DNA of 64,000 nucleotides, from contig OU612074.1 of NCBI GenBank assembly GCA_914767715.1, forward strand, positions 12,002,062-12,066,061, in the 5' to 3' direction. Of the stretch, positions 1-64,000 are shown piece after piece. The notes beneath the pieces are model-generated. The model saw nothing but the letters and a program-made list of their open reading frames with translations, did no database searches and was not told where the DNA came from. Position numbers and translations under genes: made by a program. Origin of the DNA: Membranipora membranacea (Eukaryota > Bryozoa > Gymnolaemata > Cheilostomatida > Membraniporidae). Numbering within the stretch: position 1 is the stretch's first letter; every line of letters begins with the position of its first letter.

Positions 1-3000
1 ACCTAACTTTACGCCAAATGAGTATAAAAATATTGTGAAGTTGCGAAGATAAACTCAATTGCATGGCTTTTATTTTTACTTGTCAGGGATGCAAAGGTGC
101 TAGTATTTTTGGAGCCTCTCTCAAAGTTCACAAAAGGCTAAATGTGAGTTGTAAGTTGTTAGTTCTATCCTGTATCTCGTTTCTGTATCAAGTATCAATG
201 GTGGCTTACGGGTCAATAGGTTAATATAAAAATCATGAATAGCCTTGCTATGCCGCTCACTGGTTTTCAAGCAAAAAGGAAATCGGGCTGAAAGCCTTTT
301 TTGATAACCTACTGAAGATATTTTCATGGATGAAACGTGCATGAACAAACCGACAAAATTTCTTCGATGGACAGGAATAGAAACTTCGGATGGACGATCT
401 GCACTGGATAGGCATAAATTGACAAATATTCTGTAGTACACAATTTTTTAGGCTACTTTGAATAGCTTTACTACACTCCTAAAGAGGGAAATTTTAAATT
501 CATTGTGTCACATTTGATCTAAGTAAAATAGTCTAGCGAAGCTGTTGAATGTTATGACTCTCCCATGCAAAACCAGAATGTTTTATATAAATGAATAGTC
601 TGGCTACAGAGTGTCATTTAATTTGATTGCAAAAAAAGGTTTTCACCTAGGCTTCTGTAACAGTTTCTAAATCTTTCAGAGGGCCGTTGTTTTAGTGGAG
701 GCAGGGAGGCACTGCCTCCCCTAGAACGCTAAATACAGTGGCCTAAAAACACTGTAAATGAGTGATCCATGTCAGAATCAGCTCCTCTGGGATTTGCATT
801 TGCTAATCATATGCCTTAAGTTGCTTGGGGAGGAGCTTACAGCACCCATCCCACCCCTCCTGGTGATGCTTCGGATTCAACTGGGACTTTTGCCTCCCCT
901 ACCATACTTCCTAAACAATGCCCCTGTTTCATTATGTTATCTAACTGCAGTCATTCTCGATTGTCACTTGCAGCAGCGAAAATACTCATAACTTGACGCT
1001 AGCATGAAAATGTTAAGTGACAAAATGCCTATGAAAGGTTCAACAAAGACATGGTTCTGTCAAGGGCGCCACTTTTATTGCACCTCTTGATTCATAATTT
1101 TTTCCACATCAAAGGAGCTGTTTTCATATTACAAAGATCAAACAACCAGTAACACATGACAAGTGACTCTCGAAAAGTGCCGGCTGTGCCCCAACCTACA
1201 TAACAGGCACACAAACAATGATATTACTTTTAATCAGAATCCTTACCTGCGGTACCAAAATACCAAGGCTAGAAGGAGGACATTCAGAACCAAGAGAAGA
1301 AAGAACCCATGCTGCTGCTGACGTAAGCCACACCAGAGGCGGGTCTCCTTGCTGGCAGCGGGCGGATGTGACGGGGTTGGACTGTCTTTCATCATTCACC
1401 AATCTGTATAAGCTCCAGGGCACCTGTCAGCTAGTTTTCCTCACCTGTCAGTTATTCTCCAGGGCACCTGTCTGCAAGTTCTCCTGCACTGATAATATGT
1501 GTTTAATATCCAATACGTGTGAGTGGAAACTACTCAGAGTACATTTAACTGCATATAGCACTCATCGAAGTGCACTCCTAAAATCAAAAAGTTGGAGTGC
1601 ATTTCTGATAAAGCACTAACGAGTTGAACCTTATGGTCCGAACTAAATTGACGTTGTTGTCTGATCCATTCTTTTGGGTGGCCACTCGCCGACGGTAATT
1701 GTTAGGTATTTACTCCCCCTCCCCAAGAGCCAACAACCTCAATGTCCATTAACGGTGTTGTGTATGATCAACAGAATTTGTTTGAAAGGATACACTTTTG
1801 CTTGTCCTGAGGTGATTGCGTCAGATCTGTAATTGAGTGCCTGATAGTGCACGATAATTCATCGATATAAATCTCTGTTTGTTTTACAACCTCAGCTCTA
1901 CATCCTCTCCCCCGCCATCCTCTCCCCATGCACTGCCTATCCAAAATCTCCCCCTCCAGCCCCCAAACTCCCCCCCCCCCCTCCAGCCCCCACCCTCTCC
2001 TGCTCCACCCAGTTAGGTGCAGTAATGCCTCTTTTCAGAAGTAATCCTTTCCTGTGGAATCGCGGTTTTCTGATCTAGCGTTATGTCCCAAATCATCCCT
2101 CTATTTTCTCAAATAGTGGATTTGGATTTAGGGCCAAAGAGGCATTTTACAGCACCTACCTTCTCCCCTCCCTGGCCCATCAAACTATGCGTAACAGCTG
2201 AATGATGAAATTTCCATCAGACATCTTATTTGAAAATTAAGTTATTATCATAAAATCAAAAGTGGTGGGCTCCCGTTGTATGCATGGGCCCAAAATAAGA
2301 AATGCTAGCTGAAAAACTTTATCATCTCAGTTCATTTTTTAAATATCGTCTTACACACTTTCATAGCTTAAGGCCTACTCAAAGGACCAGCCTACCAGGA
2401 AGTAAACATACTTGGGGAGGGGGGGGGGAGTGAAGGGCATACCACGGATCACTCTACAATATGTTTACAAACTAAGCCAGTATCCATAATACATACAATC
2501 ACAATTGTATTTATATCACACCCAAAAAAAAATGATTAAATTAACTTACCTGGGATAAGTGTGAAAGTTTTGTAATCCTATACTACTTGTAAGGTACACT
2601 GCTGATAGTGCTCTTGCAGGACAGCGACTGAGCACTAGTTTAGAACAAGCACTTCACAAGTTTATATCAACCTATAGCAACTATTTAAGTTTGATATATC
2701 AGAAGCTCTGATGTTTATGTAAGCCTTTCACTTTCAAAAATAGGCGATGCTATCACCATGTGCTATCACTGAGTGTGCTATCACCAAGTGTGCTATCACC
2801 GAATGCTATCACAGAATTCGTTGCAACAAAATGCTAAACCACAGATGTGTTTTTTGAAGTTGCTCCCAGTTACTAACTTAAATGTTGTATAGTAGACCCA
2901 ATAGGCCGTTTACAAGAACAACCTCTTGCTTTGTGACACCATTGTACAAATGCCTAACTAGAATAAAAGAGTTTTATTTTTAACAAAAATGCTAACAAAA

Positions 3001-3297
3001 GATCCAAAGAGGCGTGTTGTGTTGTAAGGTGATCGCTATTACAGGTCAAGCTAAGTTTAGATACGCGTGTAGGTTGTCAGATTATTGATTGAAAAGTCTA
3101 AGGTCTTAAAGAGTTAACAGCATGATGAACATTCTACAGGGATACGTTTATTTGCTCAAAGAATAACCATTGTCTTTTGGGACTAAAAGGTATTGTCTTC
3201 TAAAGGCATATTCTGCTAATAAAAGTTAGCTCATCAGAATTTCTGTTTGGTTAGACCAATGACTGCCCGCTCCCCTATACAGCTTTTACACATGGAC
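1..3297. other. intergenic, no gene recognised
   Basis: Short ORFs only, none with a recognisable motif or splice context. Contains C-rich runs near 1905-2000, a G run near 2416-2427, and a palindromic GGGAGGCACTGCCTCCC-type motif near 703. If the galactosyltransferase C-terminal exon lies within the window it could be here or up to 7600, but I did not find it. Confidence 0.5.
2749..2812. repeat. short tandem repeat, GCTATCACC-type
   Basis: Four to five copies of (T)GCTATCAC(C/T) with AAGTGT or GAGTGT spacers. Non-coding. Confidence 0.8.
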
Positions 3298-3695
3298 AAT
3301 AGAGATATATAAAAATGGATATTGATAGCAAAGATTATAAATACTCATTGTTCATAGTCATTGTTGACAGTGTTATGATTATTCATACTTTGTGATGAGC
3401 TATCAATTGACAAATTACTCAAGAACTTACTATTTTTGTAATTCTTATTAGCGAGAGAAAGCCCTGATGTTGTTCTGAGATAGCTGTGATCTCAATAATA
3501 TAATTAGCACACACCCTCAGTCTGTGTCACCAATGAAGAGGGAGTTCATTGGTGTCACATAGCCCATCACTAGATAAGTTTTACGGGTTTACCAACGACT
3601 CCTTGACGCACCTTGCAAGCATTAAAGTCTAGGTTATCCCCTCGTTACAGAAAAGGGGGCAACTCTTACAGTTGGCGATACCAATCATTTGCAAA
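3298..3695. repeat. segmental duplication, copy 1
   Basis: Blocks such as AGATATATAAAAATGGATAT, GAGAGAAAGCCCTGATGTTG and AGGTTATCCCCTCGTTACAG recur in the same order at 5039-5610. The two copies flank the 143-bp tandem array. No coding content seen. Confidence 0.8.
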
Positions 3696-3910
3696 ATCCC
3701 TCCGCCACCACAGAGGGAACAAACTGGTTCTAAGACTTAATAGTATAAATGACACAGATACTTCAGCTTATCATATCATATACCAGTCGTAGGTGAAAGT
3801 TTTGTACTGATTATCAGAAATTAATGGTGTTGGTATTTACTTTTAATCCAATTACCAATTTTAATCAATTACTTTAATCAATTACAATTTAATCAATTTA
3901 AATCAATTTC

Positions 3911-4030
3911 AATCCAGTTACCTGCATTCCAGATGCTCCCTTCCACCAGTCACGCCGCAAGGAACCAAGAATTAACTACCAGTGGATCGGGGAATGATTC
4001 GGAATGCAGGCAAATGGACCAAACTTGGTC
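3911..4030. mobile_element. hairpin MITE family 2, copy a
   Basis: The left part ACCTGCATTCCAGATGCTCC and the right part GAATGCAGGCAAATGGACCA are inverted, with CACGCC near the centre. It belongs to the family seen at 13179, 13636, 16625, 16747, 29348 and 58809. Confidence 0.65.
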
Positions 4031-4097
4031 TAGTATTTAATTTACAAATCAATTATGATCAAGCCCCCTGTCAGACATGAATTACCATGAGATTATT

Positions 4098-4960
4098 AAA
4101 GACACACAATTATTTAGTCAGTTTGTAATTTTGCTGTTATTTGAGCTTCTTAAATGTTGTTACAACACACGCAAACTGCCATGTGTAGCATATATATGGT
4201 GTAACAAAAATTAGGACATTTGATAGTTTGCTTATTACGGATGAAGACACAATTATTTAGTCAGTTTGTAATTTTGCTGTTATTTGAGCTTCTTAAATGT
4301 TGTTACAACACCGCAAACTGCCATGTGTAGCATATATATGGTGTAACAAAAATTAGGACATTTGATATTTTGCTTATTACGGATGAAGACACACAATTAT
4401 TTAGTCACTTTGTAATTTTGCTGTTATTTGAGCTTCTTAAATGTTGTTACAACACCGCAAACTGCCATGTGTAGCATATATATGGTGTAACAAAAATTAG
4501 GACATTTGATATTTTGCTTATTACGGATGAAGACACACAATTATTTAGTCACTTTGTAATTTTGCTGTTATTTGAGCTTCTTAAATGTTGTTACAACACC
4601 GCAAACTGCCATGTGTAGCGTATATATGGTGTAACAAAAATTAGGACATTTGATATTTTGCTTATTACGGATGAAGACACACAATTATTTTGTCACTTTG
4701 TAATTTTGCTGTTATTTGAGCTTCTTAAATGTTGTTTCAACACCGCAAACTGCCATGTGTAGCATATATATGGTGTAACAAAAATTAGGACATTTGATAT
4801 TTTGCTTATTACGGATGAAGACACACAATTATTTAGTCACTTTGTAATTTTGCTGTTATTTGAGCTTCTTAAATGTTGTTTCAACACCGCAAACTGCCAT
4901 GTGTAGCATATATATGGTGTAACAAAAATTAGGACATTTGATATTTTGTTTATTACGGAT
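4098..4960. repeat. six-copy tandem repeat, about 143-144 bp unit
   Basis: The unit runs from AGACACACAATTATTTAGTC through GTTGTTACAACACCGCAAAC, TAGCATATATATGGTG and GACATTTGATATTTTGCTTA to TTACGGATG. Copies start near 4098, 4241, 4385, 4529, 4673 and 4816. They are almost identical, so the expansion is recent. It is a local satellite-like array; no ORF. Confidence 0.95.
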
Positions 4961-5038
4961 GTTCAATACCGATTCCTCTCAATATCACTCAACTTAAAAT
5001 TTACGCACTTTTGTTCCATATTGACCATTCTTATACAG

Positions 5039-5610
5039 CAATAAAGATATATAAAAACGGATATTGATAATGCTATGCTTATTCATACTTGATGATATGC
5101 TATCGATTGTCAAACTACTAGGAGGAGGTGGCTCAGTTGGTTAGAGCGCCGGACTTCAACACGTCGTGGGTTCGAATTCCACTGCAGTTCATCTTCTACT
5201 GGGGATTGGTTGGCACCCAGGTGTGCTCCGACCTGCCTGCAAACTGAGAGCAAATTGGCGCAGATATTGCGGCATTGCCATTAAGGCATTAATATTTCGC
5301 CGCCCATGCCTTGGGATGGGCGAGTGATATGCCACCGGATTTTAATCAACCTTTTTAATCAACTGAAGAGGTTACTATCATTTTATTATTGCTCATTGAT
5401 GAGAGAAAGCCATGATGTTGTTCAGAGATAGCTGTGATCTCAAATATACACAAATCATACAAACATACACCCTCAGGCTGTGTGACATAGCCATTACTAG
5501 ATAAGTCTTACGGGTTCACCAATAACTGCCTGGTTTGACTCACCCTGCAAGCATTAGAGTCAGGGTTATCCCCTCAGTACATAAAAGGGGGCGACTCTTA
5601 TGGTTGACAA
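5039..5610. repeat. segmental duplication, copy 2, with SINE insertion
   Basis: Same order of blocks as 3298-3695, interrupted between about 5122 and 5370 by a tRNA-derived SINE absent from copy 1. The duplication is therefore older than the SINE insertion. Confidence 0.8.
5122..5370 (+). mobile_element. tRNA-derived SINE
   Basis: The head has an RNA polymerase III A box (TGGCTCAGTTGGTTAGAGCG) and B box (GGGTTCGAATTCC). A tRNA-unrelated body follows (GGGATTGGTTGGCACCCAGG through GGATGGGCGAGTGATATGCC), and the tail contains repeated TTTTAATCAAC. Comparison with the empty duplicate at about 3415 confirms an insertion. Confidence 0.88.
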
Positions 5611-7222
5611 ACTAATCTAACTCAAGAGGTACTAAAATGTGAAGCAGCAAGGATTGACTATAAACAATTGTTGTCTCAATCATGGTACATGTAATATTAA
5701 CAGATGATGAATAGCACCGTACAAGCTAATGATTTAATTACAAAGAAATACATTTTATACAATACAGTGAAAAATTATAACATTTCCACAAAACTAGCCA
5801 CTATACAGCAGAACTTGGTGTGATTGCGTTTACAACAGTGCAAAACAGTAAACAAAATCATGAGAAATGAAAAATTATGTTTTGGTAAAAAGATTTGTCA
5901 ACAGAGGAGACTTTTGATTGGTTTATACCTAGCCAATGTGTTGGCTCTGATTGGCTAGTTTATACCTTAACACATGTTGTTCTGATCCTATGATTGTCAG
6001 TGTGCTACCAAGAATTTTTTCTATTCCAACAATGAAACAGAATAAACAATTGCAACTTGGAAATTATTTCCATTAAAAAACAACTTTGAGTTGGAGAAGC
6101 ATTTTGTTATCGCTTTATACTGCCACAATGCAACTGGGATATTTTAAAGATGAGACCAACTCAAATTATCAACACAGAGGAAAGTTCTTATGAACTACAT
6201 TTGTGTCAAAATCTTAGTTTTTAAGATAATTCTAAAACAATAATTTAGCACCATAAGTAGAATGGCATTGGTAATTGCTAAAAAAACGATTGAGTACTCA
6301 CAACAAACAAGTGCCAGTACCTAATAATTTAGGCCAACCAGTTATTTGGAATTTGGCGGAGTATACTTCAGAGATATTCTACACGACAAAATCAACCAAC
6401 CATGACAAATAGCCAACGTTCCGAGCTCGACTTCAAAAAGCAGTTGAGAGTGTCATGCACACGCCCGACTTGTCTATGCTGTTCAACCTCCAGTGAGAAA
6501 GGGAGGTAAAGTGTCTCTAGGCCCCGCGTTCATCACAGCTGTTTGATTCACTGCTACATTGATTCGAGTATATAAAGGCAGGTTCGTGACTGTCTTCAAT
6601 GAGTATTTAATAGAGTTTATACCGTCGTGTGGCTGACGCTCAGCTGTATCGTGTAACATCTTAAACCTAAATCACATAAACATATTTATATTCATATTTC
6701 ATATATTTCACTTTCTTAAATCTAAATCATTATATACGTTGTGTGGAGTATTCCTATCATAAGGTTTGTTGTCATGTTGTTGTACATGTATCTTGGAGTT
6801 GTCCTCTCTGTTCATACTACTAAGGAGTTACCATCAGCTACCCTGACCTATATATGACAGAGACTGACTTGACCATGACCTTGAAGAGACTATACACATG
6901 GGCACTTGTCTACTGACTTTCATGGTGAGTGGACTGCTTTATATCTTGCCATCCTGATAAGAACCCAACTTCACCACACGTTGATGTATCATGCTATAGG
7001 TTGCACTGCTGAGTTTGCACTGCTGAGTTTGCACTGCTGTGTTTGCACTGCTGAGTTTTCGGCACAAAGGCCACATTATTTCATGACAAGGATATGCTAT
7101 TCTATTTATTTGAAGTTTCTCTATGGTTGATGGTGTACAGGCAAGAAAGTAGATTACTCCTTGGCCCAAAACAAGTTGAGATCAAAGTAATTTTGCACTG
7201 CATTGCTAAAATTAAGTTATGT
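5611..7222. other. intergenic or 3' flank, no gene recognised
   Basis: AT-rich sequence with a short GCACTGCTGAGTTT tandem repeat at about 7003-7058. No exon-like ORF on either strand. Confidence 0.5.
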
Positions 7223-7342
7223 CTAGTTAAAGTGCTAAATCTCTGCCCGGTTTGGTGGTAGCAGCATTTCAGGAACTAAGAATGTGGTTGATAATGGAAT
7301 GCCACTACCATAAACACTGACGAAGTTTGAGCACTTAAACTA
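7223..7342. mobile_element. hairpin MITE family 1, copy a
   Basis: The ends are CTAGTTAAAGTGCTAAAT and GTTTGAGCACTTAAACTA, and the arms share GGTAGCAGCATTTC and its complement GGAATGCCACTACC. The same plan recurs at 8035, 12861 and 15440. It lies downstream of the galactosyltransferase exon 7. Confidence 0.7.
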
Positions 7343-7384
7343 AGGAACAACAAATATAAAAGACTACCCAAACACCAATGCATG

Positions 7385-7572
7385 TTATAGTCAGGCGGTT
7401 ATGATTATGATAAAGTTATGTCAGATCTCATTATGCAGGGAATGAGAGTTGCCTTCCATTATAGGAGTCACTCTTTCCACCATCAATTATTCATGCTAAG
7501 TAGAGCATTGAATTTTGTTGACATGAAAATCTGACATAGCTTTATCATATTATGTAAATGCCTGACTATAAC
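7385..7572. mobile_element. TIR MITE, family 3
   Basis: TTATAGTCAGGC followed by ATGATAAAGTTATGTCAGAT is inverted against ATCTGACATAGCTTTATCAT followed by GCCTGACTATAA. Non-coding, about 190 bp, just downstream of the galactosyltransferase exon 7. Confidence 0.85.
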
Positions 7573-7607
7573 ACGAATTAGTCTTCTATGGCAGCGTGAG
7601 GACTCAC

Positions 7608-10600
7608 CTATTTGGGTTGGCTTCATTGCCCGAGTCTTTATCATGCTGTATCATCTTATAGCGAGCCACTGTTTTGGGATATCTGACTATCGGTATACCC
7701 TTACGCTTACATCGAGCCGAGAAGTCATCATCTTCTCCACCCCAGCCAAAGAACTGGTTACTGTAACCGTTCACTTTAAGGAATAAGTCCGAGCGGATAG
7801 CAACCACTCCCCCGAGTATGGCATTATAGGGCAACCTGCAGGCAGTAAAAAGGTAAATAATGTAAAGAGAATTTGTAACAATATATCTTAACGATTACTA
7901 ACACAAAGTTTTGAAGACCAAAACTTGTGCATCATCACGTATGTCACATGGTTGATGTGTTGACAACAACTTTGTTGAGAAATTGACACAATAATGTGCA
8001 CATTGAATAGTGAAAACTACACTTGCAAGCCTAATAAAAACTGTCGCGAGATAGATGGTTGTAGCATTTCATTATCACCAACATTCCCCTCTTTTGTTGG
8101 GAAAGTGGTTGACAATGAAATGCTACCACCAGCTATCCCGACACAGTTTAAGCACTTAAACTTAATACCTTAACAATAATGTTGTCCAGAAATTGACACA
8201 ATAAATGCCCACATTGCAATGTAAATGCATCACTTGGACGCTTAATCAAAGCTAAACAAGAAGAAAATTGTGCATAATATATAGGCTATATTTTTATATT
8301 TTTTTCTTTCTAAAAAATGCTTCCATTTTGTTGGCTTTATCGAATCACAAAGTTTGCTTATAACCAAGTGAGAAAGAAAAGTTCAAAAGTACTAGTGTTG
8401 TTAAAAGTAATTATCGATTCTTTTCGAGAGTAATAAATGGAATTGAATTTACATTAAAAAAACTTACTGATAAGAGAACTTGTCGATATAAGCAGACATG
8501 TGCCGGACGCCATGGTCAGGACAGGTATATAAGTTTTTATCGTTGTGAGGTAATAAGTCCACATCGTGGAACACAAGGCACGTATATTTGTCTCTTTTCA
8601 TGGCTTCCATGAATCCCACGTTCATGAGTAAGGCTCTATTAAATTTTGAGACGCCAATCTGAAATAAAAGTTTTGAATTATATATAGTTTCCATAAATAA
8701 TGACTGTGAAATGATATTTTTCCTCTCTATTGTAGACGGAGGCCTGACAGCTTGATGTACCACATGGACTTACCTCACTTATAAGACACCGGACTTATAA
8801 GTGAAGCACCTCCCTTTGAAAAAATAAAAATGCTCCAGTTATAAAGCAACCCACAGCTATAAGGCACCCCTTTGAAAAAATAATTGACCTCAATGGGATT
8901 TGAATCCGCAACCTACAATTTGCACCGTATTTACAAGGCAGACGCTCTACACACTGAGCTATTCGCCTCGCTTATAGGTCGCGGATTTGGTCCAATATAA
9001 ATATAAAAATGCTACAAATGATAGCCGCGCCTATATGCTCCTCTCTTATAGCCGCCTTCACTTATAAGTCACGCGAATTATAGGTGAGATATTACGGTAT
9101 ATGTGCATGCTTGATCAGTGAATAAAGTAGATAAATAAAAAAAAAAAAATATATAGACAGTATATACAGTAAGGGCGCTGCGGGCTGGTACAACTGATGA
9201 AGTAAGTTCACAGTTGGCTAGTCTTCGATTAGTTTAGGGAAGAGTGCTGGTGCACTCTTTTAATCTCCACTACCTTCTCTGGTCAATCCAGACCATTTAA
9301 ATCAAAGAAATACTCGCACTAGAGGAGATAACAGTAGGGATTCAATATGTTGCTCAGATTCAAATGAACTCTCCCCAAAAATTAAAGTTTGTGCCCAGTT
9401 GATGAACTGCAAAATTTTCAGCACAGTAGCTGATATCACCTAGATAAAGTTGCACATGTTAGACCGGTGGCCGGGTTTCGGCGGGCATGGGTATAGGGTA
9501 CGGCATAAGTACTATGGGTCCCAGTAACGTAAAGTAAGTTAAAGATGATAGACTGGTAACCATCAACTTCATTATTAATTTAATAAAAGTTATAATCAAC
9601 TATTTTTCTCAGTATGAATTTCAATATATTAGTTCCGGTATATTGACTGTTGCAATGCAAACATATTAGAATTGGGGAATCGATGATAAGCTTGGACTAC
9701 CTAGGCTCTAGAGTCTAGAGCACTGAATTAGATTCTTCTCTTAGAATGGAAATAGTATCATAGCGTTATACGTTTAGGACACTAAACACAGGGACCCATC
9801 TGACTGTTATCTGATTGGCTGTCCCTAGTAGCATGAATAATTAGCCTGAGAAATTGTCTTGTTTACAAAATTGCAAACAGTAATTATACCCCTACAGTGT
9901 TGATGATTAGGGCATTTCTAGATTGCTACTAGGGACTGGCTATTTTTGCAAGCCCTTTGTTTTGCAAAAGAAAGCTAATGATGCTATTCCAGATATGGAC
10001 TACCTAGGCTCCAGAGAAACAAAAAATAGCACAAGAAAAAGGCCAAAAATTTCCGGCAGGCTTGAAGTATCAAAATTCATGGCTAGAAACAACTGACTCA
10101 ACTTCATTGCCTTATAATTTAATACATATATATAATAGAAACTCCATGCAGTTGACCCGAAACTGGCTCAAATGACCTCTTGATTATTTTTACTCATGAT
10201 AGGAGATGGTATAAAGTAATGAGGCTGAGGTAAGGATATAATGAGGTATCGAGTTTCAGCAAGATTTATTTAGACATACACTTCGCTATTTCAAGCCTGC
10301 GTGAAATTGCGAACTTTTCCTACCGCGAATACTTCACTCCAGTCTTATACTAAGTGGGCTCAAGTAGAGACCTGATCTCATCGGGTTTCCCGAGAATTGC
10401 ATGATGGGATACTGATGAGCATACCAACAGACTACCTGTGTAAAGTAACACTTACTTGATTGACTATGAATATGGTGTAAGATAGTTGTTGTTTTTGTAA
10501 AAATGGGTGAAGATTGAGTAGTAATACAGATAAATGTTTCTCCCTTTTTCTGCAAAATAGAATCATATACGTGTGTGATCAATTTATTAGAAATATATGT

Positions 10601-13600
10601 ATTTGAATGCTCCAGTTATTCCGGATGAAAGGTGTGATGTAAAAAATTGTTGTGCATCACTCAATTCCAGGTGTTTATATCAAAAGTGGACAGAGTTTAA
10701 CCAGAGACTATAGATATCTATAGTCTCTGGTTTAACCCCAATATAGTTACACATGTTTATAGAGGTTACTCGATGAGAATGGTAAAAAGATGTTGGGCAT
10801 ATGATCGACGGAACTCTCCGCCCCACCTCACTTCGTTGAGGTGATGGTGAGGTTCTATAAGATTGACAAAGAAAGTAGATTACTCATCGTTAAAACATGT
10901 TGATACAAAAGCAGTATATCACTGGTTGCTAAAATAAAGGTACACCAAGCTTAAGTGCTGATTAGGGTTGATTGTAGTAGTTTATTATAATGGGCTGCGG
11001 TGGATAACAAAATGCAACAGCCACTATCAAACTGGAAAAGGTTTTTAGGACAATTGTTAGGGAGTTCGCTGTATCAAGAACAGACAAGGTAAATCATCAT
11101 TATTGGAAGGCACAACTCCACTCACCTGAAAGGTATGATTATTGCTAATTTTTGCTTGGACTCGCAGTTGGGTGGGCTGTAACTACCTCCCAACTCCACT
11201 CTGAAATCGAGGCTATTCAGCTGCGGCATTGGATAAGAGTCTTTAAATACTTTTATTTCTCCAACTGGAAAAAGAATTACATAACCGTCGTCAATGTGCA
11301 ACATCACTACATCAGAGAATCATTCGCTCTTTTTGTTGTCAGGTCTCAATAATCAAGCGGAAGGTTTTTAATAAGATCAGTACAATTCCAGGAAGGACCG
11401 CCCATCATAACATTAGAGGGTTCTTGGGTCTTTGCCAGAAGCACGTGACCTTCTAAACATATCAACTGGTCACCGTGTGCAAGCTTTCAAATGCATTTGG
11501 ACAGATTTTATTTGAAAAGGAAGTTTAATTTACTTAAATCGATATCCTATTCTAAAAAATTCCTCCTTTATCAAGTTTTATAAAGCATTTTTACATAGCA
11601 AACTATCGCTAGTTCCATTTTGTGTAAATTATACTATTTATATAGTTAAATCTGGACCCAAAGTGAAAAAATAATTTTATTCGTAATCGGTGGTGATACA
11701 TCAAACATGTAAGAATTGCTTAGGATGGAGTCATGTTATTGTCTGCTCTATTCTTAACCCAACATCCTGCTATTTTCTGCAACAAACAACTTAGTTCCTG
11801 ACTTAGCGCACGATTAGCGTCAAAAATATAACCATTGTATTGGTAGCCAATATTTCAAGCTTTTAATGGAGCAAAGCTTTTTGCCGCATTCCATCTGTCT
11901 TTTTGACTGTTGCTTGTGGCATAAATTTATCATTAAGGATTTGTGATGAAACTTTTTAACAAAGTCTGCGTGGTACTCTTTCAACATTTCCCTATGTGTT
12001 CCACATCATTAGGGTTTAAATGACAATATATGTTTATTTTGTTTTCCTTGATACACTAGGTTTCATTTTTCCAGCATATCTAACTGATGGGGTGAATAAC
12101 ATTTTCCACCAACTCATGATTTTTGATTAACTTGAAAAAAAAAGACACAGCTTTCAGTCAAAATTACCAATGCACTTAGCCAAACTATAGAGCGGCAACA
12201 AGGAATTGAATGTGACATCCTATGCCGAGTCGGAAATATTTTCGAAGCATGTCCGACATACAGCTAGAGATATGTATAAGAGGGATGGTCATCCAAGAGA
12301 TCGATGGCACAACATCAAACATATATATCTCTAACAATCAATTGAGTACACCAAAGAGTAAATTATGCATGCTGACATCAATAACTCACTCAGTGACTGT
12401 GGTATATCTGGACATGGAGGTCTGTTTTTCAGCGGTTTCTCGTGTTTGGAGTCACCATATATAAACTTATAAGCCTCCTTCAGTCCGGGCGAGACCTCAG
12501 TCTCAGGTACAGTACCAGCAGGAAGGACTGTCGTCAACAAAATTGTCTGCTACAAATAAAAATAAAATATCAAGTAATGGTCTACATACATGAATATAAA
12601 TCCAAATTTTTAATGGCACGGAAACCGCCACCCGATGATTAGAAATTCAACAAGACATTTCTGAGTTAACAAAACTAAACCAGGATGAAAGAAGGAATAC
12701 CTTGATACGAAACAAAAGTGATGAAATAGTACGGCAAGAAAGGCTCAAACATTCCACAGATAGATCAAAACCACCACCCCACCACAACACATCTTACCAC
12801 TACAGCAACACCAGCGTACCATACCACCAGGCCATCAGCACAGCAACGTCATTGCATCACTAGTTTAAGCGCTCAAACGGTGGCGGGATGCTGGTAGAGG
12901 CATTTCACTATCAACCAGCATCCCGCGACCGTTTGAGTGCTTAAACTATTGTATCACCAACCCTCTTCCGCCAACATACAAACTCACCAATACTATCCCA
13001 CCAACATTTCACCACCATCACACCACGTCAACAACACCATTGGAACACCACTTCAACAACATTATCACAACACTTCTAAAACGCATCAACACTAACTGTC
13101 ACGCACTAACACACTCTCATCACCACACCAAGTTACAAACACCAACGCGCCAACAACACACCACCACAAAAACTCTAGATCACATTTATTCCATTTGCTT
13201 GCATTCGGAGTTGTTCCCACTACACTGATCACGCCGCAGGCAAAAAGCCAGTGGAAGGGAACAACTGGAATGCAGGCAAACTGAATCAAACTTGAAGTTG
13301 TTCTACAACAACTCAAATCGAAAAATAACTCAATCTCAGGACTAACAGCTGTAGGGTCGTCGAGTAGAAGGAGAGAGGAGTTAGCTGCTGTAGTATTAGT
13401 GAAGTTACTCAGAAGGTCTGCAGTACTAGGGGCGGTCTTGACAAGTCCGACAGCTTCACGTGCGAGGGCCGTCAGTTCTTCTGTGTCCATTTGTGATATC
13501 GTATCTCGACTCTCTTTAACTCTGACCAGAACGGTACGAGTGATGTTAGACCTGAAACAACAATTCACATGCGTTAGGGAAACGTTAGTGAAGCAGTAGA

Positions 13601-16600
13601 GTAGATGATAAGCTAAAGACAGAAAACTACTTCAAGATCACGTTTGATCCATTGGCTTGCATTCGGAGTTGCTCCCCCTTCCACTGGTTACACCGCCACT
13701 GGATGGGGAGCAGCCCCAAAAGCAGGCAAGCGGATCAAACTTGATCATTATGCTACTAGGAGGCGTTTTTACTTGCTGTGTCTCCAATACTCCCTAATAA
13801 TAAACATTTATGATTTATATCTAAGTGCTTTATGACTAATGAAACTCTATATTACATCATCATTTTGTGAATTTAATATTAACAATTATCAACTATGCAC
13901 GTATTGGATAGACTGTGAAAACTAGATATCACATTTTAGCAATACTAGGTCCGAGCAACTATGTACAGGATCAAATAACTTAGATTCAAATATAAAAAGA
14001 ACAATTCAAAAATTAACGTTCAAAGTTCAAAATTTGAAATTCATAACAAATGATAACTCAAAAAATTAACGGATTCACCTGGATTCGCCTTGTTTGCACA
14101 TTGTAAGTGTACATTGTAACACTGGAACACTGATATATGAGAGGGTGTTATAATTATTTTATTAATCGACATGAAAAGAACTTCAAATTTCACATGTTAT
14201 ACTCTCTGTAGCGTTTGAGGTTCCCCTCATTTTTCGCTAGTTTAAACCTGGATATTAATACTGTGACCAAGTTATGTAAATGTCTGTCATTTACCCAATG
14301 CACACCCAGTAAACAATGCTGTTGAGAATTTAATATCCTATTGCAAGTCAAAACACTGACTACTGGTACAAAAATGCACATTCTTGGCTTCGGCATTTTT
14401 CCTGTTTTCCAAAACATGCAGTGATCGCAAATCGCAATGGAGCCTAGCCTGGGATTCAGGCCAAAAAGAGGCCTTGTCTGTATTATTGGTGATGTTGGAT
14501 ATTGCTTCTATGCTGTTATCTACTCATTTATCACTATTATTGTACCTATATAAATAGGTCCATGTGCTTGTGTTTTGATTGGCTTATGGGGTTTGGTTTG
14601 TTATCGTGTTGAATTATCTGCTCATGTTGGGTTATTTGTTTGTTTGGTAACAAACCTACACACCCAACATGAGTAGATAACACACAATTGTTGAATCCCA
14701 GTCTAAATAGAGCCATGCATGCTACCTGGTCATCTGCAAGAATTTTGAGTGAAACAGGTTAACAGTATGAGCAGATTCCCAAGGGAATTCCAAGTTAGTG
14801 TTGGGAATATTCATTGACTATAGCTTGAACAGTTAAAAGGTTGATTAAAAATTAAAAAAAGTTAGGCTTTTCCTATCAAATAATAGCCAAACAATCAAAT
14901 TTATCTCCTGCAGTACTTTTTCAACGCTAAGGAGACAATGCAGGGCTTTTAGTAACTAGTTGTTATTAAAATAATAAAAAGATAAACTTGTGATTTATTG
15001 CCAAAAAGTTGTCAAACTAAACACAAGTACAAGGAGTTAGTAAGTTCCTCCACCTATTTTTTGGGCATGGGTAGGCTGATTAATTTGTTGTACTTGAAGC
15101 TGATCAAATATAGTTGTGAGACTCTCGCAATACCATTACATAGCGATTGCCAGAGTCTTGCAACTGAGGCTTTTCCATTAGGGAACCATCTTTGTTTTTC
15201 CCCTCCTAAAGATGAGGGGCTAGGGAGGACTTGCATCTTATTAGCCCATACTAATTAGATTACAATGCTACCACAAGTTATGTCATCTGTATACAACATA
15301 ACAAAATCACATCGGTGTGTTTACAAACAGCAGATGCTAATTGTAGGTCCAGTAACTACACTGGTCACAAATATTAGTCATTCAAGGCCACACACAGATG
15401 TACAGATCAAGGCGTTTTATGGCCTTGCAACATATTAGTTCTGACACTCAAACTGTGCTGGAATGGCATAATTCTGCTGGTAGTGGCATTTCTTTGTCAA
15501 CTGTCAACCACTTTGCTCTCCCAAAGTGGGAAAGTGTTTGATAATGAAATGCTACTACCAGCAGAATTATGCCATCACGACACAGTTTAAGCGCTTAAAC
15601 TAAGTACTGACCTAGTTATACAAGGTTTTTACGGTGAGAATAGTCAAGGCTCTTCTTGGTAAAATTTACGAATATCCCGTATTTATACCTTTTATACATT
15701 TAAATTTTCATGAATTGAACATTTTTGCCAACTTTGTCAGTACTAAGGTTGCATGACTATAAAACTCTTTGGTCTTGCAGACAAAAAAAAAGAAAGATGT
15801 CACATGTCACACTGGGTTTAAAGTCACACAATTCAAACGTTAGTAAGTCAGTCGTATATAGCATTGTCTGTCAGCACCATATACTTAATATACTCCTGAG
15901 TATATGAGTTCTGTGGTCAGCACAGACAGAATAAAGGTTGGCATAGCAAGGGTTGGAAGAGCGAGCACTAAACTCGAGAATAACAAAAAATGGTAAAAAT
16001 AGGGTAGGCCTATGCTGTTTCCGATTCGTCATCGCTGCAGAAACAGGGAGGGGGTTATACATTTGATCCGAAGAGTCATTTTCAGCAAAAAATTGCTATA
16101 AATGCAACTTGGAGCCTAACAACGCCATGCTGGTCTTTGTTGTGTTAACGAATAATCTATTGATGTTGTTTCCTGGAGTAAGTTCTCAATGTTTACTTTG
16201 TCAGATCACCATGGAAATGTGATATAGTGTGCCCAGTTTTTTTTCTGCTTCACATAATTTTTCAGTATCACTTTCAGCTCAAAGAAGGCGATACGATAGG
16301 CCTAGTCTGAGAGTCACCATGTAGATCAAAGAGTAAGTAATTATTGCTGTATATACATTTAAACGCTGTGATACTAGTCTTGTCATGGGGCTAATTTTTT
16401 TTTGTACTCAGAAAACAAAAAATTGGCCGCGTGCCAAGGCTAGTGATACGGGATGAAAATGGACCACACATCTTGGTTTAAAGTTAGCGGGCCTGGTACA
16501 AACTCTGCACACTCCTTACCTTATCTTAGGCCCAATTACAGGGTCAAAGAACTCATCAGATCTTAATAAATAGGATAAAGAATAGAAATGGAACACGGAA

Positions 16601-18483
16601 CAGACCCAGTCAGGGTAAACGCAGTGATCAAGTTGGATCGATTTGGCTGCATTCGGAGTTGCTCCCCTCTGCTGCAGCGTGACCAGTGGAAGGGGAGCAA
16701 CTGGAATGCAGCAAATTGGATCAAACTTGTTCTAGGTAAACATAGTGATCAAGTTGGATCCACTTTGCCCATATTTCAGTTGTTCACATTTTATTTTGGT
16801 ATGCCTGTTGGCAACTCAAACTTCTATCAAAGGCAAATTGGATCATACTTGATTCCAGGTAAATGAGTATCACTAGCTATTAGTATTAGTCATAAGCCAA
16901 AAGCCAGAATGTTCTTCTGTCAAAGATACTGAGTCAGAACCAAATATGATGTACGAGTATAGGTAAGAATTGAGTGGCCTTGGACTAAACATAATCTAGG
17001 TTCTAGAGGCTACATCACATCTCAAAAGTTGATGCATCAACATTGAGCGACACAACAAGGAAAAAAGAGGCAAAGTTGACTCATTGTTTGCCCATTTTTT
17101 CAAGGTAAGACCAGTCATCATTCATTTCTGTCGGAAATAACTTGCCTGATGCTTATCATGCAAAAACAAGGAAGAAACAGAAAACATGGCTGGTGGCTTG
17201 CCAATTTTCGTCTTGTCAATGGCATGAAAGCAATTTTCATGTGGTTAGATAAATATTACCTGCGTATAACAGGAAAAAAAGATGGATGTCATGCTAAGCA
17301 GTCTTGAGAAAACATTATTATATTCATAGTGTTTGGCAAAAATCTCAGAGTTCCAAGTAATTCAGCATATACAGATTTCATAACCAAGATGCAGTCATCT
17401 TCTATAATTCTATAACACTGGTAACCACAATCATAGTATATATAGCTCTTCTTTATTTTTGTTATGGCTGGCTAAGGACGCCCACCATGAAATTTCTTGT
17501 CAAATAAACCCCAAGACTGTACATGCGAATCGAAATATAGGCCAAGAGGTAGGTCAATGATAAATTGCATGGACTTATTTAAGTCTATGGTTCACTCAAA
17601 ACATTTTGACATAATTATTGACCTATCCTTATGTGCACTAGTGAGTAGCAAGAAATTAGTTTTTCAACCATTCTTGTCCTGGTTTAGTTGCTTTGACAGA
17701 AGAATTTCCTTTAAGCCAGCAGTGGAATGATGGATGACTAAATTATGTTGTTTTCTCATATTTTGAAGTGTCAAAAATGAGTTACATGAGCAAACTTTAG
17801 ACAGGTATTGCTAAACTTTAGACAGGACTAATTGCCTTGTCTTATGAGACAGACTGAGATAGATGATGGAATAAATGATGGAATAAATATCAGGCGATTT
17901 TTGGCACTTGGGTATTTTTCTGACATAAGAATTTGTCGTGTTATGATGTTGATTATTAAAATCGAAGAGCATTTAGCATTGTTCAAGAAACTTCTGCTTC
18001 ATCTAACTAGTGCTCCAATTTCACCCAGCCATGCCTTTAATCCCATATAGAAAGCAGATGAAGTCTATCATAAGATAACACAACCCATGTCTTATACCCC
18101 TCCACCCCCCCCCCCTCGCCAAAGAGTCAATATCACCATAACTTTAACCCCGCCTATCATAGAGCATTAGCATTGTGCAAGGAGGACGCGTTTCATTTAA
18201 CCATTGCTTCCATTTCACCCAGCCGTGACGTTAAAAACCAAAGATCACGCAACCATGTCTTATGTGATCCACAGCTTAACCCTTTCTCCCCCTCGTCCAA
18301 ATTTCAATATTTACACAACTTTGACCAAACTTACCTTCTGAAGCTGTATACGATAATAGATACAAAGACTGTGATTATGAAGAGGACGAACAATCGCCTG
18401 AAGCATTGTAATCCAGAGATTGCGACGGCAGCCTGACTCGGCTCTGTACCGACAGCATTACTAGTAGTCCGCTTGTGAACCAT
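7608..18483 (-). CDS. beta-1,4-galactosyltransferase family gene (partial exon set)
   Basis: This is a Golgi type II glycosyltransferase that would transfer galactose (or GalNAc) from a UDP-sugar to terminal GlcNAc. Exons seen, in coding order: 18335-18483, 13347-13551, 12390-12549, 11126-11264, 8468-8658 and 7608-7835. Exon 1 begins MVHKR and holds a cytoplasmic tail, an FRR stop and a hydrophobic anchor at about residues 31-48. Exon 2 is a stem with NFT, NTT and NSS sequons. Exon 3 ends CPDIPQSL and joins in phase to IGEIKVFKD and then AIIIPFR, the family's start of the catalytic domain. Exon 6 has FNRALLMNVGF and the DVDLLP metal/donor motif; exon 7 has GWGGEDDD and MIQHDKDSGNEANPNR. All junctions keep phase except 11126 to 8658, which needs one more exon (the region after IIIPFR) that I could not find. 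The C-terminal exon after NPNR was also not found. The family is certain; the subtype (B4GALT1-6) is not. Confidence 0.93.
8035..8166. mobile_element. hairpin MITE family 1, copy b
   Basis: The right end is CAGTTTAAGCACTTAAACTT and the arms contain GTTGTAGCATTTCATTATCA and its near complement GACAATGAAATGCTACCACC. It lies in the intron between exons 6 and 7. A 75-80 bp non-MITE flank (AAATTGACACAATAA) is duplicated on both sides (7972-8046 and 8176-8256). Confidence 0.7.
8770..9105 (-). mobile_element. tRNA-Thr-like SINE/MITE composite
   Basis: On the minus strand, AATAGCTCAGTGTGTAGAGC resembles an A box and GCGGATTCAAATCCC a B box, with CCTTGTAA at the anticodon position (TGT, Thr-like). 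The tRNA-like part is embedded in sequence with inverted ends (ACCTCACTTATAAG and ATTATAGGTGAGAT), and CTTATAAGT-type motifs recur inside. It lies in the galactosyltransferase gene, between exons 4 and 6. It is not a functional tRNA gene because the acceptor stem is not preserved. Confidence 0.65.
10701..10730. repeat. 30-bp perfect palindrome
   Basis: CCAGAGACTATAGAT is followed directly by its reverse complement, flanked by TTTAA on both sides. It lies in a galactosyltransferase intron. Confidence 0.85.
12861..12948. mobile_element. hairpin MITE family 1, copy c
   Basis: A compact near-perfect hairpin. TAGTTTAAGCGCTCAAACGG pairs with CCGTTTGAGTGCTTAAACTA reading inward, and GGGATGCTGGT pairs with ACCAGCATCCC. 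It lies in the galactosyltransferase intron between exons 2 and 3. Confidence 0.85.
13179..13296. mobile_element. hairpin MITE family 2, copy b
   Basis: CTTGCATTCGGAGTTGTTCC and GGAACAACTGGAATGCAGGC are inverted, ending in AATCAAACTTG. Located just after galactosyltransferase exon 2, in the intron. Confidence 0.8.
13636..13747. mobile_element. hairpin MITE family 2, copy c
   Basis: ATCACGTTTGATCC and GGATCAAACTTGATCAT flank an inverted GGAGTTGCTCCCCC and GGGGAGCAGCCCC. It lies in galactosyltransferase intron 1, about 85 bp upstream of exon 2. Confidence 0.8.
14604..14692. repeat. inverted repeat
   Basis: TTATCTGCTCATGTTGGGT near 14606 pairs with ACCCAACATGAGTAGATAA ending near 14690 around a 40-base spacer. 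A short hairpin element in galactosyltransferase intron 1. Confidence 0.7.
15440..15602. mobile_element. hairpin MITE family 1, copy d
   Basis: GGCATAATTCTGCTGGTAGT pairs with ACTACCAGCAGAATTATGCC, and the right end is CAGTTTAAGCGCTTAAACTA. It lies in galactosyltransferase intron 1. Confidence 0.85.
16625..16735. mobile_element. hairpin MITE family 2, copy d
   Basis: A well-kept copy: ATCAAGTTGGATCGATTTGG, then GCATTCGGAGTTGCTCCCC pairs with GGGGAGCAACTGGAATGC, ending TTGGATCAAACTTG. Galactosyltransferase intron 1. Confidence 0.85.
16747..16853. mobile_element. hairpin MITE family 2, copy e, adjacent to copy d
   Basis: A diverged copy starting ATCAAGTTGGATCCACTTTG and ending GCAAATTGGATCATACTTGA, with a TAAACATAGTGATCAAG join showing tandem arrangement with copy d. 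Confidence 0.7.
18335..18483 (-). CDS. B4GALT-like first coding exon with signal anchor
   Basis: The exon starts at the ATG at 18483 and runs 149 nt to a consensus donor (GTAAG). It encodes about 30 hydrophilic residues ending in CFRR and then an 18-residue hydrophobic stretch (about 31-48), the layout expected of a Golgi type II signal anchor. It ends with two bases of an Arg codon, completed exactly by the first base of the exon at 13551, so the link to the exon about 4.8 kb away is supported by phase as well as by topology. 5' UTR and promoter would lie above 18484; I see no clear TATA box. Confidence 0.82.
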
Positions 18484-20515
18484 GTCATCTATATATCCTC
18501 TTACAGTAACTACTAGATGTCTCTATCCGTTAATAGCAAATGAAGGGAGGCTTCAAAATTATCCTATAAGAAAGTTTTTGGTGTCAGCTTATATATGACA
18601 TCTATATATCCTACAGTCTTCCAAAGTAGAGTGATTTGTGTCAGCTTACATGTACTCTTAAATTTAACATCTCATGTAACAGCTGCCCCACCTGTTACAG
18701 GCCTTATGTTTCCTGTCCTGCTGGTGTAAATGTTTCAGTACTGTGTCTTACTGCGTACAGTTGGATATCTCTCTTTTCGTGTTATGCCTGTTCTACTGCT
18801 TACTGCACCATCAGTGGTAGCGACGTATTAGCGACGTGGTAACAACATATAAGCGAAGTATCGGTGGCAGCAAAGGGATACAATATTTACAGTGGGGTCG
18901 ACGCTGAGATTATCCAGTTACAAAATGACACTTATAAATCTGCTGATGGACTTAATAAGATTCAAATCTAATGCGCAATTCCTCCGGATGCGGCAATTGT
19001 AGGATAGGTCGTAGATAGTAGGCCTAGTTCTAGACTGTTGTCTGGTCAGTAAAATGGTCACATCAAATCTGCAAGACAAGAATAAAATCCAGTCGTTCAA
19101 TTATGATTGTCGACTGGTACCTCTATGTACAACTAATTAAGCCAATGCACTCGTAACATTCACAGAACATATCTGTTATGTGTGTGATACAATGATAAAT
19201 GATTAATTATCGGCAGCTGGTCACAACTACTTTAGGACACTAGTCAACTAGACTTGAGCTTAGCATGAAAGATGCAAAGCTGGTACTCGACAAGTGTCAC
19301 AGTGTAGCATCTGCATCATACATTATCAACTATCGCATACATACACAACAATCAACCACGGGTGGGGGGGGGGGGGGGGCTCAGGTCTAGGAGGGGGGCT
19401 CAGACAAATAACCTACAGCCATGTCAACATGAGTATGTACCCATATGAGTGAAGTAATAGCCAGCATGAGAAAACTTTAGACATTTCGAGTGGGTTTGAA
19501 ATGGCAAAATTTCCTTCCCGTTAATATCTCCTCAACCTATATAATAAACCTTAGCCAGTGAAAATTAGTTCCTACTTCCATTGAGTCACTCCTGAACTAT
19601 CTTAACTAAACTCATGCTATTATTCACTCGTCAAGGGTACAACATACTTTAAACAACTTACATACACCAAGGAGTAACTTTTTGCATACACCATAAATGT
19701 CAACCATGGAAATACTCCTTTAAATAACTGATATAGATAAACACGTAAATAAAGGTATATATATGTTTATGATGTCTCCAAAAGAAGACAAATGATGCGA
19801 CACAAATTGACATCCACAGTATGTGATGCACAGTCAACTACTGCAGTAGGCCTATCTAAAAACTACATACCCCTATAACAGGATGTCTTGTGTTTCGAAC
19901 AATGGATGTTATTTATAAACTTAAAATAATGGATTTCACTTCGAAATAATTGAAGTGGTGAAAACTTATAGAAACTATAAATAATGGTTTTTTTCACTTC
20001 AGAATAACTAATGTGATGTAAACCACATCTTACTTGAATGCACTCCAAACAAACTGTAAAGAATGATCAAAATGGCATGCCTAGTTATTGACGCTAATCA
20101 GTTGTTTTTTTACCACCGGCCAGTTTTTTTAAAAACAACAACCCGACAATACCGCCCTAGCATTGTGAAGTATTTACAAGAGAAAATGAAATAGCTGTTA
20201 TGAGCAAATTTGAGACAGCAAATTTTATGTACTCCAATTTCAGCAAGTGGAAATTGGTGCTAGCTCATCTAAACTCTAGCTAGTATTAATCTCTACGTGG
20301 AAGTACGAACACTGTCGGTCTGTGTATGTTTTTCAGGTATTTGAGATAGTATAGTTATAGTTTTCAACTCACAATCGTCCAAAATAGAAACTGATTTAGA
20401 CAAGTTGGAGGTTGTCCCAACAATCAACCAATACCTAAATATCTTGGAGTAAGTAACGAAATGCCCATCCCTCACAGTGGTAAATCCTATACCAACTCAC
20501 AAATTTCCAGAATGT

Positions 20516-20557
20516 TTGAGAACCAAAAATAAGATAATATCTTATTTCTGGTTCTCA
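20516..20557. repeat. short inverted repeat
   Basis: GAGAACCAAAAATAAGAT and ATCTTATTTCTGGTTCTC are reverse complements with one mismatch and almost no loop. Intergenic. Confidence 0.75.
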
Positions 20558-21449
20558 ACAAAATACCAATTCAATGAGGTATTAGAAGCAGAATGATATA
20601 TGATAAAAAAAAAAGGACAGACGATGCACCCACCTAGCTCAGCACCATCTTCACTCAGCATGACTCCGCCAACTACTAACTTATCAATCAGTGGTTAGGT
20701 TTGTCGGATGATGATCATACACACGTAATGGGGTGAGGTTTTATCAAAGATAACAACAAGTGAAGATATGACGGTTACTATGAAACAAAGCATACATTAT
20801 CTATCCCCCCAAGCACCACAATGTTTACATAGACTTTCGTAAATAAGCTAATTTAGAGCAGGTTTAGATAGAGGTCAATAAAAATCATCCATGCTGTTAT
20901 AGAGCCCAAATATAAAACCACAATTTAATTTAGTCAAATCAGCTGCGAAAGTGAATATATAATCAATGTCAGAATAATGCAGATACTAGAACCTCAAATT
21001 AACTAAGAGGGAATGACCAAGTTTCCTAGAAATTAAAGTTGTGTTATCCGAGTGCTAAGTTGTTAAGGCGTGATTCCAGGGTCGAGTGCCGAAACAGAAC
21101 AGAATTGCAGTGCAACTTTTCAGGAAAACTTTCAATTAGTTATTCACTGAAAACACTGAAAAGCGTCCACGCATAAAAGCTACGAAAATTGGCCGTTTAA
21201 TCTGGACAATATTTACTGGTATTAAAATTTGCCAAAATTACTAGTCCAGACATAAAAGCACATTTAGCCTTTTTGTAAGCCTTATTGTTTTCTTTTGTTA
21301 GTTGTTTTGTTCTTTGCTTTGTTGCTAGCTTTCATTTTGGCCATTCACTTGCAAAACAAAACGCCTATTATGTTATTGATTGTACCAATTAATTTCCACT
21401 ATTGATATAAAAAATGAGTATAATCCATTCTACTAACTGTCTCAGCCAG

Positions 21450-21648
21450 GGGGGTTTTTAAATTAGAATCAGGACAAATCGCAATCTGAGTGAGTGTGCC
21501 ATGCTAGTGTTTCGCTCATAAATCGCTCACTCAATGATGGAACTATAGTATACATTCTGACTCTGAGTGAGCGATTTTGTCCAATTGAAAGAACAAGTGT
21601 ATGTTAATTTTGAGCGATGTAAAGCATCGCCCATTCTAATTGAAAGAT
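21450..21648. mobile_element. possible MITE with TCGCTCACT repeats
   Basis: TTTTAAATTAGAATCAGGACAAATCGC-type sequence at the left (split as TTAGAATCAGGACAAATCGC) is loosely inverted against GCGATTTTGTCC and ATTCTAATTGAAA at the right, and GTGAGCGA/TCGCTCAC motifs recur inside. The boundaries are uncertain. Confidence 0.4.
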
Positions 21649-24600
21649 CTCCCAGCATTTTTCTGTGACTTTTCTGTTCTCTCAGGATAGAAAGTGATAC
21701 ATCAATATATAACTAATGACGAGAAATACCAGACTTGCTCAACAAGAACAGCCCATCATGTGACTGAGAACTCTTAAACCCCATGCTCATGGCGGCAGCC
21801 CAGGCTACTACACCTCCAGTCTCATCTCAAAATAATTTACACTTGTTTAAAGCTGTTTGTGGTTGAAGGGTGGGATTGATTGACATTAGGAGACTAATTT
21901 GCAACAATAAGAGTCTTCCATTGCAGTTATTGCTGACTGGCCAGACAGCAGAAATTTAAAGGGATTTAGTTTTCATGGTATCTCTGCAGTGACACTATTG
22001 TATGCAGGTATATCATAAGAGAGTGGTAGGCGTCAATTCTAGTTATTGATGTCAGTCGCTGCTCTGATGAGAGGATGGGGAGGGTTGGTTGTTTGATTGA
22101 TATTATTTTAATAATATAATAATTTATAATAATCTTATAATAATATACCCATCATTTTATCAAACTTGTAGGCCTTTATGAATGTAATACAAATGAGACA
22201 TAAGGCCAATATGTGTGAGAAGTTTTTTGCGTCTTTCAGATGTGAAATAAGCTGAGTGTGTTGGACAATGACCTGTTCATCAGAGCAGTTCTATGTTGAT
22301 AAGTGAGCATCAATACCTGCCAAAATTCATCTTTGAATTCTAAAAACCTTGACCACTAGATAAAAGTGTTAATGAACATCCACTTTGGTTTCTGTATGCA
22401 GGGATGTTTTGTATGAAAAGCCAAAACAGATATAAATGGCTGTTGCAGAGAGCTCTTATAAATCTCAAAAACGGGCAAACGAATACGTGTTATTTTGGTT
22501 TAATAATATAATGTTAGAGGGTGACAGCATTAAAATGCAGTTACTCTCATGTAATGTGATCAACCCATAGATATAAAAATACAGTATAGATAATATATTG
22601 CATTTCATCGAACATTGTCATTGCGCTTGCTACTACCTGTATTTATAGTGACAATCTGAAATGTCAGAAAGCCCCCCCCCCCCCCCGCACTGTGGTCAAG
22701 GCCAAGTATAATATTGTAAGAACTTCGTTTGTTGTAATTCGTTGTATTGGTAGTACAAGTAGAGTGACAAGTGACAGTGATAGAGTGACAAGCCTTTTGG
22801 TTGACACTGTCAAATTTGCAAAACCTGAGTATAATGTAGCCATCATATTATTGGATAGACAGGAGCATGCAATGACAAGTCTGATTCTCTTCTTTAAATC
22901 TATGGATTAACCTGACTTTCGAGGATGAGTGTGACTGAGGGTTATTAGATCTGCAGGTAGTGCCAGCACAAAGTCTTGGCATACTTTTCATGCTGTCAAC
23001 ATGCAACAGAAATGATGCGCAGGCCTGTGCTCAATGAAAGCAGCCTGCTGTTAAAACCTTCTGAAGTAAATCACTATATGCTTTGAGATGTTTATGATAT
23101 ATTCAGAAAGTACCCGAGAGGTCACCATGACTCCAGGTAAACTAAATGAGGATTTGAAAATCACCATCAAATCAATGGGCCTATGGGTCAAAAAAGAAGT
23201 ATCTCGTCTGTCATAGTCTTTCATTTCCTGGAGATGTTTAAGTCTTGTCACTTGTCAAGTTTTGTGGACAATTGTTGACATATCTGATAATAAGGGGCAA
23301 TAATATGATAATCAATATTCGTGATTGATGAGGAAAATATTACTTTCCTTGATTCATCAAAAGGCTTGCCTTGCAGATCATTCTGATCACAGGCCTGCTG
23401 TGGTTCCGGCGATTACAATGCTCAAGCGGCTGAGTCACCAATACCATTCTCTCTCACAGGAAAACCTAGTGAGATATTTGACTAGATTTTGTATTAAATT
23501 ACGCACACATTTACACAATATAATAAAATTGTGTACATGTGTATTGTTTGTGATAAAAACATTATATATGTTCATTGTAATGAATTTGGCAACAGGCCTA
23601 CTCCCTCGCTGGGATTTTCTTTGGAGAGAGAACAAAAGGTTTGGACCATTGAGTTGACTGTGGCACTTTCACACTGGACGTGCACAAACTACAGTGACTG
23701 TGGAAATAACCTATAGGAGTTACTCATTGATACAACTTCCTCTGTTACTGAATTTAATTAAGAAGTACTCCTTGATTGAACACACTCAACAACAGCGGTA
23801 GGGCCACACCACAAACAATGTGAGAAGAGAAATAAGCAAACTATGTGCTCTGGCTTACTGCCTTTACTTACAGTTAACAGTAGTAATAGTAGAAGGAACT
23901 AGGTATCTTAGTTGAAACAGAATGAAATTCATTCATTTGATCTAAAGGAGTAACCCTCACAGGTTCACTGTTACTCCTCGATTCAAGCAAACAAACAATC
24001 AATAATAATGATGAATAATTCATTCCAATTTCAAAAGCGGCATGCATGTCATACCAATGTTGTTTAGTTTATTGGTCATACCAGTCCAAGGACTGGAGTT
24101 AACTCGTAACTGTAACTGCTTGGTCAAACAAACTAGCTAGATATGCTAAGTTTTTAATAAAGGCTGTTGATTCATATTTAGTTGTAGTACAAGGATTGGA
24201 GTAGTAATGAAATAATAAATATTTAGCCAACTACCTTTTCTATAAACCTCACAATTAAATCAAAGAGTACAATAAGACTCCTTCTCCTTGATTAATTAAA
24301 TTACTTTCACTTCAGTTTCTAATTAGTGTGACTATTAGGTATGACATATAAAAGTATTTGGCATTTTTGATTGACTCACATTTCAGCTTATTGTCCCAGT
24401 TTCAGTTATGAGAGGATCAATTGAATCCTCATGTATCTTCCAGAAAATTACTGGAGTGACAGTTAGTTGATAATCATCGAACCAAGACCACAACTTTCAC
24501 TTGATTTTGAACCAAAGGTCATACTTTTCAACGAGATCTAACCAAGGAGTTGGTGACTCCTTCATCTAACTCATTTCACTTCATTTGAGAGATCATTACA

Positions 24601-26507
24601 CAGCGAGCAGCTTTACTTTCTTTATTGATGACTTGTTTCTTTTGCGGGGAAAGCAACTCCAAACAATCTCCAAGCTTCACTCCAAACAGGGAGGGTGATC
24701 CCAAACTCTCTGGAGGGATGGAGTTTGCATCAATCTCTCTGCTCGGAAGGGCACAACTCCGTTCAAGTACATGAATAAAGCGTATTTCCCCTTTTAATGT
24801 TGACAGGGAGAGCAGCGTGGAGATGGTCCTGTCGGTCCAGGCTTGCTCTAGTGTCTTATGGAGTATGGACCAGTATGTAATGTGCTGTTTGTGATATCAA
24901 AATTCATATGGTAATTTGTATATTAGGTCGACTGGTAGGTGCTGGTGCTACCGTCATACTCCTCAAGTACTTCTACCGATTTTGTGTGACAAGAAGACTT
25001 CTTGACGTGAGGCAGAACCTGCTTCCTTGGCTTTGGACGAAAAGCTTAGCTGTCCCCACTCTTACCTGTCGTTTTTGCACAGTTTTGACAGTAACACACT
25101 ACCTACGTATAACCTCCTAACAAAAATGGGATGATCCCAGTGAACATCAACCTTACCCTCAACTTTCATCAATTCGTTGCAGTGGCCAGATATTGGGTGA
25201 TTTGCTTTAACCGAATCGGTGATTTACTCTTAAAGCTGGACATGTATCACACGATATCATCTCAAAAGATTAATTCAACCACTTGTCTATATAGAAGAAG
25301 AGATAATCCGAGTGATATTGTAAATATGAGCTCGTGTTTCTAGGTTTCACCAATTTGAGAGACAATATTAACTAGGAGCTGAGGCTGTATGTGTGACTAG
25401 AAGAAATTTGATTTGGTGTTTAGATTTACAACTTCCTTACTTCTACGAATGGCTATCGACCTTCAAATGCAATAGAACCAAGCCATAGCGCACCTCAAGT
25501 TCTAACCTATGAAAAAACAATTGGGTGTTACTACTGTGCCCAAGATTGATCAATGTACTTTCAATATCAGGCTTTGGCGACAGAGTGGGCAGTTTTCTTT
25601 CTGATTGTCAGAACAAATAATTAGTCGCATTGTAAGCCAGTACCTAGGAAGACTACTCTACCTCAATTTCATGGTTAGCTTTCTAGCAACACCACGGCCA
25701 AGACCATTGTGAAAAACTTAGGCTATTTAGGCTAATGAACTGTATGCTTTTCTCGGAGTTGTTCTCCTTACCTCAAAGAACAGACAACTTCATAGTTGAC
25801 CAAAACAGGTATGCATGTGCCTAGCTACAAGACTACAGGCTACAACCACCTATCATGGGGGAACAGCGCTGTGAGCACTAAGACTACATTTTAGCTAAAG
25901 GAGTTTAAATATATCAAATGTTGCGTTTAAAAGTTTGTCAAGTTTAAATCTGTGAACATTACCATACTTGTATGTTTTGACACTCGATCACCGACAGGGT
26001 TTTGAATTGTTAACCAAGAACATAACCAGCCTTATTGATTACATGTCTTAGCACAGATAATTTTTAAAAACAGGCGAAATCAATCATGGTTTTTGAAGGA
26101 AACTTTATACAACAATTCAAAGAAATTCATCTCCGGGTAAAAAAAGGGCAATAAAAAACTGAAATACTTGTTGTTGCCCTGTTACCCGAGTTACTTGTGA
26201 ATGTATAAACTTAAACTTTAGATTAAGATAACTTTAGTATGTACATATATAGGGTACTAGTCATGACAGCGGCACTCCTTGATGGCAGCTTGATGTTGTT
26301 GGTGTACAAGTTGGTAATACAGCAAGAAAAGATGTTCTCTTTCCAGCACTGCGCATTCACTTCAGTCTTTTTAGGGAAGAGTTTGTGTACATATACACCA
26401 TCATAATTGCATTTGGTGTATCGTAGTGAGATGTAGACTCAGGCCCTGACTGAAGCAAGATTTGTGTGTAGAGTCAGACTCCCCTTGTTTATCAGGTAAA
26501 ACCCAGG

Positions 26508-29500
26508 CTACGAGCTAAAGTGTGACAGCAATGTGTTCTCTGAGCTTTTCACGATTGGATGAATCATACCGAGCCACCTGGAGTTCTCTAAAGCTTGATA
26601 CACTTCACCGCTCATGGCTACAAAGTCTTTATTTATCTGCGCCGGGTCATCTGAGAGCACCGGCTCAACCGGGGCATCCGGGTCATCTACCTCATCAACA
26701 CTACAAACAAACATTTCATAGACTTAATATTAAACCTAGACAGGTCACTATATAAAGGATGAGCATTGAGACACTGAGGCATTTTATTGTCGGTGACAAA
26801 ACAACATTGAAAGAACAATTCAATAGAATAAGTAAATAACATTAGCTTGATAACAAGATGCAGCTGAATCTAAGGTAACAATCAAATGCAAATCTGCAAA
26901 TCAATGATAGCATCATTGCTACATGCTTTTTAAAAGTTTTATTGTTTCACTTATAATGTATTGTCTACCAGTCCTCTATCCTGCCATTTATCAACGAGAT
27001 AAGAAGGACTATTTAAAGATGCTTCCTCGCTAGGATTACAGCTTAATTATGATCTCAACACTCTAGTTAACACTCATTTAAAAATCATGTAATGCAGATA
27101 TTCACTGACTGACGAACACTTTATCCAGAACTACCTCGAACGGTGCCCCTCAGGTCGGCTTAGACACTCTAAATACCGCACTGCCTGGGGCAAAGACTGC
27201 TTTTTAAGACACGTGTGCATTTATATTAATAACACTTTTAATACTTTTTAATAATACTATTTTTGCATGCAAGGCAACTTCACTATCTTTTAGCAGAGTA
27301 CGTGTACCAGCAAACTTTTTCTCGCAACTCTTACAGTTAGTGATAGAATACAAATCAATCAATCAAACCAATGACGTAACCCACAAATAACCGTCTCGCT
27401 TTAGCTGTATTTATGGTTTCCTGTCTAGGTTTATTATTTAGTAAGTCTATATTGAAGACTTTACATTTTTATGAAGGAGCAAATAACAACAGTTGAATGT
27501 TTTGGCTCTGATTTGCCTTCAGGAGTTTACAAACAAATCTGATGACTCCATGTATACCCTCGGGTAATGAAGCTATTTGCAGGAGAAAATTTTGGCCATT
27601 TCACACAGCTTTGGAATGGCGATATTTAGGGCTAGCTAAGATTGACTTTATGTACCCGGTGTTAAATAATGTCAGCTAAAAATAACATAAAGTTGCCCGC
27701 AAACTAGGTAATGTAAACTCTAGGTAAATTTTACTCCTCCAATGTGAGTTAGGTTCTCATGAGTAGAGAAAGCTATCTGTTTAATTAATTTCTCTCACCA
27801 GAATGTTTACAGATCACTTGGATGTGGCAAACAGTGATGATAATAACATAGACTTAATAATAAACCTAGACAGGACACGATATACACACAGAGTAAGGAT
27901 AAGCAGAGGGGACACTTCAATGATCGTTATAGTGCCTGCGGTTTTTATCCACTGGGGGAAATTCATCAATCTGGCCACCTGCCAATTTCAGAATATATAA
28001 GTTACAGTGGAGTTTTGTCATGCAGACATAGCCACCTTTGATAGGTCATAATTCATTCTGTATTTATCCTAAAGACTGATTTCTAACTTTTCTGAAATGT
28101 CCAATCTTCGAGCTATACACCATATTATTGTCATTTTTTGCTAGGATACATAGGCTATGAGTAATCCAGGTTTTTAAAATGAGTTTTATCATATAGATTT
28201 ACATAGGGCTTAGGTCAATGCACGGACATTTCCTAATTTTGATGACCAGCCGTCTATCAATTGTCACATGTAAATCTATATGACAAAACTCATTTTAAAA
28301 ACCTGGATTACTCTTAGCCTATGAATCCTAGCAAAAAATGACAATAATATGGTGTATAGCTTGAAGCTTGGACATTCCAGCAAAGTTGGAAATCAGTCTT
28401 TAGGATAAATACTGAATGAATTATGGCCCATCAAAGGTAGGGATGTCTGCAAGAAAAATGCCATTATAACATATAGAGATAATAAGTTTTTGGCATCCAG
28501 CTGTGCACAATTTTCCCCCAGTGAATCAAAAACCGCAGGCACTATAACTATCATTGAACTGTCCCCTCTGTATATCCTTACTCTGTGATATACAGCTGAG
28601 TGAAGTGAGGCACTTAATTTTGGGGCGATTTAACGCCATTGGAAGGTGTAGAATTCATTTACTGTCCATAATCCAGGTTTTTTGTTCATAAGCTATTTAT
28701 GCTTTATAATCAGCAGCGTCTTGTTATCAACTTGATGCTATTGCTTCTTCAAAAAAATTGTTTAGCGTTAAATAAGTATCAAACTGTTCGAACTCAAAAT
28801 TCGATCCAAATTGATCGAGTTATCGACAAAAAGCCTGGATTTTGGACAGTAAATCAGTGATAACACCAATGCTATACACCTTCCAATGGTGTTACGTCGC
28901 CCACAATTAAATCCCTCAGTGCCTCAATGCTCATGCTCCATATAGTGTCTTGTCTAGGTTTATTATTAAGTCTATGTATAATCATAAAACAAAAAACAAA
29001 GTATTTTCAACCAAATATACTTTGGATATGAGACTATAGTCTGTCTTTGCTTTACAGGGCAGGATATAAAAGTTGGATGCCGTTGAACTTTTAGGCCTGT
29101 TTATACTGTACTCACAACTGGCTGTTAGCTGTCCGTGGAGTAGCCGAGCCCTCGGAATGTTTATACCAGCTTCCTTGATTTATCTGATTATAGTACATCA
29201 TATCACTGTATTGTTGCTGTGAATAAACAAATAAATACGGCCATCTGATGATTCGAGACCAAATGTAATGTTATAGTGAATGATACTGCATAAATAGGGA
29301 AGCAACTCCAAAATACAGGGTTAGTCTAGGCCAGGGAGTTTGTAGAACAAGTTTGATCCAGTTTGTCTGCATACTAGTTGCTCCCCTTCCACTGGTAACG
29401 TCTCAAGCATGACCAGTGAAGGGGAGCAACTCCAAATTGAGGCAAATGGACCAGACCTGGTACAGGGAGTGCGCGACGCCCTGGTCTGGAGATGCCCGCG

Positions 29501-31876
29501 TTGTAAGAAATCCTACCTTAGTCTCAAGTGCTTCAACACAGGTACTGACAAGATATTAAGAATAACAAATAAAAAAGTGGTAGATAACACAGCCCTAGCT
29601 TACATATACAAGTTTTTTATCTCATGTTACACTGAATTTCGGTCAATGACCCTCCATCTATACTTACCGGAGGCGTCAAAGAACCATATTTGGGTAAAAT
29701 TCAAGAGTTTAAAGTCCAATTTGGAATACTGCTCTATGTTCATAACCAAACTGTGACTCAGGTTCAACTGATTCTCACTTGAAGTTGAAATGAAAAGGTA
29801 CTAAAAAGGTAAATTTTCGCATGATAGCATACAAGGGTAATTAATTATCATCCCATGTACTTACAGGAGGCGTGTTACTTACTTACAGGAGGCGTGCTAC
29901 TTACTTACAGGAGGTGTATTACTTACCTGAGGTGCGTTTTGCCCGTAGGATGATTGTGTATGTGTCTGCTGACGAGCTGCTCTACATATTATTCTCCTCC
30001 CGTTTAAGTCTGTATTATTCTGTTCTATCATACATTTCTGTTGCTCTGTCTCATCAGAGAAATGTACAAAACCAAACTCTGCAATGTGTGCAATGATATT
30101 GGCTGAGATGATTTATAAACAAAAAGGCAGCAGTGTAGTTTACTTATATATATAAATATTCACAACACTTAAATTGTTATCATCAATTCATCAGTTTGTC
30201 AATTTACATAATATACCACCTGAACACTGAAACCAGCAATGATTGTTGGTCTGACCAGCTGAGGCTTCGCTTAGGATAAAAATACACGTGTAGTTTAATT
30301 TGTCCAACTGGCCCATTATTGTCGAATGACCAAGTTCTAATTAACGAAATCATAGTAAATCAAGTTCAAACTTTGAACAGACATGCCTTTCACTGTGTTT
30401 CCATGTTAATCTCGAGGTCGACCTGAGGCTAATTTCGATGGTCTTCGAGCTATGGGAATGGCTCCGAGATCGGCTTGAGCTCCAAGGTTCAGCTCGCACA
30501 TCTCGGCTCATACTACAGCGAGCTGGCTCGTCCACCGGTTAGCATCAAAGACTCTGAAGCGGGAAGCCGGTGTTCAAATCCCGGTGACGGCAGATTTTTT
30601 TGATGTTTTTTTTATCTCAGCTCTATCATGGGAATGGCTGCATATTTCGAGATCAAGCCAAGAGGTGACAACTCAGCTCGATCGAGGCCGATCTCAAAAT
30701 TCACATGGAAACATGGTGTTTGTTGGAGGATAAATTCATCAGATTTGATGAGATGGGCTACAGAAAAATCATGCCCGTACCCAGGATGTTAATATCTTAC
30801 CTTTGGACTCGCCGGTATGTCTGTTTATGATAACGTGAGCTGTAGTTATGGATTTGTAGAACTTAGTGAAATGTTCACGTAACATCTCACTGGTCACTGA
30901 AGGGTCAAGGTCGCCGACCCACACATTGAACTCGGTAGGTTTACCTCCAACAGTAGACAGACGGAACCTGAAATAAAACCACACCAATAAGGCCTACATG
31001 TTTAATTAATCAGTTTGACAATTTTATAATCGATCGCTAAATAGATATTTATAGAGAAAGGTATTGCTGTATGTATGAAGACGGTAAGGGAAATTAAGTA
31101 TTTCAGGTGTTAGATCTAACCATTGCTATGTGAGAATTATCAACCTATCATCCAAACCTTCTGGGAACTCAGGGGAGACAAGTATTGCACTGTTGTTCTG
31201 GTGCCTAGATGATTTTTAATAAGTGATTACCAGACAGGCTATGAGTAAGATTCAACCAACCTCATAGCTGGTTCAGATTTGGGGATATGTTTCCCACTAA
31301 GCCTGTGTAGTACCTTGTGGGCTATACTCGCATCCAGGAATTCTATGAAGGCGTAGCCAAGTGGCATACCTACAAAAGTCAGAAACACACGTACAGACAT
31401 AATCACATGGTTATGTCATGGTGTCACGTGTACATTTAACTGATTGTTGTTGTAAAGATAAGAAATCATTTGGGGCCATCTAAATTTATATAAGACAAAT
31501 ATATAAGACATAACATGTATTACACTATTTCAAATATATAAATTATCTGTTAATGTAACAAAATAATCTTTATATGTATTGCCGCATCTTCTGAAACAAT
31601 TTAGTTACCTTGCGCTGTAGACAATGATCAAGTGCATATAATTGCTTTAGAGTTTTATTGAATTGAGGGCGATTCTCAAAGGTAGCTGAAACATACATCT
31701 CTGAATAATCTCCATAACGAACCTGTAACTTTATTGGCTGGAAATCGAATTTCTCTCACAATATTGTCAGATCGCTCCATCCCCTCAGTGAAAGCTGCCG
31801 AGAGAAAGGCATCATCCATGTATGGCTCTACCTGTCCCATCCATAGTGTGGCTGCTTTTTTATTGTCGTAATCCAT
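26508..31876 (-). CDS. TRNAU1AP: SECp43-like tRNA selenocysteine-associated RRM protein (TRNAU1AP)
   Basis: SECp43/TRNAU1AP proteins bind selenocysteine tRNA and support its modification and selenoprotein synthesis. Six exons: 31723-31876, 31261-31369, 30801-30967, 29927-30078, 29116-29216 and 26508-26700. All join in phase with GT-AG sites and give 876 nt, that is 291 residues plus stop, close to the family's usual length of about 290. RRM1 spans exons 1-2 (ATLWMGQVEPYMDDAF, then RNP1 LGYAFIEF); RRM2 spans exons 3-4 (VWVGDLDPSVTSEML, then FGFVHFSDE). Exon 5 is polar (QQYSDMMYYNQ) and exon 6 ends with the family's C-terminal block (INKDFVAMSGEVYQALE). The ATG at 31876 was chosen because the longer frame upstream only offers a TTG. 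The gene is divergent from TARDBP. Intron 5 holds two fold-back elements and intron 3 a MITE. A related RRM gene of the same family cannot be excluded. Confidence 0.95.
26717..27450. mobile_element. TIR element, first copy, in TRNAU1AP intron 5
   Basis: The left end CATAGACTTAATATTAAACC and the right end TATTTAGTAAGTCTAT are inverted, with CCTAGACAGG adjoining on both sides. The left end is followed by GAGCATTGAGACACTGAGG, also found near the right end of the second element. Its left end lies only 16 bp upstream of the 3' splice site of the last TRNAU1AP exon. No ORF: a non-autonomous element. Confidence 0.75.
27845..28977. mobile_element. fold-back element with long inverted arms, second copy
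   Basis: The terminal CATAGACTTAATAATAAACC and TTTATTATTAAGTCTATG are inverted. Inside, about 28008-28205 pairs with about 28268-28460 and the outer 27890-27965 with about 28515-28590, leaving a loop of only about 60 bases. The right arm is interrupted near 28593-28945 by a second, nested hairpin whose arms (28612-28685 and 28832-28922) contain GCGATTTAACGCCATTGGAA and its complement. Non-coding. Confidence 0.85.
29348..29460. mobile_element. hairpin MITE family 2, copy f
   Basis: ACAAGTTTGATCCAGTTTGT on the left; AGTTGCTCCCCTTCCACTGG pairs with CCAGTGAAGGGGAGCAACT. It lies in TRNAU1AP intron 4. The ORF that runs out of its right end is not a gene. Confidence 0.8.
30385..30722. mobile_element. 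MITE with internal tRNA-like B box, in TRNAU1AP intron 3
   Basis: The ends are inverted repeats (CACTGTGTTTCCATGT and ACATGGAAACATGGTG), with further inverted internal sequence rich in GAGAT/ATCTC. Near 30575 there is GTGTTCAAATCCCGG, a B-box-like motif followed by a T run at 30596. Flanking duplication is unclear. Confidence 0.65.
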
Positions 31877-32870
31877 AATCACAGCCTGACTCAACGAACG
31901 AACACCAACAAATAAAATACACAGATTGAAACAAACACTCTAGGTCTAGGCCAAATCCTTTGAAAGGGCAAAACAGTACTACGTCTACTACCTCGAGGAA
32001 ACATTTCACTGTAAACATGAGTTAGGTAGGGGCTGTATGAGATCTTAATTATCCCTGCGAATGAACTTGATGGTCAGATAGGGTTGGGGGTGTCACCTAG
32101 AGCCAATTCTAAGTAATAGTGTCATTGTTGTTGATTGTTGTGACAGTCACATTCATGTATACTTTGCCAATGTCCATGATTGGGGGAGGGGGGTGGGTTG
32201 ATCATGGACATTGGAAAATTAAACATTGCTGTAACTCCAGATGCCTAAGTAAGTAAGTAATGTAAATGTAGTGGTGTTGTTTATGAATAAATATAAGATA
32301 TATATAGATATATATATATATATAATAATTTGATTGAAATTGACAACACAACAACAGCAGCTGTTGGTTGGTATTTTGTATTGGTGATTTTGGGGAGAGT
32401 TCTTTCTCATTTGAGAATATCTTTACAATCCATGTCCTACTTGGTACTATCTAACAAAGAAACACCATCAGAGAAGTATATTGAGGATGATTCTTTGCCC
32501 AGTGCCAGTGCACACAGCGCACACAGGACAGGGAGAATTCAGAACATAATTTAAATCCACATGAACATAGCTTGTGACTTTTGATACATTGGACTACCTC
32601 ACTAGGCACCCTCAAGAATAGAGATATACGGAATATGGTTCTCATTCTTAAAAACATAAAATTTAAATTGACTCACTGATACAATGAGGTGTTTGCTTTT
32701 TGAAGATGATATTTCCAATAAAATTGCCTGCGATATCATTACTTCCATTCAGCCATTTTTTTTATAAAGCTGCATAGAAAATTGAGGACAAAACAGAATC
32801 AGAACATACAAACAAAGCCACCTACACACCCTTAGCAACAAGATATACACAAATACATTATTTCACAGAT
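31877..32870. promoter_or_regulatory. divergent intergenic region between TRNAU1AP-like and TARDBP
   Basis: The start codons of the two RNA-binding protein genes are 994 bp apart and point away from each other, so this region must hold both 5' UTRs and probably a shared promoter. It contains an inverted CCAAT palindrome around a G-rich core (32167-32214) and an AT microsatellite (about 32297-32325). No convincing ORF is present. Confidence 0.55.
32167..32214. promoter_or_regulatory. inverted CCAAT palindrome with G-rich loop
   Basis: The 14-base arms CCAATGTCCATGAT and ATCATGGACATTGG are perfect reverse complements. The 20-base loop holds runs of five, six and three G (32181-32200). Each arm ends in an outward CCAAT motif, a known NF-Y-type promoter element, and the site lies between two divergent start codons. 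A short inverted-repeat transposon remnant is the alternative. Confidence 0.5.
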
Positions 32871-32888
32871 ATGGAGCAATATATTCAA
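32871..32888 (+). CDS. TARDBP: TARDBP first coding exon, 18 nt
   Basis: The only coding bases are ATG GAG CAA TAT ATT CAA (MEQYIQ), followed by a GTGAGT donor. TDP-43 proteins begin with a short M-x-x-Y-I-x block before an acidic stretch, and the next exon at 33328 starts in phase 0 with [15 protein letters not shown], so the join reproduces the expected N-terminus. TTTCACAG just upstream could be the acceptor of a 5' UTR intron. The exon is too short to score in ORF-based annotation. Confidence 0.85.
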
Positions 32889-35800
32889 GTGAGTATATAT
32901 ACCCTTATAATTGATAATGAACTCATTTAAATAATTCCTAACTAACTCAAACTGAATTTTAGTCTTACTTACAATTACATCATAATAATAATGATTATTA
33001 TTTATTACTATTACTATTAGGATACAACTCTTACTACTATTTAGATAGTCAGTGAGTAAACACTGACTCATGCTGCTGTGGTGAGATACTGAAGCTGCTG
33101 TTAGTGAAGTGTTAATCAGAAACAACAAAATCTTGCACAGCCACTAACTGAATATCAGATAGTTGCTGTGCGCTCTGTGCGGTGTGGGTCAGTTCCTCGA
33201 GGCAAATTTAAGAAATAAATCGTAGATAGAATAATGAATTTGATTTTTCTTGCTTGAAAGCTTTGACCTAGCTAGGCAGTTGAGTTACTACATACGTTAA
33301 CTTTCCATTTTTATCAATCTCAAACAGGTCGTCGAGGAAGAGTTTGACGAAGCGGTAGAATTACCAATAGAAGCAGACAGCACACTGCTATTATCCACAC
33401 TATCAGCCCAATATCCCGGTGCTACTGGTCTCAAATACAGGTAAAGTATGGTGTGGGCTAATGAGTAGATCAAGGCACACAGTATTTTAACAGCATCCAC
33501 CAATTTTATGGTTTTATATATCATTGGGAAACACTCGACACCAACAGCTTTCAGTGTACAAAATGAGCCTCAGTTAAGTGATGTTTGCAATTTTCTTTCC
33601 TCAATCTTTTTGATGAACAGCTTTCAAATGAATGTGAATATTGTAGGAATGAGTCAACAGGTAACTGGAGAGGAGTAAGAGTATCAGAAGGTAAACTACA
33701 GCCACCTGATGGAGCCTGGTCAGAGTCAACTGTGTACAATGTTGTCTATCCTAAAGGTCACTCACAAGGTAAGTACCATACCCAACTTATAGTCAGATCT
33801 TTTTGTCATCTCTTTCCGGCAATATCGATATCAAAACTTGGCTGCAAGTTCATTTTCGTAAATATCTGACATAACATGCATGCGATAGGGGATTGTAATT
33901 CCAATTGGTTCCTCTACTTCTTCTACTGCGTGGGCATTTGTCCTTATTAAAACCTGACATCTTGATTTATCCGCACTTCTCTAGGTTGGACTATCATATT
34001 GAAATATGGAACTTATGCTCATAAATGCTACAGCGTATCAGTATTATATCTAATATGTTAATACACATTTAGAAAATAAACGTAAGGGAGAACAGTTTGA
34101 CTCTGCTGGCACTACAGCTAAGCAGAAGCGGCCAGCCTCCGAGCAGAACATCTCAGATTTACAGAAGACAAGCGATCTGGTCATACTTGGACTCGCCTAC
34201 ACAGCTTCGGAGGGAGATCTTAAGGATTACTTTGACAGCTTTGGCACTGTTCTTATGACGCAGGTAGGTTCTTAGTAAGTTTAGATCATTCTGCTAAGCA
34301 TGTTATTGTGGTTGCTACCTATTTACCACAAACTTCCCATGTAACCAACTATTCGGCAGGCCAGAATCTCCACAATCAAATCTACTCGAGCCTCCAATTT
34401 TTTTTTGTTCAAGCCAACTAGGTTGATATGACTGGCGTATCTTGGACTGTTCAGATTGATGATTTCTTTTTTTTTATTTTTAAGATAATGGTCCTCAGCT
34501 GTTATTCGGTGGTAATCTGTTTTTTTTTTTTCATGCTTCGTTCACATTATCAGCAGAACGGATCATTGATCATTGAGTTGCTTATCTGAAAGAATTTAGT
34601 GGTTGAGATAAGCGTATTCACCTTGCTTCGAGATATAGCACTACCTCTTGTTAAGATTTTGCGATTACTGATACAAACACTTAGTGATAAAACCAAAAAC
34701 ATTTTAGCATATGAATCACTCTCTCTACATGTATGCAACTATTTGCAGCTCTCTTAGTTTTCAATATTTTGTCTCTAGTCATCTGGTTACTTCCGCGTTT
34801 TCCTGGCGGTACTATCAATGAGGCCTCTCTCATTCAAATCTCCTCATGTAACTGGAACCCCTATCAGCCATAGTGACATCCTCTTTTTCTATATGGACTG
34901 TAAAGCCACGTTTCACAACTAGGCCCCTGTCTGTTGCTCAACCGCCCTACAGCTTAGATAGGAAGCAGATGCTGCCTTGAGGTCTTATCCCTATCAGGAA
35001 TTTAACTGTGTTGTGATGCTTATAATCGCTCCAAGCGGCTGATTGAAACTGAAGGTCATTCGGCCTTCGAATAAGTATTTCAGCTCCTTTTTTCTATGCT
35101 GGACGTGTTAAATAGAAAGTACCAAGCCAGGAGAGGGCAAAAGTAATTCTGAATTCTGACACGATTATCTGGCAATTGTTACTTTTTGATATCGACCTTG
35201 GCACTGTGCAACAGTAAGCACCGTATTTGAACATTAGGTCTGTTATTTCTCCAGCTGATGTGTACGAAAAAACTTGTTTGTTTGAAGTGATATCCTGTAT
35301 CGCCTTGCTTGCCCATTATTTGTAGGCAGATATTTAAATGCATTCTTTTTATCCACTTCACGTGCTCCTGTAGTGCAGTCGCGAAATCTGGTTTTTCCGC
35401 GTCTTTACTAAGACAAACTCCACCATCCTGAAAACAATCTCAATAACCAGTTGTTAACACAGGTAACCAATGTTTATGCTGAAAAACTATGTTGGTTGTC
35501 ATAATCTGCTTCATTCATCTTGATCATCTTATTGCACCTCCTTCCTCGCCCACTCTCAATCATAACCTTTCGGCATGAAGTTGGTTCATATGTGATTGTT
35601 GACTATGCATTGCTGGTAAGCACATTTTGAGAAACAGACAATGTCTACAATTTGCACTCCAAAAGTGTGGACAGCATCAGCTAGAATGTCCTTGAGTAGG
35701 TCAGATCTGAAGTGATATGTCTTTGGCTCATAAACTGCTTTTAAATGAAAGCTCGTTGAAGTTTTGTCCATACCATTCTTAGCTTAGGTGTTATACCATC

Positions 35801-38800
35801 TTCTTCAGAATATATAGAGTACAAATATTTTTAGTTTATTCATGACCGATCAGATTATGACCCAATAGCCACTCCGATTATTCTCAGATTACCAAATGGA
35901 TAGAAGACATTGAGCACCACCCCCCCTCCCCCGAGATGCTGACTAAATTACAGATTTATGACAAGATAATAAATCATGACAAAAATATAATGGCCAAAAT
36001 AACCAAAAAATTCAATTCATAAGTTTTTTACAGATATATGACAAGACAAAATGACAATAATAAGATAAATTACAAAATAACACAACAATTCAATTCATAG
36101 GTTTTAAAAAAATAAAATCAAAGATTTATGAAAATATAGTAGCCTATATGGCCAACTAAAATAATATAGATTCCAAAATAACACAAAATAAAATACTCTC
36201 TAACACTCTTCCAACAGCCTCACCATCGAGGTTAATCAGTGGCCCAACAGAACTATAAACAGCAAATCCATTTTCTGATAATATGCTCCTCATACACGCC
36301 ATTCCAGAAGTCTCTGTGTGAGACACCTTGTTTATCTCTGTCGGCAGCTACTAGCAGTGTGCGAATGGGACGTATTTTGAAGGGACCCGTGACCTTGTAC
36401 TTGGGTTTTAGATGGGCAGTGTAACCCATAAATGAGGTGGCTGTAAGAGCGATCACATTGGATGGAATGGGGTTTCTCTGTGAGTTTCGGAAAACCTCAA
36501 CCAAGTCGGAGGGTAAATCAACATCTCTCATGCAGTCGACAGCATTCATGTCTCGGTCACACTCCATGTAAGAATGACCATGGATAGGATAGTTGAGTGC
36601 GATCTTGTTGGACCTTTTTACATCAAGAACAAGCCAATGAAAGAAACGAAACAGGGTGTAATTCTTATTTTGGCCGGCGCAGCCGTCACAAAACAGCTCT
36701 AGCTCGATGATGATTGGTGGAATGTTATTAATTATGAAGTGTTGCAGTATTGAGGTCACCTCATCAGATCCATTTGCCCTTACATTTGGTTTCCAAGGCT
36801 TCTTTCTCATCTTTGAAGGACCTCACATGTGGAACACAAACATATTGTCTAAATTGGTATTGAGCAGATTGCAGTAGGTTTCTTAGCCATCTCTAGAATA
36901 TCCCTACCAGCCACAGCCTACAACATAAATAGTATACTATGAACCTCTATGCAGGAGAATAATAATAATGCTGATAATGATTCAATCAACCACGTTCTGT
37001 CATAATTGCATTAAAACAAGATTTTTTGAAAAAATTTTTGATAAGACATTGCATTGTAACTTGTTGACACAAGAATGAGAATTCCCCCAAGTGATTCTTA
37101 CCTACGCCAGTAGTCGTAAGTTGACACTTGACTGGTTCTATTTACTCATTGGTACATTGAGTGAGGTGTATCTCCCTGGCTTTGGTCCTTAGGCTGGGTC
37201 TCGGTTAGGAAATTACCCAGTGCCTGAGCTCCGGGGTCAACAGTACCAGCCTCAAACAAATTATTATGAATTTCCATTCTAAAATGGTGATTGTTAGAGG
37301 GGTCTACACCTCCTTCAATGTGATTGTCTAATAACAACTCTCCTTCTTCAGCTTCTGAAGGGTGTAGATCTCTGTAGTAGTGTCCATGATGTTTTATTTC
37401 TTAGCAGATTAAGTTGATGAAAATTTTTTTTTTCGTTGACTATTAAGTTGTAAACCCAAACCGGAAGTGTCGTTAGTGTACCCTTACCGCTATGCCATTA
37501 TTCACATTTCACTCCTCTATGCACCATTTCTAGTAAATAATTCCCATCTGTCACTTTTGATGAATGACACAAAAACACAATAATAAGCTAAGATAAACAT
37601 ACATGTAATAAATAAAAACATAATGCCTTACAATCACAGAGATGTAACAGTCATCGCATTCGCAAACATGACCATTCCTTCATGTCTGTATTCTCTTTCA
37701 TTAGTGCTCCCAGCTATGATGGTAGATGACGTACCATCGCTAGTCTTCAGTGTGTTCCTGTCAATGTAGACGATGTCTAAAAGATTAACTATTGCAGGAC
37801 ATAATAAAAGTGCTTGCACTGTTTAAAATATGATAATATTAATTTAAAACAAAAAACTCATGTATATTTCACTAACATAGAATGAAAAGAAAGAAAATGT
37901 GTTGTCGATAAACAAGAATTTCACAACTAAATCATGTTCTCAACAAAACCATTATATCTAGACCTACCTTCTACTGTTAAATACACAATACTTTGAAATA
38001 ACAGGGCACTCCCTTAGAGCCATAATCAAAATCAAAGAAACTGATATACTTCCGACATTGAATTCAGAGTTTATGTCATAATTCATCTGATTGGCCATGT
38101 CCTCATCAAAAGACAGATGACCTTGTTCAGAACAACAATATTTGCACTGAGTTGCATCACTGTGCATTTCATGTCCACCATGTATGGTAGATTGAACTTG
38201 AGCATCTCTGTTGTATGTTATCTTATCCAAAAATACGCAACCATCTCTTAACTTCATCATCATTATAAGAGATTACCGGTTCAACTCTGGATATCATAAT
38301 AGCATCAACATTCTCGCACTGATCATTTTCTACTACCACATCAACATTTCTTAGCACACCTCTTGGTGCAGGTATTGGTTTCTGAACAGCATGTTCATAC
38401 ACAACAGTATTAAAACAAACATCAACTCTATCATCATTGACACAAACGATTTCAGACTTCAGTAGTGACATCCTTGGAGCCGGAATTGGCTTACATGATA
38501 TGGTATTGACACTTACATCACTTACCTCTGCTGTAAATAGACTATCATTAGAAATAGCAACAGTACAACATAAAAGGGAAGGATCACAGAATTAGCAGCA
38601 GTGGGCATGTTGTGGTTTGAGTGCACTGGGGCATGTTGCTGAGCATTAGTCGTCTGCTGCTGCTGGGGTTGATAAACCTGCTGTCTTTCAGGACAGTTTC
38701 TAGAAATCTGGTTATATTTTCCGCACGAATAGCATTGGAGGCCTTGATAGTTCCGGTTAGGGTTGGCCCTGTTCCCTACACCGTTGTAATTTCCGCGGTA

Positions 38801-41800
38801 ACCATTTACATTACCACGACATCTACCCCTACCCCTAAAGTTGTTATAACGAGGCTGATAATTATTATACTGAGCCTGTTGTGGTTGATTCTGATGAGTG
38901 CCATTATTAACCTGTTGCAGCTGTTGTTGCTGGGTGTTAACTTGAGTCGTTAAAGAAGCTAGCGAGGCAACAAGCTTGTTCAAGACGTCATGCTCAGAAA
39001 CTAAAGTGTTCTTTTTAGATTTACGCTTGCGCTTCCTACTATCAGCATCCTCATAGCTTGAGCCTGAAGAGCTGTCTGAAGAATTGCTTGAGGAGTTCAT
39101 GTCATCCGCGACATTTTCGGCAGCTCTTCGAAGCTCATCTAGTGTTTTATCATGGAGCATAGAAATTTTATTCCTAATGCTTTTTCGCAGCCCGCTTTTA
39201 AATTGCGCTCTCAAAAATGGCTCGACTGCATCATCTACACAAAAATCTACCGCAGATAAAATGCGCCTGTGATATTTACCTACTGATTCTTTTGATTTCT
39301 GTTTGATATTAGAGATTTTTACTGCGATTTGGTCATAAACATGCGGACCAGCAAAAGTCTCCCTCATATGTGCGACAACAGCATTGTAATCAGCCCCACA
39401 ATGATTCCTACGGAACTGCCTAGATTTTGATTTTGCTTCAGCTTTTAAATATAAGTCTAAAATGTCCCTTCTTTGATTGTCATTTGCCCCAATCCCTTAA
39501 AGGTCTAGTTGCCTATTAAAATTTGAAATGAAACTCTCAAAACTTTTAGCGCCAGTAAATTTATCAATATCTAGACGTGAGAGTTCATGGCGAGGCACAG
39601 CCTCAGCACATACCCTCACATCGTTACGCACGGAATTTGTCATAAGATTCATAATTTACATTGTGGCAGAAAAGGACTATTAACAGGAGACAGACAGCTC
39701 ATACAATGTTTTAACTTTCTAAAATATTCCTAAAATCCCTTACCCCTCAAGAGCAAAGCTAAGTTTATTCTGACACCATTGTTGGTTTTAGCTCATGGTG
39801 GTACTAAGGTGACCGTCCATGACGACTACTTTTGTAGACGCTACCAGAGCAGCCCCTTTTAGAGATAAGGGATAGATATCAATATCAATTACTCACTGTC
39901 TGTTTTATATCATAATTACCACTAACTCAATAGATATCCAAATTTACCATTAACTCAACCTGCACAATTATCAAGTCTAGATATTGAAAACTCTCTAAGA
40001 TACTTTATTTTATGTCTATTAAAAGTCAAAGTTAAAACACAGTTAAAATTGTATAAGTCAAAACTCAACTATAAGTTTAAAACTCAACTAACCGACTCCC
40101 TATGAATATCAAAGTTCTCATTTATATAGGCAGCGGTCACAACACCAGGTCTACGTGGACACACAATCAAAAGGTACAAATCATATATAATAGTCCGATA
40201 AAATCATAATGGTTCGATAACAACATAATTCTACGGCGGGAAACCGGCTTAGATCAAAAGGATGAAGCTATTTGATGAACTATAAAATTAAAGTTTTATG
40301 TAATATTTTCTTGTGGAGGGTGAAAGAAGAGGTAATATGTTACGGCATAAGAGATTTTGTCTATCTGGCAGCCAAGGATCAAACGATTTGTTGAACTATA
40401 AAATTAAAGTTTTACGTAACATTTTCTTGTGTAGGGTGAACAATCAGGTAAATTGTTACGGCATAAAGGACTTTGTCTGTCTGGCGGCTGACTTATCATT
40501 TAAAGTTAATATTGTTACGTCAGGATCCATCCAGCGGCTGACTCTAACTAGGTTATGTGCAAAGAGAATACAAAAACTGCTTTGTTCAATCCACAACAAG
40601 CTTGGTGGTGCAGGTCCCATCATCAAAGAACTTGATTGACGACACTTTAGTGATCCCAGGGATAGGTTTGAAATGCCTGGCCAAAAATGTATCCCAGGTT
40701 GTACCACTGCCATGCTGGATATGTGACTGCGCTGTTGGTCTCTGATGCCGACCTTTCTACAGCATCAGCTAGGTGTTGGCTTGTATAATTGTCTTGTCTC
40801 CTATACTTCATATATATCAGCCCAAAGCGGCCATCAGCGAGGGATCTTGTATGGCCCACCTCCATATATACATAGATTGCCATGGCAGCCTTGCAACATT
40901 CTCCAGCAGAGGTAAGCCACGACCGACTTGTCCTTGTTCTGACCTCAGCAGTTGTCAGCATGTAGAATCAGGTTTAGATAAGGCTCCATCAATCCGCCCA
41001 GGTATTGATGAAGCATTGATATCGTGCAGTTAGGTCCGTGACTCTTCTTACCATCATTCCCGACAGATGGTCTGATACTCACCGAAGAGTTTTTCTGATG
41101 TGGTTTTGATGTGTCGCTAACCACAAAAAGCTGAATTGGCCCTCCAACCCGAAAGTACATGGGCCCAACGTGCCGTGTGGTTGTTGGAATGCTCAGCTGC
41201 TCGGCGAAATCAAAGATGAAATGTTTCAGCTTACCATAATTTACATGTCTGATGAAGCTCCTCTAGAGATTGTATCCAAGACAGATCCAGATGTGTGAGT
41301 GACGTTAGTCTGGTCACAACCGCAGGCAGAGATTTGAATACATTATTGTTTCTATAGATATACTGAACGATCCAGTCTATAATAGACAGTAAAATAAGAG
41401 ATAAAGAGAAAGTATCTACAAATAAAAGTAAAAAATGATATTAAAACAAATACAAGCAAACCATCAATCTGTATACAATCTGCAGATTAAAATTAAAATG
41501 GGAGTGACAATCTTACACACTAGATACACCGAGGTACATATCTGAGTGTATGGTTACCACTGAGGTTCAGCGTCTGTAGCTTAATCAACTGTGATATCCT
41601 GTAAAATATATATAATATGAGTCAGAAACAGTTACCTGGTGCTTATATCAGTGAGACCACAGTAAGACAGATCCAGCTCAGACAGCTCATATATACACCG
41701 AGGTACATATCTGAGTGTATGGTTACCACTGAGGTTCAGCTTCTGTAGCTTAATCAACTGTGATATCCTGTAAAATATATATAATATGAGTCAGAAACAG

Positions 41801-44800
41801 TTACCTGGTGCTTATATCAGTGAGACCACAGTAAGACAGATCCAGCTCAGACAGCTCATATATACACCAAGGTACATATCTGAGTGTATGGTTACCACTG
41901 AGGTTCAGCTTCTGTAGCTTAATCAACTGTGATATCCTGTAAAATATATATAATATGAGTCAGAAACAGTTACTCGTGCTGGAGGATTGATCTTATAATG
42001 CAATTATCTTTTGAATGATAAATCCAATTTTCCTCATTCCACATAAACATTATCAAACTATATCAAATTATCTCATATTTAATCCGAATATCTATATAAT
42101 TAATAAATAGAGAATTATTCTCCTGTGACATGAGTGCAAAGATGAATTTACGCTACTGATATCAGTCACATACAAAACAGACACACATACCTGGTGCTGA
42201 TATCAGTCAGTAGCTCTTATTTTCATAACTACATCAGTAATTCTAATGACATCCCGCTGTCCATTCATTTCCTCCTGGCATCAGGATCACAACGTCTAAA
42301 TCTGTTGCCGAGTGAGCATTGCTATCGCCCCATCTGATGCCGGCCTGACCACAAAACTAACAGTCGCCCCGCTCAGGTGGTGTAGTAGCTCATTCTGGAA
42401 TCTCACAAGCCTAGATACATGAGTCTCCCATTATGAGGACTGAACAATTCCTGACATTCCTCTCAACTGGACGTGCCACTTCCTGTTTCAAGTGGTTAGG
42501 TATATGCCTACTTTAAGCCATTCTAATCAGTTAAAGATAAATAATGAGTATATCTTTAGGGGTAAAAAACTCTGTAATTTTGTTTATACATTTCGAGTAA
42601 ATAATTCCCATCTGCTCACAAAATACATAAATGCTGTAGTTGAAATTTTAGGTAAATGACCCAATAACATTATAAAAAGCTAAGATAAACATGCAAAATG
42701 TAATAAATGAAAACACAATGCTTAGCAATCACAGAGACATAACTGTCCTTGCAGTCGCAAACATAACCATTCCCTTCGTCTCTCTATTCTCTTTCATTAG
42801 TGCTCCCAGCTATGGTTGTAGATGATGTACCATAACTTGTCTTCAGTGACTGTCTGTCAATTTAAAGTCTATTTACGTCTCTGATGAAGCTCCTCTAGAG
42901 ATTGTATCCAAGACAGATCCAGATGTGTGAGTGACTTAAGTCTGGTCACAACAGCAGGCAGAGATTTGAATACATTATTTTTTCTATAGATATACTGAAC
43001 GTTCCTGATATCTAACTTCTCTAGTCGAGTCAGACTATCCAGTCTATAATAGACAGTAAAATAAGAGATGAAGAGAAAGGATCAATAAATAAAAGTAAAA
43101 AGATGAAAGTAAAACAAATACAAGCAAACCAACAATCTGTATTCAATCTGCAGACTAAAATTAAAATGGGAGTGACAATCTTACACACTAGATGCCAAAA
43201 CTCAATGTTAATATTGCAGACACAGTTACTTATCATAGTAGTCACTGCTTTCTTGAGCCTTAGCCATGCGATTGCAATACGTCAGGAGCTTTCTTTTTAT
43301 TTTCCCCTGTACATGGCTTGGTGCTTATATCAGTGAGACCACAGTAAGACAGATCCAGCTCAGTCAGCTCAGACAGCTCATACACTGAGGTACAGATCTG
43401 AGTGTATGGTTACCACTGAGGTTCAGTTTCTGTAGCTTAGTCAGCTGTGATAGCTTGTATAATATATAATATAATACTGCTGTCAGCATTAGCACGATCT
43501 TCTACATTTTCAATTTCTGGTTAAGAATATAGGATACACACACATACCTGATACTTATATCAATCATATACAGAATACAAACACATGCCGGGCACTGATA
43601 TCAGTCATATTCAGAATACACACATACCTGGTGCTTATATCAGTGAGACCACAGTAAAACAGATCCAGCTCAGACAGCTCATATATACACTGAGGTACAG
43701 ATCTGAGGGTATGGTTACCACTGAGGTTCAGATTCTGTAGTTTAGTCAACTGCGATATCCTGTATAATATATAATATGAGTCAGAAACAGTCACTTGTGC
43801 TGGAGGGTGGATCTTATAATACAATATCTTTTCAATGATAAATTCAATTTTCCTCATTCCACACAAACATTATCAAACTATATCATAATAACTCATGCTA
43901 AATCCGAATATCTATATAATTAATAAATAGAGAATTATTCTCCTGGGAAATGAGTGCAAAGATGGGAAAACATAGAGAAGGCGGCGGTGGTCAATCCATG
44001 GGTGGAGATAATTACAACAGGAATAGAGGAGGCGGTAGGGATCAAAGGGGATGCTCCATCTCCCCCAACTCATCACGATTCTAATAACAGAAACGGAGGC
44101 AGATTAAGTTGATGAAAAATTTGTTTCCTTGACTGTTGAGTTGTAAACCCAAACCGGAAGTGACGTTAGTGTACCCTTACCGCTACGTCATTATTCACAT
44201 CTCATTCCTCTATGTACCATTTCGAGTAAATAATTCCCATCCGTTCTCAAAATATATAATTAATGTCGTAGTTGAAATTTTTGATGAATGACACAAAAAC
44301 ACAATAATAAGCTAAGATAAACATACATGTAATAAACAAAAACATAATGTTTGGCAATCACAGAGACATAACAGTCCTTGCAGTCGCAAACATAACCATT
44401 CCCTTCGTCTCTCTATTCTCTTTCATTAGTGCTCCCAGCTATGGTTGTAGATGATCTACCATCACTTGCCTTCAGTGAGTGTCTGTCAATTTAAAGTCTA
44501 TTTACGTCTCTGATGAAGCTCCTCTAGAGATTGTATCCAAGACAGATCCAGATGTGTGAGTGACTTAAGTCTGGTCACAACAGCAGGCAGAGATTTGAAT
44601 ACATTATTTTTTCTATAGATATACTGAACGTTCCTGATATCTAACTTCTCTAGTCGAGTCAGACTATCCAGTCTATAATAGACAGTAAAATAAGAGATGA
44701 AGAGAAGGGATCAATAAATAAAAGTAAAAAGATGAAAGTAAAACAAATACAAGCAAACCAACAATCTGTATTCAATCTGCAGACTAAAATTAAAATGGGA

Positions 44801-47800
44801 GTGACAATCTTACACACTAGATGCCAAAACTCAATGTTAATATTGCAGACACAGTTACTTATCATAGTAGTCACTGCTTTCTTGAGCCTTAGCCATGCGA
44901 TTGCAATACGTCAGGAGCTTTCTTTTTATTTTCCCCTGTACATGGCTTGGTGCTTATATCAGTGAGACCACAGTAAGACAGATCCAGCTCAGTCAGCTCA
45001 GACAGCTCATACACTGAGGTACAGATCTGAGTGTATGGTTACCACTGAGGTTCAGTTTCTGTAGCTTAGTCAGCTGTGATAGCTTGTATAATATATAATA
45101 TAATACTGCTGTCAGCATTAGCACGATCTTCTACATTTTCAATTTCTGGTTAAGAATATAGGATACACACACATACCTGATACTTATATCAATCATATAC
45201 AGAATACAAACACATGCCGGGCACTGATATCAGTCATATTCAGAATACACATATACCTGGTGCTTATATCAGTGAGACCACAGTCAGAAACAGTCACTTG
45301 TGCTGGAGGGTGGATCTTATAATACAATATCTTTTCAATGATAAATTCAATTTTCCTCATTCCACACAAACATTATCAAACTATATCATAATAACTCATG
45401 CTAAATCCGAATATCTATATAATTAATAAATAGAGAATTATTCTCCTGGGAAATGAGTGCAAAGATGGGAAAACATAGAGAAGGCGGCGGTGGTCAATCC
45501 ATGGGTGGAGATAATTACAACAGGAATAGAGGAGGCGGTAGGGATCAAAGGGGATGCTCCATCTCCCCCAACTCATCACGATTCTAATAACAGAAACGGA
45601 GGCAGATTAAGTTGATGAAAAATTTGTTTCCTTGACTGTTGAGTTGTAAACCCAAGCCGGAAGTGACGTTAGTGTACCCTTACCGCTACGTCATTATTCA
45701 CATCTCATTCCTCTATGTACCATTTCGAGTAAATAATTCCCATCCGTTCTCAAAATATATAATTAATGTCGTAGTTGAAATTTTGGATGAATGACACAAA
45801 AACACAATAATAAGCTAAGATAAACATACATGTAATAAATAAAAACAAAATGTTTGGCAATCACAGAGACATAACTGTCCTTGCAGTCGCAAACATAACC
45901 ATTCCCTTCGTCTCTCTATTCTCTTTCATTAGTGCTCCCAGCTATGGTTGTAGATGATGTACCATCACTTGCCTTCAGTGAGTGTCTGTCAATTTAAAGT
46001 CTATTTACGTCTCTGATGAAGCTCCTCTAGAGATTGTATCCAAGACAGATCCAGATGTGTGAGTGACTTAAGTCTGGTCACAACAGCAGGCAGAGATTTG
46101 AATACATCATTGTTTCTATAGATATACTGAACGTTCCTGCTATCTAACTTCTCTAGTCGAGTCAGACTATCCAGCCTATAATAGACAGTAAAATAAGAGA
46201 TGAAGAGAAAGGATCAATAAATAAAAGTAAAAAGATGAAAGTAAAACAAATACAAGCAAACCAACAATCTGTATTCAATCTGCAGACTAAAATTAAAATG
46301 GGAGTGACAATCTTACACACTAGATGCCAAAACTCAATGTTAATTTTGCAGACACAGTTACTTATCATAGTAGTCACTGCTTTCTTGAGCCTTAGCCATG
46401 CGATTGCAATACGTCAGGAGCTTTCTTTTTATTTTCCCCTGTACATGGCTTGGTGCTTATATCAGTGAGACCACAGTAAGACAGATCCAGCTCAGTCAGC
46501 TCAGACAGCTCATACACTGAGGTATAGATCTGAGTGTATGGTTACCACTGAGGTTCAGTTTCTGTAGCTTAGTCAGCTGTGATAGCTTGTATAATATATA
46601 ATATAATACTGCTGTCAGCATTAGCACGATCTTCTACATTTTCAATTTCTGGTTAAGAATATAGGATACACACACATACCTGATACCTATATCAATCATA
46701 TACAGAATACAAACACATGCCGGGCACTGATATCAGTCATATTCAGAATACACACATACCTGGTGCTTATATCAGTGAGACCACAGTAAAACAGATCCAG
46801 CTCAGACAGCTCATATATACACTGAGGTACAGATCTGAGGGTATGGTTACCACTGAGGTTCAGATTCTGTAGTTTAGTCAACTGCGATATCCTGTATAAT
46901 ATATAATATGAGTCAGAAACAGTCACTTGTGCTGGAGGGTGGATCTTATAATACAATATCTTTTCAATGATAAATTCAATTTTCCTCATTCCACACAAAC
47001 AATATCAAACTATATCATAATAACTCATGCTAAATCCGAATATCTATATAATTAATAAATAGAGAATTATTCTCCTGGGAAATGAGTGCAAAGATGGGAA
47101 AACATAGAGAAGGCGGCGGTGGTCAATCCATGGGTGGAGATAATTACAACAGGAATAGAGGGGGCGGTAGGGATCAAAGGGGATGCTCCATCTCCCCCAA
47201 CTCATCACGATTCTAATAACAGAAACGGAGGCAGATTAAGTTGATGAAAAATTTGTTTCCTTGACTGTTGAGTTGTAAACCCAAACCGGAAGTGACGTTA
47301 GTGTACCCTTACCGCTACGTCATTGTTCACATCTCATTCCTCTATGTACCATTTCGAGTAAATAATTCCCATCCGTTCTCAAAATATATAATTAATGTCG
47401 TAGTTGAAATTTTGGATGAATGACACAAAAACACAATAATAAGCTAAGATAAACATACATGTAATAAATAAAAACATAATGTTTGACAATCACAGAGACA
47501 TAACAGTCCTTGCAGTCGCAAACATAACCATTCCCTTCGTCTCTCTATTCTCTTTCATTAGTGCTCCCAGCTATGGTTGTAGATGATCTACCATCACTTG
47601 TCTTCAGTGACTGTCTGTCAATTTAAAGTCTATTTACGTCTCTGATGAAGCTCCTCTAGAGATTGTATCCAAGACAGATTCAGATGTGTGAGTGACTTAA
47701 GTCTGGTCACAACAGCAGGCAGAGATTTGAATACATCATTGTTTCTATAGATATACTGAACGTTCCTGCTATCTAACTTCTCTAGTCGAGTCAGACTATC

Positions 47801-50800
47801 CAGCCTATAATAGACAGCAAAATAAGAGATGAAGAGAAAAGATCAATAAATAAAAGTAAAAAAATGAAAATAAAACAAATACAAGCAAACCAACAATCTG
47901 TATTCAATCTGCAGATTAAAATTAAAATGGGAGTGACAATCTTACACACTAGATGCCAAAACTCAATGTTAATATTGCAGACACAGTTACCTATCATAGT
48001 AGTCACTGCTTTCTTGAGCCTTAGCCACGCAATTGAAATATGTCAAGAGCTTCCTTCTTATATTCCCCTGTACATGGCTTTAACTTGGAATTACTTTATG
48101 TTTAGATGCGTTGGTAATATTTAATCATTTAGCTCAGCATCATATACACTGCATGCTGCTGTCAGCATAAGTAAGATCTTCAATATTTTCCATATCTGGT
48201 TAAGAATACATAATACACACACATGTACCTGGTAATTAAATCAGTCCTATACAGAATACAAACACATGCCTGGTACTGATATCATTCATATACAGAATAC
48301 AAACACATGCCTGGTGCTGATATCAGTCATATACAGAATACACACATACCTGGTGCTTATATCAGTGAGACCACAGTAAGACAGATCCAGCTCAGTCAGC
48401 TCAGACAGCTCATATATACACCGAGGTACAGATCTGGGTGTTTGGTTACCACTGAGGTTCAGCTTCTGTAGTTTAGTCAACTGCGATATCCTGTATAATA
48501 TATAATATAAGTCAGAAACAGTTACTTGTGCTGGAGGATTGATCTTATAATACAAATATATCTTTTGAATGATAAATCCAATTTTCCTGGTGCTTATATC
48601 AGTGAGACCACAGTTAGACAGATCCAGCTCAGACAGCTCATATATACACTGAGGCACATATCTGAGTGTATGGTTACCACTGAGGTTCAGCTTCTGTAGC
48701 TTAGTCAACTGTGATATAATGTATAATATAAAATATGAGTCAGACACAGTTACTTGTGCTGGAGGATTGATCTTATACAACATGTCTTTTGAATGATAAA
48801 TCCATTTTCCTCATTCCACATAAACATTATCAAACTATATCACAATATCTCATATTAAATCCGAATATCTATATAATTAATAAATAGAGAATTATTCTCC
48901 TGCGACATGAGTGCAAAGATGAATTTACGCTACTGATATCAGTCACATACAAAATAGACACACATACCTGGTGCTGATATCAGTCAGTAGCTCTTGTTTT
49001 CATAACTACACCTAACAACATCCTGCTGTCCAGGTCATTTTCTCCTCGCATCAGGATCACGACACCGAAATCCGTTGCCGAGTGAGCATTGCTTTTGCCC
49101 CATCTAATGCCGGCTCCTCTCAACTACGGTCACCCCGCTTGGGTGGTGTAAAAGCTCATTCTGCTATCTAACCAGCCTTGATACATGGGAGTCTCCTATT
49201 ATGCTGACTGAACAATTCCTGACATTCCTCTCAACTGCAGGTACCACTTCCTGGTTCCTTCTGTAAGCGATTTTAATCAGTTAAAGATAAATTAATGAAT
49301 ATAAAATTGATAAATTGCAAAACAGACGATGTCTTTTCTGTTATTCAGTAAAAAGGAACGAAAAAAAAAATCTGCAAACAGGTGAGATTAATAAATTAGC
49401 ATAACTCGATATATAGGCGCACTGAGGTACTTGATAATGCCTGAGCCGTGATGATATAACTACAAAATATGAGGCTCAAAGGCCAGGCTAAAAGTTAGTA
49501 AAATTACAAAGAATAACGAAGTACTGTGCTATCAATCAACAGAGCCTTGTCACATTGCTCAACAAAAAATGAGTTCTTTAGGTGTAGTGGTGTAAAAAAC
49601 TCTGAATTTTTTTTTATACATGAGGCCAATGGCCTGCATTGACTTTTGCCGCCATATGGATATGTGAAGAAGATGATCTGTTGATAGCCAGATAACCTTG
49701 CCTGCTTTCTGTGAAGACTGCTGATGGCCTCCTGGCTCCAAATGTTACCGGGTACAAGAGTTGTAGTGTTGCGCTGGTACTAATAATTTGAAGTACATCA
49801 GACCCCATTGACAGGTGCTTATTGACCAGGCAAAGACTTTACCAGCCTTTCAACGATTACTCTCATCATGAGTGTAGACACAATACATACAAACTCTGAT
49901 TTACACTTGGGCTAAATGTCTTTTCATAAATCCGATGAAGGCCTGTGAGCCGTACCTCTGCTTGTTTGTCTAGAGAATTTTTTTTTTCTCAACTGAGTTG
50001 AACAAAGTCTTGATCGTACTGAAGTTACATCAATCATTCCCACGGGGAATTGATGCCAGTCAATGGTTTTTTTTTATAGCAACCCTGGTGGTTTTTGTCA
50101 GCACCTCTCTGTTGGGCCTGTTCAGCAATGATGGTGATTATTTAACATTTTGATACCTCTAAATTCCAACCTTGCCTGTACCTCCCATATTCGTCCTTTG
50201 GAGCGTCATGTATGTTGCTCCCATAGACTGAATAATAAGTCTATGGTTGTTCCTCATTGCTACTAGCGGTTAACTCTACCGTTGAACAAAATAGAGCAAT
50301 ATATAAATTACTCTGTGAATAATAATAATGAAAATGAAGATAAGATTTGGATAAAATCGAATATAGAAGGGAAATACATGGCCTCTGTCTAGTTTGTCTA
50401 CTTGACCCAATGACTGCCTATTGAGAATGGGAACTTGTTGTGGATATTCTTGTTTTCTTGTCTTTCATTCAGTCAGCGTCATTCCAGTAATATTTTCATA
50501 GCGGTGTTAGATGATTCAATGGTTGTTCTAGTACCTCAATGAATATAAATAATACAGAATAAATAATACTGGACTAATAATACAGAATTAATAATACAGA
50601 ATAAATAGGGGATACGGGTGGGGGGGGGGGGGGTACAAACTGCACTAAAACATAGGACCCTATCTTAATTTGTTCATCTTCTGCGCAGGGTTATCGCTGA
50701 TGTCATTCAAATCTACTTTGTCTCCAGAGCTGTCTTCTGTCCTTAACTGTCTATGGAGAATGGTAACTTTATGTGGATATTCTTGTTTTCTTTTTAACTT

Positions 50801-53800
50801 TTGCTGGCTACATTTGCTTCCTTTGACAAGAATTGGATAAAATCGAATACAAAAGGGAAATACACATTGTCTGTTTTACATGGGTTCTTGACCCAATGAC
50901 TGCCTAGGAGAACGGTAACTTTATGTGGATATTCTTGTTTCCTTGTAACTCTTGCTGGATAAATTTGTTCTCGTTGACAAGAATTGGGTAAAAATCAAAT
51001 ATAGATGGGAAATAACTTAGTTGTTGGTAATATTTCAACAAATAATGTAACTACGATTCGATGTGGCTCTTTCAGGGAGAGCATTGTCTAAAATCTTGGT
51101 AGCTACATTCTTGACTTTCAATCAGTCAGCGTAATTTTGGTAATTTTTTCATATCAGTCTAAGATGATTCAAAGGCTGTTCTAATGTCTCAATGAATATA
51201 TATAATAATTAATATAGAACAAATAATATGGAATTGATAATATTAAAATATAAAATAAAATAGATAGATAAATAAAATTTTGCCAACATATATATATACA
51301 TGCCATTATATTAAAAAGCAAGATGTGACTCATTTTTGAGTGATCCTCATAGACATAATATGAGGTCTGTGCTTTTGTGCCTATTACATATTTTTATGTG
51401 AACCTTCTTTTTTTTGCACAGATAAAGCGAGATCACCAGACCCACAAATCTAAGGGCTTCGGGTTTGTGAGGATGGGTGACTATGAGACACAGATGAAGG
51501 TCTTATCCCAGAGGCACATGATCTGTGGTAGATGGTGTGAGGTCAAACTACCCAACTCTAACGCTAACAGGGTGAGTACCTAAGTGTCAGGCAGTAATTT
51601 CCATATGATCAGCACTATTTTCAACTTCCGGGGTTGATCTGAATGTTGAGAAATCATCCTTCAGCTATCTTTGCAACTAACAATAAGTCATCAATTTGTG
51701 GTTAGATTTTCCAAATCAGAATTGATTTTCACTAAGTGTGCTGTAAGGTTATTTTGAGCATTATCCTTAAATTTTATGAACAATAAGAATATGAAGAGTA
51801 TCTAGTTTGTGTTGTCAAAAGCAAAATAAAACATAACATTGTGCAATGATGCTGATTTCTTACATAGAAATACTGGTCCATGCACGAGAAACCCAACACA
51901 TTTATTTATTATAGGCCAGCAGCGGCTATACATAAAAGGCTCTAAAAATTACATCTGTGTAAGTGTCTTGAACAGAGAAAATTGAAGACTGTATCTGGTG
52001 TAGTTTTTTATGGCCGTTCTGATGACGCATATGTACCATTTCACAAATGGGGCAAAAAGGGGCGAATCCAAGTAAGAAACACGAAAAAGGGGGTTAAAAG
52101 GGCGTTTTTTGCAATTTAACTTCTCTTGGCAAAGTTCATAGAATGAAGCAGTGTCATTGAATTTTTTTTATCAATATCATGCATATCTTGAGTAGTCTTT
52201 TGGAAAATATCATACTGCTAAACCCAATGGTTGACGTTTTACAGACAAATTGTAGTCACCCCTCGAACACAGTTGCGGCATAATAATAGGTTTTGTGCAA
52301 GCGTGCAAGAATAACAGTGATAAATGTACTTCTCATGTCATTTTTCATGATTTGTTTATAAAAAGACCCCATCATAAAGTATCTGGTAGCAGTGTAATAA
52401 TAAATTGAAAATATATGAGAAAGGGGTGGATCCAGTTGGGATGTGAAAAACAGGTAAACGTTTATGAAGTTTTATTCTGGTAAAGCGTGTAATCTGATTA
52501 TGTATTTTGAATTCAATAGCTATTTTAAATAGCACATAAGTATCACTGCTAAAACAAAACAAAGAAAGGATGCAAATTCATACTAGTTTAAAGGTAAAGG
52601 TCTTCATCATCGGTAATTTGGTCATACTCATCTTGCTGAGTGTCGTCCCTGCCATTGTCGCATTGAAGGCATCCACACAATTGCGTACAATGCAAACCGA
52701 CCTTCAAACATGAACATCCACCGCTTTTGTCTGGGGTAGTTTTTATGGCCGTTCTGATGGCGCATATGTACTATTTTACAGATGGGGCAAAAGGGGGCGG
52801 ATCCAAGTAAGAAACGTGGAAAAGGGGGTATATATAAAGAATTTTTACCATTTAACTTCTTTCGGCAAAGATCATAGAATGATGTGGCGTCATTGAAATT
52901 TTTTATCAATATCATGTATATCTTGAGTAGATTTTGAGAAAATATCATACTGCTAAATCCATCTATTGACGTTTTACAGACAGATTGTAGACACCCCTCA
53001 AACACAGTTGTGGCATAAAAATAGGTTTTGCCAACCTTTCCAGAATAACAGCGATAAATAAACTTCATATGTGATTTTCATTATCTTTTTATAAGAAGAC
53101 CCTCATATAAAATAACTGGTAGCAGTTTAATTATGAATTGGGAATATATGGAGACAGGGTGGATCTAGTTAAGATGTGGAAAACTGTTAAGATGCAAAAA
53201 ACAGGTAGAGTCCAGAAACTTCTTGCCAATGAGTGATCAAAAAATTGCATTTAATAATAATTATCTCTCTGGGGTTACCTAGAATTGAGTGAAACTAGAC
53301 CCGAATTTCGCTGCGAATCCAATTATGTAAAGTTCATAACTCTCAGAGTGCATATTCTTTCTACAGAGGCTAAGAAAAGACAAAAAAGTTGCAAAATTTC
53401 GTTTTTTAATGAGCCTTCTGTATGTGTATTATCTACCAAAGCACAAACAGATCCTCTTTATTGACTTATTGAGAGGTGCAATACAAGTGCACACCAGTAT
53501 AAACAAAGATATATCCACAATGTGACCAGTGTCAACGTGAAGGAAAGCAAAGAAAGACGAACTAACGTGCTTATCAAATGCATCGAAAACCTGTATTGAT
53601 ATAATACATTCTTTATCAAGGTAAAAATCCAGTCAATGACTAATTAGAAGGTGAGATATATGTACAAACATATACAAAATTGTAACATAAAAATACAATA
53701 AGTGAATACCAACAATAATATGACCTGTGTAAACAAGAAGGAAAGCAAAAAAAAACGAGTATTTCCTGCTGCGAAAACCAGTATTGATAAATACATTCAA

Positions 53801-56800
53801 GGTACAAATCCTCTTCATTGACTAATTGGAAAGTAGATACTGGTACAAGCCTGTATCAAATGAATATATACAGCAGTAAAACACATACCTGCAATGTGAC
53901 CTATGTCAACGTGTGGGCATGCAACAAAGGACATCAAGAATATAAAATTCATGTCAAAACATGCTTTGACACAAATGCAATCAGAGTATTTTTGTACTTG
54001 GTCATCTTGTTAAATTTGGTGCTTCTTAGTCTTGGACTTTGGCAATGATCTATGATCGGAATAGATATTTTAAGCCTTTTTGCGTGGTTCTTCCTCCTTC
54101 GCTGTATCACTGAAAGAATGATGAAACTCAAGATTAAGGAGCGGAAATATAATCGCATAACTGGGTCTCAAGTTGACAGCAGGAGGTAGAACAACCTTTG
54201 AACAAAAAATGATTCTATCTCACATCACATCTAGCAGCTAAGTTAAAAAGCTTGCAAAACAAATCTGTTGGATGAATATGTTATTCGTATTACAAGCGAG
54301 TAGATATATAAACACGGGGGGAGGAAGGGGGGTTATGGCTTTCTTGTAATGGATGTCAACTGCTTAGACCTATGACATCACCCTACACATATTTTACAAG
54401 CAGAATCTTCTTTAAATAAAACATAGATGCTGAAATAGATATAACACTACACAAATAACCTATAGTTACCCTTGAGGAGTAATATTTGGCGAGGTTTAGC
54501 TAGTTTATGGGAGATTTAATGTTAGCTAGCATTAACTTTTGGCAAGCTGAGGTGAGAGTCTAAATGAAATAAGGCTTGAATGTCACCTGTCTTAGGAGTG
54601 TGTGAAATGGTGAACATCTCCTCCAGCAAACTATTTACTCCTCTAGAGTTTTCAAGGTTTTGAACTATCCTTCACCTTTCATAAGTCTTCTTGGAATAGT
54701 GTTTGATGGTAGTGTGCTTCTCTTGCCACATCATAAGAATTTTCAAATATATAATAGTAAGCTCTCTATTTCATTAGCTTGAGCCGCTTGGTACAAGCCA
54801 GCTGAAAAAAAAAACGAATCGAGCATCTGTAATTCATAAACACTGAACAGTAAAGAGTAACCAAGCTGTCGCCTTGTTTCCGTTGTCATCATCACTACTA
54901 GATGTATCTTCATTCTAAATACATAAATGATAGTTTGATAACACTGCTATCACAACACATTAACACTACTAATAATGCTATCAGCAGTGTTACGCCTTGC
55001 TAGTAGTAACAGCAATCCAGTCCCACTAGCATTATAAGGCTGATGAGTAACTGGCATGCTTTAAATGTAGTGATTTGGACCACAGTCCTTCTGTAGTTGG
55101 TGCAAGTCCAGTGGTCGAGTGCCCCAGTGGTCGAGGCCTTTTCTCTCTTAGGCCTTGACCACTGGGGCACTCGACCACTGGACATGCACCAACTACAGAA
55201 GGCCTGTGATTTGGACTGGAGTAAGCTGTAATAGCCAAGTTACTCCTTGCTGAAAGTAAGGTCAACAATTACATAGATCTATTTTTTTTACATAAACCCA
55301 ATCTTTTTAAATTATTGATTTTCTAATAATATTGATAACACCATCACATTGAAACACCTGGGATGAGGATAGGCTACTAGTACTAGAAGAAACACTAGTA
55401 TGTTCATGAAATAAACAAATTGTAGTAAACTTGTAGTAAACAAAAACATTGAAACCTGAAAGTGAAGTAAACAATCACAATCATTCATCTTAACACTCAC
55501 ATTTTTCCTGGTGAGGGCTTTCTGTGCAGCTACTAGTTTTGTTATGCAAATCTCAGATATCAGATTTTGTGAGCATAGAAAGAATGTTCATTTCTATTGT
55601 CATCATACTCCATTCTATCACAATATTATATAATATATCCCATGATCATAATAATGCATTATGATGGTAGCTAATCTCTCTGATCCAGAGTAATTCAGTA
55701 GCTTCCTGCTGCTCAGGCTGTTTTTCTAGCAAAACCCAATCCTCAGCTTTGCTCAGAGCATTGTGCAGTTGCTGTTGTGACAATATAATCAGTGGATTTT
55801 ATCATATGCTCTGTGTTGTGGGAATTGATGCAGCAAGCCTCATGGTTGGCGGCCATCTTTTATAAACAAAAATGCTCTGCACTGTCATTGGGTAATCATC
55901 AAAATTATCCATTTTGATTGGCTAAATGTTGCCAAGTAACTTTTGCAAGTTAGTTCTGCAGAAATATTGTAGGATCTGCATCAGAAAATAATTTTAGCAA
56001 AACATTATTTATTGCCCCACTTATGGAATAGTACCACTTCAAAAATCGAAACAATAATAAATTTCATTTGATTATTTGCTATTAATTTTCTCTGTTCATC
56101 ATCCTTACACACAATGAAACAATATTGAGGTGCTGCTGCTGGCCTATAGGTATTTTACACAAAATATCCTGTACACAGCATCTCCTGGAAGATGTAAAAA
56201 CATGATCATGTTTTAACATGATTCTGCCTGTGGGTCTGGTGGCTCTGGGTTTCATCTTGTGTGTGCATCTTCACAGTAATAAGGAATTATGTTTTTCTTG
56301 TCATGAGCAAATTCTGACTAGTGTAACGTTGGAGCAGTAGCCAGCAGCAGTTGTAGTATAACCTTTGTGTTTTAGTCGGCAGCGGACTCAGACTTGCTGA
56401 ACAGGAAGATATTTGTTGGTAGATGCACTGAGGAGGTGACTCAAGAGGACCTGAGAAATTATTTCTCTAAATACGGAGAGGTATTTATTTCTTAGCATAC
56501 AGGATAATGGTACCAACAGATTTGAAATTAGGCATTCTGCCAAGAATAGATGAATTCATAAATCAGTCTCTCAGCCATGAAATGGATGTGTCTTTGCAAG
56601 TCAGCTCCTATTGCATTGAAATACCGGGGAGACCTTGTCGTATTTGTTAAATTTCTTATTCTTCCAGGTGGTAGATGTATATATACCAAAGCCATTCCGG
56701 GCATTTGCATTTGTCACATTTGCCGATCCACGTGTAGCTACAAGCCTATGCGGTGAAGACCATATCATAGCTAACGCTTCTGTACATATCAGGTTAGTGT

Positions 56801-57733
56801 CCATAGTTTCAGTGTGACCTTACCAAAATATGTTGTGTTGAATGCCAACAGTGTTTGCTCCTTTGAGCTGATACAATTTGATTGGAATATTTAGGGTAAG
56901 ACTCAGCGATTTCAGTTATCGTTTATCATGTGAGCGGTTGTTTAGGTTGGTCAAAGTTCACTAATACCTGATGCTGTCTTGTTCTGGAACGCAGGTTAGT
57001 TTTCTATTGATTGTTATTACGCAAGCATGGAATACATAATTATGTGTCTGTATTCTTCAGCTCTGCTGACCCAAAAGAGAAACATAGAGAAGGCGGCGGT
57101 GGTCAATCCATGGGTGGAGATAATTACAACAGGAATAGAGGAGGCGGTAGAGATCAGAGGGGACGCTCCATCTCCCCCAACTCATATCACGATTCTAATA
57201 ACAGGAACGGAGGCAACAACAACTCTGGCCCTGTCAACCCTATGAATAACCAGCAACAGCAGAACGCCCAACCAGGTAATATGGCAGCTGGTATGGGCTT
57301 CAATATGGCAGGCTTTCCAATGAACCCCGCCATGTTTGCCGCACTAGCCAGCCAAGGTATGTTTGGTATGCCTAACATGATGGGACCCAATGGGCCAATG
57401 GGTGGTTTCCCGAATCAACAGCAGCAGGGGTTCAATAACGCTCCTAATGGTGGAGCAAGCTTTAACTATGGAGGGTATGGTGCTCAGCCTGGTTACGGGC
57501 AGCAGCAGGGAGGGTTCGGTCAACAGCAACAACAACAACAGCAGCAGCAGCAGCAACCTCAAGGGGCGAGTGGGAATGGTGGGTCACAGAATAACTACGG
57601 GGGATCACCAGGGAATATGTGGGGTTCTAGTGGTGCAACAGGTGATAGCAGTAAGGATTTGAAGGGAACAGCTGGGTGGAGCCAAAATTCCAGACAAGAA
57701 CCAATGAACTCGAGTTCTGGTTGGGGCAGCTAG
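32871..57733 (+). CDS. TARDBP: TDP-43 (TAR DNA-binding protein 43) orthologue
   Basis: TDP-43 is a nuclear RNA-binding protein that binds UG-rich RNA, represses cryptic exons and controls its own mRNA through its 3' UTR. Exons: 32871-32888, 33328-33440, 33647-33768, 34073-34263, 51422-51571, 56376-56480, 56668-56792 and 57061-57733; all phases agree, 1497 nt, 498 residues (human 414). Domains: N-terminal oligomerisation domain about 1-80 ([26 protein letters not shown]); basic NLS about 86-106 (NKRKG, KQKR); RRM1 from about 117 (RNP2 LVILGL, RNP1 KGFGFVRM); RRM2 about 208-276 ([15 protein letters not shown]); then a Gly/Asn/Gln-rich prion-like tail with the conserved helix region ([16 protein letters not shown]), a run of 12 Gln and the ending SSGWGS. 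The human RRM1 Trp after LP is Tyr here, the second Cys of WCDC is Val, and the RRM2 cysteines remain. Intron 4, inside RRM1, is about 17 kb and full of duplicated DNA. Confidence 0.97.
36253..36810 (-). pseudogene. transposase-derived ORF (GQNKN / [10 protein letters not shown] type)
   Basis: A 185-codon frame contains [20 protein letters not shown], then [11 protein letters not shown] and [15 protein letters not shown], with an ending rich in K/P/I ([17 protein letters not shown]). The D-x-C-x-GQNKN and GH-S-x-x-x-x-DRD motifs define a large family in invertebrate genomes, usually annotated as an uncharacterised DUF7869-like domain and probably derived from a DDE-type transposase. The frame starts just after a stop and has no N-terminal domains, so it is a fragment or one exon. 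It lies antisense in TARDBP intron 4, next to the Gag remnant. Confidence 0.65.
37146..37337 (-). other. short ORF of unknown function in the transposon cluster
   Basis: A 63-codon acidic frame ([20 protein letters not shown]) lies between the transposase-like ORF and the 37.6-kb segment on the same strand. There is no recognised motif. It could be a linker exon of the same element. Confidence 0.2.
37402..37830. repeat. segment shared with every LRR repeat unit
   Basis: From CAGATTAAGTTGATGAAAA to about 37770 this stretch is closely related to 44100-44480, 45604-45985 and 47233-47610, and in part to 42580-42860. On the minus strand the 37.6-37.8 kb version is the most open copy ([15 protein letters not shown] and a Cys-rich alternative frame VCECDDCYI), while the repeat copies carry stops. 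It therefore looks like the donor, or the closest copy of the donor, of part of the LRR repeat unit. Confidence 0.75.
37964..38263 (-). other. ORF of unknown function with CxxCC motif, probably transposon-related
   Basis: A 99-codon frame contains [20 protein letters not shown] and hydrophobic stretches and ends next to a possible donor (AG then GTAGGT). It lies between the Gag remnant and the transposase-derived ORF on the same strand. I do not recognise it; its place suggests an upstream exon or domain of the 36-kb element. Confidence 0.3.
38223..38540 (-). pseudogene. Gag-downstream linker ORF with repeated KPIPAPR motif
   Basis: The frame overlapping the end of Gag continues as an acidic, low-complexity stretch with two copies of KPIPAPR about 46 residues apart. 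Proline-arginine motifs of this kind occur in linkers of some retroelement polyproteins. No protease active site (DTG or DSG) is visible. It is most likely the remnant between gag and a lost pol. Confidence 0.45.
38522..39652 (-). pseudogene. retrotransposon Gag polyprotein, decayed
   Basis: Reading from the ATG at 39652 there is one long frame of about 376 codons interrupted by a TAA at 39497-39499. The N-terminal part and the block [20 protein letters not shown] resemble a Ty3/gypsy-type Gag capsid region; then come a Ser/Lys-rich stretch, a Gln/Asn/Arg-Gly-rich nucleocapsid and a zinc knuckle [14 protein letters not shown], in which the usual His of C-x2-C-x4-H-x4-C is Gln. No reverse transcriptase, RNase H or integrase is seen downstream. 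Gag would package element RNA; this copy lacks an open frame and a proper knuckle, so it looks inactive. Confidence 0.82.
39770..39800 (-). other. possible retroelement primer-binding site and LTR edge
   Basis: On the minus strand, ACCAACA is followed after one base by TGGTGTCAGAATAA, about 130 bases before the Gag start codon. A TGG-beginning tRNA-complementary stretch right after a sequence ending in CA is what an LTR/primer-binding-site junction looks like. I could not find a matching second LTR, so the call is tentative. Confidence 0.35.
40262..40492. repeat. two-copy direct repeat of about 115 bp
   Basis: GAACTATAAAATTAAAGTTT, then GTAA-ATTTTCTTGTG, AGGGTGAA, GTTACGGCATAA and TTTTGTCT recur in the same order in two adjacent copies, before the second transposase remnant. 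Confidence 0.75.
40647..41160 (-). pseudogene. second transposase-derived remnant, frameshifted
   Basis: Two overlapping frames carry successive parts of one protein. 40945-41160 has [18 protein letters not shown] and, after a gap, [10 protein letters not shown] and [10 protein letters not shown]. 40647-40961 has [11 protein letters not shown]-like sequence (seen as [13 protein letters not shown]), then [12 protein letters not shown] and PAWQWYN. HADNC followed by GHT...FGLI...KYRR is the same motif order as in the element at 36.3 kb but a different subgroup. The frameshift and the missing GQNKN show decay. Confidence 0.55.
43966..44102 (+). pseudogene. TARDBP exon 8 fragment, copy 1
   Basis: About 137 bp closely matching 57079-57215 of the TARDBP last exon, in the same orientation. 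A few substitutions and a 2-base deletion (CTCATCAC for CTCATATCAC) shift the frame to a TAA. An ATG at 43950 in the flank is in frame, giving a 44-codon ORF ([10 protein letters not shown], then the RGG-like stretch). The parent exon's splice acceptor is not included. Confidence 0.92.
45469..45605 (+). pseudogene. TARDBP exon 8 fragment, copy 2
   Basis: Same fragment with the same breakpoints, the same 2-base deletion and the same in-frame ATG as copy 1 (small ORF 45453-45587). The shared lesions show that it was captured once and then amplified with the LRR unit. Confidence 0.92.
47098..47234 (+). pseudogene. TARDBP exon 8 fragment, copy 3
   Basis: Third copy with the same breakpoints and deletion, differing by a silent A-to-G in the Gly codon run. 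The small ORF is 47082-47216. Confidence 0.92.
50343..51245. repeat. diverged direct repeats in TARDBP intron 4
   Basis: TGGATAAAATCGAATA...AAGGGAAATACA, GACCCAATGACTGCCTA and TGGATATTCTTGTTT recur near 50350-50460 and 50830-50940, partly near 50755 and 50995. TCAGTCAGCGT...TCAATGAATATA recurs near 50470-50550 and 51120-51205. Also a poly-G run at about 50619-50633. Confidence 0.7.
51996..52450. repeat. dispersed direct repeat of about 460 bp, degenerate copy
   Basis: Parallels 52729-53190 almost throughout (ATGGCCGTTCTGATG, ATATCATACTGCTAAA, TTGACGTTTTACAGACA). On the minus strand the frame that is open in the other copy is broken here by at least two stops. Confidence 0.85.
52628..53068 (-). 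CDS. unknown 146-codon ORF in a duplicated repeat
   Basis: An open frame ([20 protein letters not shown], then [39 protein letters not shown]) with six or more Cys and a C-P-I-C...H...H arrangement that could bind zinc. The parallel copy at 51996-52450 has stops, so this is the better-kept copy, probably of a transposon. I do not recognise the family, and a real start is not evident. It lies antisense in TARDBP intron 5. Confidence 0.3.
   Translation of the reverse strand: MKFIYRCYSGKVGKTYFYATTVFEGCLQSVCKTSIDGFSSMIFSQNLLKIYMILIKNFNDATSFYDLCRKKLNGKNSLYIPPFPRFLLGSAPFCPICKIVHMRHQNGHKNYPRQKRWMFMFEGRFALYAIVWMPSMRQWQGRHSAR
53445..53915. repeat. three degenerate direct repeats, about 190 bp each
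   Basis: CAGATCCTCTTTATTGACTT, AATCCAGTCAATGACTAATT and AATCCTCTTCATTGACTAAT begin similar stretches that continue through ATACAAT or ATACAAA, GTGACC-GTGTCAACGTG and GAAAGCAAA. Non-coding, TARDBP intron 5. Confidence 0.7.
55087..55202. repeat. long near-perfect hairpin in TARDBP intron 5
   Basis: Two 53-base arms (55087-55139 and 55150-55202) are reverse complements with only two mismatches, separated by 10 bases (TTTCTCTCTT). The arms contain CCAGTGGTCGAGTGCCCCAG. Transcribed as part of TARDBP pre-mRNA, it would form a stable stem-loop. A related single arm fragment (GACGTGCACAAACTACAG) lies near 23680. Confidence 0.93.
57061..57733 (+). CDS. TARDBP: TARDBP last coding exon: prion-like C-terminal domain
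   Basis: After the acceptor at 57060 the exon completes RRM2 (SSADPKEK) and encodes about 224 low-complexity residues: an RGG-type stretch ([12 protein letters not shown]), Asn/Gly/Gln repeats, a hydrophobic Met/Ala/Phe block around residues 350-385 matching the conserved transient helix of TDP-43, 12 consecutive Gln around 57522-57557, and a Ser/Gly/Trp tail ending SGWGS. The stop is TAG at 57731-57733. Bases 57079-57215 are the source-like sequence of three copies in intron 4. Confidence 0.96.
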
Positions 57734-58345
57734 GCTTGAGTTGGCTTGCCATATGAAATCATCCACCTTTCAACTTCAAATGTAAATATTGTTTATCCTG
57801 CCTGTGGACTGATTGCGTATTCAAATAAGTGATGTATTTGAGATTGAGTAAGTGTAAGCGACTCTGATGAGACGCTGACTGATGGCATGATACTTATATT
57901 ATTGTTAATCTAGCGAGTCAATTTTTTTACATTCTACACCTGAATGTATGGCTGTGACAGTGACAATGCGAAACGGCAGGAAGCGAAGGATTAATTGTGA
58001 TGTTGTAACTGAGTATGTTAAATGAATGATTGACTTTTTGATGCGTTGAAGATGATGTAAAGCTTTGTCAGTGCGGGATGCATGTTTTTTCCTTCAATCA
58101 AACCTACCTGGAAGGTTAGTTTTACCAAGGAGTCCTTTACTCCTTGGATATACCTTTTAATTGTTTGTGTTGTACATCTACGGTAATAACTGATGATAGT
58201 TTTATGAATGTGCCACTGGTTCGTTAATGTATGAGTTGAGAATTGGCTGTTGGTGATGGTTCGATGCTGAAAGATTTTTACCCAATATGGTATATCATTT
58301 TTATTTTGTTGACGTTTTTGAAATAAATATACTTTCTGTGTTCAA
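57734..58345 (+). other. TARDBP: TARDBP 3' UTR with poly(A) signal
   Basis: Non-coding sequence follows the stop, with AATAAA at 58322-58327 as the likely poly(A) signal. It contains U/G-rich stretches (for example around 58160-58180 and 58240-58265) that could bind TDP-43, as the vertebrate protein does in its own 3' UTR, but there is no long UG run. A 9-bp perfect hairpin lies at 58125-58147. The cleavage site is inferred from the signal only. Confidence 0.6.
58125..58147 (+). promoter_or_regulatory. perfect hairpin in TARDBP 3' UTR
   Basis: CCAAGGAGT pairs with ACTCCTTGG across a five-base loop (CCTTT): nine base pairs with no mismatch, about 390 nt after the stop codon. It may be an RNA element of the 3' UTR. 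It could also be a leftover of a short inverted repeat, since GGAGTA-type motifs recur in nearby intergenic DNA. Confidence 0.45.
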
Positions 58346-58808
58346 CTGTTTATGCCTGTTGGTGAGAAAGTGATGAAAGTGAAAATGATTTGGTAAACGG
58401 GAGAAGACTGGAACTGAGTATATTTTTCTCTAGACTCGAAAAATACACGGCTCAGTTATATCATATACTGGTGGCTGGTTGAATTTTTGCTGTTATTGAC
58501 TCGGCTGTGATTTTGGTTGCTCTGAGCGGAATGAAATCCCAATAACTCCGCGTAAGAATTTCCGTTATTGACTGATCATGAAATGATGTGCGCTGTGCAG
58601 AGAAACTGAGGTCAAATATGCAGCGACTGCCTGAATTTCCCCTTATTGTAATTGCTGAGTAGAATGGAAGATTGGAGGTATGTGATGCTGCTTGAGAGGC
58701 ATTTCTCTTATCACTTTTCTATAAGCCTAGGAGTGGAAGAAAGAAAGAACTGAGGTGAGAGATGGGATCATGAAGTGGTGGTGGCATAAATGTCTAGTAA
58801 AGCACCGA

Positions 58809-58916
58809 GATCAAGCTTAGAACAATTCACCTGCATATTGAGTTGCTCCTGCGCTATTGGTAAGCTGCAGCAGAAAAGGAGCAACACGAAGTACTAAGAT
58901 GCCCAACAAAATTGTA
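58809..58916. mobile_element. hairpin MITE family 2, copy g
   Basis: ATCAAGCTTAGAACAATTCA then CTGCATATTGAGTTGCTCCT, paired with AGGAGCAAC. A diverged copy about 460 bp after the TARDBP poly(A) signal. Confidence 0.55.
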
Positions 58917-59312
58917 CGCTGCAAATCTGGGACATTTTTCTATGCACATCTATGCCACTATCATGATTCAGAAATGTGTTTTTATTGCATGGAATGATTT
59001 TGAAATCAGTGGTGTGAAAGAACTATGCACTGAGGTATACTGAGAACTATTATCACGGTGTGATTTTGGTGTTGTGCGTTTGGTTGATGGTTGAATTGTC
59101 TAGTCATGTCTGCTGTGTGGACAACTCCCATGTAGTGCTGTTTAGTTTGTCCTGATGATAGAATATTTGGTAATACAGATCTGTTTTCTGTGGTTGTAGA
59201 GTTATTAAGCTGGGGCAGAGTTCCATGTAGCTGATGAATACTTGAGGATAATGTTGTACTTGGCAACTGCCTATGGGTTATGTAAGGTAAGCACTTTGGG
59301 AATACTGCATTG

Positions 59313-59350
59313 TCCTAGCCTTGTCGGCCCCGGCCGCGCGACAAGGCTAG
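59313..59350. repeat. GC-rich hairpin CTAGCCTTGTCG
   Basis: CTAGCCTTGTCG pairs with CGACAAGGCTAG around a GC-rich loop (GCCCCGGCCGCG) that is unusual for this AT-rich window. The same arms occur at 63051-63140. Confidence 0.75.
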
Positions 59351-61878
59351 CATCGTCCAACATTAATCTGAGACCAAAGATTGCCATTCAATACTTGGCT
59401 CACTTTCTGATGGGTGATAAACAGACCTGTAATCTCACAAAATATGTTGATCAGGGAGAAAAATGTTGCAATGCAAAGATCGGCTAGAGAAAAGCACAAT
59501 CCAGCGATTACAATTACTTGAAACAAGTACATAGAGAATGAATCTGCGAACAAAAAAATAAATCAGAAAATTGTCTCTTTTCATTAGAATGTAGGGACAT
59601 GTGAAACCAAACAGTACCTCTTACGCCACTTCCCATGGTTTTAGAGAAAGGATCTCCATGAGCACGTTCTCCCTCACTCTCAAAAGCATTGATCAGTTTT
59701 AACAAAGAGTTACACCAACTAAATTACTAACAGTGGTAATCTCAGTTGAATTACAATGATGTTTGATGTTTTGATGTTTGTTTATTTAGACATTTTCGGT
59801 ATCACTCCTAAAAAGGTTGACAAAATTGAAATGTTTACATAAAAATATTGCACTAGTTGAAAAATCTCATAGAATTCAAAAAAGCTGTTCTGCCGTTTTA
59901 CAGTGCGGCATTTGCTGGGTCGGTATTTGTCGATTACTGCTTTACGGGTGGATTTTCTTTAAGTGCTAGGTCTGATTCTATTGTTCAGCGGATGGGTATT
60001 ATCGGTTGAAATTTTTAAAAAGTGTTCGCTGCATAGAGACGTTAAGAAGTCTGATATATAGGGTAAGGCTAGCTCGGTCAGTCTAACGTCATAGTGCTCT
60101 ATGTGTGGCATCATCACAATATTGCACCCTGTATATTCTCCAAGCAGCCGATGCTTTGCCCAAATGAGGTTATAGAATGAGGTTATAGCCATACCCGACA
60201 ATTCACAAGCTTTGACAGCATGAGTCATTAAATTTAATGGTAGCTGGTTGTACAAGGTACTCCAACTCTATTCTTTTATCAATAATGGGTGCATGGACAC
60301 GAGGGCTATGACTAATTTTACCTTATTGAATTGACCAGAGAATCTATATTTAATAGGTGGAGTGAGTTCTATATTATTGTATTAGGGATATTGCCCTGCC
60401 CATTACATGCAAACTTCTTTTATATCACATTTCAATACACCTATTGAATATCTGAAAACCTAGCCTGGGACTTATTTGATATTTCTGACAATTTTTACAA
60501 AATATTGTTACATGCCCAACCTGGTCTCAAAGGATTTTGTGGCTACACCTAAATCAATTCACATTGCATAATAATACATTTGAGTGAATCGAAGGTAAAG
60601 TAGGCCTATGGTTTATGACATCAGTGTATATTGTGAAGGGTCAGTTTGCTGCATGTGAATTTGAAACATTGAGCAGGGAGAATGCATTGAGTGACCAAAG
60701 TTATAGAGCATTTGGTTACTTTTCTGCTCTGCACGTGATAAGAAATCATCGCTGTAGGTGAAAACTGACCTTGGTTTTTGATTACCATTAAATAGCAAGT
60801 CATGACATCAAATTAAGTCTGTGTGTATAATTACTGGACTCTGTTAGCTGAAAGGTAGCAATTATACTAATGTGCACATCACAATCTGCTGTTGAAGAAT
60901 AATTCGATTTACATCATCTCCGTAGGAAAACTATAATTAAAGGATTCATACGACGACAAGGGGACGAGGAGCCATCACATCATTTGTGTAGGTGTTCTAG
61001 TCGTGTGACCTGGTGGATTTATTCTCGCATTCAACTCGCCAAGGACTGATCAATAAAGGATACTGAGCTATTACTTGGCGTTCTGATAAAACGGATTGGA
61101 TGAGGATTATTCCTTGATACGTTTATCTGTGGTATGATTTTGAATACTCGCAATATAGTATTTGATCTTTTGTCCGTTAGTTTGAGTCCTGTTGTGGTCG
61201 CTGGTGATACCACATTAGGAATATCCGACCTGTAAATGCTCCTGTGCTACATAAGAAGTAGTCATATACCAACTGATAAAAAATCCCAACCTTGAGATTA
61301 AGACCATAAAACAGCGTCAGATTATTTTCCACCGTTGAGCTTTTGGATATAACAATGAAATCATTTCAACGACCATCCACAAGGTTACACTGAGATGGGG
61401 GGTTGTCTCGTCAATTGAGCACATTGACTGTGTATACTTTATCTGCATATCAAAATGTATATCCCACTCATGAGAAACCAGCAATTCAGCCCACATTGTT
61501 GGTTGTAGGTTTTCTGTCATCTTTAATTCTCACTGTTTTGTTGATGTGCAAATATTTTTCATAACTTTGTCAACGTCCTACGAACTTTTGAGTTTTGGTG
61601 GATGGGCACGTTGTCATATATCACATAACGTTGTCAGTTTGAGCCAGGCGACTAATAATATGTTGTGTAGTCGGTGAAACCCTAATTTCGTGCGCTCAAA
61701 TCCTAAAATCCATCACTTATTTACCACTGTTTGGTGCTTACCTGTGCCCTCAGGCCAGTAATTGTTAAGAGCTCAATGACATTCCCCTACCCTATTGGTA
61801 TCTCTAGGCGGAGATATGCCAACCAGTCCCAAATCATAGCTATATGTCAGTTGCATCGGTAGTTAGCACCTTGTGTGG

Positions 61879-61976
61879 AACATAGAACTGTTGTGCTTGA
61901 ACATAGAACTGTTGTGCTTGAACATAGAACTGTTGAACATAGAACTGTGGAACATAGAACTGTGGAACATAGAACT
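61879..61976. repeat. tandem repeat GAACATAGAACTGTTG
   Basis: Six copies of GAACATAGAACT with variable spacers (GTTGTGCTT, GTT, GTG). It ends about 50 bp before the start codon of the secreted protein gene, so it lies in its promoter or 5' UTR. Confidence 0.85.
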
Positions 61977-62024
61977 TTGTATGTTGTGTTTTAGAGTTTA
62001 GTATATGCCACACAGGTATAGAGG

Positions 62025-62846
62025 ATGTATCATACAGCGAGGATTATCGATATCTCTCTTGGATTATCTGTTTTGATCTTGTGCAGTAGCTTTGTCCAAA
62101 CAATTACGTCTTCAGCAGTTGACATAAGCGGTTAGTATAAAATACATTTTGGGTAACATTATCCATCGACATCAGCCTGTAGTCTCTGGGCTGTATAACC
62201 TTTTGGTTTGGATCTGATGTTTGTTTTGATGTTGAGGTATGATATACTATGTTATATAAGTGTTGTACAACATTAAAGAATGAATCCTAGTATTAGGGAA
62301 AATCAGATGTCTTGTGTTCTCTAAATCTAACGGGTCACCATTCCGATGTACTATGATACTTCTTATTTTTAGATAGGGCCTAACAAATTGATATCATTAC
62401 TCTTATTCCTCTGGGAATTCCAGAGAAATGCATCATAGGGTAATCTTTATTATGCCATAACACACTGACATCGAGACTACACTATTAACATGTGTATCTC
62501 CGATCGTAAAAGTAAATTTAGATTGAGTACCTAACATGTCCCTGCCCCTAATTAACGAAATTGACCTCGGGTGGTCACACCAAATTCCTTCTGATGGTAC
62601 TCACATGCTAAGTTCACTCTCTATCAATCAGAGATATAGTTTATCACGACATCAGTATGATGCCATAATGTAATATTGCTCTTATTATATTTTCAGTAAC
62701 TGCCACTAATTACTACATGACTGAGACCAAATGTGAATCTTATGACTGGATAGACAATGTGGAGTTGTCCTGTAATAATGATGAAGATTATATACACATC
62801 ATAAATCTACAGTTCAATTATCGTCAGACCTGTGGACAGCAAACAG
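62025..62846 (+). CDS. secreted or membrane protein, first two exons (partial)
   Basis: Exon 1 (62025-62130) starts MYHTARIIDIS and continues with a hydrophobic core (LGLSVLILCSS) typical of a signal peptide, ending at a GTTAGT donor. Exon 2 (62697-62846) joins in phase 1 and encodes a Cys-containing block (TKCESYDWIDNVELSC, then IHIINLQFNYRQTC) before a GTGAG donor. The spacing C...L-S-C...I-x-I...Y-x-R...C resembles the beginning of a rhamnose-binding (SUEL-type) lectin domain, but this is a weak guess from a short piece. The rest of the gene lies further right or outside the window. A tandem repeat lies directly upstream of the ATG. Confidence 0.6.
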
Positions 62847-64000
62847 GTGAGAAGGGTGAAGACATGGACTTTAAGATAATTGGTTTGCTTTGACATTGAT
62901 ATGTTGCCCCTGCCGTCCCCCCTCCCCAACAAACCTAATAAAACATAGTTTGTAAAGGCTGTCTATGATGATGAGTAGTAAGCCGTTCTTGTAACACACC
63001 CTGTACCCTGAGTTCCGGGCTATCAAACAGTTCAATCTGACTGCATTAACTTAGCCTTGTCACATCGCTACTTTTTTTGTTCTGGGGTGGGGGGGGGTCC
63101 CTCCCTCAAAACATGAAAACTTGACAAGACAAGGCTAGCATTACCTAATATCACGGCTATGAGTTTTTCCTTGTTTCATATGAAGGCATTTTTGAAACCC
63201 CAACGCAGAAAGCCTTATGTCTGCATTGGTGAAGGTGTGTGCGGATTTCATTTGGAAGTTATTATTGATAGTCCAGATGGTTATTGGTTAATGGCTGGGT
63301 GGTTTGTTTGGCCCTGATATGGGTGGACATGAGTTAGACCCTACAACCACTCATCAACATTTGTTCAGAATACACAGTTAGGTGGTGCCCTTGGGTAATA
63401 CCGATATAACACAAATTACTGGTTATCCAGGCTTGATAACAACGCAGAAAAGAATGCGTACACCTTTTTTGTTAGTTGACAATGTAATCCAATCAATTCA
63501 ACTGGATAAGTTAATAATTATGGACTGGTATGTAGACTGCTAGCTTCAGGCGAGATGTTCTTGTCTGGTAATTTAGAGGCTAATTGGTTGGAACCGGAGA
63601 AATTTCAGATATTTAGGATTCCTTAGGCAGGCCTAGTGGAATGAAGAATTTACATCTCTCCTATCCCTGCCGGTTTTTGAGGGATACAAAATTCATATTA
63701 TCAATATAATCACTCATGGCAGCAGCAGTGCTAGAGAAAAGAAGTGACTTTAAGATTTCAGTTTGGTGTTATTGAGTCCCCACCGAACACAAGGGGTTAT
63801 TTTTTCTTGGAAATTACTGCTGAAAGTCTTGGTTCTATAAGAAAAATAAACTAAAAATTTCTCGAGTGTAACAGCGATCATTCACCAGAAATAAGTGTCC
63901 AAATATAGGAACATGAAGTTATATCAAAAGGTTACAAAACATCTCCAACATATAGACAGTAGCAATATGTTGGAGATGTTTTAGCTTCTATGGCGTGGTC
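62847..64000. other. intron 2 of the secreted protein gene, to the window edge
   Basis: After the donor at 62847 no further convincing exon is seen. Contains the inverted repeat at 63051-63140 and, at the edge, TATGTTGGAGATGTTTT (63966-63982), the complement of AAAACATCTCCAACATA at 63936-63952, a close 17-bp hairpin. Confidence 0.5.
63051..63140. repeat. inverted repeat with the same arms as 59313-59350
   Basis: TTAGCCTTGTC at the left and GACAAGGCTAGC at the right enclose a G-run and a T-run. Probably a short hairpin transposon family; a single arm AGCCTTGTCACAT is near 49543. Confidence 0.6.

Follow-up and report, generated by a model that had tools for sequence, protein, structure and literature searches.

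How did a piece of the last coding exon of a gene come to lie three times over inside an intron of that same gene? We addressed this question in a window of 64 kb (C10:12002062-12066061) of a 339-Mb genome assembled in 18 contigs.

The host gene and its intron

Seven coding exons of the host gene could be placed on the plus strand between 33328 and 57733, with AG/GT borders and a single open frame. The predicted protein matches Pfam TDP-43_N (4e-25), RRM_1 in two stretches (1.5e-23) and, over residues 1-269, the TDP-43 structure PDB 7py2 (7.9e-90). The TDP-43 N-terminal domain, two RRMs and the glycine-rich tail—the latter read from exon 8—are all present, so that the identification of the gene as TARDBP by an earlier sequence-only reading is upheld. 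The tail exon searched against PDB gave just two matches, weak and irrelevant.

The copies lie in a 17.2-kb intron of the plus strand (34264-51421, between the exons 34073-34263 and 51422-51571) which interrupts RRM1. The sequence-only reading had placed them in intron 4; they are indeed inside this intron, and the number 4 holds on the assumption that one start-codon exon, which we did not locate, precedes the seven placed exons. The last coding exon, recognised by its splice site and frame at 57061-57733 (plus strand), is then exon 8.

Three copies of a single fragment of exon 8

The donor segment, 136 bases at 57080-57215 on the plus strand, encodes the RG/G-rich start of the tail right after RRM2, which agrees with the RGG-like beginning of the tail recognised before. 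Its three copies, all sense to TARDBP, are T1 (43968-44101) and T2 (45471-45604), identical to each other and 95.6% identical to 57080-57215, and T3 (47100-47233), which carries one extra substitution (94.9% to the same segment). Each is 134 bases long and aligns to the donor with a single 2-base gap. Three sense copies of about 137 bp had been described at 43966, 45469 and 47098; they are confirmed, with starts 2 bases further to the right. Their bit scores against the donor (217, 217 and 211 for T1, T2 and T3) compare with a best score of 34.4 for 500 dinucleotide shuffles of the fragment searched in the window, which rules out a chance similarity to exon 8.

The three copies differ from the donor at the same positions: four transitions (57151 A>G, 57157 G>A, 57164 C>T and 57205 G>A), together with the missing bases 57184-57185, the 2-base deletion already noticed as common to all copies. 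T3 has in addition the transition 57142 A>G. Because of the 2-base loss the copied frame shifts and, as read in T1, runs into stops. In the donor frame three of the four common substitutions are silent, a share that random transitions give with P = 0.10 and that carries no information on selection acting on the copies.

In the 339-Mb genome the fragment has four matches, namely exon 8 and T1-T3, and occurs nowhere else; match counts of large families are lower bounds in our searches, and for this fragment four candidates were found and all four scored. The donor exon is intact and single-copy in the genome. A paralogue or retrocopy of TARDBP as the donor was rejected, the fragment search having found none in the 339 Mb. 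Likewise, at E <= 0.01 the other six placed exons match the window nowhere but at their own positions, and we discarded the capture of further placed TARDBP exons within it.

Layout of the array and junctions of the copies

The copies belong to an array of four units. U1 (42589-44217, 1629 bases) opens with 18 bases from the end of a mobile element, followed by a diverged version of its flank, K_right, and runs through T1 into the element segment K_left, most of which it includes. U2 (44218-45720, 1503 bases) holds T2 and is 126 bases shorter than U1 and U3; U3 (45721-47349, 1629 bases) holds T3; and U4, partial (47350-48080), is devoid of T and diverges toward its right end. From left to right the order is K_right, LRR-A (an LRR exon on the minus strand), a module called mid, the LRR-B exons, a flank, T and K_left, followed by the K_right of the next unit. 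The LRR assignment comes from the Pfam LRR_4 and LRR_8 matches of a related frame at 48286-48810. In U1-U3 the first LRR-B exon has lost its GT donor, which its relative at 48351 retains as read from the sequence; this looks like a broken cluster, not like an intact nested gene. A search of RNA families gave no match at gathering score, and two patterns of 24 and 27 bases, taken from K_right and the LRR cluster, had no exact match in viral contigs.

On the left, the LRR-block flank (43779-43964, minus strand) ends at the left junction of T1, J2, as had been described. Its relatives without T, at 41958-42144 and 48738-48921 (8.6 and 8.7% diverged), both continue beyond 42144 and 48921 into a sequence Y (42145-42588, with a relative at 48922-49303), whereas the flank stops at the T junction in three units and Y is absent beside T. 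Upstream of U1, Y directly adjoins the last 18 bases of the element, followed by K_right.

At J2 a 3-base filler, GGA, which fits neither side, stands between AAAGATG and AAACATAG, and there is no microhomology. At the right junction, J3, the donor and K37—a relative of the element in the same intron, used here as a stand-in for the real element copy—share the 3 bases GCA; 4.8% of 100,000 random joins of exon 8 to the K37 element are as good or better, so that this microhomology is barely beyond chance. Neither poly(A) nor target-site duplication was seen at the junctions of T, the apparent deletion limiting the test for a duplication. Features of this kind typify end joining that takes up a copied patch, or else template switching. 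As T lies wholly within one exon, its sequence does not distinguish a DNA from an RNA template.

To the right of T: the end of a dispersed element

K_left (44099-44235, minus strand) corresponds to the last 137 bases of the element, cut at J3, with its first 3 bases also belonging to T; it is repeated at 45602 and 47231. K_right (44236-44492), the flank of the element end, is shared with 37543-37766 and U1. K37 (37074-37542, minus strand) is a truncated relative of the same element.

The genome holds 24 matches to K, five in the window and 19 outside, which are not as many separate elements, several lying close together on contigs C1 and C3. Eighteen of the 19 outside matches, spread over seven contigs, are confined to K positions 1-140, and 15 of these 18 stop at 136-140; the remaining one covers positions 310-382. 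This pattern identifies K_left as the terminal part of a dispersed element. Of the 19 outside loci, some of which overlap, 16 also match the stretch of K37 beyond the T junction, and three of these reach the junction itself; J3 thus cuts through the element. The right side of T had earlier been related to 37.4-37.8 kb: the junction is as described, but the partner is a dispersed element end with 18 further matches on seven contigs.

DIRS-like elements combine inverted ends with a reverse transcriptase and a tyrosine recombinase. The 18-base element end is found in inverted pairs, spaced by 2.4 kb on C1 and 4.0 kb on C3, with exact limits that are uncertain since extra K matches lie just beyond one end of each. 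Between the C3 ends there is an RVT_1 match (2.9e-08, 34.1 bits for a cut-off of 29.6), and in the next C3 frame a second reverse transcriptase piece scores 27.1 bits, short of the cut-off. A Phage_int_SAM_1 match between the C1 ends stays sub-threshold (E 0.019, 15.7 bits vs a cut-off of 22.3). No Pfam match was obtained for two further C1 frames and one of C3. On its inverted ends and reverse transcriptase the element appears DIRS-like, with a putative recombinase. K37 and the array units also have K_right in common past the element end, which gives them the appearance of old duplicates derived from a single insertion site.

Divergences and order of events

Within the LRR-A, mid, LRR-B and flank modules, divergence among the T-bearing units is 0-1.5%. 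It rises to 3.0-3.7% between T and the donor, and to 8.6-9.2% between the LRR flank of the T-bearing units and its T-less relatives. This ranking fits the order of events proposed below. The copies having their differences and both junctions in common, and the units being so close, the view of a single capture followed by tandem amplification stands.

The sequence-only reading had gone further, with three parts of one host gene rejoined, the third being the segment near 37.4 kb. This part is not supported: the right-hand partner is a dispersed element end, and the divergence between K and K37 is 10.2-12.4% for U2-U4 and 16.1% for U1. With the donor allowed to change at synonymous sites only, the best-fit divergence of T is 2.2% per lineage, and the 5-6% per lineage that K37 requires is disfavoured (likelihood statistic 3.5-5.7, 1 df, four substitutions). 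K37 as a partner in the same event is thus disfavoured, being 10-12% diverged vs about 3% for the exon fragment, a comparison made on few sites; judging from these divergences, K37 was probably not rejoined when T was captured.

Some values are less regular. K_left and K_right of U2-U4 differ by 0.8-2.2%, and the K_right of U1 differs by 8.1-9.2% from those of U2-U4. U4, which has no T, diverges by 1.9-3.4% in LRR-A and by 7.4-8.2% in mid. The odd K_right of U1 and the mid of U4 indicate that the history of the locus is more tangled than one event plus duplication.

A probable templated patch at the element end, and its alternatives

We interpret the rearrangement as an insertion with a nearby template at the end of a mobile element, probably accompanied by a deletion, then amplified in tandem. 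We consider it likely that a break or a stalled fork at the element was healed by a patch of exon 8 with loss of flanking DNA, and that the chimaeric unit multiplied afterwards. The simplest ancestral order would be flank, Y, element, K_right and LRR-A. The accident would have occurred in the LRR-exon cluster of intron 4, in or beside the old DIRS-like insertion; repair would have lost Y and all of the element on that side except its last 137 bases, and the gap would have been bridged with about 136 bases copied from TARDBP exon 8, some 10-13 kb away on the same chromosome. The copying may have relied on end joining that took up a templated patch, or on a switch of template during replication. 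The latter had been suggested before and is, like the former, among the mechanisms that fit. Unequal exchange or slippage may then have given the three T-bearing copies of the unit, and a 126-base deletion would have followed in U2. The pre-event unit is not preserved, so that the deletion of Y and of the element is one we infer from the layout of the T-less units.

T directly abuts a piece of element, and inverted-repeat elements are known to capture nearby sequence in animals (PMC8277862), so that an element bearing an internal TARDBP fragment, Pack-TIR-like or by read-through, might instead have inserted here. We hold this to be unlikely: there is one element end only, the 18-base end has no reverse-strand copy in the window (<=3 mismatches), and no inverted K pair of at least 60 bases exists there. 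Among the inverted pairs listed, 25 of 126 in the window, no element ends flanking T at both sides were found, and a 20-base A/T-rich match between K37 and 49357-49376 was taken as chance. Moreover no T-plus-element copy exists elsewhere in the 339-Mb genome, and the element, with its reverse transcriptase, resembles a retroelement rather than a TIR transposon. The purely exonic nature of T could also be explained if a reverse transcriptase had copied TARDBP RNA and the cDNA had sealed the break, a route proposed for class 2 TSIPs (PMC5110952). T crosses no exon junction and so bears no positive sign of RNA; besides, it is antisense on the presumed coding strand of the element, with which a simple switch from TARDBP mRNA to element RNA would agree poorly. 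We regard this origin as improbable.

An assembly artefact, such as mis-joined repeats, comes to mind as many modules of the units are 98-100% alike. It is very improbable: the units bear substitutions of their own, U2 has its own 126-base deletion, T differs from the donor at identical positions in every copy, and the array sits in a contig of 24.4 Mb.

Relation to known systems

Templated insertion, or gap filling as in Pack-TIRs, is known already, and the array is of that kind. In Onozawa and Aplan (PMC5110952), class 2 TSIPs are short inserts from an intact donor, of 73-414 bases in experiments, a range that includes the 136 bases of T. T resembles them by the lack of poly(A) and target-site duplication and by its GCA microhomology at J3 and 3-base filler at J2. 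In contrast to them, its donor is the host gene itself, "distant" by 10-13 kb only, flanking DNA was seemingly lost, and the insert was later amplified in tandem. Polymorphism within the species is a further trait of class 2 TSIPs, and the present comparison covers one genome. With the gap filling of single-copy Pack-TIRs (Tan et al. 2021, PMC8277862), T shares a filler that abuts internal sequence of an inverted-repeat element, a filler from the same chromosome and a short microhomology at one breakpoint. However, one TIR DNA transposon does not flank both sides of the capture: the element is present on one side only, and is retroelement-like (RVT_1 in the C3 copy), not a TIR DNA transposon.

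The array can be seen as a well-preserved fossil of local templated repair in an animal germline, with donor, junctions and amplification inside one gene, and it shows how an old mobile-element end can serve as a seam for shuffled pieces of host exons. FoSTeS/MMBIR complex duplications also join separate pieces by short microhomology with a gain of copies, as the T array does; they differ from it in that here the capture seems to have preceded the amplification as an event apart (divergence of about 3% vs 0-1.5%). FoSTeS is also named in PMC8277862. No report of TARDBP exon fragments in its own intron was found in the literature searched (titles and starts of abstracts).

Possible function of the copies

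The copies are most likely passive. Were a function found, they would illustrate how a gene can acquire regulatory duplicates of one of its exons. TDP-43 binds to UG repeats and exerts control over its own mRNA, and the copies are in sense orientation in the host pre-mRNA, so that they might regulate TARDBP as decoys for factors binding exon 8, through antisense made from the LRR strand, or by acting as poison exons. We judge this extremely unlikely: T1 contains none of the TG words counted, the frame of T is broken, and the nearest LRR-B exon is without a splice donor. The acceptor-like sites around T have a pyrimidine fraction of at most 0.56, whereas those of the seven acceptors of the gene range from 0.38 to 0.88, two being lower than the former value (0.38 and 0.50); together with a donor-like GT in each copy, this leaves some room for use of the copies as exons.

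Decoy or antisense roles are thus an unlikely speculation, and antisense would require transcription of the broken LRR strand. That one repair accident has left copies now taking part in the self-regulation of TARDBP, as pre-mRNA sponges for exon-8 binding factors or as antisense sources against the tail exon, has in our view hardly any chance of being true. On the other side, four of the six TGTGTG words found in intron 4 by a plain count fall in the 5.5-kb array, and one GT per copy scores 7.8 with a crude donor matrix that gives 3.9-11.8 for the donors of the gene itself.

Within K, the segment composed of the last 137 bases of a DIRS-like element (K_left) and of the flank beyond the element end (K_right), the copy of array unit U1 (42589-42875) differs from those of U2-U4 mostly in the first 140 columns and hardly at all beyond. 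K37 (37074-37542, minus strand), a truncated relative of the same element, agrees with U2-U4 against U1 at 13 of the 16 such sites for which it has a base; this pattern suggests that an exchange or a conversion occurred within K.

In U1 the DIRS-like element is reduced to its last 18 bases (42589-42606), directly after Y (42145-42588), the segment that follows the LRR flank where the exon-8 fragment is absent. This remnant is a second, different truncation of the same element end. U2, for its part, lacks at 45281-45282 a stretch of 126 bases that is present in U1 and U3 and takes in most of one LRR exon.

Other frames lie in TARDBP intron 4. To the left of K37, a frame at 36253-36822 (minus strand) gives a borderline DUF7869 match (25.0 bits versus a cut-off of 26). 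The open frame at 38522-39496 (minus strand) matches the retrotransposon gag family Retrotrans_gag (Pfam, 2e-06), and also Ty3_capsid at 1.6e-04, under the cut-off of the latter.

Outside the array, a 144-base unit is repeated in about six tandem copies, 96.5-98.5% alike (4099-4961), and a galactosyltransferase-like exon occupies 8464-8769 on the minus strand (Glyco_transf_7N, Pfam, 7.7e-20). Upstream of TARDBP and on the opposite strand, an RRM-like frame is found at 31358 (minus strand), which may resemble TRNAU1AP.
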